Origin: Macrocystis pyrifera
Lineage: Eukaryota; Sar; Phaeophyceae; Laminariales; Laminariaceae
Assembly: GCA_031763025.1 (NCBI GenBank)
Contig: JASSKH010000021.1
Coordinates: forward strand, 5,970,611-6,034,610
Length of the DNA stretch: 64,000 nt
Reading direction: 5' to 3'
Position numbers and translations under genes: made by a program. Every line of letters starts with the position of its first letter. The first letter of the stretch is position 1. Shown one piece after another: positions 1 to 64,000 of the stretch. The notes beneath the pieces were generated by a model, which was not told the origin of the DNA, did no database searches, and saw only the letters and a list, made by a program, of their open reading frames with translations.

Positions 1-1
1 G

Positions 2-2824
2 GAAGGGTGTGGTGATGATGAAAATAGAGTGCTTGGAGCATATGGGCGTGATGTTCGTAATGATAATGGCAGACGACTCCTGTCGTTCGCCACCAATTGC
101 AAGTTAGCTCTCAACACGTTTTTCAGCACGCGCAAGGGTGGGATTTCGCATACACACAACGGCACCAGCCCGAGTGACCGTAAGCGGATCGACTACATCC
201 TAACCCGTCAAGCCCATCGACCTAGAGTACAAGATGTTAAAGTCGTCCCACAGCCTCCTGCCCCAGCTAAGGCTGACTCAGACCACAACATCTTGTATGT
301 CAAAGTCCGACTCAGTGGTCACTTTGCGTCCAACAGACAAATACGTAGACCGACAAAACGCCGAGAGTTCGACAGGCAGCTTTTTATGTCCGATGGAAAG
401 TGTCGTGAACGAGTAGTCGCGAGGGTCATCTCCACTCTCAACCAGCCTAACCAGCCCCGCAATACGTCTGGCATGGTTGAGTTTTTCACTGCGGCTATTA
501 TTGATGCGGTCGAAAAAGAGGTACCACCCCCTCCACGTCGCCACCGCAGACATGGATGGTGTGAGTCTGCCGAAACCGTGACCGCACTCATATTAGCATG
601 GACAGCGAGGGAGGATGCACGGCAATTCTTGCGTGCCCACCCCCAGAATAGAACCGCGTGGAAGACACTGAGATCTGCGTGTGCGAACTTGCAGAAGGTG
701 ATTGCCGCAGGACTGCATGCGTACTTCGAAGCGTACCTCGCTGAAACCGAACGACTACTAGCGAACAACGACCAGAGAGGCTTTTACAAGCACCTTAAGA
801 GTACGGTAGGATTGGAAGGGACTAAAGCGAGAAGCGAACAGTTCATTAGGGACGAGGATGGCACGCTGTTGCGGGATAAGGTGCGAATTCGTGAACGGTG
901 GGGGAGGTTTTACCACAAACTTTTGAACACGAAATCGCTTAAACTCGATTCCACGATCATCGACCTCTTGCCACCACGACCGCTTAAACTGTCGCTCGGA
1001 GATGAACCATCCATGGACGAGATGACGGAAGCACTTAAGGGGATGTCAAACTGGAAAGCTGTCGGGCCAGATGGTCTCCCGGCCGAACTCCTGAAAATCG
1101 ACCACCCCGCATTCGCCCAGTGCTTTCACAACATCCTTGTCAATGTTTGGGTAACAGGAGAAGTCCCCCAGCAATGGAAAGACGCGATCATCAAGGTCCT
1201 TCACAAAAAGAAGGACCGAACTGATTGCAACAACTACAGAGGGATTTCGCTGGTTGCCCACGCAGGCAAAGTCTTGTTGAAAATCGTCGCGTCGCGCCTC
1301 AGCAACTACTGCGAGACCGAGGAATTACTCCCAGAGGAACAGTGCGGCTTCCGCCCCGCACGATCAACGATTGATATGTTGTTCGTCGTGCGCCGGTTGC
1401 AAGAGCTTGGAAGACAGAGGAAAATCCCCCTGTACTTGTGCTTCATCGATCTGCAGAAAGCGTACGACTCTGTCGACCGAGAGCTGTTATGGGAAGTACT
1501 CACACGTTTTGGCGTACCAACCAAGATGCTGAGAATTATCCGTAATTTCCACGATGGCATGCGGGCTCGCGTGCGTACGGATGACGGCGAGCACTCGGAA
1601 TGGTTTGATGTCACGCAGGGGCTGCGGCAAGGCTGTGTGCTGTCACCGTTACTGTTCAACGTATTTTTCGCTGCTGCGTTGCACGTCGTACTAGTACGCT
1701 TTAGCCATGACGAAGCAATCGTAAGGGATTTGGTCCAACTTAGTGATGCTGGAGTAGTCGGGACGAAGGAGCAGGAGCCGTTGGCGTACGTGCGAAGGGC
1801 TGTATGGGGCATGTTGTACGCCGATGACGCAGGGATTGTCTCGAAGTCGGCTGAAGGGCTCTCGAAAATGATGACAGTCATCGTGACTGTCTTCGAAGCA
1901 GCAGGCCTTACGGTGTCGGAAAAGAAGACAGAGACTATGCTTCTACAAACGCCAGACCAGAAAACCCTCGCACCACCGCTCGTTATCGAAGCAGCAGGCC
2001 AGAGGTATAAGCAGACGGCCCAGTTCTTGTACCTAGGCGGCGTTATCCACGAAAATGCTGACCTCTCGCTCGAAATCGACCGACGGATCCGTCTCATGCG
2101 AGCATGCCTCAAACGGTTCGGCCCGGAGCTGTATGATAGGACGACCGCCCCCCTTAGCCTGAAAGTCCGAATGCTGAAGGCCGAGGTAATTGAGACCCTG
2201 CTCTACGGGTGTGTGACGTGGACCCTCAGAGCGGAACACTTTGCCAAGCTTCGAACGGCTCACCACCAAGTCCTGTTGCAAGCCATTGGCTTCCAACGCC
2301 GACTTCGTACTGACCATGCCACCCTCTCGTACGCGAAGGCCCTCAAGATGACACGTTGCGAGAGCATCGAAACGACCATCCGCAAACGGCGTCTCTTCTT
2401 CGCGGGGGGGGTGGCACGGCAAAGCAAGGATCGATTACCCAGCCGGGTGATGTTCGGGACGATTGCTGGTGGGGAGAACCCGAGACCTGGCGGACAGGTT
2501 AAGACTTGGCATAGATGCGTAGTCGAAGACCTTAGGGAGTTCCGCGCCACCGAAAGGTCAACGGAACTTGCTCCCTTGGTGTTTGGAGTTGAGACCGCAC
2601 TGTGGCCCACTGCTGCAAAAAAGGCGGGGAAGTGGTACCGGGGGATCCTGGAAGCAGCCGAACGGTTCATGGTGAGGTGGCACGAGGCTGAGGCTGAGCT
2701 GAGCAGGCAGCGCCGCGCATCCGCCGTGGGTGGTGTCCAAGGGAATGGGGGGAGGAGGGGCAACAAGAGGAGTAGCAGAAAACCCGACCAAGGGAATGCG
2801 GAGGGGGGGGGGGAAGAGGAGTAG
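2..2824 (+). CDS. LINE family A ORF2: endonuclease-reverse transcriptase, 5' end outside window
   Basis: This is the pol protein of a non-LTR retrotransposon, which nicks target DNA and copies its RNA there. The frame is open back to base 2, so the protein starts upstream of the window; the GTG at 29 is not a real start. Counting from base 29, the end of an APE-type endonuclease is visible (RKRIDYIL, then SDHNI near residue 85). RT motifs follow: FRPARST near 440, FIDLQKAYDS near 471, [10 protein letters not shown] near 530, YADD near 596 and LYLGG near 667. The C-terminal region (ETLLYGCVTW onward) is basic and Gly-rich at its end. The stop at 2822 follows a run of ten G. In another frame the coding continues as TAVDESRKEMADRVARY to a TAA at 2892-2894, matching the second copy near 4.8 kb, so the C-terminus was probably shifted by a G-run indel. 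Whether this copy is active cannot be told. Confidence 0.9.
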   Translation, partial: EGCGDDENRVLGAYGRDVRNDNGRRLLSFATNCKLALNTFFSTRKGGISHTHNGTSPSDRKRIDYILTRQAHRPRVQDVKVVPQPPAPAKADSDHNILYVKVRLSGHFASNRQIRRPTKRREFDRQLFMSDGKCRERVVARVISTLNQPNQPRNTSGMVEFFTAAIIDAVEKEVPPPPRRHRRHGWCESAETVTALILAWTAREDARQFLRAHPQNRTAWKTLRSACANLQKVIAAGLHAYFEAYLAETERLLANNDQRGFYKHLKSTVGLEGTKARSEQFIRDEDGTLLRDKVRIRERWGRFYHKLLNTKSLKLDSTIIDLLPPRPLKLSLGDEPSMDEMTEALKGMSNWKAVGPDGLPAELLKIDHPAFAQCFHNILVNVWVTGEVPQQWKDAIIKVLHKKKDRTDCNNYRGISLVAHAGKVLLKIVASRLSNYCETEELLPEEQCGFRPARSTIDMLFVVRRLQELGRQRKIPLYLCFIDLQKAYDSVDRELLWEVLTRFGVPTKMLRIIRNFHDGMRARVRTDDGEHSEWFDVTQGLRQGCVLSPLLFNVFFAAALHVVLVRFSHDEAIVRDLVQLSDAGVVGTKEQEPLAYVRRAVWGMLYADDAGIVSKSAEGLSKMMTVIVTVFEAAGLTVSEKKTETMLLQTPDQKTLAPPLVIEAAGQRYKQTAQFLYLGGVIHENADLSLEIDRRIRLMRACLKRFGPELYDRTTAPLSLKVRMLKAEVIETLLYGCVTWTLRAEHFAKLRTAHHQVLLQAIGFQRRLRTDHATLSYAKALKMTRCESIETTIRKRRLFFAGGVARQSKDRLPSRVMFGTIAGGENPRPGGQVKTWHRCVVEDLREFRATERSTELAPLVFGVETALWPTAAKKAGKWYRGILEAAERFMVRWHEAEAELSRQRRASAVGGVQGNGGRRGNKRSSRKPDQGNAEGGGEEE

Positions 2825-3330
2825 CAGGGAAACTGCAGTGGACGAAAGTAGGAAGGAGATGGCAGATAGGGTAGCCAGGTACCGGGCAGACTAAGAAGTA
2901 GAAGATGCCTATACTACTCGTACCACCAACTGGTGCAGCTGGTTCGAACGTGGTCTTCCTTTGTCTTCCTGTTGTTTTTGTTTATTTTTATTTCATTTTA
3001 TTGTCTTCTTTGCGGTGACCCTATGTGATTTTCATTTCTCTTCCTTTCTCCGATTGATAAGCCTTATTGAAGGAGTCGTGTGGCGTGGGTGGATGACGAG
3101 CCTGCTCTGCTTGTTTGGTACTGTCTGACGCCGAGGGGCCGGGCATAGTTGACGAACGCTGGACGATGGTGGCAGACAGGGTAACAAGGTACCATGCGGG
3201 CCAGCAGGGAGACCCTGGCTGTGCTACTCGTACCATAAACTGCTGCCGCTACCTGGAGCATGCCTTGTGCTTTGTTTGGTTTGCCTGTTATTTTTCCCTT
3301 GGTTCTTAGTCTTACTCTGTTGACGACTAG
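2825..3330 (+). repeat. LINE A 3' tail, with a second diverged tail copy
   Basis: Bases 2825-2894 encode the displaced LINE-A C-terminus, followed by an untranslated stretch with CTACTCGTACCACCAACTGG. A diverged copy of the same tail occurs at about 3145-3260: it again reads VDERWTMVADRVTRYHA and is followed by CTACTCGTACCATAAACTG. The second copy is probably the end of another, 5'-truncated LINE-A insertion or a local duplication. A T-rich stretch follows (3330-3540). Confidence 0.6.
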
Positions 3331-3665
3331 TGGTGTTTTCTTCTTTTTCTTTTTTTTTCCAGCTCGTTCTTTTCAAGTGTCTGCCACGTCCCCTACGTGG
3401 GGGTACGATGGTTTGCTGCTATACTGAAGTATATACATATACCAGGTATATCTAGTTTCTTTTTTTGTTTCTTTTCTCTTTCGAATTGTCTTTGTTTTTG
3501 TTTTTGTTTTTTCTCTTTGTTTCGTTTTTGTTTCTCTAGGTCATGGAATGTGTATGTCGTGCCTGTCGTACGCAGCATGATGACATGGCATTGCATTACA
3601 TACGTGGCAACGTAGTATCTCTGTGGCGTAGCTTTGTGACCACAGAACTTGTATCTCTCTAGGTT

Positions 3666-3782
3666 TGAAGAATCGGCACGGACACTGGTTGTGCTGGATG
3701 TCGACGCGTAGAAAGAACGGTTTAATGTGAAGAAAACAACAACAACAACATCCAGCACAACCAGTGTCCGTGCCGATTCTTC
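3666..3782. repeat. Perfect 35-bp inverted repeat (hairpin), copy of a dispersed repeat
   Basis: The segment 3666-3700, beginning GAAGAATCGGCACGGACACT, is repeated as its exact reverse complement at 3748-3782. The two are separated by about 47 bp. The left arm and spacer belong to a dispersed repeat also seen at 4358-4455 (reverse) and 16802-16890 (forward). Only this copy carries the second arm. It may be one end of a transposable element or the product of an inverted partial duplication. Confidence 0.7.
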
Positions 3783-4785
3783 AATATAGACGAGACGTAC
3801 TACACAGCTTGCAAAATTGAGTACGTATCAACTATTTATTAATCATTCGAACGCACAGCTGTGGCATTTCATATATTTACGAAATACTCCCTGTAAATGT
3901 TGCAGCAGGTCTTAGACGTACAACGTGTTTGTTGGTCTGGTGTGAATCTCACTGATCGTACATGTTCTTGGCCTCGTCTGCTCTTGATATAATATATGAA
4001 AACACAGCGAGCAAACGCACCTGTGAAATAGCAGAAGGTGATCCAACAGCGCAGGAGGTGATGTTCGTGTTTTCTGCGGGCAGGCTGGCGAGTGGCGCAT
4101 TTCGATCCTACAGCTGCTCCTTGTTCAATCTCAGACATTCTACCAGGCAATACGATCACTATAAGTAGAGCTGGATCCCAAAGCTCGCCCTGCACACACA
4201 CGATGCCAAGATGGAAACAAAGGCTAAAACTGAACGAGAGCGCTACTCTAGCCACCTGTCGTGTTGACTACCAGGTATCTGTTATTTCGAATCTCAACGA
4301 AGTCCGGTCCTTGAACATGGTCCGGGTTTTGACTGGAGGATTTTGTAGATCCTTGTGCATTGTTGTTGTGGTTGTTGTTGTCTTCACATTAAATCGTCCT
4401 TTTTACCCAGCTTCATCAACACACCCAGTGTCCGTCCTGATTCCTTATCCTAGAGAGATACTGATTCCGTGGTCACAGACTGTGAGACAGAGGAAGACCA
4501 ACAACAAAAAATAAAAAGTAATCGCAAATTCACGTGTCAAGCAAGTGAAATGCCAGCGTGCCGGGTACGAGAACACAACAACACAAGCAGGACCAAAAAA
4601 ATCAGAGCAAAAAGACAATGTAACCAAATAACAAAAATTTGAAACGAAAACAGAAGGCAAACGACGCAAGGACTTCAGAAAGACTGCCAGACGGAAAAGC
4701 ATACGTACTCAGGAAGGACAGATATCTGCTGCACGGACGAAGCGACACGAAAGAGAGGGAGCTACAGGCAACATTCTATAAGAGC
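3783..4785 (-). repeat. Mostly no feature; diverged copy of the 3666 repeat at 4358-4455
   Basis: No gene was seen in this stretch. Bases 4358-4455 hold a diverged reverse copy of the hairpin-associated repeat: AACAACAACAAC-type spacer, then a region ending in CCAGTGTCCG and a conserved CTAGAGAGATAC. Confidence 0.5.
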
Positions 4786-4789
4786 TAGT

Positions 4790-6096
4790 CGAACTGATAC
4801 CTAGCCACCCGATCTATCATTTCGTTTCTGCATTCGTCGACAGCTGTATCAGTACGGCTGCCCTTCCCCCCTCCCCCCCTCCCGTTGCCGCCGTTCTTGG
4901 CGTCCTCAGCTGCGTGGCGTAGCTGGCTCCTCTGTGCCCCGTCCCTGTGCCACCTCGCCATGAAACAGTCCGCCGCGTCGACAACCCCCCGGTACCACTT
5001 CCCGCTCTTCTTAGCCGCCCTCGGCCATATCACCGTTTCTACTCCGAACAGCAGAGAGGAGCTTTCCGTGGACCACTCGGTGACTTGGAAAACCCTGAGG
5101 TTGTCTGCTCGACATTGGGCCCAGGTCTTTTCCGGTCGGCCCGGTCCTGGGTTCTCCCCACCAGTCATCTTCCCCAACATCATCCGGCGGGTCAGCCGCT
5201 CATTGGTCGCCCGTTGTACGGCCCCCGCATAGAAGAGGCGTATTTTGTGGATGGTCGTCTCAACGCTCTCGCATTGTGCCTTTTTGAGGGCCTTAGCGTA
5301 CGACATGAGGTGGTCAGTGCATTGCCGGCGCTGGAAGACAATGATCCGTAGAAGGAGTTTGTGGTGTGCCGTTCGGAGCTCAGCGAAGTGCTTCTGACCA
5401 AGAGTCCACGTCACTCACCCGTACAGCAGGGTCTCCATCACCTCGGCCTTTAGCATGCGCACTTTTAGAGTGAACGGGGAATCCTTCATATCATACAGTT
5501 CCCGTTTGAACCGATTGTAGCATGCCCATGCGAGTCGGATTCGTTGTGTGATATCTGGCATAATGTCAGTGCTTACGACGACAAGACCGCCCAGATACAA
5601 AAAAACTGCGTCGTCTGTCTATATCTCTGTCCCGCCGCTTCGATGACGAGCGGTGAGGTCTGGGGTGCCTGATTCGGTGTCCGCAACAGCATGGTCTCCG
5701 TTTTGTTGTCGGATACGGTGAGGCCTGCTGCTTCGAAAACCGTCACAATGACGGTCATCATCTTCGCAAGACCTTCCGCAGACTTGGACACAATGCCTGC
5801 ATCGTCCACGTACAGCATACCCCATACTGCCCTCCGTACGCAAGTTAGTGGGTCAACCTTCACCTCGTCCTCGCCGAGGTCCTCATCGAGGTGAATTAAG
5901 TCCCTCAAAATATTGGGTCTTCACTGAAGCGTACCAGCACAGCGTGTATCACAGCAGCGAAGAAGACATCGAACGGAAGTGGTGACAAGACACATCCTTG
6001 CCGCAGCCCCAGAGTGACATCGAACCACTCCGAGTGCTCGCCGTCATCCGTACCCACGCGGGCTCGCATGCCTTCGTGAAACTGGCGGATGCCCCG
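4790..6096 (-). pseudogene. Broken antisense copy of LINE A (RT and C-terminal part)
   Basis: Reading leftward from about 6096, the minus strand encodes the same protein as 2-2894. It starts inside RT ([12 protein letters not shown]), continues through LRQGCVLSP, then MLYVDDAGIVSKSAEGL (5573-5908), LKVRMLKAEVMETLLYG (5415-5600), and the C-terminal domain ending VDECRNEMIDRVARYQFD (4785-5414). At least two frame changes break the frame, and YADD has become YVDD. The 5' two thirds are missing; the break lies at the Copia LTR that begins near 6100. This copy preserves the original C-terminus and shows that the 2824 stop in the first copy is secondary. Confidence 0.88.
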
Positions 6097-6110
6097 AAAA
6101 CCACGTGGTC

Positions 6111-6806
6111 TGTTGAGATTCTTTATAGTCGTTGTGTTAGAGGACAGAGGAGGGGAGAGAGAGCGGAGCCTAGCTCGCAGCTCGGAGCAGAGAACGGAGT
6201 GCGCGAACTCTCCTCATGAACACACGGCGCAATTCCTAATAACGCCTGCGAAGATATGCGCAACCCTCTACAACTTGTTTTAGGCACTGGTTCGTACGAG
6301 CGTGGGTTCAAATCCCACCTCGTTCAAGGTCTTCCAACTGGGTTAAATTGACACACGACACGAAATTGGGAACGTGGAAGTGTGGTGAGCTTAAGCTTTA
6401 TTTTTACCAATCCGCCGGAGGATAAAAAAAATAAAATAAAACAAAAATCTACAGCTTGTGACCGTCGTTGCTGGAACGATCCAAACGATTACCCTCCCTG
6501 GCTCTTCACAGCAGTGACGAGACCGAAAAGATATTCAAGACTTGCTAGGACCTAAGAACAGCCAACGACAGTCCCGCAGGAGGAAACCCGGCCGCCGGGT
6601 CAAAACTCCCTGTATAACACATACCAGGTATACTCCAAACCATTGCAATTGGAACAACGGCCGCATTCCAAACGATGACCATGGCCAGAAAATAAAATGC
6701 CAAGCGGTGCCCTACTCCCCCATGCCCCCCAAAGTAGGGCAGGGTTGGTGACCTGACGAAGTATTCCTCGCGTCACTCAAACATGGTACTCATCGAATAA
6801 TGCTCA
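6111..6806 (-). mobile_element. Copia LTR, minus orientation, interrupted by a short insertion
   Basis: This region is the reverse complement of the LTR at 15103-15622. Without the 170-bp insertion and duplicated bases at 6279-6459 it is about 515 bp, against 520 bp for the other LTR. Its inner end (TGAGCATT read on the minus strand, at 6806) follows a purine tract, AAGGGGG. The outer end reads TGTTGAGATTC on the plus strand. Similarity to the other LTR runs a little further left (GACCACGTGGT), so the true outer boundary could be near 6095. Confidence 0.8.
6279..6448 (+). mobile_element. SINE-like insertion (family B) with 11-bp target duplication
   Basis: This stretch interrupts the LTR precisely. 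It is flanked by CTACAACTTGT (6268-6278) and CTACAGCTTGT (6449-6459), an 11-bp duplication with one mismatch; the other LTR has the sequence once. The insert begins with a tRNA-like B box context (GTGGGTTCAAATCCCAC near 6305) and ends in an A-rich tail (6426-6447), as expected for a LINE-mobilised SINE. No A box is visible, so it is probably 5'-truncated. A second copy of the body lies at 62620-62715. Confidence 0.8.
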
Positions 6807-6809
6807 TAC

Positions 6810-9088
6810 CCCCTTATTCACCCTCCAAAGGCAGATTCAACAAGAACCACGGTGAGACTCAAAAGGGGGTCGCAGCAAGGGATTTCGTCAAAATATCCGC
6901 GTGCTGCTCTTCCGAAGCTACGAACTGAATGTCGATCTTCTTAGCACGAAGTAGCTCTCTGACAAAATGAAAACGCACGTCGATATGCTTACTCCGAGCA
7001 GAACTAAGAGGGTTCTCAGCCAACGCTATGGCCCCCTGGTTATCCTCGAAAATCCGGGCTCATGATCCGCTTAGCTCCGGACAAATAAACGACAACACAG
7101 TGCCCGTAAACAAAGTTTCCTTCACCCCTTCACCCAAGGCGAAATAATCTGCTTCTGCTGTCGACAACGTAACACACCTCTGCGTGCTACTTGCCCTACT
7201 GACGGCCGCACCCCCTAGGGTAATTACCGCCCCCGAAACCGAGCGCCTACCGTTCGACTGATCCGCATAATCAGCATCACTATACGCAGTCAAATCCAAC
7301 CCCGAGCCCCACACGCAGTCAATCCCATAAACCTGGTCCCGTGAAGGTAAGCCATAACCTTCAAAACTGCCTTCCAGTGCCTCTCCGTTGGGTTGTGGGA
7401 GTGGCGCGCCACAGCACGCCCAGCGTTCGAGATGTCCGGCCTCGTCATGATCGACAGCCACATCAAGCTGCCCACAGCCTCCCTGTACGGCCAGTCTCCT
7501 CCAAGTTCGCCCTCCTCTCTTGGACTTAGTTCCACACCGGGGGTTGCGGGAATTATCAGAGGATGAGTTACCACCAAAACGAGTCAGTATGCTCTCAACG
7601 AACGCCTTCTGCGTAATCATTAATGTCCCCAGTTCCCAGTCGCGTTTGAAAGCACAACCAGTGTACCAAGTCAGCTCGCCGAGGTTATTCGTGGGAAATT
7701 TCATAGCTAGCGCGGCATAGAAATCTCTGCATGTCTCATCCGATCCTGTGATCACAATGTCATCTACATGAACGGCCATGATCAGTTCTACCTTGCCGTC
7801 CACAACCATGCGAAACACACACGGGTCAGACCTACACTGCTCCATTCCGTACTCTACCACGGTCTCTACCAATAATCCGGCCCACTGATGTCCGCTCTGC
7901 TTTAGACCATACAGTGATCTGTTTAGGCGGACGATCTCTCCTGACATGTCACCACACCCACCGGGTAGTTTCATGCAAATCTCGGCGTCGAGTTCCGCGA
8001 GAACAAAAGCTTGTGCGACGTCTAGATGAAAATTCTTTAAACCATGTTCATTTGCAACAGCCGCCAGAATTTTAACTAACGCTGACGAGGGAGTTGGTGC
8101 AAATGTTTGAAAATAATCTACATCCTGCACTTGGCTAAACCCCTTAAAAACAAGTCTAGCCTTTGTCTTCCCTATCAAACCACCCATATCCGTCTAATAG
8201 GCAAACACCCACTTCGCACCTACAGGTTTCCGCCCTTTCGGCGGTGTCGCGGCTTCGTATGTACCGGTCGTTTTGTGACCGTCCAACTCAATTTTCATGG
8301 CCTCGTGCCACGCCACTTTGTATTGAGAACGCTCTACATCTGCTACGGACTGTGGAGGCGGTTCTACGTCTTCCGCGAAACCACTCGGCAAGCACACGCT
8401 CAACTCCCCTTCGTTCTCCGCAGCAGGTCCTCCGGCCATCAAAGACACTGCGTCCTCCGTCGTCCAGGGCGTACGATCCAGCATACTCCCAGGCTTCGTC
8501 CACGACTCGTACGCTGCCGCAGGCAGCGCGTCTGCGGCTCCTTCATCCATCCTTTCCTTGTGCACGGCAGGTTCACCCTCCAGGCGTTGGCTCTCACCCC
8601 GGGTCCGGCCCCGTACTGTCGGGGAGAGCCGGCCGCAGCTGCTGAGCTCGTGTGCTGGCCTCCCCGACAGGACCGCGGGGGGATCCTCACCGTCCCCTTG
8701 GCCGGTGTCGGAGGCTGATGCTGCGCCAGGGTCGCTTCCGGCCCTCCCTGCCGGGACTGAAGAGGCGTCCACGGCGCCCCCTTGAGACGAATCCACCGTC
8801 TCGGCTGTTTCGGCCCTCCCTGCCGGGACCGAGGAGGCGTTCACGGCACCCCCTTGAGACGAACCCATCGTCTCGGGTGTTTCGCCGTCGGCCTTGCCAG
8901 TGGCAGGTGCCTGCTGTGCGCGCTCCTGCATAAACGCGTCCGGGTCAAAACCCCACGTCACGTCGAGGTCGTTCAAGTGAGCCAGAGCGTTGTCCAGCTC
9001 ATCCACCACCTCCGCGCCACCTCGATCCGACGTGCTCACGTCGTCTGCCTGTGACCCCCCCCCTTTCCGTAGACAGGGAGTCATTTCC
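6810..9088 (-). pseudogene. Copia pol, 3' half: integrase C-term linker, RT, RNase H (broken)
   Basis: This is the minus-strand pol of a Ty1/Copia retrotransposon. From about 9085 leftward it encodes a hydrophilic linker (8194-9084) with two repeats of SQGGAVDASSVPAGRA, then GAKWVFAY and an in-frame TAG. RT follows (KARLVFKGFSQVQDVDYFQTF; LDVAQAFVLAELD; LNRSLYGLKQSGHQWA; VHVDDIVITG), then RNase H (SDADYADQSNGRRSVSG; LSTAEADYFALGEG). Frame shifts lie near 7560 and 7300, and a TGA at about 7060 sits where the sister copy has Cys. The C-terminal RNase H continues to about 6830 (DIQFVASE, DILTKSLA). Gag, protease and the integrase core are absent. The right end abuts an LTR fragment of the opposite-facing copy near 9090. 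Confidence 0.9.
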
Positions 9089-9097
9089 CTCTTTACA

Positions 9098-9228
9098 TTC
9101 TCTGCTCCGAGCTACGCGCTAGGCCGCCGCTCTCTCCCCCCTCCTCTGTCCTCTAATACAACGACTATAAATAAATAATCTCATCAGACCACGTGGTGGT
9201 CAGGGCATCCAGGGACTCTACGAACACA
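9098..9228 (+). mobile_element. Truncated 5' LTR of the plus-strand Copia copy
   Basis: Only the last 130 or so bases of the LTR remain. They match the end of the 3' LTR at 15530-15666 (CTCTGTCCTCTAAT, CAACGACTATAA, GACCACGTGGTGGTCAGGG). The left border is fused to the minus-strand Copia pol near 9089-9098. Similarity to the 3' LTR persists to about 9228, past the TCATCA at 9181-9186, so the LTR may end later than the TG/CA rule first suggests. Confidence 0.7.
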
Positions 9229-9252
9229 CTAGTGACTTGAACGTTTGAGGTC

Positions 9253-9267
9253 TGGTACCAGAAGCCC
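9253..9267 (+). promoter_or_regulatory. Possible primer-binding site
   Basis: TGGTACCAGAAGCCC resembles the initiator-Met tRNA primer sites of many Copia elements (TGGTATCAGAGCC-type). It lies about 25 bp after the last LTR similarity, further than usual. Either the LTR ends closer to 9250 or the match is incidental. Confidence 0.4.
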
Positions 9268-9285
9268 ACGATGCTTTCGAAGGGA

Positions 9286-10897
9286 TCAGCTTAAGAAGAG
9301 CACAATTCTCCAAGTGAAATTGAACAGCTGAGACGCCAGGTCAAGCTGGCGATGGAGAACAGCGAGGCGTCGATGCTGAACGCCATGAGGGAAATGACGG
9401 CCGAGTTCATGACGAACAACGGTCGATCGGAGCCAGGCAGCGCTGAAGGCAGCGTTGCTGTAGGAGAGAGTCCAGCAGAGGTAGGAACCACTGCTGTAGG
9501 GGAAAGCCCAAGAGGGGCAGTACCCACTGCTAAAGTACGAGAGACTACTGCTGCTGTTGAAGCAGGCATTGGTAGATCGGAGTCCGGCAGCGCTGAGGGT
9601 AGCGCTGCTGTAGGGGAGAGCCCACAAGGGGCAGTACCCACTGCTGAAAGAGAGATTGCAGCAGAACAAGAAACAAAATTTGCGTGAGGGCGCCTCGCCA
9701 GATTTGGGAGGAACTGGACGCGGAGGAACTGCGTTGCCTGTCGAGGTTGGCCCACCGAGGGGTTAACCAGACCGGCATGGGAGGACAGGAGGATGGGGTG
9801 CATACCCTGGTGGTGAGTTGGGTGGTGGATTTGATCTGCCTCTATCGCGCCATTTGGCCTTCCAACACACTCCTGTGCCATCGTTTAGTCGGCTAAAATC
9901 TGAGTTCAACCCCTGGACAAGAGACGCTCGGTATTACGCCAAAGGAGTTGGTTTCTTGTCTGCTTTCGTGTCGGATCCACCGCAGTACATTCCCGAAAAC
10001 TCAATGCTTGTCGCCAGGGGGTTTAGCCGCGAAAGTGTGCACAGACATACACTGGCGTGGAATTTCCTGTCGACAGCCCTCAAAAACAAGAGCGATAAGA
10101 GTATTTCACCGGTGTACCCCGCCGAGGCAAGCGTGGGACGCTCTCCTTGCGTGGTACGGCCCTCAGACGACGGGGGCCAAATCAGACCTCTCAGACGCCT
10201 TAACGGTTTTAAGATGGCGCCGGGGAGCAACCCGCTCGAGGAGAAGGGCAGGATCGAGGATCTTGCCGCGGAAATGCGCACAGCAGAAATGTTAGTAGAC
10301 GACCACTTGCTGTACACCATCTTTATCGACTCGCTGCCTGCCGAATACGAGGTGGAGGCTCGGAACCTGGCATCACGTGACAGGTTCGGCCGTCATGACA
10401 TCATCAAGGCTGTTCGAGAACGGCATCAACGACTTTCTGGAAACAGGAAGAAGGGGTCCAACGTTGGCCACGCAGGCCATGCTATGTACGCCGGCGCCGG
10501 CGGCGGTAGCGGTGGTCGCGGGAAAGGTGGAGGAAATGGCAGAGAAAAAGGCGGACGACGGGCTCACGGACGAGGCGGTAGAGACACCAACGAGGGCGGT
10601 GGTGGCTCGGTTGCGGCTGCTGGTGGCAATGGCAGCAGCGCCAAAGCCACCAGCGGAAGTACTCCAGTGAGCAAGTGTCATAGGTGTGGCAAGAAGGACC
10701 ATTGGAAGAGCGAGTGCACGGCGAAGCTATGCAGCCGATGCCAGGGACGCGGGCACTCTGCCGAATGCCTGCCCCACGTCCATGGATCGATGCAGTCGAT
10801 GCAACGGGCGGGTGCACGCTGCTGGTGTCTGCCCCTCATCGAAAGAAGATGCTGTCGTGGCGGTGACGAGCGAGGATGGGGCAAGGGACGACGATGA
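9286..10897 (+). pseudogene. Copia gag with CCHC zinc knuckle (frame-shifted)
   Basis: Gag makes the particle shell and binds RNA. The first open part (9352-9687) has a helical start and two copies of a repeat containing GSAEGS..AVGESP..AVPTA, then a stop. The second part (9818-10897) holds the core: VARGFSRESVHRHTLAWNFL, EKGRIEDLAAEMRTAE, FIDSLPAEYEVEARNL. A short internal stretch near 10100-10260 reads better in another frame (AWDALLAWYG). A Gly/Arg-rich segment precedes CHRCGKKDHWKSEC, a CX2CX4HX4C knuckle near 10676-10720, with a second, atypical CSRCQGRGHSAEC behind it. At least two frame changes make it non-functional. Confidence 0.85.
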
Positions 10898-10899
10898 AG

Positions 10900-11099
10900 A
10901 AAAAGGTACGGTCCAGGCCTCAGCTTTCAAGGCCGAAGAGACAGGCAAGTGCAGCGATGGTTCGGGGGAAGGGGAGTCTGCTTGGCAGGTAGGAGACGAG
11001 GCCTGGGTATGCGATAGCGGTGCGTCTACTCACATGAAGCCTTCCGCAGACTGCATGATAAACTATAGAGAATGCAACTTGACTCACCGAATCGCTGAC
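10900..11099 (+). pseudogene. Copia aspartic protease region, interrupted
   Basis: The frame 10686-11105 reads VGDEAWVCDSGASTHMKPS; the DSGA motif is the catalytic aspartate site of Copia proteases, which cut the polyprotein. The protein breaks at 11099, where a 982-bp LTR element has inserted. Coding resumes after 12086 with IEGYGD. The protease therefore cannot be read through. Confidence 0.8.
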
Positions 11100-12081
11100 T
11101 GTTGATTGATCCCTAAAGGTATAGGCGCAGCTGGCACGGGAACGCGTGGCTGACTCCAGACATGAAACACGAACTCCTCTTATATTACATCCTCGCTGTA
11201 GAGTTGACTCGGCTCACATGCAGTGTAGGGTTGCACCTGACGAGTGGCATTGGTGGGCACACATTACCCCGATATCCCAATACCCTACAGCCGGAATCCC
11301 TTTCCAGCGTGGAACTCCCCAATCTACCATGGATCTTATATGTCGTGTATCTGAGTACAATACCGCGGCGAGGTTTGGTGTTAGTTCTGGGAGGAATAAC
11401 CCGCTTTCGACTGGTGTGAAGCTCGAGGACTTTGACGAGAATGAACCCGTGGGTGATTGGCCTTTCCGCGCGTTGGTGTGGTCTGATGCTGGCAGAACCG
11501 AGCAAGTACAGCAGGAAGAGGTGTATGTGATGAACCCTTGTGCCCAACTACAGCAACAAACAAGTGGCGCGTGTCGTGCTACACACCAACCCAACAACTC
11601 AAAAACGAGATACCACTGAACGTCTTTGGACCAATTGGAGCGACGCTGAAAGTGTTCTGGCAGAATCCGCCTGGACTGCTGAAGCACCACGCCCGCAGGT
11701 GGTTGATGGGGGGGACGTTGCCCCCGAGGAAGGAGTCGAGGATATGCCCAGTCAAGAAGCCAGCGTGGAGAGTGAAAAGGTCATAATATTGAGATGTTTC
11801 CACCCAGCCTAGTGTGTTGATTGATCCCTAAAGGTATAGGCGCAGCTGGCACGGGAACGCGTGGCTGACTCCAGACATGAAACACGAACTCCTCTTATAT
11901 TACATCCTCGCCGTAGAGTTGACTCGCCTCACATGCAGTGTAGGGTTGCACCTGACGAGTGGCATTGGTGGGCACACATTACCCCGATATCCCAATACCC
12001 TACAGACGGAATCCCTTTCCAGCGTGGAACTCCCCAATCTACCATGGATCTTATATGTCTAGTATCTGAGTACAATCAACA
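11100..12081 (+). mobile_element. Nested miniature LTR retrotransposon (TRIM-like), TSD CTGAC
   Basis: Two direct repeats, 11100-11361 and 11815-12081, are nearly identical and start TGTTGATTGATCCC. The right one ends CAATCAACA, giving inverted LTR ends TGTTGATTG/CAATCAACA. The element is flanked by CTGAC at 11095-11099 and 12082-12086, a perfect 5-bp duplication. The 5' LTR has lost its last bases (it departs after GAGTACAAT at 11361) and no primer site is visible. The 453-bp interior keeps a stretch resembling the Copia RT/RNase H junction (NNPLSTGVKLEDFDENEP then GDWPFRALV), then a hydrophilic stretch. It is probably an internal-deletion derivative of another Copia family rather than a classic TRIM. 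Confidence 0.9.
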
Positions 12082-12086
12082 CTGAC

Positions 12087-13330
12087 GGATCCACTCGAGC
12101 GATCGAAGGTTACGGCGACGTGAGCGTTGTCTTTCGGTCCGGAAACGACCCGTGCAAGTGCTGCTTACGAACGTTGCGCACGTGCCGGATCTCCGCTACC
12201 ACTTATTTTCCCTGCCCACTCTCGTCAAAAACGGCCATACTTCCGAAGGGCGCCCCACGGGGGTTGTAGTCAGGCTCAAGTCAGAGCGTTCGATCATGTT
12301 TCCGTTGAGTGGGACCCTCTACAGCCTGTACGGCTACCGGGTCGACCGCAGTTGTGGGGAAAATGCCTGTGCTGTACTCGCCCCGGGACAACTACCCAAC
12401 AAGTCTGCGATAAACATCAACGATTTCCACTGCGCTGCTGGACACTCCCACGAGGTACTACTTCGCAAGACCGCGGAGCAGCAAGGGATTGTCCTCGAGG
12501 GAGAGCTGCTGGAGTGCAAAGGGTGATCCATGGCAAAGGGTCTCCGCAAAGGTATCAAGCAGTCCACACACACACGAGCAGATAAGAAGCTCGGGAGGGT
12601 TTCAGTGGATTTGAGTGGACCAAAGGTGGTAGAGTCTCTCGGGCGGAAGCGGTATACTCTCATCGTGCGCGACGATTTCTCACGGTATGCGTAGGTGTAC
12701 TTTATGCACCACAAGTCGGACGCCGCGGAAATTTTCGAGCAGTTCCTTGCGGATTCTCGTGCCGACGGTGTCCCTCCTACGGTGGTAATCGTCCGATCTG
12801 ATGGGGGTGGTGAATTCCGCGGGGGAACGTTAGTCGACCTGTGTAAATCACGAGGGATCAAGCAGGAAGTCACGACGGCCGACAGTCCCCAATTCAATGG
12901 AGTGGCAGAGCGCGCGCTAGATTTGATTGAGACGGCCGCAATGGCGGGCCGAATCCAGGCTCGAGAGCTGTTTCCTGGCGCGAAACTCCCGGCCACGACG
13001 TCGTTGTGGGCGGAAGCGCCCCACTGGGCGTGTGACGCCTTGAACCGCACAGCAACAACAGCCAACCCGCAGAGCAAGTCGCCACATGAGATGTGGCATG
13101 GTAGCCCCCCCCCCGGTAGTACTACTGCCTTTTCACAAGCCTGGCTACTGCAAGGTGAAAAGGGAAACAAGTCACAGGCGAAAGCACAAGAGTTCTCTTA
13201 CCTTGGCCCTGCACCAAACTACCCCCGAGACTCAGTACGAGTACTGACAAAGAAACGCACTGTGCTAATCACGCGCAATGTCACCTGGCAAAGCGTGTCG
13301 CCTGCACCACCTGTACCTGCCGAGGCAAAT
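12087..13330 (+). pseudogene. Copia GAG-pre-integrase and integrase (two in-frame stops)
   Basis: The frame 12152-12526 holds the pre-integrase region (LLTNVAHVPDLRYHLFSLPT; then FHCAAGHSHEVLLRKTAEQQ). Integrase joins element cDNA to the genome. Its DDE core is visible: VDLSGPKVVESLGRKRY near 12606, IVRSDGGGEFRG near 12790, and SPQFNGVAERALDLIE near 12885. The reading is stopped by TGA at 12524-12526 (KG*SMAKG) and by TAG at 12692-12694 (YA*VYF, where Copia has Trp). Beyond that the frame 12695-13726 is open. Confidence 0.88.
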
Positions 13331-14078
13331 GACTCCCTGCCTACGGAAAAGCGGGGGTCAGAGGCAGACGACGTGAGCACGTCGGATCGAAGTGGTGGGG
13401 GGGTGGTGGATGAGCTGGACAACGGTCTGGCTCACTTGAACGACCTCGACGTGACGTGGGGTTTTGACCTGGACGCGTTTATGCAGGAGCGCGCACAGCA
13501 GGCACCTACCGCCGGCAAGGCCGGCGGCGAAACACCCGAGACGATGGGTTCGTCTCAAGGGGGTGCCGTGGACGCCTCCTCGGTCCCGGCAGGGAGGGCC
13601 CGAAACAGCCGAGACGATGGATTCGTCTCAAGGGGGCGCCGTGGACGCCTCCTCGGTCCCGGCAGGGAGGGCCGGAAGCGACCCGGACGCAGCATCAGCC
13701 TCCGACACCGTCCAAGGGAACGGTGAGGATCCCCCCGCGGTCCTGTCGGGGAGGACAGCACACGAGCTCAGCAGCTGGGACCGGCTCCCCCCGACAGTAC
13801 GGGGCCGGACCTGGGGTCAGAGCCAACGCCTGGAGGGTGAACCTGCCGTGCACCAAGTAAGGATGGATGAAGGAGCCGCAGACGCGCTGCTTGGGGCAGC
13901 GTACGAGTCGTGGACGAAGCCTGGGAGTATGCTGAATCGTACGTCCTGGACGATGGAGGACGCTGTGGCTTTGATGGCCGGAGGACCTGCTGTGGAGAAC
14001 AAAGGGGAGTTGAGCGTGTGCATGCCGAGTGGTTTCCCGGAAAACGTAGAACCGCCCCCACAGTCCGTAGCAGTGTAG
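13331..14078 (+). pseudogene. Copia hydrophilic linker between integrase and RT
   Basis: This low-complexity acidic segment contains two repeats of about 72 bp coding SQGGAVDASSVPAGRA, the same as in the minus copy. A frame change near 13590 separates the frames 12695-13726 and 13464-14078. The segment ends FPENVEPPPQSVAV* where the sister copy continues SVADVERSQYKVAWHEAM into RT. Confidence 0.75.
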
Positions 14079-15096
14079 GTCTGACCCGTGTGTGTTTCGC
14101 ATGGTTGTGGACGGCAAGGTAGAACTGATCATGGCCGTTCATGTAGATGACATCGTGATCGCAGGATCGGATGAGACATGCAGAGATTTCCATGCCGCGC
14201 TAGCTATGAAATTTCCCAGGATTAACATCGGCGAACTGACTTGGTACACTGGTTGTGCTTTCAAATGCGACTGGGAACTGGGGACACTGTAGATTACGTA
14301 GGAGGCGTTCATTGAGAGCATGCTGAATCGTTTTGGTGTTAACTCATCCTCTGACATTCCTGCGATCCCCGGTGTGGAACTAGGTCCAAGATAGGAGGGC
14401 GAACTTGGAGGAGACTGGCCGTACAGGGAGGCTGTGGGTAGCTTGATGTGGCTGTCGACCATGACGAGGCCGGACATCTCGAACGCTGTGCGTGCTGTGG
14501 CGCGCCACTCCCACAACCCAACGGAGAGGCACTGGAAGGCAGTTTTGAAGATAATGGATTACCTCTACGGGACCAGGTTTATAGATTTGACTTTTGTGCG
14601 GGGCTCGGGATTGGATTTGACTGCGTGTAGTGATGCTGATTATGCGGATAAGTCGAACGATAGGCGCTTGGTATTGGGGACGATAATTACCCTAGGGGGT
14701 GCGGCCGTCAGTTGGGCAAGTAGCACGCAGAGGTGTGTTACGTTGTCGACAGCAGAAGCAGATTATGTCGCCCTGGGTGAATGGATGAAGGAAGCTTTGT
14801 TTGCGGGCGCGGTGTTGTCGTTTATTTGTCCGGAGCCAAGCGGATCATGTGTCCGGGTTTTCGAGGATAACCAGGGGGCCATAGCGTTGGCTGAGATCCC
14901 TCTTAGTTCTGCTCGGAGTAAGCATATCGACGTGCGTTTTCATTTTGTCAGAGAGCTACTTCGTGCTAAGAAGATCGACATTCAGTTCGTAGCTTCGGAA
15001 GCGCAGCACGCGGACATTTTGACGAAATCCCTTGCTGCGACCCCTTTCAAGTCTCACCGTAGGTTCTTGTTGAATCTACCTTTGGAGGGTGAGTAA
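14079..15096 (+). pseudogene. Copia RT C-terminal part and RNase H (N-terminal half of RT deleted)
   Basis: Coding resumes at VCVFRMVVDGK-type sequence (14085 onward) with VHVDDIVIAGSD, so about 500 bp encoding the first half of RT are missing relative to the minus copy. TAG codons at 14290-14292, 14299-14301 and 14392-14394 interrupt the thumb region. RNase H (14434-15096) is intact: MTRPDISNAVRAVARHSHN, CSDADYADKSNDRRLV, LSTAEADYVALGEWMKEAL, FEDNQGAIALAE, ARSKHIDVRFHFVRELL, HADILTKSLA, ending in a TAA next to the purine tract. Confidence 0.9.
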
Positions 15097-15666
15097 GGGG
15101 GATAAGCATTATTCGATGAGTACCATGTTTGAGTGATGCGAGGGATAATTTGTCAGGTCGCCAACCCTGCGCTACTTTGAGGGGCATGGGGGAATAGGGC
15201 ACCGCTTGGCATTTTATTTTCTGGCCGTGTTCATCGTTTGGAATGCGGCCGTTATTTCAATTGCAATGGTTTGGAGTTTATGTGTTAAACAGGGGGTTTG
15301 GACCCGGTGGCCGGGCTTCCTCCTGCGGGACTGTCGTTGGCTGCTATTAGGTCCTAGAAAGTCTTGAATGTCTTTTCGATCTCGTCACTGCTGTGAAAAG
15401 CCAGGGAGGGTGTTCGTTTGGATCGTTCCAGCAGCGACGGTTACAAGTTGTAGAGGGTTGCGCATATCTTCGCAGGCAATATTATGAATTATGCCATGTG
15501 TTCATGAGGAGAATTTGAGCACTCCGTTCTCTGCTCCGTTCTCTGCTCCAAGCTACGAGCTAGGCTCCGCTCTCTCTCTCCTCCTCTGTCCTCTAATGCA
15601 ACGACTATAACGAATCTCATCAGACCACGTGGTGGTCAGGGCATCCAGGCTTGCACTCTGCGAACA
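15093..15666 (+). mobile_element. Polypurine tract and 3' LTR of the plus-strand Copia copy
   Basis: A purine tract with AAGGGGG (15095-15101) precedes the LTR, whose start corresponds to TGAGCATT in the minus copy (here TAAGCATT at 15103). The core runs to CGAATCTCATCA at 15622; similarity to the 5' remnant continues to about 15666. No target duplication could be defined because the outer borders are not matched by a simple direct repeat. Confidence 0.8.
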
Positions 15667-16068
15667 TGCCCAGCCTCTCCTCTCCCCATGCTGTACCCAT
15701 TCCGCTCTCCGCTGTGGCGATGCTCCTCTTCTGCTGTTGGAACGAACTCCTCGGCATTGGGATTGAAATTAAAACTCATCGCCACCACCCCGCGCCGCCA
15801 ATAGTTCACCTACCAGACCGCGCGGGGTACCTCTCCACCGAGGTTGGGGCTTGTATGACCACCGGCAGACCGTCGTAGGTTCCGATGGGCTCCGGCCCAC
15901 CCCGAGATCGGGGCAGGCCGAAGCGCGATTAACCTAAAAAATGCCCAAGGACGTATGATGATCAGGATTATTTGGCATGTTACATCTGGATTTTCATACC
16001 ACAGCAGGACCAAGCTACGGATCCTGCTAATAGTACATTGTTCAAACCGGTATATGTACTGCATAGTA
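15667..16068. other. Non-coding stretch, nothing recognised
   Basis: Flank of the Copia complex. No homology to the LINE A relic left of the complex is seen here, so the complex does not simply split one LINE copy. Confidence 0.5.
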
Positions 16069-16177
16069 TTACGGGGGGCCATAGTAAATAGGGCCAAATA
16101 AATATCGTTAGTAGACGTAAGTAAATATGTAGGTTATTGCGTGTACCGTAGGTCCTATTTACTATGGTCCTCCGCAA
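16069..16177. mobile_element. TA-flanked MITE, copy 1
   Basis: About 105-bp near-palindromic element with ends TTACGGGGG and CCGCAA (a mutated CCGTAA). Inner arms CCATAGTAAATAGG and CCTATTTACTATGG are inverted repeats. The left flank is TA; the right flank is mutated (TC). It belongs to a family with copies at 40587, 42505, 57419, 57691 and 61408. Confidence 0.85.
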
Positions 16178-16801
16178 TCTAGGTAGACCTAGGGAATTGG
16201 ATATCTTGTACCGTAGGGGGCAACAGGGAGAGTGAAGCCAAGGGGTGAACGTACATACAGTCATAGCACAAGTTGCTATGGTGATTGTGGTTCTTGTTGG
16301 TTACGGTGTTCCAACATGCGGTTGGGGATATTTTACGTGGTAGTAGTGTGGTGGCGGCGGTTGTTATTGGTGGTAGTGGTGGGACGATGATTTTTTTTAT
16401 TAACAATGCGTATTAATACCGGTATTTTTTCAATGTCAATGACCCAAAAAAAACGAGGCAACGATATCGTACTGCTGTTGGCTCATCCTTAGATGAACGC
16501 AAAGGCACATCAGCTTTCGCGCTAGGAGCCTCTGTTCTTACGTTCAATCATGGTCAAGTAGTAGGCAAAATAGTTTCGATCGAAAATGTTTTTGACCATT
16601 TCTCCGCGGAAATATTTGAAATCCCATCCTGAAGAAAACGTCCGTCCTAAACTTCTATCTCACAATGTTGATTATAAAACACCGAATTGTTGTAAGCAAC
16701 TACAAGGGAGCCCGGTACATGTATCTGCCCAGGGCAGAAATGATTAACCCTCGTGGTTCGTGTCCCCACCGGCGCTACTTGAACCCCCGGAAGGTCGAAA
16801 C

Positions 16802-17075
16802 TTGAAGAATCGGCACGAACACTGGTTGACAATTAATTGTGCTGGATGTCGACGGGTAGAAGAACGGTTTAATGTGGAGAAACACACACTCGTACTATAC
16901 TATTATCAATAGTAATAGTACAGAAAGAGTACATATTATACTATTAGTAGAACAGGTCCAATCACCAGGTCAGTCAAAAAAAATATGCGTATGATACGCG
17001 GATGGGCTGTTATTACCTGGTATTATTTTCTACTATTATTAATACTATTAATATTAATAATACTGTAAATATACT
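16802..17075. repeat. Dispersed repeat copy, then AT-rich stretch
   Basis: Bases 16802-16890 repeat the 3666 sequence (GAAGAATCGGCAC, ACTGGTTG, TGTGCTGGATGTCGACG, GAACGGTTTAATGTG). Bases 16890-17075 are rich in TATTA and TACTATTA, with no coding potential seen. Confidence 0.65.
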
Positions 17076-19030
17076 GGTATACGACAAGCCGCACCTCCAC
17101 CAGCCCACACGTTGGCTGATCCCTCCTCCCGTGCCACGTCGCCAATAAGAGCGTTCTCCGCCTCCGCAACAGCAACTGCCTCGGTTACAGCAGCATTCTC
17201 CGCGTATACAGCAGCAGCAGCAGCAGCTACCATCGCATCAGCGTTCCACGCGGCCACCTTCTGCTTTTAACTCGCTGACCTCCTACCCAGTGCCAGACCC
17301 CAGCTCGTCCGCACCTAGGAGAAGAGCTCCGTACTACAGCAGATGGTCTTCTCCGTCTTATCCCTTTTCATGAGTGCCTGGTGTGCATGTCACGTGTGAA
17401 CTGCTGTCAACCAACTTTCGATTGTCTTGTGTACCCCGGCCCTCACGTGTCGATCTGCTGTTTCAGTGCGCGAAATGGTACTGGCCGAAATCAATTGGAA
17501 ATCGACCCAGCTGTAAGTATTATTTTATCGTCTCGTCGACCCGGGAGTCACTGGCCAGTAGTCAATCGCGAGGGAAATAATGGAAAACGCGCGAACGGTT
17601 CACGCAGCTTGCAAAGTTGAGTATCGACCGATCTGCCGATCGGTTGAACTCATAGCTGACGTGCTTTCTTAGTTTTTTATGAAACCCTTCCCTGCCTCTG
17701 TCTCAGTAGTGGACAAACTTTGATGATAGTAGATCTTTCTGGGGTAGCTAATTAGGCACTCTGATTGGCTAGGGGTATGTTTTACGCGGCTTAATCAACT
17801 TTCGAGTATTTCCCAGCCACAGCATCCCGGGTCATCCCGAGTCAGCCTAGAGTCACACATCCACGCCGGCCGAGCCAACCTAGAGTCTTAACAAGCACAG
17901 CATCCCAGCACTGACCACTGGCATAGCGTTCAGGTTAAGGTTAGGGTTAGGGTCGGAGGGTCGGCTTCAGGCGTCCAACACAAAACCCCCGTAAAGATCT
18001 ACTATCAAGGTCTGTCCACCCCGTCTTCCCCGTTTAACCAACCTGCAACAGCAAATGGAAGACCTGTTTGGCACCACGCGAATACCAAGTAAGAACAATA
18101 TGCCTGGTACATACGTGCCGTATGCACAAAACTTAACACATACAAACGAAACCTATACGTAGTATGCAACCAATGATGCACACCCAATACAAGCGTTGTA
18201 TTAATAGTACTACACAATGACGTACAATATATACACAACGCACACAAAAGAAAGCGTAAACACTACCAGGTACGTATTATACTCCACGCCCATTGCCATT
18301 CCTCCAACGGATGAAAACCACTCTCCTACGTTTCAGATTGCGCGCGCCTAATCCAAGCTGACGACGCGACACCATGACGTGCACGCAGAAAAGCGTCAAT
18401 CATCACTCCGCCGAATTTTACCGGTCGCGAAACGCATGTCCCCGGCCGGGGGAAGAGGAAACCCAGCCTGGGATAGGGCGAGCCGAACACGGAGTGAAAT
18501 AAACAGCAACATCCCCCGCGTCATGCCAACAGCTGATGCACCCGACAACACGCCCCTTACAGACCGCGTATCGGCAAACGTTTTGCAGCGGCTAGTCCCC
18601 CCGCAACCTGCGCATTTCACGACACTTGGACGCCAACAACGGCGCCCAACAAAGTACGTATACCGAACAGCAGCCAACGCGTCATACCGCTGCTGCAAGT
18701 AGGTAACTCCCCCTCCACTGACTCCCTCAAAAACACGGGCGGGTGGGTGGGAAAGCTGAACCAGTCTTTACCATACCTGTCTTAACGACCCTGCCTCGCT
18801 GCGTCCTCTCGATCGCGAGTCAACTGATACTCCGCTTTGCATTTTGCTTTCGAAGTTGTATCATGCTACTGCGTACCCCCCCGCTCGGAGCAAGGGGGGT
18901 ATTGAGAGGGGCAGACCCCCGGGGCTTCTCCAGTAGCAACCCCCTGCTAGCAAACCTGAGACAAACTCCATCCCCAACTGGCGATGTCGATCTCTCGACG
19001 CCAGCCTCTAACATGAGGTTGGCTCACTTT
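17076..19030. other. No gene recognised
   Basis: Short ORFs only. A short telomere-like string (two units of TTAGGG at about 17941-17953) is too short to mean much. Confidence 0.4.
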
Positions 19031-19039
19031 GCGGTTGCC

Positions 19040-20510
19040 TACGCTACCCCCCCCCCCCCCCCCCTCGCCGCACTTGTTGCGATACTTTATAGCTTCTCAT
19101 TTCGCGCCCACCTGGCTCGCAAAACCGCGCCTACGCACACTCCAGTTGTTACCGCTTCCTACCCAGCCCAGGGAGTATCTCACTTGCCTCCACTCAATAC
19201 CCTGCCCCGGCTGGATTCCGCTACCCGTGCCCTCTTGGACCATCACGCTTGCTACCCAACCGGCGTCCTCCCCATGACTAGGTGCATACGCCTTGTTACG
19301 CGTCGGACGCCCACCGACCCTCACGCTGCAAGACCTCTGGTGTAGCCCCCCCGGGCCGACAGGTGAGTTGTGCCTCCAATCCTCAGGGAATGCAGGGCGT
19401 GATCCTCGGCACGCACGCCCGCCAACACCACCGTTCGCAGGGCAGCCGTCGCTTGTTGCTTGGTCCACATGGCCCATCTGCCGTTACCAATACCAAGAGC
19501 AACCAGGGGGGCCAACGAGAGAAGGAACGAATACCAAGACATCAAGTCGATAATTAGATCGACGGTGCCCCCCCCGGCGCCCACGGACCTCGGAAGACCC
19601 TTCCGCACGCGCATAAGAACTGCCTCCGTTCGCAATTGATCCCCCTTCGACCCGCTAAAGCGGACCTCAGCACGGTCAGCGGTCGACCACCGCGCTTCAG
19701 CCAGCTGGGCATCACCGCGAAAGAACGCTACGTAGGCCCGCCGCAAACAATACGACTCGTAAATTCGAGACCTCGTGTCCGCAAACATTTCCGACGCGTG
19801 GGTCAGGAAACAAAAATGATGCACACAGAGCAAGCCACAGAACCCGACCCCCAGCGCGCCACGACGGGATCAGAGCTTCGCCAGCAAGCAACATCACCCA
19901 TGAAATGGGCCGACACACGGTTGCTTGGTTTCCCGCGTCGGCGTGCGAACGAGCAGCGCCTTTGAGGGCGCTAGCAATAACGGATTGGGTTGTGTCGAGC
20001 TCAAAACCGCGCGAAATATGGTGAAAGTATTTGATCGCCGACAGCTGTCGATGATCGCTGACCGCATTTTTTGGTGGCAAAAGCGTACGCTACGTACTCA
20101 AACAAGCACCACGCGTTGACCATAAACAAGATCACTACCGTGCTGTAGGAAAACCGGCACTTCACAACGTACCCGGAAGTCTACCCAGGCGCCAAAATGC
20201 CCCAGACAAGTCTGTTCAGACGAGATCGCAACTGCGTTGCGCATGAGCTCGAGGCCAACACCGAAGTACAGAGAGACGTCCCGGCATCCCCGAAGTCCTG
20301 AGCCTGCCACGAAACATCAGAGCGAACGAAATGCAGGTTACGGAGGACAAGGTCACGATCCCAGCGTGAGATACCATCAGCAGCTACGTTAAAAACTCCC
20401 CGCACGTGTTTCGCGTCAAAGCGCCAACCCGAAGGCAACTCCAACCCCCCACGACACCGATGCACCCACTCCACGGCGGCTTCATTGTCCCCACGCATCA
20501 AAACGCAGTC
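19040..20510 (-). pseudogene. DIRS-like retrotransposon relic: RNase H end and tyrosine recombinase
   Basis: Reading leftward, 20181-20501 has MRGDNEAAVEWVHRCRGG and KHVRGVFNVAADGISRWD, the end of an RNase H as in DIRS and related tyrosine-recombinase retroelements. Further on come a recombinase core (19712-20080: LSAIKYFHHISRGFELDTTQ, ASALKGAARSHADAGNQAT, GGRVLWLALCASFLF) and its catalytic part (19321-19833: YCLRRAYVAFFRGDAQLAEA, SGSKGDQLRTEAVL, HSLRIGGTTHL, the H-x-x-R motif). After a further shift, NKAYAPSHGEDAGWVASVM may hold the active-site Tyr. The enzyme would insert circular cDNA by site-specific recombination. Several frame shifts make this copy dead. RT proper was not found. Confidence 0.8.
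19047..19064. repeat. C tract, 18 bp
   Basis: Uninterrupted C homopolymer beside the end of the DIRS-like relic. Confidence 0.95.
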
Positions 20511-22150
20511 GCGGGCGCTCCGCGTTCATACGATGTATTCGGCTCTTACAGACCTTAGATGCTGAAGCATACCATATCGCCAACGTAGAACCAAGCCGTT
20601 GCAAATGCATCCAAGGGGTGAACACATGGCAACAGGCGAACTTGAGCGAACCCTGCGCTGGCGATCCTTACGCTGATGATGTACTTATATGAATGATGTT
20701 CCGGTACCAGACTTTGCAATGGATGATTCCGTTAGTTCCGCAGCAGGTGTAGGGGGGGCGGCTTGCCCTCGTTCCTGTCGACGACAAAGGTGCACTGCCA
20801 GCAAATATTTAGCGTGTTGAAGACCACTGTCATTAGAGCGACATCACCTCTCGTATGTGTCGACCTACCGGTTGTAGTCGTCCAGATAAAAAATCGTAGA
20901 CGTGAGAAATGGAAGCCTCATTTTCCGAAACCGTCGCCCATGATGGACCTCGAGGGTCCGAAGAGATTCTTCGGTCGAGATACCAATGGCGGGGAATCCG
21001 TCCTTGTGCGGTCCTTGGCGTGGTAGCTTCCGGTCGCTAAGTGTCTATCGTGGTCCGCTACTTTGACTCCGCTCGAAGAAGCTGCGGTCATTTCCCGATC
21101 TCGTGGTAGAACTCGTTCCCCAGAGTCATGCTGAACCTGCGTCGCCACCACGTAAACTAGAGTCCGCAGCTTGAAACCACACCGACCGGCTGTCGGTTGT
21201 TCAACGTCTACGTATTTTTCCCAGGCATTGGCCAGCTGCCCGCTCACATCTACGATTTAGCGGGTCCAGAAACGTGTCTTCCAGCCGCTTAGTTGGTTGG
21301 TTATACCTTCCGAAACCATCATATCGTCAGCGTGTGACGTGAGAGTTCCTAGGGTGTCGTTGCTTTCTTCGGCGGCGCAAACGCATGGGCCTGAACTCGT
21401 CTCCGTAACCGAGCAGCGTCGCACCGATGGTTACTCAGTCGCCGCCAATATCACCCTTGTGCCGGTCCGGAAAGGATACTCTCGTGTTGTCGTTTGCTTG
21501 CTCCGTGCCGTTGGGGCTGTTGGCGACGAATATGATCGCCGACTTGTTCTCGTCCCGCAGTTGGCGATTATTTAGAGGGTTTTTGACGTTGCTTGCGATG
21601 ATAGGATTGGCTCGAGTAAACGCACTAGCTACACGCCGTCGTCCGGTCGGAGCAACCGTGTGTGATGCAGGCGGTGCGGCCCCACGAAATGTAGGCTGTG
21701 CAAACCCGGGAAGCCACTTCCGGCGATAGTTATGTCGCCGTCCTCCCAAAACTTTACTCTGGCGGTACTGTCGCCAGGCAGATGTATGCCCGAGTGCTCC
21801 GGCCTCGATCCGTTGGGTGTGTTTCCCTCAGCTAGCTCGTATGCAATTTATGGCCCAATTTATGCAGTCACACAAGATCAGAAAACGTGCATCCTCAATC
21901 TAACATCAACAATATGTTACCTGCTGTGTAAATTCGTATGTGTAAGTATGCAGACTACGCTATAGATGGACAACGTGTTGATGTTATAGATGGATGACGT
22001 ACTGACGGGTTTTCATAACTTTTTTGGCGTTTTTTTTGCGGGGATCCCCCTAAATATTCTCTGTCATGGGGTTTCAAACATATGGAGGCGTTTTTTACAG
22101 GGGACACTACGTTATCCTCCGGCCGGGGATAATTTGTAGGCGTCCCGTGC
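20511..22150. other. No gene recognised
   Basis: ORFs here are short and overlap on both strands, with no family motif. The part up to about 20700 may be degraded upstream sequence of the DIRS-like relic. Confidence 0.35.
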
Positions 22151-22179
22151 TGGGATCTCGGCGAAATCGAACAACACGA

Positions 22180-23040
22180 CTACATTAGGTTTCTTCGCGA
22201 CGCCGCTATACCACTAACACAGGTATCACATGTTAGACCCCGGGCAGATCCAAAGGGTAACATCGCAACACAACTCAGTAGCATAATGTTCGGCACGGAT
22301 TGATCAATATGGTAACGCAGTAACGAAATGACGCAGTCAGATCTTCCCTGACAGTTACTCCGTAACACAATGTTAGAGAGACCTCCGCATTTAGGCCAAC
22401 ATCCTACGGTAACATAATGTTACGTATCGGCCGGCTAAGACTGTGACGTTGCTATATTATGTAAAATATTACGTTATCCGACTCTATAGCAATCAGGCGG
22501 GGGGTCCGAATAGCGCAGTGTTAGATGTGCTGGCCGCTACGTCATGTTATGCTAGAGTGTGTTATTCGTAACATAATATTAGGTGTTAGTGCTGACCAAC
22601 ACATGGTAACGTTATGTTAGGGTGTTATGTGCAACGCTCCTCTCAAGGAGAATGCAGTGTTCGTGTGTTATGTCCAACGCTGCTTAGTCAGCAACAATAT
22701 GTCATCGTATTAGTAGATCTGTGGATATCGATACGGGCATGGTAGGGTGATAACGTTTGTGTACGGTCAGGTCCTAACACTTTGTAACAGTGTTAGTACA
22801 AGCACCGTTCACGGTGTAGCATATTGTTACTGTACCAGGCCTGGATGAGATCGAGCAGAAACAAAGCGTTAAGGCGTGTGCACGTTTGTGGGATTGCAGT
22901 TAACAATGTGTTACGGCGTTTAACGTGATTGCTCCTGCAGTGCTAACACTTTGTCAGCACGTGGCGACGTCCTTATATTAGGCCCGATAACGTAGATAAG
23001 CGTTTTTTGTGTGTTACGTTATCCGAGAGATGGAATTAGT
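22180..23040. repeat. Cluster of TAACA..TGTTA palindromic motifs
   Basis: At least eight imperfect palindromes built from TAACA and TGTTA halves recur at irregular spacing. Examples are GTAACATAATGTTAC near 22411, GTAACACAATGTTAG near 22361, CTAACACTTTGTAACAGTGTTAG near 22773 and TAACAATGTGTTAC near 22901. No open frame crosses them. Confidence 0.6.
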
Positions 23041-26000
23041 TTTAGGACAATGAATAATTCCGAGGGATGGAACTAGTTTTAGAACAGTATTCGTTGTCCC
23101 AAAAACGAATTCCGTCCCTTGAAAGATGCTGTGGTGGCGTGTTGTCCATACCTTGTTTTAAGCTACCAACATCGTCCAACTCAAAAAAAGTCTGCCACGA
23201 AAAGCCCCGTATATTACAGGATATATTGCAGTTCACTTCAGTGTGGGCAAATATGTGTGTTACCTGTGCCGGTTCGCGAACGCTCCGTAACACCATACAT
23301 ACCAGTAGGAGATTCTGGAAACAAATGTGGTTCTTGAAGGTTTTCTGGGAAAAACGTACTCCCCCACCAACCACAGCCTCTCGCTGGAGTTTGCACGCTG
23401 CTGCAAGCTGGTCTGATGCCAGCAAGACCTCTCGCTCGAGCTTTCGCGCCGCTACGAGGTCCTTTGGTACGACCAGACCGCCTAGATCCCGCCAAATCGT
23501 CACCGCCGTCGTTTCCGCCCGAGGTACGCTACATAATGATTGATGTCAATATTCCCAGTCTATCTTCGATTCAAGGATTCCCAAGATGGTGAAGACCGTG
23601 CGTCTACGGCTGGGTTAAAACGCTGCTACCTCGCGTATGGAACATACGGATTACCTGGTCCCTCACGATCGCCTGTGATGGCTCGACATCATGACGACTC
23701 GGGTGTTGCATTCCGTGCTCTGATCGCTTTCATCCCTGCATAGCCGAGTTTTGGTGATCGCCATTTTGACGTCCATGCTTAGATAGGTCCCCTTGTCCCC
23801 TCTTGGCGAAGGGCTTTTCGTTGGCGGAGCCAAATTAGAGGTCGTGCAGTCCTCTCCCGCTGTGGCTATAAACGGCTCTATGCCCTCTGCCAGTCATTTC
23901 ACCGCCCCCCCCCCGACGAGCCCCGCTTGCATGGAAAAACCCTCGCGGTCCGCGCACGCCCTGTTGAAGTGTAGCGACATGCTACTGTAAAACCGGCGGC
24001 CCTCCGTCGGATTTTATACACGTTTCTTCGGTGGGTATTGGTTTCGGCAAAATCCTTCACGTGACAAGTGTGGACATAACATATATGTATGGTGTTTGGT
24101 CCCTCAAGAACGGCGCGGGACGCAAGCAGTATCGCTGGTGAAGCTCGTGCCAAAGCGCGCGACATTGCTCAATCTCTCTAACCCATCCCAGGGAGCTTAC
24201 GTGCATGCTTGGGGTTTGTAAAAGCTGACGTTTCTCTTGTATTTAGCACCCGAGACCTCATCCGGAACTGCACCCAACGACAACGAATGTTCATTATATT
24301 CTAGCTCGTACGTTTCAATGTATGACACCGCCCCGGTTGCCTGTTCGTCTTCCCCACCTTAAATTGCCACCACTTCGCCACCACAGCAGATTCGACAAAT
24401 ATCAACCCCACCACCCCTCTTTAGGAGTGTTCAACGACAACTCCCCCAGGCCTCGACGACGACCGAGTGCCGGACCGCAAGCGCGCCCCGGGCAAGGATA
24501 TCGTCCTTCTCGAGGACACGACAGGGGGTGCGGCGACCGAGCTCCCGCCTATACCGGATGTACCTGGCACATCGCAACACACTCACGCCAGACGCACGCG
24601 CTCTTATACCAAAGCTAGTCTGGCGCGACTCCTCGACGGGGTGTTGGTCACCGTACAAGTCGTCCATGCCGCGGTGTCGTAGTCTTTGGCGAAACAGCAT
24701 GCATTCGAGGACAAGACGCCACATGTCTGCGGAGACATCATCCAGGCAAGCATCTGGTGGGAACAAGCACGCGCCAACAAGGTCAATCTGTCCGGCCTCC
24801 GCTAGCAATGGCCACGTCCGATTGAGAGGCCAATGCCCTTGCCGCGGCAGGCCTCGTCAGCGATCGGATTGTCTCGGCAAAGGGACGCCGGCCTTCCGTC
24901 CTTGAGGCCCGCCGACACCAAGACTCGTCGCGGTTTTTGGATATCCTTTTGCTTCCGCTTCCCTCCTGTCTGAGCGGGCACCACGGGCTCCTACTTGGAG
25001 GCGGTTGCGACACCGTCACGATACGCATATCGTCCTGTCGACCACAAATATAACGGTATTGGTTTACTTCTGACTGATTGTATTGAGCACGTGCAGTATA
25101 ATGTTCTGAAAGAAAACCTGAATCTGCGTGCACACGCGCTCGTCAAAGCAGTCGAGATATTCCCGAGGGGCACGCTCTAAAACATGTTCCGGCATATTTC
25201 CGTCATTATGTCTCCTTCCGGATGAAACATTGCGGTGTAAGCGCTCCTCGGGACCCTCCGAGAAGCACACCTGTCCTCCTACTACCCCGTGGAGGGGGGC
25301 CGCCAGTCCGCTTCCTCAACACGCTCCGCCTCTCGGACAGACTCAAATTGCCGCACGTCCGAGAGGCACCACCACAGCCGCCACCGCTCCTCGTCGGCTT
25401 GTCGAGATCGTCTCAACGGGAGCAGCACACCAGCATAGGGAACTCCACCGCTCGTGTAGCAAGGAAGCTGCTTGTAAGCCGCGCCGTTCGGACAAGGGCG
25501 AGCGTGATCACCGTAGCTTGCAGTCTGCTGAAAACGCTGCCTTCAGCTCCAGTCGCACGACTGAATATGACAACGACGCCGTGTCTCTCACGACACCCAC
25601 GCGACCCTCCTCTCGGGTTGCTACATCTCCAAGCAGTGATTCGCATGCTAATTTGCGCAGTGAATCCTCTCCCACTGGTCGCGCTCTCCCGTTAGGCTCC
25701 ACCACCACGCATGCGTGCCAAGCCAAGCCCAAATTGATTCAGACGTGTCAGGCCGCCAGAGTATCCATGTTGCAGCCGTGTAGCTGGCGTATGCGAGCAT
25801 GGACTTCCACAAGTTCAGGCAACATGACGTCCATGCCTTTTTGGCATCGTCGAACCAAGCTAGGTGCCGTGCAACAGCTCACGAGAAATATCAAAGCCGG
25901 CTCTCTCTAATGCGTTGCTACCAATCCACCAACCTCCTAACGGCCAACAGTTGAAAATGTGGTTAGGATCGTCCTCTCCGCACAACAGTTCTTAAAGCCA

Positions 26001-26140
26001 TTGCACCCGACAATTCGTCAACGGCCGACCTTTCCGGTGTCGTTAACGATACTTTCGCATAGATACCTTGGAGCCTGGACACTGGAACTAGCGGACCGGA
26101 CCCTTTTGTAGTGGGGAACAGAACGCCGTTGTCGGGTTGC
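23041..26140. other. No confirmed gene; two doubtful ORFs
   Basis: A plus-strand reading at 24467-24800 (RKRAPGKDIVLLEDTTGGAA; after an in-frame TAG, KQHAFEDKTPHVCGDIIQAS) looks more protein-like than its surroundings and could be a decayed gene. A 260-codon Ser/Thr/Arg-rich ORF lies at 25128-25910. Neither resembles a family I know. A short inverted arrangement with GGGATGGAACTAGTTTTAGAACA occurs near 23025-23125. Confidence 0.3.
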
Positions 26141-26149
26141 TTTCGGGGT

Positions 26150-26275
26150 AAAGCGTCGCGACATGAATCGGAGTCAAGAGTCGCGGCAATAATCGGGGTC
26201 AAGAACAGCGATAACCGGGTCAAGAATTGGGGTCAAGAAGTCGCGACAGTCGCGTTCGAGAATCGAGGAAATACC
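26150..26275. repeat. Degenerate minisatellite, GGGTCAAGAA units
   Basis: GTCAAGAxTCG-type units of roughly 20-24 bp repeat about five times directly before a SINE tail; related strings recur near 26515-26560. Confidence 0.55.
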
Positions 26276-26277
26276 GA

Positions 26278-26490
26278 TTTTTTTTTGCATCAACACTTTC
26301 ACTCTCCAGCCTGAGTCGTAGGAGATTTTACCCTCAGCGGACTTCTGGCAGCGAACTTCTGGACAAGCCGTGGTCACAGGTGCCGTCCTTTCTCCCCCCC
26401 CGGTACGTGCCTTGATTTTTGTCGCGCATAGGTTCAGCATTCCCACTGCTCGTCGATTCATCGAACGTTGCTAACTCACGCTCTCGCGCT
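26278..26490 (-). mobile_element. SINE family A, head-truncated copy
   Basis: The body matches the other family A copies: T-tail at the left, then ACTTTCACTCTCCAGCCTGA, ACAAGCCGTGGTCACAGGTG, CCGGTACGTGCCTT, GCGCATAGGTTCAGC and CCCACTGCTCGTCGATT. The tRNA-derived head is absent. Confidence 0.8.
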
Positions 26491-26979
26491 TTCAGCTAAT
26501 CAATACGATCGTCTTGAAGAATCGGGGTCGAGAAATCCCGAGAATCGTGTTCAAGAATTTTTGGTGGTTTGGGATTCACCAGGTACTCGCGACGGAAAAC
26601 CTAGGAGTAACTCTTAGGAATTACGCGTGTTCTTAATGGGTGTTCTGTACGATTCAGCATTAACAGTTGAGTTGTGCAGCATCAGCCGCAAAAAGCACCT
26701 CGAGCTGCTATTATAGAAAGATGTTTCCGGCTTGCAACAGATGTAGATGTAGGACACGCACGCAGCAAGACAATACCTCTACCATTGCACGCTCTCCCTG
26801 CAAGTCGATTAGACCTCACGCGCTTCTCGCTTCCTACGTCCCGAAGGGTTAACGGCGGGCGTCCAACGAACGAGATGTTCCACCTCTTCTCCGTCCAGGC
26901 CCGACCCCTTGCCCCTCCACGTATATCGCGATTCGAGCGATCGACACTGTTTCAAGCTAAAGGGATACTCGCTACGAAC

Positions 26980-28000
26980 GAGTGCAACATAGCAAGTGAT
27001 GGGCAGATGCCACTGATGTACAGCAGTAGTCTGCTGCCGTAAGTGTACAACAGGTTCTCGCCATTCGGAGTATAGGCCGCTCCGTTATAAAACTGAAATA
27101 GTAATGAGGACAAGGCGTCGGAACAGGAATGACCTGCAATACTACTGTAGTGTCTTTACAAAAGCTAAGAAAGTTCGTGAAGTGCCGCTATTCAGCCCGC
27201 TACGCGTGCAACACAGCAAGCGTTTGGCAGGGCGCCACTACCTCGTTGCGTGAACAATACTAAAGGAGTAGCAAGGACAAGATGCGGAAAAATAGTGGTA
27301 GCCTACACCACTAGTTTTCAAACGCCAAGAAATACGCATGGAGTGCCTCGTGCCGCTACTGAGCCCGCCAAGTGTGCAACATAGCAAGTGTTGCGGTGCC
27401 ATTTACCGTAGTCTGCTACAGTACGCGCAACAAGGGTGTCCCTACTAAGAGTGTATCCTGCTACGTGTACAACACTAAAGGAGTGTTGAAGACACGGTGA
27501 TTGCAACAGCAGTAGCCTGCTCACGTGCGCAATAGCAAGCGAAGGGCAGGGCGCCACCCTATCCTTCCTCGTGCGCAAGCAGTAGGAAGTACTGATACCG
27601 AGGTGCCGACACAGTGGATAAGTGCGTGCACCAACACTAATTGAAATAAGGTGCCGTATTTACGCCGCTAAGTGCACAATACTAGGTGGCAGGAATGGGG
27701 CAAAACGCCGCCACCCTACATACATGTAAAATCAACACCCAACTGTTCAAAGCGTTGCCACTACAGTAGTCCGCCACGTACTTGCACAACCAGGCTGTGC
27801 AAGCTTTGCTGCGCGCAAAACAGCAAGTGTTATACACGGTGCAGCAGTATAGCCCGTTCACAAGCGTTGCAAACAGGGTGGTGTTGCTGCAACACATGTA
27901 CAGCAGTACTGCCTTTCGAGCACATGCCACACTACCACGAGCGTACAGCAGTATCATTCTTAGTGCTGACGAGGACCAGTTCAAGCCATGCACAACTGAA
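26980..28000. repeat. Degenerate long-unit tandem repeat
   Basis: Phrases such as GCAGTAGTCTGCTGCC, GTGCAACACAGCAAGCG and GGCAGGGCGCCAC recur several times with drift and changing spacing (about 60-110 bp). No coding frame is maintained across them. Confidence 0.5.
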
Positions 28001-29090
28001 GAAAGAAAACGATTGCGCGACAGACACTCCGTCGCTACATCGAACCCGCCAAGCAAAATCGCAATTGGTGCACGAGGTGGGAAAGAGTCAATACAAGCCA
28101 ACCGGACACGAGCATTACCAGCAACTACCGATACAGCAGTGATACGGCCACAAATAGCAACTACAGTATGGGGAAAAGGACACAAACTATGCAAGAAACT
28201 CAATGTGGACCGTCGGCGGAACTACTGATAAAGCCCACAACATTGAAGGGCTTCCGCCGTTCGCCCTTAAGCAAAGAACCACCCTATAAGTTCGTCTCTG
28301 AGATAGCACCCTTCATCACCGAACCCTCGAGTGCGATACAGGTGGAACTAACAAAGCATCTACAACCACCCCAACCACCTGCGCGCCACTTGCAGAAGAG
28401 ATTATTCCAAGAACAAAACATACTCGATCTGTCCTCGACGTCCCCAACGTCACCCCCCCCCCTCCACTTCCACCCCCAACCCCAAGCCCAAAGTAAAACA
28501 CCAAAATACGTGCGGCTATCAAAAATACGCGCGGCTACCTACCTGTTACCTACCTGCGTACCTATCTGGGTATCTACCACAGGTCGCCCCGGTACAGCAT
28601 ACTACCAGTGCAGTACTTCGGGCATGTAGTACTCTGGGGTACTGTGTGGGATGTACTCCGAGGTACTACTCTCAGATTACGGGGTGTACCCTGAGCTGCT
28701 GATACTGTCGACGTACTGGGTGTACGGGCAGCATACTATTAATAGATGCTGATATCATTGTCCTACTATATAAAAAAACGGAAAACACCAGGAAACTATT
28801 ACCAATCAATCGGCATGTACAGTACAGCAGTACAAGCACGAGCACAAACGTTTAGACGTGGCGCACTGTGGGGTCCCACAGCAAGGCGTGTTCGGTGCTG
28901 TGGGGATGCAAAACTGCGAGCTACTAGTGGGGCCATACCCAGCATACACCGGGGAGGCGTATTCTCGGGTACTGGAGTTTACTCGAAGGTGTTGGCACCA
29001 TTGACAGTACCGGCGAGGTATGTTCTGTGAGAACTAGTAACAGCAGCATACTTGATACTGCTGTTGTGAAGATGGTAGTAGCTATAAACA
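28001..29090. other. No gene recognised
   Basis: A local enrichment of GTACT and GGGGTACT strings occurs at about 28600-28745. Nothing else is supported. Confidence 0.4.
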
Positions 29091-29091
29091 T

Positions 29092-29222
29092 CTACCTACC
29101 ACGCCCTGCTTCGCTCTCGAGGCTGGAGGGTGGCGCCTCCTCCTCTCCGGTGACTGACGTCGAGGCTAGACGAGCTTCCGTTGTCACCCTCATCCGACCC
29201 TCCCATCCCCTTCGGCTTACGC
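29092..29222 (-). CDS. Candidate terminal exon
   Basis: A very good acceptor (CGTTTTTCTTTTTGCCGAAC then GAACAG) opens a frame VSRRGWEGRMRVTTEARLAS, TSVTGEEEAPPSSLESEAGR, GR and a TAG at 29092-29094. The phase fits the previous exon if its weak donor is used. Another frame also ends within a few bases, so the C-terminal sequence is uncertain. Confidence 0.4.
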
Positions 29223-30257
29223 CTGTTCGTTCGGCAAAAAGAAAAACGCGAAATACGAAACAGCCGTTGTCAAGCATATGATGGAGGCGGTAGGGTGGGG
29301 AGGGGGTAGAGGTATAGAGGTGGAAGGGGGAGTCGTGACAGGGGTGAGGGCAGAGGTGGAGGCGGGGGCGGGGGAGTATGGGTATCGGTTGGGAAAACGG
29401 TGGGAGTGGAGGTAGGGGAATGGATCGGGGTGGGGATATAAGAAAGGGCGAAGCGGAACGGGGACGGGGGCGGGGGAAGGGGCGGGGGAACGCACATGTC
29501 GCCCCGCGCCTTGACCGGTAAATCGCTAACCTCTGGTCACCGCAGAACGAGGCGGTCAAGATCCGGGGTGACGGGGAGGGAGGGAGGACACCTCACTATT
29601 TTCGCCGTGGCAAGGGGCAGTTCGCACACTGCGCGCGCAGCACGTGTAATGGCTGTACTTATGGACGCATGCTGCAGTTCGTAGCAGTAGTACGCGGCAA
29701 ATGTTCAACTATTCACTGTTCGTAGAACAAAGGTGTTAGGTTGTACAGCAGCACTGAAAAAGGTCAGAAGAGAGTACAACAAACCCTGAAAATCGCGTTG
29801 CAGTGCTATTACCATTTGAAGCGTACGCAGTACGGACAGCACTCGAGAAATTGGGAGTGTTAAGAGAGTATTGGCGTGGCCTTGCGCGGACCGCAATAAA
29901 ATCATGCTTGACACTGTATCTAGTGCAGGGAACACCCTGCACCGGCTTGCGCCCCTGGCCCAAAAACAATACGCTTCTCAGGGGTGTCGCGACAACAACG
30001 ACATCAACAAAACAGTCAACACAAACGCAAAACAGGCGCATTTTGACGAGACCAAAAAGACACCCACACCTCCGCCGCAGCCTAAGCTTGCGCAGCGCCC
30101 GGCGCCACCCTTTCGCGGTACCCTCGTGTTGCGATCCCGACGAAGGCGCCGCCGCCACGGCCGCTCCCTCCCCCCCCCAGCCACCGCCTCATCCCCTTCC
30201 ATAAAAATCTCTGGCGGCGATCCCAGACGAAACCTCCCGCCCGCGAGCAACAAGGAC

Positions 30258-30384
30258 CCGCGGCCGCTGCCGCGCGGCGCGCCCAAACGAACAGCGTGTG
30301 ACGCTCCTCGATCGACATCCCGGTCATGAAGTTCGCCAGGAGCACAAGCTGCGCCAGTGTTGAGGGTTCGACCACTGGTTTCGC
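30258..30384 (-). CDS. Exon after the GAF-like core (3' border unsure)
   Basis: The acceptor GGCGATGTAG|GCGAAA is in phase with the GAF exon. Translation: AKPVVEPSTLAQLVLLANFM, TGMSIEERHTLFVWARRAAA, then an Ala run. A weak GT (GCGG|GTCC) ends the assigned part; the frame is open further but turns Gly/Arg-rich. Confidence 0.55.
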
Positions 30385-30925
30385 CTACATCGCCACGGGC
30401 GAGAGCTGTAGCGGCGGCTGTTGCGGTGGGGGTGGTGGAAGCAATGGCGGTGGGGACGGTGGTAGACGGTGGCAGTTCCGGACGAGAAGACGCCGAGAAC
30501 GTCGGGGCGTCTTGCGGCGCTGGCGAGGCCGAGAGCGTCGACGGCGACGAACCACTTGCGGGATTGCCGACTGTGTCGGAGGAAGGGGTGGCGTTGGCGG
30601 TGTTGGTGTAGTGGCCGTATTGGTGTTGGTGTTGGCGCTGGAGTTGGCGTCGGTGATTGTGTTCGCGTTGGTGTCAACACCTGTCGGAAGCCGGGGGGCG
30701 AGCAGGGCCAGCGGCGGCGACGCTAGCGACGACGACGATCGCCGCGGCTTGAGCTGACGCGACGCGGTGGGGATGCGTCGGTGTCGCTGAGCGTCGTCTA
30801 GCTGCGCCATTCGACGCAGTCTTGTGATCTGCTAGGGATAGCACCGCGAGGTTCAGCGCAGCATCGGCGTGACAAGACGGGGGGGGTGAGGACGGATGGC
30901 GGAAAGTTTCAATGACAACAAAAAA

Positions 30926-31115
30926 CGGATGACGTATAGTATCTGCGTGTCTAGATGACTACCAGGTATGGATTAACGGTAACAGAAAGGCGATGAGCTT
31001 TAGGGCGATAGAACAAAAAACGGATGACGTATAGTATCTGCATGTCTAGATGACTACCAGGTATGGGTTAACGGTAACAGAAAGGCGATGAGCTTTAGTG
31101 CGATAGTGCGAAATC
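30926..31115. repeat. Tandem duplication of a 95-bp unit (intronic)
   Basis: CGGATGACGTATAGTATCTG starts each unit (30926 and 31021) and the two are about 96% alike over the full length, ending GCTTTAGxGCGATAG. It lies in the intron between the GAF exon and its successor. The near identity suggests a recent event or an assembly echo. Confidence 0.9.
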
Positions 31116-31252
31116 GTGGCACCGAACCCACACCATGCCGTCTCCGCCGCACCCTTCGCGGAGGCCGTTCCTCGGCTCGAAATACGGTATGAGGCAATGG
31201 CGGAGGTAAAGGGAGGATTGGAATAAAGCTGTTGCATGTTGGCACGACTAAC

Positions 31253-31386
31253 CTCGGTCGACGCCGCATCGGCGAGGCCTCTGAGGATCACCGTGTGGTG
31301 TGCGCCCCAGCCGACATCCTTCAAAGTTCGCCGTAGGTAGACGCAAAACGTGCCCAGAGGGGCCCCCTCGACGAAGATGGGCGCCC
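31253..31386 (-). CDS. Exon with the GAF-like core
   Basis: The acceptor is TTTTTGTGCTCGATACACAG and the donor is ACCGAG|GTTAGT. Joined to the previous exon it reads YAGAPIFVEGAPLGTFCVYL, RRTLKDVGWGAHHTVILRGL, ADAASTE. The pattern YAGxP...G..LGTxCV followed by a helix is the hallmark of the GAF fold in phytochrome-type and related proteins. Ligand-binding residues cannot be judged. It ends in phase 0. Confidence 0.72.
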
Positions 31387-31456
31387 CTGTGTATCGAGCA
31401 CAAAAAGAGCGACAACATACAGGCGTCGGCCGGGGAGAGGGGGGGGGGGGGGGGGG

Positions 31457-31549
31457 TGTACTCATTATCATACGCGACCGTAGTCGTATGACCATAGACC
31501 CTCGCATCCCTATAATGTCGGGACGGAGCATGTCGGGTTTGCACCAACC
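31457..31549 (-). mobile_element. Poly-C-flanked short retroelement, copy R1 (truncated)
   Basis: On the minus strand it ends in ATGAGTACAC and a C16 tract (31441-31456 as G) and contains GATGCGAGGGTCTATGGTC. The right side is bounded by another G tract (31550-31557). It sits in the intron upstream of the GAF core exon. Confidence 0.7.
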
Positions 31550-31854
31550 GGGGGGGGCGTCAAAGGGGTACTATAGGGAGGGAGAGAGAGAGGTAAAATC
31601 TTCGATCTCACAGCCGATGTTTTTTATTTGAATAAAAAGGGGGGAGTGACGGGGAACCTAGGGAAGGGGAGGTGCAGGGGGGGGCTAGTCGCACTATACT
31701 GGGAGGGACTGGCCAAGCGTGGGAGACAGTCCAGCCTTGCTTCGACACGCCTACCTGGTGCATAACTATCAGCAAAAAACTAGAGTCAGAGAGCCAGAGC
31801 CAGCCTGCCCTACGCCTTTTCTCTCACCGAGTGAACACCTGCTAAAGATGTCGA

Positions 31855-32050
31855 CCCGCTCTCGGGCGCGCTCCCACCACAAGCACGACCAGCACCAGCA
31901 CCAACGCTGCCACGACCACCACAGCCAACATGAACGCCAAAACAAGCACCACAAACACCACCACAAACATCACCACAGACACCACCAACACCACCATCGC
32001 CAACGCTACCACCAACGCTACCAATACCAACACCAACACCACATCTACAC
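31855..32050 (+). repeat. CACCAA/CACAAC-rich low-complexity stretch
   Basis: ACCACCAACACC-type hexamers fill about 190 bp directly after the 32096 donor on the minus strand. The His-rich plus-strand ORF here is a product of the repeat. Confidence 0.8.
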
Positions 32051-32095
32051 ACAGTCAGAGTCCTTTCCTTGGGCCTGACCGGAAGAGGCACGCAC

Positions 32096-32264
32096 CGGCA
32101 TAGGCGTGGTAGTCCGGCCGGATGCTACCCGTGGGGTCCATGCAGGTGCTCCGGACGACCTCTTGTCTCAGCTTGCGGCAGTCCGGGACCAGCACCACCC
32201 CGTCTTCGTAGCGAGCGCCACCTTCCAGCGTCTTGCGCCCAGACCGCGGGGTGCACACGGCATG
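32096..32264 (-). CDS. Exon with first part of the GAF-like domain
   Basis: A long C/T tract (CCCTCCCCTCCCCTCGCAG) forms the acceptor and GCCG|GTGCGT the donor. Translation: HAVCTPRSGRKTLEGGARYE, DGVVLVPDCRKLRQEVVRST, CMDPTGSIRPDYHAYA. It ends in phase 1 and the next exon completes YAGAP, the conserved GAF strand. Confidence 0.7.
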
Positions 32265-32324
32265 CTGCGAGGGGAGGGGAGGGGAGGGGGGGAGGGTGAG
32301 GAGGGTGTTGTCAAAACAGCATGG

Positions 32325-32860
32325 TATACCATACCATACCTCGCCACGCCACCTGCTGCAATACCATACCATACCATGGTCTGCACACACCGTACCATAT
32401 CATACCATGATAGGCCATACCACGTCATACCATGCCATGCCATTCCACACTACACCATACACACACCACACCGTACCGTACCGTACCATACCATACCATA
32501 CCATACCATACCATACCAAACCACCAAACCAACCATACCATACCATACCATACCATACCATACCATACCATACCATACCGTACCGTACCGTACCATACCA
32601 TACCATACCATACCATACCATACCATACCATACCATACCATACCATACCATACCATACCATACCATACCATACCATACCATACCATACCATACCATACCA
32701 TACCATACCATACCATACCATACCATACCATACCATACCATACCATACCATACCATACCATATCCATACCATACCATACCATACCATACCATACCATACC
32801 ATACCATACCATACCATACCATACCATACCATACCATATCATATCATACCACATCACACC
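32325..32860. repeat. Very long (TACCA)n microsatellite
   Basis: About 530 bp of the pentanucleotide CCATA (TACCA), almost uninterrupted from 32570 to 32840. There are variant TACCG units at 32469-32485 and 32578-32592 and a few breaks. It lies in an intron of the candidate gene; all long ORFs within it are artefacts of the 5-bp period. Confidence 0.97.
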
Positions 32861-32976
32861 ACACCTGACACATGCTCGTTCTGCGCGGGACCCTCGTAAG
32901 CCTGGCGTCACTCGCGTACGGCGCTCTACACCCCAAAGACGACGACAGGCAACAACAGGAGCGGTGCAGGGGGGGG

Positions 32977-33161
32977 AGGAGGGTACCCATGTCATGCATG
33001 GTCGCAGTTGCATGACTATACACCCTCGCATCCCTACAATGCCGGTACGGAGCACATCGGGTTTTCACCGACAAGGCATGCATTGCTTGCACCAAGCGTG
33101 AAGCGCCGTGAGGTGTTCGGCGAGTCGCATGAAGGGTGAACTAACTGCATCCTACTACGGC
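32977..33161 (-). mobile_element. Poly-C-flanked short retroelement, copy R2 with target duplication
   Basis: Roughly 185-bp element; on the minus strand it ends GACATGGGTACCCTCC then C's. It is flanked by AGCGGTGCAGGGGGGG (from 32959) and AGCGGTGCGGGGGGG (from 33162), an imperfect target duplication that includes a G tract. The body matches R3 and R4 (GATGCGAGGGT, CGGCATTGTAGG, CACCTCACGGCGCTTC, GGTGCAAGCAATG). Confidence 0.8.
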
Positions 33162-33836
33162 AGCGGTGCGGGGGGGCAGATAATGAAGCACCCGGTCAAG
33201 AGCGTCGCACAAGCCGTCATTTCGGCGTGGGGCTACCCTCGTCTGACGCAGACGCAAGTGCTCCTTCTCTGACCCGTGGTGCGGCAGCAAGCCGCACATC
33301 GCCTACGGCTCGGTGGTGAAAAAAACGAGATTTGCAGAGAAATGTGCCCCAGTGCAGGCAGCATTTTACCTCTTAGTTTACGCCCTGTTACACCCAACCC
33401 TTCCTTCCGTACGGCAGGAAGTAGAAATTGATTGGGCTTTCGTGCCAGCACATGGGAACCTAAGGAACCTGAGAGCCCGCAGACCCATGGCTCACCCCAC
33501 TCCATCCCACCCCGCCCCACCCACAGCCGCCGTTGCGAGAGCTCTCACCGGTTAAGGGCACACGCCCCCTTAAGAGTCAAAACCTCGATCTCTCCGACAG
33601 CGTTCACTGCCGCGCCCCCTTCCCGAGCCCCAGGCAAGGTCTCCTTAGCCACCTGCAAGCGAGGCGAGCCGGAAGAGCGACCAGCCAGCCAGAACAAAAG
33701 ATTCCGAATGACACACAAAGCGGTTTTTCACACGGTGAAACATGGTAGTTTACGAAAGGCTAGTGTGGTTGGTGGTAAAGAGAATGTTGGTAAAGAGATA
33801 ATGGCATGTTTGTACGTCTCGAATGCGTGATGGCAG

Positions 33837-33880
<44 letters not shown>
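33837..33880. repeat. C tract, 44 bp
   Basis: An uninterrupted run of 44 C. Exact length in an assembly is unreliable for such tracts. Confidence 0.95.
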
Positions 33881-33881
<1 letters not shown>

Positions 33882-34019
33882 TAGGACGTGCCTACCGCCA
33901 CCTTCGTGTACAAATGCGAGAGCACATCGGAGCATAGACAACAGACTTCACGAACATAGGGGCACGTCCGTAGCTGGCCGGTCCGCAGCTAGCGCTGATG
34001 TGGTAAAAGCGGTAATCCA

Positions 34020-34345
34020 AAATGGTCGGTCATCAAGGCGACCTGTATAAAATCGGTACAAACACAGTCGGCCAACGGTCGGTCAAAACCGGTCGGTCAC
34101 AAAACGGTCGGTACACAACGACCGGCCGGAAAACAGCCTACAAAAAAAACAGTAGTAGCAAAAACTACGGTCTGTACTAAAATAGGTTAAAAGGCCAAAA
34201 ACATTATGTCAAAAAACGTTCGGTCAAGCAAACAAACGGTCTGGAAATAAAAACGGTTAAGTACCCAAAACAATCGGCCTGTCCACGACCGTTCGGTCAA
34301 AAAACGGAAGGTTAAAAACCAGTGTGTCAAAAAACAGTCGGTTGA
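34020..34345. repeat. Degenerate CGGTCGGTCAAAAAAC repeat
   Basis: Some fifteen units built from CGGTCGGTCA and an A-run recur with a loose period near 20 bp. It lies just downstream of the 34369 donor on the gene strand, inside an intron. Confidence 0.75.
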
Positions 34346-34368
34346 ATTATCGAGCCTAACAACCCACC

Positions 34369-34503
34369 TCCAACAGGGCCCCCAGAACGGCGTTCAGCTG
34401 CTCCTCCGCCGTCGACGGGGATCGAACCTCGTCTTTTTTTCCCTCGACTTCCGCCTCTTCTCTTTCTCCCCCGCTGTGTCGCGTTCCGTGTCCGGATCTT
34501 GTG
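34369..34503 (-). CDS. Exon candidate, acidic helix
   Basis: The acceptor is GTTTCCAG|CACAAG and the donor is TTGGAG|GTGGGT. The better frame reads TRSGHGTRHSGGEREEAEVE, GKKDEVRSPSTAEEQLNAVL, GALLE. It ends in phase 0, so it can join the exon at 32264 directly (ALLE-HAVCTPR). Confidence 0.5.
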
Positions 34504-34713
34504 CTGGAAACTTCTCGTCGAGCGCCGTCCCCCGAACCCCCACTGCTACCCCCCCCCCCCACCCACCCCTCTACCATCCCCATCCCGACCACCCCAACCA
34601 CCACCACCGCCATCATCCCCGCCAGCACCACCATCGCTGCTTCCACCGCAGCTGCTGCCGCAGAAGACGTCTAAGACATCGCTTCTCCCTCCCGCCGCCA
34701 TGGAGAAGAACAC

Positions 34714-34791
34714 GCAGGTGGCGATTCTCAGGCGGCGGCGCTCGCTGGCAGGGTACGGGTGGCGGACGGCGAAGGGCACCATCGCCTCCAC
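34714..34791 (-). CDS. Exon candidate
   Basis: The acceptor is GCGCTCCACACCAG|GTGGAG, preceded by a T-rich tract. Translation: VEAMVPFAVRHPYPASERRR then LRIATC. The donor TGC|GTGTTC is only moderate and the frame stays open beyond it. It could be the start of the GAF-like region. Confidence 0.45.
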
Positions 34792-34854
34792 CTGGTGTGG
34801 AGCGCCCGCCAATAACAAAAGAAAAGTCAAAAGCTGTCGGTCTTGTTGCGGGGC

Positions 34855-35065
34855 TAAGGGGTGTACTCATGCCAGGCATTGCCGTAGTCCTGTGATCATA
34901 AACCCTCGCATTCCTACAATGCCGCTAAGGAGCACGTCGGGGTTTTCAACGACAGCGCAGAAATGGCTTTTGCACCAAGCGCGAAACGCCGTGAGGTGTT
35001 GGGCGAGTCGCATTTAAAAAGGGAGGGCTGAATTCTACTGAGAGCCGCTTGTGCGGTCGACTTTC
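34855..35065 (-). mobile_element. Poly-C-associated short retroelement, copy R3
   Basis: The body matches R2 and R4: minus-strand GCGGCTCTCAGTAGAATTCA, GACTCGCCCAACACCTCACG, CGCGCTTGGTGCAAAAGCC, GAATGCGAGGGTTTATG, ending CATGAGTACACCCCTTAGCC. Its terminal C tract is degenerate. It lies just before the 34791 acceptor. Confidence 0.7.
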
Positions 35066-35389
35066 TTGTATTCAACGACAGCGTCGAATGAAGTGATATA
35101 TTTTCTGGTGTGGCCACTTCCAGAGACGATAAACGGTAGCATCCGGGTGTCAATACCTCGAGTTTAGTATGAGACGCGTGTGCAGCATGATACGCATAAT
35201 CGTTACGCTGCGAGCTTACACCAGGCGTGTGAAAAAAAGAGGACACTCTTCACATTTGTGTGTCGAGGTTCGAAAGCGGTCAAGACATGAGTTTTACCGC
35301 AACCGCAAAACAAATCAACTCAAACTTGAAGGGTTCATTTCACCCATAGCATGGGTGCAGTTGCGGACACGCGCCGCTCCTACTTATTT

Positions 35390-35970
35390 CGTCTTCCTCG
35401 CCCCATATCCCTACCCTTACCCCCCAACATATGCCCCTACCGCCATCCTTACCCCAAACTCCATAACGCGCGACTCACCCCCTATACCAAGCCCACACCC
35501 CCAACAATCTCCCGTCTCCCCCTCCCGCGTTACTTCCACAAACTCTCCCCTACCCTACCCCCAACCACCCCTAGCCCTACTCCCTCCCTGACCCGTCCCC
35601 TACCCCTACCCTCACCACCCCTATTCCCTACTCCTCCCTCTATCCCCACAGCCACTCCCATTTCTAACGCTCCTCTTTCCCTAACTCTACACCTGCTCTA
35701 TCCTCCCCCCTTCCCCCTCTTCCACCCCTACTCCCGCCCTTATGCGCCCTTACCCCTGTCCCCAACCCTAACCCTCAATGCTCCCCCTGCCCCCTGCCCC
35801 TTGCAACCCTACCTCGACCTGCATCCCTTGTCTCCTCCAAAAAACCCTTCCCCAGCTCCTACCCTCACGCCTACCCCTACCTCCATCCCCCCCAAACCCC
35901 TACGCCTACGCACAACCCCAACCCGGTGCGTCCCGCACATTCTCACCCGAGCCTCGACTCGCCTAGCAAG
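35390..35970 (+). repeat. C-rich CCCTAC/CCCTAA-like low-complexity tract
   Basis: About 580 bp of ACCCCTACC-like pyrimidine-rich sequence with drifting units. It looks like a decayed minisatellite. Long Pro/Thr ORFs here are not taken as genes. Confidence 0.75.
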
Positions 35971-36217
35971 TCTCTGGTAAACCCCTCCGGCGTCTTGTGG
36001 GGATGGCCATGGCAAGGTCTCGTGGCCTGATACGTAGTCCAACTATACCCGCGGCGGTGGTTGTGGTCGTGGTGACGTGATGGTGGCAGCGGCGGCGGCG
36101 GCGGCGTTCCGAGATCACGAGTGTACCAATTAGGTTTGCAGGTGGGTAAAATAATCCATCGGGGTCAGCATCGTGAGAGAAAGGGAAGCGTGGAGGGGAG
36201 GAGGGGAAGAGACGGCT

Positions 36218-36386
36218 GGGGGGGGGGGGGGGGGGGGGTTGTCATAACTGGAAGTATTGGGAAGGTGTCTCGTTTAGACGTCGAACACATGCCAAGCGGA
36301 CGACCACTAAAACCGTCGCACACAAACAGCCCTCGAACCAGAACAATCAAAACAACCAAAGAAGGGGGGGGGGGGGGGGGGGGGGG
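36218..36386 (-). repeat. Two G tracts (21 and 23 bp) bracketing a 125-bp segment
   Basis: G21 at 36218-36238 and G23 at 36364-36386 enclose a unique 125-bp sequence containing GGTTCGAGGGC on the minus strand (a possible B box). The arrangement matches other insertions into C/G tracts in this window, but only one copy of this insert is present. Confidence 0.5.
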
Positions 36387-36478
36387 CTGTCCGACACCTC
36401 GCGAGCTCCTGCTGAACGCGCAACGCCTCGACAAAGTCACGCCGGCTCCATACCCGCGAGATTACTAAAAGTTATCAC

Positions 36479-36563
36479 CCAACACTCTCGCTCGTTCTCG
36501 CACAGCCCCGTTCGCCAACTCCGCGACACAAAACGCCTCCGGGCTGGAAACGCCGGACCCAGT
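36479..36563 (-). CDS. Exon candidate, 85 bp
   Basis: The acceptor is GATTTCACAACAG|ACTGGG and the donor is GTTGG|GTGATA. The most protein-like frame reads TGSGVSSPEAFCVAELANGA, then VRERARVLG. Its phase does not directly join exon 37261-37434, so an exon may be missing between them. Confidence 0.45.
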
Positions 36564-37009
36564 CTGTTGTGAAATCGCATTTAGAAGCGAGCCAGCTCTT
36601 ACCATGGGTAACACATTCAATATGCAGCAAATCCGAGAAACAAGATCCAAGCGTTACTCCTACCCCTACCTAGTCGTACGACGTTCGCGTGCCACGTTCA
36701 ATACGCAGGAACGATAAACCTCTGCTTGTAATACATTCCCCGGTCTTGGCCTTAACGTTCATCCGAGCCGTAGCGGACGCAGTGCCGTAGCTCACACACG
36801 CTTGCCCGTCGCAAAACCGCGTGCGGGCTAACAGCAGTGGGAAAACAGCGCACACCGTCAGCTCTCGTCCAATCTCACCTCCGGCGACTTCGCGCCGCCG
36901 AAGAAACCCCCACACGTCGTCGACACGTACATCGATCCAGACCCAGCCGGATCCTCTACCCCTCCCCCTCCCGCCCCTGACCCCCCTACCCCTCCACTTC
37001 CACCGCGAC

Positions 37010-38240
37010 CGCCGCCGCCGCCGCCGCCACCACTCGACTCACTCGCATCCCCACCCCCCTCCTCCCCACCACCTCCATCCCCCCACCACCACCACCCCTA
37101 CGGCGTCGCATCGGAGGCGTCAACAAGCGCGGGACTCTCCGTCCAGACCCGTCGTGCCCCCCTCCCACCACAACCGCCGCTGCCGCCGCTGCCGCCGCTG
37201 CCGCCGCCGCCGCCGCCGCCGTTGTTACCACCGCCGGGGCCGCTTCCGTCTCAATGAAACCCCTGGCGCGCGGTGGATGGAAGGAGCTTTGTCTCCGCGG
37301 GGCCGCCGCCCGCAAGACGGCCGCTACTGTGCGGGCGTCGGACATCGCGGCTAACCCTCCCCTCCGTCGGATGAGCTCGCTGAGCCCGGCGGCCTCGCTT
37401 GTCAGGGCGGGGCCCATGCGGCGCGGGGCGCCTGCTGTGACTCCGGCGTCGGCGTTGCTGCTTCCGTCGCAGTTGATGGTGCTGCTGCCGCTGCTGCTGC
37501 TGGTAATGGTGTTGTTGCTGTTGTTGTTGTTGTTGTTGTTGTTGCTACTGTTGCTGTCGTTGCTGCTGATGTTACTGTTGCCGTTGATGTCGTTGGTGTC
37601 GCCGCTGATATCGTTGTCACTGTTGTCGATATCACTACCGTTAACGGCGCCGCCGCCAGCCAACACGCCCGAACCCTCCACTCGCAGCGGCGCGCACACA
37701 CCGCCGCCGCCCCATCCCCCCTCCTCCGCAGCCGTCGGAACTCCCACAGCACCCACATTTTGCGTCGAGAAGACCGATGAACCAAAACTCAAAGCCAAAT
37801 CGAGGCCCGCGTCCGCGCCCGCCACAGTGGACACGGGTGTAGCCGCGGAGGTAGTGGCGGAGGAAGGTGTGGGGGATGGTGCCGTCGACAGAGGGGGTAA
37901 CGCGAGGACAGTCCCTGAGTCTGTCCCAGCGGGCGCAACGAGAGCAGCTGAAGGAGGAGCGGGCGGGGGTCTCCCTGCGCCGTTTCCAGCAGTAGCGACG
38001 GCATTCGCGATGGAGTGGAGCCGCGCGCGAGCGGCGGTGGCGGTAGCGGCAGCGGCAGCGGTGGAAGCAGCAGCGGCAGCAATAGAGGGAGACGAGGCAG
38101 CAGTAGCGATAGCGGCGGCGGCAGTGGCACCAGAGGTGGTAGCAGCAACCGTTGTAGCAGCAGCGCCGGTCGAAGGGGCGACCCTCGAGGAAAAGGGAGA
38201 GGAGAAGGAGGAGGAGGAGGAGGAGGGCGAAGTCTCCGGC
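37010..38240. repeat. Trinucleotide-rich region with long ORFs on both strands
   Basis: GCCGCC, TGTTGT and GCAGCG repeats give a 455-codon minus ORF and a 459-codon plus ORF that overlap. The minus frame has less repetitive islands (LDLALSFGSSVFSTQNVGAV; the 37261-37434 exon) and matches the strand of the gene; the plus frame is mainly its shadow. Confidence 0.6.
37261..37434 (-). CDS. Exon candidate within a trinucleotide-rich region
   Basis: The acceptor is GGAGTCACAG|CAGGCG and the donor is AGG|GTTTCA, bounding 174 bp. The non-repetitive frame gives GAPRRMGPALTSEAAGLSEL, then IRRRGGLAAMSDARTVAAVL and RAAAPRRQSSFHPPRAR. The donor is not strong, and the flanks are CAA/AAC and CGG repeats. 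Confidence 0.45.
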
Positions 38241-38299
38241 AACGCAGATATTGCGCGGCAGATGCGTCGCGTGCAGTGCCCCAGCATCGCGGACGGGTC
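38240..38299 (-). CDS. Exon candidate downstream of the LINE B insertion (3' border unsure)
   Basis: The acceptor CTCTCTTCGCCCGCAG|GACCC is strong. In the phase required by the upstream exon it reads GPVRDAGALHATHLPRNIC before a weak GT. In another frame it opens into a 455-codon low-complexity ORF (DPSAMLGHCTRRICRAIS onward). Which frame is used is not decided by the sequence. Confidence 0.45.
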
Positions 38300-38332
38300 C
38301 TGCGGGCGAAGAGAGGGACGCCAAGAAAAGCC

Positions 38333-38350
38333 GGGGGGGGGGGGGGGGGG
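38333..38350. repeat. G18 tract at the LINE B 3' end
   Basis: Poly-C on the LINE strand. Together with the G14 tract at 42675-42688 it forms the only duplicated sequence around LINE B. Confidence 0.9.
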
Positions 38351-40586
38351 CACTCACTTGTTGCTTGCCTTAGTCATTGGATCATTGACCACGCATCCCT
38401 TTCGAGCCGGAGCACCGTTCCTACTCCAAATAGAGGCACTTGCAACAATTGAGTGCTCATTACGTTGTTTCCATATACTACATAAAAAAAAAATGCTAAT
38501 CTTATCCCCTTCCTGTCTGGCCGCCTGTGGCCACCATCTATCTTCTAGGATAGCGATCGTTTTCTCAATGCTGTTCAGTGTATCAAAACTCATCCATGTC
38601 ACATTCGTCCATTTCCCTCGTCTCCTCTTCTAACACATCCCGTTCCTCCTTGTATACCTGGTATTTCACATTCTCCTACTATGTGAGTTCTACTCTCTAT
38701 TGCTTTGCCACACGGGCACATCTGTGCATCTACTTCCTCCTCCTCCCGGCTACTGGTATACCTCTTTCTTCTTTCTGGCAGGTCCAGGTCACCTACACGA
38801 AAGCGCAGTTTCAGCGTTTTCGCGAAGTCCATTGGGCCGTGCAAATACGTTTTCATTCCTATTCCTTCCCTCAATCCCCCGTATATCTCCACGTGTTTTT
38901 CGGATTCCACCTTGTTTCTTAGCGCTAGCCTTTCCCTTCTTTTTATCAATTCTTCTACTTCTGCCTTGTAGCTCCCAAACTTCCCGGCGGACATCATCTC
39001 TTCTTGGTTTCCCCCTATACCCTTCCATATTTTCTCAACTACGCCATCCCACCTTATTCCAGCTCGTCATTTTGTTACTTTCTCCCATACAGCCCTACTG
39101 GTATCAACTATGGCTGGCAACCTTTTTTTTGGCATATTCCTTACTTTATATTGCCATTTCAACTTCCTCACGTCTCTACTTGTCTTGAGTGGGTACATGC
39201 CCAGTTATGCTCTTAGTACTGTATTACCAGTCGTACTTGAGCATCTTGGAATTGTTTTAGCTGCTGTCCTTTGTACTGTTTCCAACTGTTTTACGAGTTT
39301 CGTGTTCCCTTCCCATACTCCTATTCTAGCTTTGGTACTATCACATTCATCAGTATACATATCTTAATCTTAGCGTCAAGGTGCGAGTCTGTTAGGATCG
39401 CATCCATCTTGCCTACGTGTGCTTTACCCTTTCCTATTGCTTTTGCTATATGTGTATCCCAGGAGCAGTATTTTGAGATATCTACGCCAAGGTATGTATA
39501 CTGGTCTACGATCGGCCGTTCATCTTCTCCCCACTTTCAACTGAAATTTACCGGGTTTACCTTATCTTCGTAACAAACCACTACCGCGCATTTCTTGACG
39601 TTCGCCGTCACCCTCCATTTCCTGGTGTATTCTAGCGCCTTCTCTATTTGTTTCTGCAACCCTTCGGGTGTTCCTGATATCCCCACGAAGTCATCCGCAA
39701 ACATCAATCCCGACACCGTATCTTCCCCTACCGTGACTCCCTGCCTTGTTGCCTCGACTGCTACTATTAGGTCGTTAAATATATATCTTGAACAGGTTAG
39801 GTGACAACGTACATTCCTGTGCAACTCCCTGTAAAATATGAACATACTTCGATATTTCCCCGTCCAGCATCACAGCACTTCTCGCACATTCCGTCATATT
39901 TTTCATCATTCTCCACATCTTTCCTCTGATTCCTATTTCCCACAGTTTTTTCCACAATCCATTTCTCCATACTGTATCGTAGGCTTTCGGCACATCTAGA
40001 AAGGAACAGTACGTTGTTAGTACCGCGTCTTTCCTACCTTGAATAATCGTACCTAAGGTGTACATATGGTCTACGCAACTACGGTTTGGCCTAAACCCTG
40101 CTCACCCTTCGCTTATTTTGTCTTCCTTCTCCATCATCCCTCCCATTCTATCGTTTAAAATCTTACAAAATGTTTTGCCTACTGTGCTTAGTAGCGTTAT
40201 CCCTCTATAGTTCCCCGGGTCAGCCTTATCTCCTTTCTTGAATAAGTTTACTACTACTCCTTCTCTCCACCTCCTAGGTGCGTACTCGTTTTTCCATATC
40301 CAGTTATACAACATAACCATCATGGTAAGCATTCCTTCCCCCCCGTACTACTTCATAAATTACTTCACTATTTGGTCTGTCCCTGCTGCCTTTCTATTTT
40401 CAAGCTTAGCTACACACTTATTTACTTCTTCCCTTGTGAACTCTCTCCGTAACCCTCCCGAACCACTGTCTTCTCTTTCTGATGTATCTACGTTCGCCTC
40501 TGCCCACGCGTTGATTTCCTTCTCGAATTCTGCACCGAACGTTTCGTTGGCTGTGGGTGTTCCTAGCTTACGGTAATGCTCTACTA

Positions 40587-40690
40587 TTACGGGGGTCCAT
40601 AGTTAACAGGACCAAATATTGTTAGTAAAAATACCTAAATATATAGGTTTTATGTATGCCATAGGTCCTGTTAACTACAGACCCCCGTAA
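40587..40690. mobile_element. TA-flanked MITE, copy 2, inside LINE B
   Basis: TTACGGGGGTCC...GACCCCCGTAA, 104 bp, with TA on both sides. It interrupts the LINE B ORF after VNSSKGKREALL (minus strand), so it is younger than the LINE insertion or moved with it. Confidence 0.95.
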
Positions 40691-42504
40691 TAGTGCTTCC
40701 CTTTTCCCCTTCGAACTATTAACAATTTTACCGTTATGTGCTATTAGAGTAGCTATTTCCGTGTCTGCCTCTCCTGCTTGTTTGTTCAGTATCCCTTTTA
40801 TCCCTACCCACATCTGATTCATCCCGCCCTCAAAGTCTTCATTCGTTTTGTTTACTACGTCATTCCATATCCCTTTCTTCTTCTTCTTCTCTGCCGTCTC
40901 TTTTACTTTCTTTCTAGCTATCGCATATTCCTCCCACCCTGTCGTAGTTTTACTCGATGTATACCTTGCGTGTGCCTTTCTCCTTACTCTTATAGCCTCT
41001 TTCACTTCCTCATCCCACCATTTTACTGCTCTGTTGCATACTATCAACTTCTTCCCTATTACTTTACATGCTGTGGTCTTGACCAACTGCTCCCATCCTT
41101 CTATTATCCTAGCTCCTGCTCTCTATATCGTTCCTTGTTGTACCTATTCTTTCCAACAGCTCAGAACATTGCTCTGCATTTTTGGCCATCTCTTCTTGGA
41201 ACTCTTCCCGTTTCTCTTTTACTTCTAGTTTATCTATTCTCCGTCGGTGCAATTTTTCTACCTCGTCTATGTTGGATAACTCTCGTCAGTTGACTCTCTG
41301 TCCATATTAGACAGTGATCCGTAGTTCCTACGTCCGCTGCGCATACAGTTCCGTGCCCTTACCACTTCCATTTTCTACTACTATAAAGTCAAGGATAGAG
41401 CTTTCTTCCTTTTGTATGCACTGTCTAGTCCATTCTGGTTCTGCCTTTTTAACTCTGTCGTTCAACGTTTTCATCTCGTTGTGCTTGAGGAACTTCAGCA
41501 TATCTTCCCCATTCTTATTATTTGATACTTCCCCACATTGTCCAATGTTCTCATTCAGTTTGCTTGCCTTCTCAATTCTTGGGTTAAAATCTCCCACTAC
41601 AGTATTACTACTTCTTCTTGCCTCCTACACTTCTGCACATCCACTGCTACTTCTCCGAACTTCCTTTGTATATCTTTTATCGTATTCTTCGACTCCGGGG
41701 GCATATAGATGTTTCCTAAGAAGTAATATTTCGCTCCCCGCTCCCCTGGTATCTTAATCCATATGCTTTCGTCGAATTTAGTCCCTTTGATCACCTCTAT
41801 TATGTCACACAGGTATTCTTTGACTAGGAACCCCCCGCCCCCCTATTCTTGCTATTCTGTCCCTTCCTCTTTTTGCCTATCCATGCGTACTCTCCAACTT
41901 TGCATCATATTTCCCCTGCAAACTTTCTCCCACGACTCTTGAATTCCCACTATGTCTAGGTCGTGCTCACTTACTTGTTCGGCAATCTCGATTATTTTGC
42001 GCTCTTCCGTGGCGAAGCCACATACATTCCATGATCCTATTCTCAGCCTCCTTTTTGTTTCACTATCCGCTCTAGTTTTACTTGTTGTTCCTTCTCCGTT
42101 GTCGCTACGAGTATTTTTGTCATCTCTTCTTTGAGCATTCTTTCTGTTTCCGTTCCTGTTCTCGTTTGCTTGTTCTGCGCCCCTCTGTTTCTCCCCCATT
42201 CCCTTTGAGCCACTTGCAGTTTCCTGCCTCTCCTTACCTTCGTTCACCCTAGGATTACGTCTTAGTTTCGCTACTCCATTAGCTATACATAAGCTCCATC
42301 CTAGTTTTTCAACCCATGCCGACACTTTTGCTGTCTCCATCCTCTGCCACTCCATGCTCGCTTTCGGCTTTAGCGTGACTCGGAAGTGTTCTCCCTCTCG
42401 TTCTATGTTTCCTACTGCACAGCAGCACAGTCCTACTTCGTCGCACTTCCTCTTTAACTCGACCCTCGCCATGTCGCTAGAAACGCCAAACATCAGCACT
42501 ACTA

Positions 42505-42610
42505 TTACGGGGGACCATAGTTAGCAGGACCTACGGTACACACAAACACCCGTACATTTCAAAAAATTTACTAACCCATATTTGCTCCTGTTTACTATGG
42601 CCCCCCGTAA
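42505..42610. mobile_element. TA-flanked MITE, copy 3, inside LINE B 5' part
   Basis: TTACGGGGGACC...GGCCCCCCGTAA, 106 bp, with TA on both sides. Its interior is reversed relative to copy 2. It splits the N-terminal reading (NESGWIKKDWQGKAL before, MARVELKRKCDE after). Confidence 0.95.
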
Positions 42611-42674
42611 TAGTGCTTTGCCCTGCCAATCTTTCTTTATCCACCCACTCTCGTTCATCACCGCCTTTTTCGGA

Positions 42675-42688
42675 GGGGGGGGGGGGGG
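42675..42688. repeat. G14 tract at the LINE B 5' end, next to a splice donor
   Basis: On the gene strand the order is exon, CCCAAG|GTGATC, then this tract as C, then LINE B. Confidence 0.9.
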
Positions 42689-42693
42689 ATCAC

Positions 42694-42847
42694 CTTGGGC
42701 AAACACGCGCCACGAGTCCAAAACAGGGCGTCGTTGCGAGGACAGCGACTCGAACATGGCGCGCGTGAGCGCATCGAACCTCAACCCGTCCACAATGGGT
42801 GCAGCGGCAAAAAAAAATGACGAAAAAGTGCGCAATTTTTTCAAACC
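42694..42847 (-). CDS. Exon candidate, ends at the C-tract intron
   Basis: The polypyrimidine acceptor is CTGCTGCTATTGCAG at 42850, with a second AG two bases on that keeps phase with the previous exon. Translation: GLKKLRTFSSFFFAAAPIVD, GLRFDALTRAMFESLSSQRR, PVLDSWRVFAQ. The donor is CCCAAG|GTGATC, after which the intron enters a 14-C tract where LINE B has inserted. The first AG would give a two-base longer exon. Confidence 0.65.
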
Positions 42848-42989
42848 CTCTGCAATAGCAGCAGGGTGAGCGCGAAGCAGTACGAGTGGCATCGTGCTGC
42901 GCGTGTCGGAAGCTCGGAGACGTGCCCCGCCCCCGCAACCCAGCCCCCTTCGTGCGTGGCCTGTACTGTTGTCGTCACCTAGGTTCGGC

Positions 42990-43190
42990 AACATGTTTTC
43001 GAGACCTGGAGACATGTTCTCCGAAATCTCGAGGCACGTCTCAGAATATCTCGAGACATATTATCCGATACATCGATACGTAACCCCGATGTCTCGACAA
43101 CGTATTTTCCGACACCTCGGAACACATTTCCCGACAGATATCCCGAGGCACTTTTGCGAGATATCGACACACATTTTGCGTTTGGCCACA
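42990..43190. repeat. Minisatellite, about 28-32 bp units with CTCGAGACAT/TTTTCCGACA
   Basis: Roughly seven drifting units such as CTCGAGACATATTATCCGAT and CGACACATTTTCCGACA-like strings. It lies in the intron between exons 43366 and 42847. Confidence 0.75.
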
Positions 43191-43365
43191 TACGCAGGAA
43201 CAGCAACAACCGCGTCATCAATTCCAAGTCAGCTATTCCTGCGGCGGACGTTGCGCTGCGATGCATACAACCATGCAAACGCTGCCAAGGCTAGAGTTCC
43301 GCGGTGAAAATGGTCAACGTTTCGTATAAATACACAATTGAGCTAAGTTTCCTCAGCTTTGTCAC

Positions 43366-43476
43366 CTCGAAACCGTCCGCTAGCAGCTCCGCCATGAAGA
43401 CGAGAAACGCCTGCGGCGACGACAAGGACCGGGTGAACTCGGTCGCTTCTCGCAGGGCCTCCGTCACATCCATCGC
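43366..43476 (-). CDS. Exon candidate, 37 codons
   Basis: The acceptor is ACCTGAACGGCAG|GCGATG and the donor is TTCGAG|GTGACA. Translation: AMDVTEALREATEFTRSLSS, then PQAFLVFMAELLADGFE. It is exactly 37 codons, phase 0 at both ends, and predicted helical. No family assigned. Confidence 0.65.
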
Positions 43477-43489
43477 CTGCCGTTCAGGT

Positions 43490-43670
43490 AGAGTAGATCA
43501 GATAGATGGCACAGATCAGACAGATTAGCTAGATCAGACAGATCAGACGGACCAAAAAGGTAGGCCCACACACACGAGGCAGGCCAGGCCAGGCAGATCA
43601 GACTAGATCACATAGATCGGGGTACAACGGGTACGTCAGATAGAGAGGACAAGGCCAGACAGACTACACA
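43490..43670. repeat. AGATCAGACAG low-complexity stretch
   Basis: CAGAT/CAGAC pentamers repeat irregularly upstream of the 43476 acceptor. Confidence 0.7.
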
Positions 43671-44021
43671 GAAGTGACACAGAACACGAAGATGAGCGCA
43701 CGACGCGTGACGCCACCGCAAGAGCACACACGTGCCGAAGTGAACGGTACGGGGTGTCGGGGGCATCAGAGGCGGCGGCGTCAAGTCAGTGCGGACCCGA
43801 CACAAGAACAAAACGTACCCACTAGGTCACCTACACAATACCAGGCACAGTACAGATACCTCGTGCGCCGCTCCCGTTCGCGGGAAAAAATACTTGAAAG
43901 TATACCGCAAAATATGTCGATCTGCAGCACAGCCGTAAGAGGGTTAAATCGCCAAGTAGCATGCATCCCTGCTCTTACGCTCCCCCGTATCCTTCTCGCC
44001 ACCCGCTCCCTACCCCCCCGC

Positions 44022-44745
44022 CTACTCGCTGAAACAAGGTGGGATAGCGTAGGCGAGAAAGTATGGAAGGATACAGGAGAAAACCAGGGAGAAAAAAACG
44101 TCCGCAGAGAAGTTTGGGAGGTACGAGACAGAAGTAGAAGAAAGGATAGAAAGAAGGGGAAGGACAGCGCTAAGAAGCAAGGTGAAATCGGAGAAGCACT
44201 TAAGAGATACAAGAGGGATTAAGCTCAGGGATCGGAATGAAAACGTATTCGCACGGCCCAATGGACTTCGCGAAAACGCTCAAAAATGCGCGTTCGTGTA
44301 GGTGACCTGGACCCGCCAGAAAGAAGAAAGAGGTTACCAGTAGCCGGGAGGGGGAAGAAGTAGATGCACAGATGTCCCCGTGTGGCAAAGCAATAGAGAG
44401 CAGGAGTCACACAGAAGAAGAATGTGAGAAGTACAAGGAGGAACGGCATGAAATAAAAGAGATGAGGGAAATAGACGAATGTGATATGGAGGAGTTTGGT
44501 ACACTAGATAGAAGCGGGAAAACGATAGCTATCCTAGGAGACAGATAGTGGCCACAGGCGGCGAAACAGGCAGGGGATAAGATTCGCAAAAGAAAACTAC
44601 GTAACATATAGAAACAGCGTGATGAGCGGCCAACTGTTGGAGGTGTTTCTATTAGGAGTAGGTAACGGTGCTCCGTCTCGAAAGGGATGCGTTGTCAATG
44701 GCCAAACGACTGGGGCAAGCAACAAATGAGTGCCCCTCCCGCGCG
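44022..44745 (+). mobile_element. LINE B 3'-end fragment (5'-truncated), C tracts on both sides
   Basis: The plus strand repeats the C-terminal end of LINE B: VWKDTGENQGEKNVRREVWE, NENVFARPNGLRENA and the 3' UTR with AGCTATCCTAGGAG, GCAAGCAACAAATGAGTGCC. It then enters CCC-rich sequence and a C49 tract. The 5' break is next to a C7 run (44013-44019). It is antisense to the candidate gene and lies in its intron. Confidence 0.85.
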
Positions 44746-44757
44746 CCCCCCCCCCCC

Positions 44758-44758
<1 letters not shown>

Positions 44759-44807
<49 letters not shown>
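44759..44807. repeat. C tract, 49 bp
   Basis: The longest homopolymer in the window, between the LINE B fragment and repeat R4. Confidence 0.95.
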
Positions 44808-45038
44808 TACTTATCTCATTGAAGCTGTCATCCATGCGCAAGTCCGCCTCACAAGCGGTTTCTTAGTAGGATGCAGCTCACCCTTCATACGACTCGGCGA
44901 CCACCGCACGTTCCGCTTCGCGCTTGGTGCAAGCAATGTCTGCCTGGTGAGTCAACCCCCGACGTGCTCCGTCCCAGCATTGAACGGATGCGAGGGTCTA
45001 TGGTCGTATAATATGACCAGGCCCATGCATGGTATCGA
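44808..45038 (+). mobile_element. Poly-C-flanked short retroelement, copy R4 (longest)
   Basis: About 230 bp, from TACTTATCTCATTGAAGC after the C49 tract to GGTATCGAGTA before CCCCCCCCTCCCCC. It contains ACAAGCGGTTTCTTAGTAGG, GACTCGGCGACCACCGCAC, GCGCTTGGTGCAAGCAATG, CGACGTGCTCCGTCCC and GGATGCGAGGGTCTATGG. Its last 80 bp are related to the LINE B 3' end (GGTGCTCCGTCTCGAAAGGG...ATGAGTGCCCC). Confidence 0.75.
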
Positions 45039-45072
45039 GTACCCCCCCCCTCCCCCACCCCGCACTCCTTAC

Positions 45073-45208
45073 CTGGCGAGGACGGACGCGCATTCCCGGA
45101 CCGATCGCCTGCGCCACGCAGCCCACAACCTTCCGGAATCGGTGGCACTCGGGCAGAAGCACGCGCGCCGCGTCTAGATCTCGCTCGAGGTCTCGGAGAA
45201 GAGATGCG
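45073..45208 (-). CDS. Exon candidate, charged helix
   Basis: The acceptor GGCCGCCAG|C and donor CGCCAG|GTAAGG are both good. The frame reads ASLLRDLERDLDAARVLLPE, then CHRFRKVVGCVAQAIGP and MRVRPRQ. The leucine spacing suggests a helical or coiled segment. It ends in phase 0, fitting the exon at 43476. The intron that follows contains the poly-C-flanked repeat at 44808 and a LINE B fragment. Confidence 0.6.
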
Positions 45209-45654
45209 CTGGCGGCCAGAAGGGTTTCCCCTTCAGTGTTGCCGTCGCCATTGCCGTAAGCCTCGTTTGCAGCGCCCTCTTCCGCTTCCCCTTGCTGTCC
45301 CCTGCCCCCTTCCTTCTTTCCTTCCTCTTCCTTTGCCTTCGTCTCTGCAACCGCTGTACCTACAGACGACGATGGTTTGCTCGACGCGCGCTCGAGAGGG
45401 GTGGCAGTAAGGCCACCGCCATCGACGCCAGCACCAATACCAGCACCAGACCCAGCATTACGTACGCCGCGAACACGAATACCCCCAACACCATCAACAC
45501 CACCACCACCGCCACCACCACCTACGCCACCAGGAGAGCTAAACCTCGCTCCGCCCGACGCGTGGCCTCTCGTCTGATTCAGGCCACCCCGGGGCTCGCC
45601 GCCGCCCGCCTTGCCATAGCCGGCAGAGCAGTTGCAACAACGATCACCTCGCCG

Positions 45655-46080
45655 CCCCCCCCCCCTACTCTCTCCTTCCTCCTCCTCCTCCTCCTCCTCC
45701 TCCTCCCCCCCTCATCCTGCTCCGGGACAGCCTCGTCACAAACCCGGAAGGTGCTGCTTGATCCCTCGAGACCACGGCGGATGTCAAATGGCCCCTCGCG
45801 ACCTAGGCGACTGCTGATTGATCGCTCTCTTCCGCCTTCCGCTTCTCCGGACACGTCCTCCGTCCCGCCGCTTCCCGCGTCCCGACGCCCACGGCCTCCA
45901 CTAAAGTGCAGCCCACCGCGGCCATCCTTACCACCACCGCCACCGCTACCACTGCCGCAACCACCGCCACCGCGGCTGCCGCTGCGGCGGTCGCCGCCAC
46001 AACCACTGCCACTACCACTACCACCACCACTACCACCACTACCGCTACCGCTTCTGCTGCCGCCAGTTTTAGCTAGACCT
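45655..46080. repeat. CTC and CCACTACCACCAC trinucleotide tracts
   Basis: CTCCTCCTC (45680-45710) and ACCACCACTACC/CCGCCA repeats (45930-46060) in or beside candidate exon 2. Confidence 0.7.
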
Positions 46081-46310
46081 CTAGCAGTGCAGGCCAGGGT
46101 GTCTCCAGCGGTGCTATTAGCGGTGGTTTGAGCCGTGCCTCGAGCGGTGTCAGCAGCGGTGCTTTCAGCGGTGCCTCTACCGGTGCCTTGAGCCTTGCTT
46201 TTAGCCCGGTCTATAGCCGTACGCGCCGTTAGGACTCCAGCGAGGACCACGAGGAAGAACACAGACAGGAGTGCGGGAAAACCCCCTTGCTCCGAAGGCG
46301 AAGGTGCCGC
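45900..46310 (-). CDS. Exon 2 candidate with transmembrane segment (3' border unknown)
   Basis: The acceptor is AACCCAG|GCGGCACC at 46310. The frame joins exon 1 in phase to give AAPSPSEQGG, the hydrophobic FPALLSVFFLVVLAGVL, then TARTAIDRAKSKAQ. After this the frame becomes Thr/Ala- then Gly/Ser-rich (open to 45579), so the exon may end at one of several GT sites (for example near 46195) before the repeats. The left border given is nominal. Confidence 0.5.
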
Positions 46311-46518
46311 CTGGGTTTGCGGGGAAACGCGCCGAAATGATAACGGGGGAGGGGGGGGGGGGGGTTAACCCTATGTCTTCTGCAACGAATGTCCTAATTC
46401 AACTCTTGGCTAGATTGTGCCCGACCGTGCGTACAGAAACAAGCAAAACAAGCAAAAACCAACCGAACAAGCAACTGGCCCGACGAAAATGACCCCAGCA
46501 GCGCGAGCTCAAGCTTAC

Positions 46519-46980
46519 CCGCGCGTCTCTAGCCGCCGGAGACAGTCCCCGCGCTGATGCCGACGGTGGCGGTAGAGGCGGCGCGGAGAAAGAGGGGGCG
46601 AAGCATTCCGCGCCACACGCAGCCGGGTCCGAGACCTCAACCCCGCCTTGCTGCTCCGCATCATCGGCGTCCATGAACACCACCTCCCCCGCCGGCACCA
46701 ATATCGCTGGCGGTGTTGGTATTGGTGTTGGTGTTGACGAGAGTGGTGGTGTTAGTGCCGGTGTTAGTGATACTGTTGGTACAGTTGACGTTGGTGTTGG
46801 TGTTGGTGTTGGTGTTGGTATCGGTGTTGGTGGCGGTGATAGTGTTGGTGGTGGTGGTGTTGCTGTTGTCGGCGGCGTTGATGGTGGCGGTTGTCGCTGG
46901 TAGCGGTGGTGGTGGTGGTGGTGGTGGCGGCAGCGGTGCACTGGATGGTGGTCGATCGGCCGGTCTATCGGCAACACCAT
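46519..46980 (-). CDS. Exon 1 candidate (start uncertain)
   Basis: The open frame runs from an ATG at 46980 (MVLPIDRPIDHH) through a Pro/Thr-rich tract made by GGTGTT repeats to LSPAARDAR, then a strong donor, CGG|GTAAGC, at 46519. A second ATG (46674) inside GTTCATGGAC would give MDADDAEQQGGVEVSDPAAC and skip the repeat. The repeat-coded portion may therefore be 5' UTR or intron. Phase 0 at the donor fits the next exon. Confidence 0.5.
46690..46920 (+). repeat. GGTGTT hexamer repeat
   Basis: GTTGGTGTTGGTGTTGGTGT-type repeats; on the gene strand they read as Pro-Thr or Asn-Thr, depending on frame. Similar CAACAC repeats occur at 45470-45540 and 30600-30650. Confidence 0.85.
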
Positions 46981-47117
46981 CCACGCGACAGATCTGGAAA
47001 CCCAAGGAAGGGCGTAGTTATCCGGGGTTCGGTTTTCTTCGGCGTGAGTCCGAGATTCAGCTATTCGGCGTCGGATTCATTCACGGCATGGAGGATGGAT
47101 GGTTTTTCTGAGAGAAC

Positions 47118-47165
47118 GGGGGAGGGCGAGGGCAAGGGCAAGGGCAAGGACAAGGGCAAGGCGGA
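47118..47165 (+). repeat. (GGGCAA)n short tract
   Basis: GAGGGCAAGGGCAAGGGCAA followed by variant units; eight or so hexamers. Confidence 0.85.
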
Positions 47166-47229
47166 TTTTATTTTAATTAAACAAAAGAGTTACACCGCGA
47201 CTGAGTATAGTAGTAACAACGTTTAGAAT

Positions 47230-48380
47230 TCCTGTTTCCAATCCTGTCCCCGGTTCTGTTTCCATTGCTGATTTCGAATTAGTTTGCATTTCCACTTCTA
47301 AATATATTTACGTTCCTATTCGCGTCTCCGTTTCCGTTTCCATCTTCGCTCCCCAATAGACTTCCGTCTCCGTTTCCATTTTCGATTCCGAGTGAGTTTA
47401 TTTTTCATTCTCAATTATGTTTTCATATGTAGACACGTTTGTGTCGAATTGTCCGCTTCCGCTCCCGCTTCAGTTTCCATTGGCATTTCCTATTTAGGTT
47501 CCATCTCCGTTTCCATCTCCGTCCTCTATTAAATGTCCGTCTCCGTTTCCATGTTGGATTCCGATCGATTTTCCGTTTCCGTCCCCATCTCAGAGTCCGT
47601 TGCATTTCCATCTCAACTCCTATTTCTATTTCGGTTTTTGATTCGGAATTCGATTCCGTTTCCACCTCCGGGCCGATTCACGCTTCCTTCTCGGTCTTTA
47701 TTTCCTATTTCATCTCCGTTTCGTTCCGTTCCGATCTGTGTTTCCGTTTCCACTCACGTCCCCGGTTCCGGTTCCATTATTTATTCCGAATCGGGTTCTG
47801 TTACTATTCCAAAATTAATTTACAATTCTATTGCCGCCTCCGTTGATGTTTGTCCGTCCGTTTCCTTTTCCGACTCCGATTCAATTTCTGATTTCATTTC
47901 AATGCCGACTCCAAGTGACTGCCCTCTTTTTCCCATCGAAGTAGTCTCCATCTCCATTCTTTTCATTTCGTGTTTCCGTCCCGCCCCCGTATCCGTGCCT
48001 GTTCCATTTCCGTCGTCTGTCTCCGATTCTGAACCCGTTTCCGATTCCGATAGAGTTTTCGTTTCCGTATCCGTCTCCGATTCCGTTCCATTTCCGTGTT
48101 TTATCTCTATTTCCATTTCGATTCAAATTGAGTCCCCGTTTCCGTTTCCGTCAGGGTATCTGTTTCCGATTTGACTACCAATTCCTATTCAGTTTCGGTT
48201 CAAATTTCCGTTGCCGTTTCCGCTTCAATTTTCGTTTCTATCTCCCACCTGGCACTGCATTAAATTTCCCTCTTATGTCACTATTTTCATTTACATTTCC
48301 GATACCGGCTGATTTTGAGTGTCCGTTTCTGTCTTCGCTTCCGAAAACGAAAACGTTTCCGCTTCCAATTCCGGTTTTCC
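47230..48380 (+). repeat. TTTCCG/TCTCCG pyrimidine-rich hexamer minisatellite
   Basis: About 1.1 kb of TCCGTTTCC and CATCTCCGTTTCC-like units broken by short unique strings. ORFs over 100 codons on both strands (Ser/Phe/Arg or Glu/Lys-rich) result from the 6-bp period. Confidence 0.9.
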
Positions 48381-48639
48381 GTTTCTCCGTGCATCTAGTT
48401 TCTACGCTAGGTACCCGACGACTTCCAGCAGACCCAGTGCTCAAACAATTAATCATAGTAGTAGAGGTAATGGGTACGACTTCTGTCGTCGAAACCTGTG
48501 AATACGAGACAGAGAGAAGTACGCGCCGCAACATGAAACGGGTGGACAGTTGAGCGTAATAGGGGAACGCAAGCACAAGCGACAACGGGCTGCTCGATTA
48601 GCTGCAGGACGATGGCGCCCCTAAAACGAGTAGCTCCAG

Positions 48640-48970
48640 GTAGCTCCATTGATGCTGCTGGTGTTGCTGCTGCTGATGCTAATGCTAATGCTGCTGCTAA
48701 TACTTGTGGTGGTGGTGGTGGTGCTGCTGCTGCTGCTAATTTCAATAATGTGGGTATTATAATGAATGCTGCAAACGCTAACGATAATGCTGCTGATATC
48801 GATGTATGTTGCTACTGCAACATACACTACGTTGTTGCTGCTGCTGCCGCTACTGCTACTGCTGCTGTTGCTGCTGCCACCGATCCCGCTGCTACTGCTG
48901 CTGCCGCCGCCGCCGATGCCTCCGCCGCCGCTGCTGCTGCTGCTGCTGCTGCTGCCAATGCCGCTGTGAA
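48640..48970 (+). repeat. GCTGCT/GCTAAT trinucleotide region
   Basis: A near-continuous GCT-based repeat giving a 121-codon Ala-rich ORF (48612-48977). It may be pure repeat; no non-repetitive domain is attached. Confidence 0.8.
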
Positions 48971-49070
48971 TATGTGAGCTGTGAGCAGCGCGTCTACTTC
49001 AAAGCCTCGCAAACACCGTTGTTGCCCAACTCTCATCGCGCTCGAAAATAGAGTAGTCCGTCATGTAGCC

Positions 49071-49396
49071 GGCGTCCCCGGTAGCTTGGTAGGTGGTCCG
49101 CGTGCCTACTACGATCAATTTCGTGGGTTCAAATATCACCGAGTGCATACTGGTAAGGACTTTTTCTTGCATAAAAATTGATTCGCGGAAAGCGCGAAGG
49201 CGTGAGTTAGCAAAATTCGATGAAAAATCGACGAGCAGTGGGAATGCTGAACCCTATCCGGGATAAAAAATGAACGCACGTATCGGGAGGGAGAAGGGAC
49301 GACACCTGTGACCACGGCTTGTCCAGAAGAACATCGCCGGGGGTAAAACCTCTTACGAGCTAAGCTGGAAAGTGAAAGTGATGATATAAAAAAAAA
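49071..49396 (+). mobile_element. SINE family A, full-length copy with tRNA-like head
   Basis: The head has an A-box-like TAGCTTGGTAGG and a B box GGGTTCAAATATC; the body ends CACCTGTGACCACGGCTTGT, GCTGGAAAGTGAAAGTG and an A tail. RNA polymerase III would transcribe it and a LINE would mobilise it. Other copies: 26278, 58250, 60150, 62818. Confidence 0.85.
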
Positions 49397-50724
49397 TACA
49401 CACACCAGATAAGACTTATCATATATGGAAACGCAAAGTTCTCATAAAAAGTTGGATTTCCAAAGATACCCGTCAGAATTTTTCAGGTACAGCTCTGCTT
49501 TGAGCACGAATCTTGAAGAGGAAAGTTCCAAACTTTTGCAAAACCCCGAAAAAAAAAAACAATTCTGGGGACGATGTTGAGCCAAGATCGGCTTCAGAAA
49601 AACTCAGGCGGACATTTGGCTCGAAGCGTCGGGATTCCAAGTCCTCGACAGACATCGATCGACAAAACCAACGACTGTGTCCTGAATTCTGAACGGAGAG
49701 AGCTTGCTGGGGGCTCCGACCCACCCTAGAGTCACCGCGTTCACACAATGGCCGGTGACATGTGGCGGGCGCTGGCCAGGCGTACGATACAAAAACAATT
49801 GGCCTTTGGTGTGCACAAAACGGATGACAAAAATTCTCGACCCGTCTGGAATGGCAAAAAAAATAGTATTTTCTCAGGTTTGGATACCGGAGGACGCCGC
49901 CGGCAAGCTCTCGCCCCCTAGCCCATGGATCTACCTGATGCCTTCGAGGCCGCCATCTATGCTCGTCCGCCTTGTCCGACACCAAGTGGGTTGGCCGTGG
50001 GCTGAGTCTATGTCGAGATCGAGAGTCTATCGTCGCACGAACTGATTTTTTTCAGCGTGTTAACAGTTTTTATAAATTTTGAAATACGTCAGCTGTGAGT
50101 TCGACTGATTAAATAGTTGATGCTCAACTTTGCAACTTTGCAAGCTGCGTAATACGCCTCGTCTATATTCCATTTTTACCGAATTTTACAATTATTGTGA
50201 TAAACCGAGCGCGCGTATTCTATATGTGATTCCTTGTCAAAGATATAGGCCAGCGGCTCCCCTGGATGCTGCCCGGGTCAACAGGACAATTTTAACTAAT
50301 CATTCTGCGCACTGATACTATATAACCCGAACAAGGGATATTGATATGATGTTGCAACATGTTGAAACCTTTGCATTTCACAAATATTTATAGATTGATT
50401 GAATGTTGTTTGTAACGAGAAAAAACAAATTGCGCCGCCTGCAGCCAATAGAAAAAAGGAGAAAAAATCAGACATTTTCCCTCTTTTTTCCCACAGCGGC
50501 GGTACGAGGATATTTTCGGTCGTTCTTTGAAAGCGATCTTTTTGAAAGAAAACGTTTGGACTTCGCGTTTCCATTGGCATAGGTCTAAGGCCCATTATTA
50601 TCGGAGAGATCTTTTTCCAGAATTTCCCAAGTTTGGAAATAAACGGAAATATGTATCAAGATCAAGATACGGAGGCGTTCTGTCACAATTTGTTAACTTC
50701 TTCAGAAGTAAAACAAACAGGATT
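49397..50724. other. No gene recognised
   Basis: Short overlapping ORFs only; a 170-codon minus ORF at 49473-49985 shows no family motif. Confidence 0.4.
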
Positions 50725-50731
50725 TTTTTAG

Positions 50732-53089
50732 GTTGCTTCCTGTGCGGTTCGATTTCTAGCTTCAGATTTGTATTTTTCGATCTCAAAAATGAATGACCCT
50801 GCTTACGCAGTCCGAATGAGCAAAATCCGACCGGACATTTTTCGATCTGAGAATCCGATAACCTAAGACGACTTGGGTCATCAGATTCTAAAATCGAAAA
50901 ATGGCATGCTCTCTAAATTCAAGATGTTATCCACGACAGCACGCAGCAGCAGAACGATCGATAAGTTGGATTGTGACGCAGCTGTGTAGCGGTGTTGCTT
51001 CGCACCCGACGCGCGGTCGGCGAGCGGCGCGTCTCTCCGTGGCCAGACTACAGTCGCCTGGCGCGGGCTCGGGCCAAGAGACCAAGAGAAGCGCACTTGG
51101 CGCGCACCTCTCAGTGGATACGTACTCGTAGACTGCACTGCTGTACAGCAGCAGCAGCAGTCAGTCACGTTGTGGAACATAAAATACCACGACAGGATGA
51201 CGCTAGCGCACTCGCCAGGTCTCTTCGCCGCCAGCCCAGAGGCAGTCAGCCTTGGCTCGGACGGTTGGGTCCTACGCGCAGTGCAGCGCACCCAGCGCGT
51301 CTCTTCGCGGCGCCAGACCACAACAACAGCATTTGGTCTCGGCGTTTGCTCGAATCTCGGCACGCGCAATAAATCTGATTTTTCCGCATAGGAAAACTGA
51401 TTCGATTTGCGAAGTTCACATCTGAAAATGCGATCGGGTCAAAATCTGAAGCTCAAAAATCGAACGGCATAGGAAACGGCCTGTAGGCTGTTTCCTGTGC
51501 GGTCCGATTGCGAGCTTGGGATTGGTATTTTTCAATCAAAAAAACGAATGGCCCTGCTTTTGCAATCCGAATATGCAAAATCCGACCGAAAAAAAAACAC
51601 AATCTGATGCCAGTTGTTATGCAGTCGGAAAGTCGGAATGAAAAAGCCGGTTTCCGATCGGAGACAAAAATTGGCTTTCTGATGCAGTTGAAAAAGAGCC
51701 TTTTCAATCCAAGATTTTTTCCACTATTTTTTTCAACTGGACCAGACAGTCGAAAAAACTGATCCAGCACGCCAGTCGGATTGATGCATCGGAAAGGTTA
51801 GAAAGTCCCGCCGCATACTCGTACGGGCATCACACACCCACGCCACAACAACACGACATACGACAGGACGTCACACCACAACATCGGCGACGCTGGCTTG
51901 GCTGCTGTCACTTCTGCTGCTGCTCGCTGCGAGTCAGCGTGATACATCCTTATCTACGCCCGCCAGCAGCACGTGTCAGCACCCAATGGCCACAGTGCGC
52001 GGCATCGATGACCTTTTGCCGACTGCTGCGGTGGCTGTAGCTCTCGAAAAAGTCCAGAGCCGCGATGGCCTCGAGGACGAGATGGAGGAGAACGCCCCGC
52101 GTGTGAAGCTCACATGCTGCTCGAGGAAGAAGCGAGACATGAGCATTTATGTGTGGCTGGGCGCAGCTGCTGGAAGGTGAAGACCTCTCTGACCCCACGA
52201 GCAGTACGGCGAAGCAGTTTCCAACCGACTTCCGCTTACCCGACCCTTTTTTCTTGGACCTACAACAGTAGTCAACACACACTACATCAAACGGCTCCAG
52301 AAAAAACACAACAACTGCTGTATATTCGATCCGACGGACGAGAAGAAGGGTATAGCGATTCACAATCCAGTCGGAAAAAAAAAAACGATCGGAAACCGGG
52401 TTTTTCAATCCACGTTTCCGACCGCGTAAGAATTCGCCTGAGAATCCGATGACACGCCAAAATCCGACGGTTTTGGTCATCAGATTCTAAAATCGAAAAA
52501 TGGCATGCTCTCTAAATTCAAGATGTTATCCGCGAAAGCACACAGCAGCAGAACGATCGATGAGTTGGATTGTGACACAGCTGTATAGCGACGTTGCTTC
52601 GCGCCCAACGCGCGGTCGGGCGGGCGGCGCATCTCTCCGTGGCCAGACTACAGTCGGCTGGCGCGGGCTCGGGCCTGTAGAGACCAAGAGAGGCGCACGC
52701 GGCGCGCGCCTCTCCGTGGATACGTACTCGTAGACTACACTGTTGTCCAGAAGCAGCAGCAGCAGTCAGTCACATTGTTGTGAAACATAAAATATCAAGA
52801 CAGGTTGACTCTACAGCAGTAGCGCATTCGCCAGGTCTCTTCGCTTCCAGCCCAGAGGCAGTCAGCCTTGGCTCGGACGGTTGGGTCCTACGCGCAGTGC
52901 AGCGCACCCAGCGCGTCTCTTCGTGGCGCCAGACCACAACAGCAGCAGTTGGTCTCGGCGTTTGCTCGAATCTCTGAACGTACAATAACTCTAATTTTCC
53001 GATTTTTCCGAATAGGAAGACTGTTTCGATTTGCCAAGTTCACATCTGAAAATGCGATCAAATCAAAATCAAACCGCATCATAGGAAAC
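50732..53089. mobile_element. Two head-to-tail TIR elements sharing one outer target duplication
   Basis: Unit 1 (50732-51477) and unit 2 (51490-53089) each begin with GTT(G/T)(C/-)TTCCTGTGCGGTxCGATT and end with its inverted form (CGAACGGCATAGGAAAC; ACCGCATCATAGGAAAC). The pair is flanked by TTTTTAG at 50725-50731 and 53090-53096. They share about 550 bp (50880-51440; 52480-53075) containing ATGGCATGCTCTCTAAATTC and a CAG tract. Unit 2 has about 850 bp extra. No transposase was recognised, so both are non-autonomous DNA elements; a 7-8 bp duplication would fit a hAT-type transposase. Confidence 0.75.
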
Positions 53090-53096
53090 TTTTTAG

Positions 53097-54566
53097 ATTT
53101 AACATATTTTGGGGGGAAAAGATGGCGAAAATCTGGAAGATAAAAAAATTGCGCGAAAAATATGGAAATCATGAAATTATGGGAAAAAGAGCTATCCGAT
53201 ACGAATAACTCTAACCAGTAACTGGTACCAGGTACGTACAAAGGCACAACTACCACGTCATCTCCGTGAGGGGTCGACCGCGCTGAACCGAACCAGGCCC
53301 TGACGCAGTCACGGGGTAGTTAGCTGAACCAGCAGCCCATGTTGACTTCAGACAGCCTACAGCAGTAGTGTGTCTATGCTATGGGGACGTGAAGTAGCAA
53401 CAGGCAAGTAATGGAGGATACACAACCAGATTTTTTATGTATACGTAGCTGGTTCAATTTAAGCCAGAAAAGAGGCGCACCTTGACGGAATGTTGAAGCT
53501 TGCCCCAAGGAGGGAGACAATTGCGTTCGCAAGCGTGCCCACGAAGCTCCCACCCTGTCGCCAGTCCCAATTACCGTCTCGAGTTCCTACTCTCCTGTCT
53601 CCGAGCATGGGCTAGCATGGGCTTGCTGCTGGGCTCTGGCTAATGACTGGTTTTATCGGCCCCTAGCTTACAACGCCTTATCATGACATTGAACATTACT
53701 AAAGCCACGTTGACGTCGTACAGCTAACAAGCACGCGACAATAGCCCCTCAGCTTCCGGCGTAGGTAAGCCAGGGAATCGAAGCGTTGCATCGCCTTGCT
53801 TTAGGTTGGTCCGGGAAGGAATCTGACGGCGGTTCTACTCGGACGTGCCAGAGAAGGTGGGAGTGTCGCCTTCCATAGCAACAGCAACATCAGCTTCAAA
53901 CGTATCCAATGCCTGCGACACTCGTAGCATTTGTTCTGTGTGTGCAGCCGCAAGCAGACCTTGGGTTCCGTCTGGCTCTGTAGCAATGCACGGACAGCAG
54001 CTCGCACCCTCGGAACCAGACAAACAGCAGTACTCGTACCCTCTGGGAAAAAAAGGCAAGAAAGGGTCCCTCGTGCGTTGCCGTGGCTGGCGCAAGCGAA
54101 CAACACAACAACAGCAAAGCAAGCAAGCACCTTTGCTTTGACGCACCATTTGTTTTGACTCGACCGCCGTTGTTGCGAATCTCATTCACGATCTGCGATA
54201 CTCGTACCATTTATCAATTGAACATATGTTTTCTCTTCAAAGAAGCACCACCTGTGGTCACAGCTATCATACGCGTACGATTATTTTACATCATGTACGG
54301 CGTGGACGTACGTATCCTACCCTCGTGTACGTGCAAACGTGTATTAATAGTAGCATCTGCTGTACAAGCAGTGCTAGGTACGTAGCTTCAGAGGTAGCCG
54401 AGAGGGGTACGCTGGTACGAGCAGCCGCAGCCTACGAGATACGTACGTGCGCCATCGTCATCACATCGCCACGGCTCGTCCTCGCATGTACGAGTAGCAT
54501 CTCACGCGGTTCGTTTCGATTGCCACGTGCACGCTCAAGGGCGTATCTAATAGTGGCATGTCTTTA
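53097..54566. other. No gene recognised
   Basis: Several overlapping ORFs near 53800-54210 share no family motif. Confidence 0.4.
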
Positions 54567-55475
54567 ACTCCCTCCAAGGAGCATGGGAACGAGCGGAACG
54601 GAACGAGGCTGCTCGTGTTCATTCGTTCCGTTCCTATCTAAAAAAAAAAACGTGTCTGGATCCATGCAGAATCCTGGGCCTCGCCAGCCGAATCGGTACG
54701 AACGGTATATTTTGTACATGACACGGCAAAATGGTGTCCACATCCATCTTCGGTGGTGTCCATCTACATCGAATAATATGCCATTTGTTGCCGTTCGGTC
54801 GGGCCGTTCGGTCCTCTCCAACAAGAAAAAGGGGTATAACACTTCTTCTTCCTCTTCCTCTTCCTCTTCCTAGATACATACTGTTTTTTCTCGGGCTGCA
54901 CTGAATCTCGTCGTTTCCCACAACCGATCAGCACCAATTCATGCGGCAAATAATATTCCATTCGGTTCGTTCCAATGAGTACAGACACCCCCCTTTTACT
55001 CCCTTCAAAGCGCATGGGAACGACGGGAACGGAACGAGGCTGCTCGTGGTCGTTGGTTCCGTTCCTGACCAGCCTCGTTCCGTTACAACGTTACAACGCA
55101 AAAAAAAAAAAAAAACGTGTTTTGGTCCGTGCCGAATCCTGGGTCTCGCCAGCCGAATCTGTACGAACGGTATCTTTCGAATGTGCCACGACAGTGTGTT
55201 GTGCGCATATTGGTGTCCACGTCCATCTTCGGGTGGTGTCCATCTACATCAAACGAGATGCTATCTGTTCCCGTTCGGTCGGGCCGTTCGGTCCTCCCAA
55301 AGAAGAAAACGAGGTGCAACGTGCAACGGCGGTGCAACACTGCTTCTTCCTCTTTCAAGATATGCAGTTTTTCTCCGGCTGCACTGAATCTATTCGTTTT
55401 CCACGACCAATCAGCACCAATTCACGTGCCAAACAATATTCCACTCGGGCTCGTTCCGATGCTGCTCCCTTGGGG
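54567..55475 (+). repeat. Direct tandem duplication, about 430-470 bp units
   Basis: Unit 1 (about 54567-54998) and unit 2 (about 54999-55475) share GCATGGGAACGA, GGAACGGAACGAGGCTGCTC, GAATCCTGGG, CCATCTTCGG(G)TGGTGTCCATCTA, TTCGGTCGGGCCGTTCGGTC and ATCAGCACCAATTCA. Both contain an A-run. Identity is visibly below that of the 95-bp intronic duplication, so it is older. Confidence 0.85.
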
Positions 55476-55488
55476 GGGGGGGGGGGGG
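55472..55488. repeat. G tract, 17 bp
   Basis: Uninterrupted G homopolymer at the end of the duplication. Confidence 0.95.
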
Positions 55489-55728
55489 TTAAGACACGCC
55501 CTAAATCGAGGGTTCGGGAGTCCGGAGACTGATCCCTCGGGGACCTGTGAATACTATTAATATTACAGACAGTACAAACAGTAGGACATTGCTCTCAAGT
55601 AACAGGTATTCCCTACTCTCTAACCTACTGTAGGTGAAGGTGTTAAGGTGTTGAGGTGCTGTGGGGCTGTCTATTTATGTAGCTAAAAGTCAAAAACTGC
55701 TGTCCGTCTGTCCGTCGGAAAAAAGAAA

Positions 55729-56700
55729 CAGGGGCTTTTCGCGGGTCAGGTCAAACCTCACGGGTCGGGGCGGGTCGAGTCAGTTCAGCTGGCCCGATCC
55801 GACTCGCGAAAATTTTGAGGTATGGTGACTTGACCCGACCCGACCCGCGATATTTTGAAAGCCTCTTGACCCGACCCCACTCGACCCGCGAAATTAAAAA
55901 ACTGTTGATCCGACCCGACCCGACCCGACCCGACCCGCGAGATTTCAAAATCTCCAGACCCGAACCGACCCGCCACCTTTCGATTGACCGGTGAGACACG
56001 GGTTTCATGCGAGTCGGGCTACCTTGACCCGCGAGACCTTTTGTCTTGACCCGCAGGTTCGACTCGCGGATCTGGCCCGTGGGCTGACACTTCAAAAACA
56101 AGTTCATATTCATTTTGTGCCCCGCAGCGATATGTGGTCTGGCTGTAGTGCGTATGGATGGATGTGAGCATACGTGTATGGATTTGGCGGTGTTTTAATG
56201 TTCGAATATGATACCAAAGGAGTATTATTGAATATTGGTAGAGGGAAGCCTTTGGATAAGAGAGCGGGAAGTGTTTCAAGTGTAGGATCCGCGGGTCCGA
56301 CCCGTGGGTCAGCAGAAAACAACTCATGGGTCATGCCGGCCCGACCCGCGAGTGACCCGTTTCTCGCGGGTCATAACCTGACCCGACCCATGAGCTTTTC
56401 ATCACCTCTTGACCCGACCTGACCCAACCCGTGAGATTCGAGAAGTTCATAACCCGACCCGACCCGACCCGACCCGTGAGATTTGATGAACTCTTGACCC
56501 GACCCGCGAGATTTGAAAACCTCGTGACCCCACCCGACCGGACCCGTGACAGTTTGAACACTTCCTGGCCCGACCCGACCCCACACGACCCGTGATATTT
56601 TGAACATTTCCTGGCCCGACCCGGCCCGACCCGACCCGTGACATTATGAACACCCCGTGACCCGACCCGTGAGTCGGGTCATGACCCGCGAAAAGCCCTG
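55729..56700. mobile_element. hAT-like TIR element filled with GACCC repeats
   Basis: The ends are CAGGGGCTTTTCGCGGGTCA and TGACCCGCGAAAAGCCCTG, inverted repeats opening CAGGG as in many hAT elements. The interior is units of TTGACCCGACCCGCGAGATTT-like sequence (about 40-60 bp), with a unique block at 56100-56290. A clear 8-bp duplication was not seen. No transposase is present. Confidence 0.7.
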
Positions 56701-57418
56701 GAACAAACGATACTGCAAAATCAAGTAGTACACGGCTAGTTTTAAACATTCAAGCAAACACCACTCAAACTCGTGCGTGTATAAGCAAACAATACCACAA
56801 TCAACCGAATGCCACGATATGAATAGTAGTGTTTACGACTTGGCCCAGCTTGGACAACATTGCTTGACAACCCGCTCTAATTTAAAGTACGTATTAATGG
56901 TAGTGTTTACGACTTCACCCAGCTTCGACAAAATGGCTGATGGTCCACACTAATTTTTAGTATTTATAGGACTGGGCACTTGCACAGTATGTGCTGGCAG
57001 TGGCAATCCACTGATTAACCCAGCCAGTATATTTGCCAGTAATTTTTCTTACGTACGTCCAAGAAACACGCCATATTACAGTACGGAAACCCACCAGGTG
57101 CGTTTCGAGAGGAGAGAGGAGAGCGGAAACACAGCAGTACACTGCTGCAATCCAGTTTACTGATTGGTTTCGACGATAGAATCATCGCTACTGACTGAGT
57201 CAGCCAGTGCCCAGCCCTAAAGTACCTATACTAGTGCTTAAGACTCGGCCTAACTTGGACAGAATGATTGATAGTACACACTACCATTAATAGTAAGCTT
57301 CCCATTGCATCGCCGTTCCGAGAAACGTTCCATGCGGTCGGAGTGTATAAGGTTATATAATGATCAGAGTTACCGCTCCTGCTGTAGTATTGAATGTCAA
57401 GTGCAAGCAGTATTATTA
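56701..57418. other. No gene recognised
   Basis: GTGTTTACGACTTGGCCCAG and a similar string with CTTCACCCAGCTT are repeated about 80 bp apart (56829, 56904), with a third, weaker one near 57237. Confidence 0.45.
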
Positions 57419-57522
57419 TTACGGGGAACCATAGTAAATAGGACCGAATATAGTTGGTAAAAATAGGGAAATATATAGGTTTTGTGTGTACCGTAGGTCC
57501 TATTCACTATGGCCCCCCGTAA
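57419..57522. mobile_element. TA-flanked MITE, copy 4
   Basis: TTACGGGGAACC...GGCCCCCCGTAA with TA on both sides; interior in the same orientation as copies 2, 5 and 6. Confidence 0.95.
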
Positions 57523-57690
57523 TATTGTAATACGTTTCACAAGTTTTGTTGAAGGTGGGGCAAGGTTTGACACGTAAGACAGACCATGATATATCTATCT
57601 ATCTACAGATGATCTAGTTCCTCGCCTGCCGTTGCGACAGTTTCTGCAGAATCTGCACAGCACAGATCCGAACCAGGAAACGTGAACTAT

Positions 57691-57796
57691 TTACGGGGGA
57701 CCATAGTAAACAGGAACCAAATATTGTTAGTAAAAATAGGTAAATATATAGGTTTTTGTGTATACCATAGGTCCTGTTAACTATGGATCCCCGTAA
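57691..57796. mobile_element. TA-flanked MITE, copy 5
   Basis: TTACGGGGGACC...GATCCCCGTAA, TA at the right, TAT at the left. It lies only 168 bp from copy 4. Confidence 0.95.
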
Positions 57797-57916
57797 TAGA
57801 TAATGCAGAATGTACGGGCCCCACCCGGCAAGATGATCTGCAAGATCATACATACATGATCGGGAATGGACCTGCCTTCATTGATTGTCTGTCTGAGGCA
57901 TTCAAGGTTTATACAG

Positions 57917-57936
57917 CCCCCCCCCCCCCCCCCCCC
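57917..57936. repeat. C tract, 20 bp
   Basis: Uninterrupted C homopolymer with no insertion beside it. Confidence 0.95.
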
Positions 57937-58249
57937 GGACCCAGCAGTAGCCCGGGCTGCTTCGAGCGGCTACTGCTGCTGCTGCTGCTTCAGACTATTA
58001 GTAGTCGCATAGTAGGGGCCGATGTCATTGTTTCTCTCGATTCCCATTTTTTCGTGTTTTTTCTTCTTTTTTTTTCTGCTGTAGATTATTATTTGCAGTC
58101 GCATAGTCAATACCTGGTAGGGTTCATCTTGCTTTCCTCAAGTCTCAACAACTAATTGCCAATCTGGGCGGGACTATAAGTATCGTTTCTATATTGATAT
58201 GAAGACGAAGCGTTGCATATATATTTCCGTTCAGAGTGGTGTCAGGCAT

Positions 58250-58440
58250 GGAGTCGATTTTACTCTCCAGCGCGACTCGCAAGAGCTTTTACACTCAAAG
58301 ACCTTCTGAACAAGCCGAGGTCACAGGTGTCAGCCCTGCCCCTTCCCCCTCTCCCGGTGCATGCCTTCTTTTTTATCGCGCATTGCGTCGTCCAGCTTTC
58401 CCACTTTTTCGTCAATTTTCATCGAATTTTTCGGACCGTT
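58250..58440 (-). mobile_element. SINE family A, partial copy
   Basis: The body only: TTTTACTCTCCAGCGCGACT, AACAAGCCGAGGTCACAGGT, CCGGTGCATGCCTTC, ATCGCGCATTG. The most diverged copy, head absent. Confidence 0.7.
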
Positions 58441-59330
58441 TTGGGAACCAGATATCTGGTATATACGACGTGACTGAAATAATGAACGCGGTCTCACCAA
58501 CAGCAATCTGTATGCTCTTACAGGTACACATTGTGCGCAAACACCAATGTACACACGGAAACTTAACCCCCACTCGGGGGATGCCACTTATACTCCCCGT
58601 GCAAATTTGTATGTTCGCGGAAAGCCTCGACCTCACAAGTACTGCTGTAGTTTTAATTTTCCACCGTTTCGTTTTGACACTTCCGGCGTTCCACAGGAGT
58701 CACATGTCGTTCCACTCAACGCGAGACATACATGGTACTTCAAGAGTTTACACAAGACCCGTAGTAGGCCTGAGAGGATTAGGTTTGACGAAATGTTCGA
58801 TCTCTCGCGCAGCAGCGGCATTTTTTTTTTCTGTTCTTGACACACCAATGCAAAAGCCGTACGAGTATAGTTTTTTTTTTTTTTATATATATTCTCCCGC
58901 GTCGGGGAGAAACGACGCAGGGTTGAGCAGACCCATGTAGTACGAGTACGAGCAGCGTCATGCCGCAGAGCGTGCTGCAAACCCCTTGCGTCTAGACCGT
59001 ACGTTCCGGCGCTGTCTATCCCGAGTGCATCGTCGTGTTCCCTTCCACTCCTTCTGGGTGATAAGAGAAGGGAGGGGCGGGGGGGGGAAACGAACAAACA
59101 AACAAAAAACGACCACGCGAATAGTCTACTGCAGTGTCAGCAGCACGGAGCAACCCGGGCTTCTGTGGTAGGGTATTCCAGATGAGAGTACCCTAACCCG
59201 AACTTGAGGCAGACGTGACTCCTACGTTTTCCGACGAAACACGAAACAAGATGAATAATCCCATGACCCTAGGTAAAGAATGATTTGGCATTTCCAGTGA
59301 CATTGGGTAATTCCTCGGTGCGCTTGACTC
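58441..59330. other. No gene recognised
   Basis: Only short T-rich runs (58869-58884) and small ORFs. Confidence 0.4.
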
Positions 59331-59333
59331 TTT

Positions 59334-59411
59334 TAGGACCGCAGTCCCGTTTAGGGGACAAACTACTTGGAAATTGACTGGTTTGTCCCCCCAAACGAGA
59401 CTGCAGTCCTA
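59334..59411. mobile_element. 78-bp palindromic element, copy 1
   Basis: TAGGACCGCAGTCCCGTTTA and its near inverse close a hairpin with GGGGACAAAC/GTTTGTCCCC arms. A second copy is at 61125. Confidence 0.8.
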
Positions 59412-59589
59412 AAAAGGTTTGAGGAACCCCCCCGGAGTCGGACGACGTGTGCGCTGCGTGACACTGCTTGTGCAGCGGGCGGGTTTTGATATGAACAATG
59501 TTTTTTTCTTGCCGCATAACGTGTGTTCCCCACCCACCCCCACCTGCAGGCAAGGGGGGCTAAGTCAGCCGAATTGGCACAGGGGCGCC

Positions 59590-59715
59590 TGTGACCAGAA
59601 AATCAATCGGATTCGATAGGATCAAATCGATTACCGTTGGATCGAAGCGGAGCGGATCGGATCAGTTTATAGACCGATTTTGATCGGTTTTTCAAACCGA
59701 ATTGGATCGGATACG
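59590..59715. repeat. GGATCGGAT/AATCGGATT degenerate repeat
   Basis: GGATCGGATCGG-type strings recur with AAACCGAATTGGATCGG. It resembles the interior of the GACCC element in style but no TIR was found. Confidence 0.5.
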
Positions 59716-60149
59716 TCAACGTGAGTACCGGGGCCTGCAGCAGTGTAGGTGTCATCAACATTAGCAGCAGCGGCAGCGGCGGCGGCGGCTGCGGCGACGG
59801 CAGCAGTGACAATATGGACCTTTTTTCAGGTTTCGCGGCGGAAGAAGATGAGGAGACGTACCTGTACACTTCCATGCAGACTGACGGGGTGAACACGGCA
59901 ACCTCTCGGCAGCAGGTACGACAGTTCCACAGGTCATTCTCCGTTTCTCCGTATTTCGGTAGTTCCTTCTCTCCATGTCTCCTTGTATCCACCTTTTCCG
60001 TTCGTGCCCCTCGCTGTCGACTGCTGTATCTCCTGATCCTGTCCTGGATGTTCCCCACCCAAGTTACCAGCGATCAGTAACATTGCTAGCGATCTCAGAA
60101 ACCAAAAACCAAAAAAATCGTACCCCGGTATTGTGTCTTGTGTGTTTTT

Positions 60150-60412
60150 TTAAAATCATCACTTTTACTCTCCAGCTTCTGGACAGGCCGTGGTCACAGG
60201 TAGGTGTCGTCCCTTTCCCCCCCCCCGGCACGTGCCTTCATTTTCATCGCGCATAGGGTTCAGCGTTCCCGCTGCTCGTCGTTTTTCAACATTTTTTGTG
60301 GCTAACTCACGCGCTTTCCGCTATTCGCTCTTTTATGCAAGAACAAGTCCCTGCGAGCATGCACTCGGTGAGACTTGGACCCACTTGATTGGTTTTAGTG
60401 GGCACGACGAAC
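60150..60412 (-). mobile_element. SINE family A copy with part of the head
   Basis: T-tail at 60144-60151, then ACTTTTACTCTCCAGCTTCT, ACAGGCCGTGGTCACAGG, CCGGCACGTGCCTTC and GAGCATGCACTCGGTGAGAC; the B box is degraded (TTGGACCCAC). Confidence 0.8.
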
Positions 60413-61124
60413 GCCGAACGAAGACACAGGGGGGCACCAGCTGTGTTATCCCGAGCGAATGGAACGAAAAAACACTATTTTGCGATTTTTTTTGTTTCCG
60501 AAAGACCTCGATGTTTATGGTCTGATTGCTTTCGAAAAGCCTCGATATTTGTGGCTCGGTGATTTGCATCGATGATCTGAGTTAGTGCGATGAAACGCAG
60601 TGTTTTCCCTCTCTCCCCTCGCCCCTCACTGCTGTGTCGCCTAAATCATCCCTCTAGTGACCGGCACGATGAATCACGAACAAATTTGCTCCCCCCCTTC
60701 CCCTTATATATATATATATTTATATCCCCTCATTTCGCAGTCGGCCGAATTGCCAACTTCCTCTCGATTGACGCTTTAAAACGGTTCGTTTTCAGCCCTC
60801 GCCGTGCCCGCCAAGTCTTTCTCCGGTCCCTTTGACTGACGTGCTATGATACAAATCACCTCTCCCGTTCTCTCCCCCCTCTCTCCTCCATTGGTGGGCC
60901 GACCTATGCCTCGAAAACCAGCTGGACTGCGAACGTATGTGCGAGCTGAACTTTCTCCCGCTGAGGCCGGGAGCTCTGGAAGAGGACGACCTGGCGGAAT
61001 TCCTAGAAGAAGGCATTATCAACGGGGACGGAAAGGCAAGATGGTGCCCGTGAGCTTTTTTCTGTCGACGCCGCGAAAATAAACCTGCACTCGTTCTAAG
61101 TGGTTTGATCCCCCTGACCCCTCG
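60413..61124. other. No gene recognised
   Basis: Short ORFs only; a TATATA run at about 60706-60724. Confidence 0.4.
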
Positions 61125-61202
61125 TAGGACTGGAGTCCCGTTTTGGGGACAAATTACTTAGAATTTGACTGGTTTGTCCCCCGAACCGGACTGCAGTCCT
61201 GA
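61125..61202. mobile_element. 78-bp palindromic element, copy 2
   Basis: TAGGACTGGAGTCCCGTTTT, GGGGACAAATTACTTAGAAT, TTGACTGGTTTGTCCCCCG and ACTGCAGTCCTGA match copy 1 throughout. Confidence 0.8.
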
Positions 61203-61407
61203 AGGGGCTACCGTTTCGGGGACACCTGACTTGGGAGTTAGAAGGATACATATGTTTCTGTAAATTGCGGCACTACTCGGGGTTGGCGTTTTCGAGCCAG
61301 GGGGACCCGCAAAAACAAACCCTGGCGTGACAACACGCTCCTGTTCCCGAGACCTGGACGGGGGGTGTACTAAAATGAAGTGTGCAACAAGCTAAAAATA
61401 GATGGTA

Positions 61408-61513
61408 TTACGTGGGGCCGTAGTAAATAGGACCAAATATTGTTGGTAAAAATAGGGAATATATATAGGTTTTAGTGTGTACCGTAGGTCCTGTTAACTA
61501 TGGACCCCCGTAA
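61408..61513. mobile_element. TA-flanked MITE, copy 6
   Basis: TTACGTGGGGCC...GGACCCCCGTAA with TA on both sides; one extra base in the left arm. Confidence 0.95.
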
Positions 61514-62619
61514 TAGTACACAAGCAAAAAACATTAGTACCAAGGCCAGGTGTAGTCCTACCGGTAAATATATATACCGGTTATATTCAAAAGTATTATA
61601 CAAAGGATCCATACGCTTGAGGGACCGAGCGGTGTACGGTGTATGTACAAATCGAAGCCTATAATGGTACATAAACCTGACATACAGATTTACCTGGTAT
61701 ATATACAATCGTTCGCGTCGCCTGAGAGCGAAGCATTCGCTTCCGGCGATTCCGAACATGTCGTGTTGAATTTTGGCTGGATTCCAGATGCCGTCGATTT
61801 CCTAGCTTCGCGCTTGCTTTTTCGACCGCGTTCCTCGAGGGTCGCGCTCACCGGGCTCCAACGGGTGCTCTCCTGTGCACACATCTCGGAGTCTCGCGTC
61901 ACCGACGAGCGCAGCGACCCCGAACTCGAAGGATCTTTGCTGGGGCGAGGAGACACGGAGGTTCTATTTTCTCCGGTCCTGGAGATTTGTTTCGCTGTTT
62001 GTTGCTCCGCGAAGAGCTTGTTGTGACAAGAATCGATCTTAGCTTTTTTTCTCGCCGAGGTTCGATCTCTCGGCCTTTCTGGTGCCATCGCTTTCTCCCC
62101 ACTCCCTTGCTGCATGCGAGCCGCCATCGGCCTGTTCGACCCCCACGGTCTTGCCTTGCTGGGTGGCTGCCTTCCCTTGCCCCTCCCCTCTCTCCTCGCG
62201 GGTCGACTATGCGCGCCTTCCTCGGGGTATCGCGCCGTGCTTGGTACCAGATCATTGAGTTGGATATCCCGGTGATGTGGTGTTTCTCGGTGTAATTCGG
62301 CGTGTCGTTTGTTTTCGCCGGTCGAATTGAATGTGAAGGTTGCTGGATAGTATCGTTTCGGTCGAGTGCTGTGGGTTCGATTTTAAAGAAACGACCGAAT
62401 GCATCGGAGGATACTGTACACGTGGTTGTACATGCTCGAACTACTGCTGTCCACTGCTGCAAGGTCTGATCTCGGGAGGCGCATTGATGTACGAGTACTA
62501 CAGCAGCAGCAGCAGCAGCAGTACGGCAGTTCAGAGGCGTTCTACTTCGAATATGTACAAAGCAGACCCAAATATCCATTCGTAACAAGCGCACCCGATG
62601 AGCGTGTCTGGTATGGGCT
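61514..62619. other. No gene recognised
   Basis: A 282-codon minus ORF (61899-62747) spans unrelated repeats at its start and shows no motif. A CAGCAG tract lies at 62502-62521. Confidence 0.4.
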
Positions 62620-62715
62620 AAACTGGCAAACGACACGAAATTGGAAAGCGGAAGTGTGGTGACCTTAAGCTTTATTTTTTCCAATACGCCGGAGGATGAA
62701 AAAAAAAAAAAAAAA
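62620..62715 (+). mobile_element. SINE family B, 5'-truncated copy
   Basis: ACGACACGAAATTGGAAAGC, GGAAGTGTGGTGACCTTAAG, CTTTATTTTTTCCAATACGC and CGGAGGATGAAAA match the insert at 6279-6448 and end in an A tail (62699-62715). Confidence 0.8.
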
Positions 62716-62817
62716 CGTATCGCCCAGCTTCCAAAGTTGAGTTGCAATCACTCAACCGGTCGTTCTCACAGCGAACACTTTTCCCTGTGATGAAATCATA
62801 TATATCCAGATCCCAGA

Positions 62818-63145
62818 TTTTTTTTGTTGAATTATCACTTTTACTTTCCAGCCTAACTCGTCGTAGGAAGTTTTACCCTCAGCGATCTTCTAGACAAGCC
62901 ATGGTCACGGGTGTCGTCCCTTTTCCCCCCCCGGTACGTGCCTTTTTTTTTGTCGTGCATAGGTTCAGCGTTCCCACTGCTCGTCGATTTTCATGGAATG
63001 TAGCTAAACTGGCGCTCGCGCGCTTTCCGCTTTTATCAATTTTTATGCAAGAAAAAGTCCCTTCGAGCATGCACTCGGTGAGACTCGAACCCACGAAATT
63101 GATCTTGACGGGCACTCGGACCACCTACCAAGCCACCGGGGACGC
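62818..63145 (-). mobile_element. SINE family A, full-length copy
   Basis: The minus-strand head has GTCCCCGGTGGCTTGGTAGG (A box TGGCTTGGTAGG) and GTGGGTTCGAGTCTC (B box). The body matches the copy at 49071; the tail is a T run at 62818-62825. This is the best preserved head. Confidence 0.88.
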
Positions 63146-64000
63146 AGGTATCTGCTACGAGAGAAATAACGGAAGATACGGTCCCGCTTTAAAGATACGA
63201 TCCTTTGTACCAAGTATCAGATGAGATGTTCGCCGTTTTTACCATTTTCTGGTGAAAAACGCTTCAGGTTGTTCCGGCGAGCACTACTACTGGAGTTAAT
63301 CGAGGGTTCGAGACTGCTTGCTCCCACTGCGAGTACTCGCAGTACGTCGGGTTTCTGTTCTACAATGGTTGCTGCGTTCGCTTAACGCACATCTAACCTG
63401 AGTATTTCGGGGTTTTTCGGGGTTCACACGGAGTATACTGCCCATGTTAGCGGTACTTTGCGGTTGTTCTGTATTGCCGATCGATATCAGGTATCAGGTA
63501 TCAGGTGTTCGCTACTGCTCACATTCGCGGCATCTCGGCTTATGTGCTGCGATTACTGCCTGTACTCGTGATTCACGGTGCGATATTGCGCGTGCAGAAC
63601 GCGTCATACTCGAAGTAAAAGTTGGGCAGATGCTACAGGTTGTTGTCTGCTGCTTGCTGCTGTTGTGCTGCTTGCTGCTGGTGTTGCGGCTGCACAGCAG
63701 CAGCAGCAGCGTCAGCAACCAACCGCAGCAGCAGCGATGCCTGCTGCTGCTGCTACTACTGCTGCTGATGCTACAGCGTTCGTGTGAGGGAGAGGCCATA
63801 TCTCCTGCACAAGAGCGCCGTTGGCAGTAGGTACAGCTCGCCGTAGATAGGTGTGATATTTCGGCGTGGGTATGGGGTACATGGCAGCTGGGCTAGATAG
63901 AGGGAAGCAGTGCTATAGTACCCAAAATCTAAGCAATCTCAGTTCTGAGAAAATGTGATAAACCTCTCAGAACTGAGCTGATTTCTGCCCCTTCCAGGAA
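63146..64000. repeat. Non-coding end; CTG tracts and a 12-bp hairpin
   Basis: CTGCTG/GCAGCA tracts at 63650-63775. CTCAGTTCTGAG (63938-63949) and CTCAGAACTGAG (63965-63976) form a perfect inverted repeat with a 15-bp loop. No gene seen. Confidence 0.6.

What the first reader, a model, noticed from the sequence alone, without database searches (positions are those of the whole stretch)
38333..42688. LINE B sits inside a C/G tract and uses it as its target duplication
The element is bounded by C18 at its 3' end and C14 at its 5' end, with no other duplicated bases. The 5'-truncated fragment at 44022-44745 is likewise bounded by C runs. This fits a non-LTR element that primes on a poly-G strand and carries a C-rich 3' end, a microsatellite-targeting habit known for other repeats in other LINE families but, to my knowledge, not familiar for poly-C.
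Basis: partly seen in the sequence, partly recalled or inferred. Interest (0 to 1): 0.85.

Follow-up and report, generated by a model that had tools for sequence, protein, structure and literature searches.

The report
Kelp retrotransposon that lands in poly-C
In what appears to be giant kelp, a common self-copying DNA element and a shorter partner element insert into runs of the letter C and leave C runs behind them, so they seem to build their own future landing sites.

Summary
The assembly matches Macrocystis pyrifera by size, contig number and N50. LINE B (38351-42674, minus strand) has C18 after its 3' end and C14 before its 5' end. In a sample of 61 related 3' ends, 53 have C>=8 within 5 nt; of 53 scorable 5' junctions, 43 have C>=6 within 20 nt upstream, against 1.8% of background positions and 0 of 60 MITE flanks. 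In 13 of 26 copies the bases between C run and junction recur after the 3' tail (shuffled mean 1.8, maximum 7), so the tract is the target and is duplicated. The 3' tract is the longer one in 31 of 42. The exact 3'-end 16-mer occurs 5,372 times, 3,714 followed by NN-C6. A ~535-bp SINE-like repeat shares the 3' end and the C tail. Nineteen of 43 target tracts are tails of earlier copies. C/G tracts >=14 nt number 93,041, A/T tracts 43,766. I read this as a new variant of microsatellite-targeting LINE; clade and biochemistry were not tested.

The parts
38351..42674 (-). LINE B body, 5'-truncated, frames broken in this copy
   Evidence: 5' extension in L009 and L018
38333..38350 (-). C18 directly after the 3' end (tail / right half of target duplication)
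42675..42688 (-). C14 directly before the 5' end (target tract, left half of duplication)
41855..42520 (-). open stretch with start of an AP-type endonuclease domain (PF03372, E 0.00094, below the curated cut-off)
38602..39066 (-). open stretch of the C-terminal part of the LINE protein (no Pfam match)
   Evidence: same frame as in L025 and L026
40583..40694 (.). ~110-bp MITE-like repeat inside LINE B
42500..42614 (.). second ~110-bp MITE-like repeat inside LINE B
44028..44731 (+). second, 5'-truncated LINE B-type copy (81.5% identity)
44013..44026 (+). target tract C7 plus GCCTACT; CCTACT is duplicated
44732..44811 (+). C-rich tail (C4TCCCGCGCGC12AC49) ending in the repeated CCTACT
44812..45061 (+). 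5'-truncated SINE-like repeat (to about 45042) with C-rich tail
31439..31552 (-). SINE-like repeat fragment with C18 tail
32989..33157 (-). SINE-like repeat fragment
34862..35127 (-). SINE-like repeat fragment (77.5% identity)

Best explanation
LINE B belongs to a non-LTR retrotransposon family that inserts into pre-existing poly-C/poly-G tracts. Most likely mechanism: an AP-type endonuclease nicks the G-rich strand in or at the edge of the tract; the free 3' end of the G run pairs with the C-rich 3' end of the element RNA and primes reverse transcription; the other strand is cut from 0 to about 16 nt past the tract. The result is a duplication of the C tract plus a few following bases, often with 5' truncation. 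RNA tail or slippage adds C, so the downstream tract ends up longer. A SINE-like repeat with the same 3' end uses the same machinery. Since each insertion leaves C tracts on both sides and such tails are used again as targets, the two families seed their own landing sites. Shown by sequence: C tract as target, its duplication, the longer 3' tract, the shared 3' end, insertion into earlier tails. Inferred: which strand is nicked first, the pairing step, the source of the extra C, and that this LINE moves the SINE-like repeat.
For: 53 of 61 3' ends with C>=8 within 5 nt and 43 of 53 5' junctions with C>=6 within 20 nt upstream, background 1.81%; with a query that excludes the last ~250 bp, 30 of 30 loci are C-rich right after the 3' end. 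Controls: MITE 0 of 60 flanks at either end. Duplicated bases beyond the tract in 13 of 26 copies, shuffles mean 1.81, maximum 7 of 1,000; stricter prefix test 6 of 41, shuffles mean 0.36, maximum 4 of 2,000. Near-full-length L018: C28-AAC before, C12-AAC after. 3' tract longer in 31, shorter in 10 of 42, Wilcoxon p 3.5e-5. Genome counts: 5,372 exact 3' ends, 3,714 followed by NN-C6, GAGTA-NN-C12 14,769 against 88 for the reversed pattern. 19 of 43 target tracts are earlier tails (two labels corrected by hand). LINE/SINE 3' ends align with score 49, 2,000 shuffles mean 12.8, maximum 26. RT domain PF00078 in L028.
Against: 10 of 53 5' junctions and the near-full-length L009 have no C tract upstream. 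1,658 of 5,372 3' ends lack the strict NN-C6; in 20 of these, taken from the head of the list, 19 begin C-rich and 1 does not. 13 of 26 copies show no clear duplication past the tract. The right tract was measured over up to 200 nt and the left over up to 60 nt, which can favour the right side. A second control repeat gave 1 C-run flank in 6. No transcript, protein or orthologous empty-site data.
Confidence: 0.87

Rival explanations
1. The C run is only the element's own 3' tail, as poly-A is for L1, and insertion is random in a C-rich genome.
For: The 3' tract is usually the longer one; C/G tracts are common genome-wide.
Against: C tracts precede 43 of 53 5' junctions of truncated copies against 1.81% of background positions, and bases past the tract are shared between both sides in 13 of 26.
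Confidence: 0.05
2. The element has little nuclease preference for poly-G; any nick or break is used, and insertion succeeds only where the exposed 3' end can pair with the C tail. Target choice is made by annealing, not by cutting.
For: The gap between C run and 5' junction varies from 0 to 16 nt, so the second cut is not at a fixed place; the endonuclease match is weak.
Against: Nothing in the sequence data separates it from the main explanation; it differs only in what makes the first nick.
Confidence: 0.3
3. The C tracts are assembly filler or sequencing artefacts.
For: Exact run lengths may be unreliable in any assembly (general knowledge).
Against: PacBio long-read assembly; 14,769 against 88 asymmetry of the context before and after C12; non-C duplications beyond the tracts.
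Confidence: 0.02
4. The native pool of C tracts is made by something else (for example C-rich 3' splice-site tracts or other repeat families), and LINE B merely uses them; the self-seeding loop is minor.
For: 24 of 43 target tracts are not recognisable tails of LINE B or the SINE-like repeat; GAGTA-NN-C12 sites (14,769) are far fewer than all C/G tracts >=14 nt (93,041).
Against: 19 of 43 targets are earlier tails; TAA before C12 is only 2,065 against 1,149 reversed, so the splice-site idea explains little.
Confidence: 0.4

Closest known systems
RTE-clade LINEs of Lepidoptera (PMC2887409, abstract read)
   Same: Single reading frame with endonuclease and RT, extremely short 3' UTR made of simple-repeat units, many 3' fragments, acting as source of microsatellites.
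   Different: The abstract describes generation of microsatellites, not insertion into a homopolymer; here the repeat unit is a single C and the tract is also the target.
Bov-B LINE (RTE clade) and Sauria SINE (PMC13295347, passages read)
   Same: LINE and SINE share the 3' end and end in microsatellite-like repeats; the first base of the target duplication agrees with the tail.
   Different: Target signature there is Tn-TA, not a C homopolymer. That paper names only Tx1 and R1 among AP-endonuclease clades as holding site-specific LINEs.
RTE-X LINEs and RTEX-N1_Ec32 of Ectocarpus (PMC12477816, passages read)
   Same: Brown alga; several thousand copies per family; a ~600-bp non-autonomous element with 3' end shared with the LINE.
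   Different: The passages seen mention no C tail or C target ('poly-c' and 'homopolymer' 0 hits; supplements not read). No sequence comparison was possible.
Microsatellite- and telomere-targeting LINEs (Tx1, R1 and others; Kojima and Fujiwara 2004, seen only as a citation; targets recalled)
   Same: A simple repeat is the landing site.
   Different: As recalled, targets are multi-base repeats or telomeric repeats, not poly-C.

Membership tests
non-LTR retrotransposon (LINE) | reverse transcriptase of the LINE/group II type | tested here: met
   PF00078 E 6.3e-26 in L028:3869-5929; PDB neighbours R2 and L1 ORF2p
non-LTR retrotransposon (LINE) | frequent 5' truncation, constant 3' end, target duplication | tested here: met
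AP-endonuclease LINE | N-terminal AP-type endonuclease domain | tested here: inconclusive
   PF03372 E 0.00094, 19.4 bits, below the cut-off of 24.5
RTE / RTE-X clade | very short 3' UTR made of simple repeats | tested here: met
   frame ends at TGA, then GTACG, then C
RTE / RTE-X clade | position in an RT phylogeny | not tested
   no curated reference set was at hand; clade left open
L1-type LINE with poly-A tail | 3' poly-A tail | tested here: not met
   tails are C
site-specific (microsatellite-targeting) LINE | most copies in the same kind of target, with target duplication | tested here: met
   43 of 53 5' junctions and 53 of 61 3' ends in a sample; 13 of 26 duplications
SINE (partner repeat) | 3' end shared with a LINE | tested here: met
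   alignment also
SINE (partner repeat) | RNA polymerase III promoter | not tested
   no promoter or RNA-family search was run on it

The most novel reading that the evidence does not exclude
A homopolymer-specific LINE/SINE pair that manufactures its own target: each insertion duplicates a C tract and lengthens one copy, and those tracts receive later insertions. This loop would explain why this kelp genome has about twice as many long C/G tracts as long A/T tracts.
Probability: 0.5. Interest if true: 0.85.

Novelty: new variant of a known kind. Interest (0 to 1): 0.74.

Why it matters
Target choice by LINEs with AP-type endonucleases is usually weak; a 2026 paper names only Tx1 and R1 as clades with site-specific members (PMC13295347, passage). 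A poly-C-specific LINE with a SINE partner and thousands of copies would be a clean natural system for asking whether the site is chosen by the nuclease or by pairing between RNA tail and nicked DNA. It would also tie one retrotransposon system to the composition of a whole genome, because the tracts it leaves are its own future targets.

Tried and rejected
Chance: tested with shuffled flank partners, background positions and MITE flanks; rejected. Assembly filler: rejected. Addition of C to the cDNA end by the RT: rejected by strand, since it would put G on the sense strand at the 5' end (reasoning, no call). Splice-site (branch point TAAC) origin of native tracts, suggested by contexts: 2,065 against 1,149 reversed, so at most a small part. 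Conserved RNA fold in the shared 3' end: RNAalifold found none (37 LINE and 5 SINE rows). Relatives in viral contigs: none. Whether other C tracts of the window (for example 33837-33880) are tails of further families: the search did not complete; open. The first query contained the C18 and could favour C-tailed copies; one search used a query without the last ~250 bp. The 61 3' ends mix both sources: 31 ends from loci places (28 with C), 28 (24 with C), 2 in the window (1 with C). Nine duplicate loci were dropped before counting. In one search the script labelled 13 SINE and 6 LINE tails; by hand L021 was taken out and L022_1864 put in, giving 12 and 7. Literature: the ten answered searches showed no poly-C-targeting LINE in their listings; the library holds open-licence papers only and Repbase was not searched.

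Full report
What is there. LINE B lies on the minus strand at 38351-42674, with C18 after its 3' end and C14 before its 5' end. The second copy (44028-44731, + strand, 81.5% identity) is preceded by C7-GCCTACTC and followed by a C-rich tail ending C49-TACT, so CCTACT is duplicated as well as C. The window has 13 pure C/G runs of >=12 nt, four at these two copies, so the window alone is weak evidence.

Where it is. The window is G000:C202:5970611-6034610 in an assembly of 537,376,219 bases and 223 contigs. The published PacBio and Hi-C assembly of Macrocystis pyrifera has 537 Mb, 223 contigs and N50 13,669,674 (PMC10498591, passages); contig C196 here is 13,669,674 bases long. I take the organism to be giant kelp. 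This is a match of statistics, not a sequence identification.

Element. Better preserved copies encode an RT domain (PF00078, E 6.3e-26 in L028), with R2 and L1 ORF2p as nearest PDB chains. The endonuclease match is weak (PF03372, E 0.00094, below cut-off). The C-terminal frame ends at TGA, followed by GTACG and then C. L009 and L018 share about 594 nt upstream of the point where window LINE B begins. Two ~110-bp MITE-like repeats interrupt LINE B.

Flanks. The first query contained the C18, so it was repeated with one that stops about 250 bp short of the 3' end; the 30 loci returned, of 40 scored places and 3,152 candidates, are all C-rich directly after the 3' end (30 of 30). The pooled sample, nine duplicate loci removed, holds 61 3' ends. 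Of these, 53 have C>=8 within 5 nt; of the other 8, six have shorter or interrupted C runs and two (in L027 and L028) have no C run directly after the end. Eight ends gave no scorable 5' junction (five run off the locus, three are near full length). Of the 53 scored, 43 have C>=6 ending within 20 nt upstream and 10 do not; background is 6,785 of 374,722 positions. Split by source: 24 of 29 in the loci, 18 of 23 in those, 1 of 1 in the window. The MITE control gave 0 of 60 at either end (each copy read on both strands); a second repeat gave 0 and 1 of 6. Of the three near-full-length copies, L018 has C28-AAC before and C12-AAC after, window LINE B has C14 before, and L009 has no C tract before it.

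Duplication. Of 26 copies with >=3 nt between tract and junction, 13 share a string of >=6 nt including >=3 non-C bases with the sequence after the tail; the left string could include up to 4 nt of the element. Shuffling partners 1,000 times gave mean 1.81 and maximum 7. A stricter prefix test gave 6 of 41, against mean 0.36 and maximum 4 in 2,000 shuffles. Examples of shared strings: L019 CCCGTCTGT, L024 ATGCTCCAA, L027 CGAAAATAGA, L058 CCCCTGGTCG.

Tail length. In 42 copies with both tracts measurable, the downstream tract was longer in 31, shorter in 10 and equal in 1; medians 29.5 and 17; Wilcoxon p 3.5e-5. The left measure was limited to 60 nt of flank or less, the right to 200.

Genome-wide. 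The 3'-end 16-mer occurs 5,372 times (reversed control 0) and 3,714 of these are followed by NN-C6. Twenty of the remaining 1,658, taken from the head of the list (mostly small contigs, several near-identical), were read: 19 begin C-rich, one (L093) does not. GAGTA-NN-C12 occurs 14,769 times against 88 for the reversed pattern. C/G tracts of >=14 nt number 93,041 and A/T tracts of >=14 nt 43,766.

Partner. A ~535-bp repeat ends in GAGTACAC or a close variant followed by C; all 20 copies fetched, of 40 listed and 4,314 candidates, have a C run of at least 6 there. The length comes from upstream alignments of a few copies. Its last ~73 nt align with the LINE 3' end (score 49; 2,000 shuffles mean 12.8, maximum 26). 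Of seven copies whose 5' end was printed, five have a C tract upstream (L015, L027, L028, L050, L051) and two do not (L014, L042).

Self-made targets. Of the 43 upstream tracts, 19 are tails of earlier copies: 12 of the SINE-like repeat and 7 of LINE B (with two labels corrected by hand). L022 shows LINE copies set one after another in the tails of earlier ones. The other 24 are not recognisable as such tails.

Interpretation. Truncated copies have the tract upstream, and half of the testable ones share non-C bases beyond it with the downstream side, so the C tract was there before insertion and was duplicated. Under target-primed reverse transcription (established for R2 and L1; recalled), sense-strand C downstream means that the primer is the G strand. 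That the C-rich RNA end pairs with it, and that tail or slippage supplies the extra C, is inference. That the nuclease itself prefers poly-G is a further inference; choice by annealing alone is a live rival.

Known or new. RTE elements with tiny simple-repeat 3' UTRs generate microsatellites (PMC2887409, abstract). RTE-clade Bov-B shows a Tn-TA signature, and only Tx1 and R1 are named as AP-endonuclease clades with site-specific LINEs (PMC13295347, passages). Ectocarpus has RTE-X LINEs and a ~600-bp partner with shared 3' end; the passages seen mention no C tail or C target (PMC12477816). Saccharina has RTE, RTEX, Jockey, L1 and CRE LINEs (PMC4421812, passages). None of the ten search listings showed a poly-C-targeting LINE. 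I file this as a new variant of a known kind and leave the clade open.

Noticed in passing
window 6087-15666: Two Copia-like copies in opposite orientation, about 92-94% alike over long stretches; RVT_2 match in 7063-8193 and a weak gag match in 9767-10894.
   Followed up: partly
window 16064-16178, 40583-40694, 42500-42614, 57417-57524, 57691-57799, 61406-61516: A ~110-bp palindromic MITE-like repeat, common in the fetched loci too; two copies sit inside LINE B.
   Followed up: partly
window 32361-32851: A long (ATACC)n array, period 5, about 98 copies.
   Followed up: no
window 19047-19064, 33837-33880, 34549-34560, 36218-36238, 36364-36386, 46351-46364, 55472-55488, 57917-57936: C/G tracts of >=12 nt with no LINE B or SINE-like repeat recognised beside them; native tracts or tails of other families. 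A search with one flank did not complete.
   Followed up: no
G000 contig C125, about 1.49-1.60 Mb: The LINE B 3'-end 16-mer recurs, several times at about 11-kb spacing, without the strict C tail: perhaps a tandem array that has swept up a 3' end.
   Followed up: no
L079, L082, L087, L090, L097: Small contigs carry near-identical LINE B 3' ends with the same flank, as in a satellite or segmental duplication.
   Followed up: no
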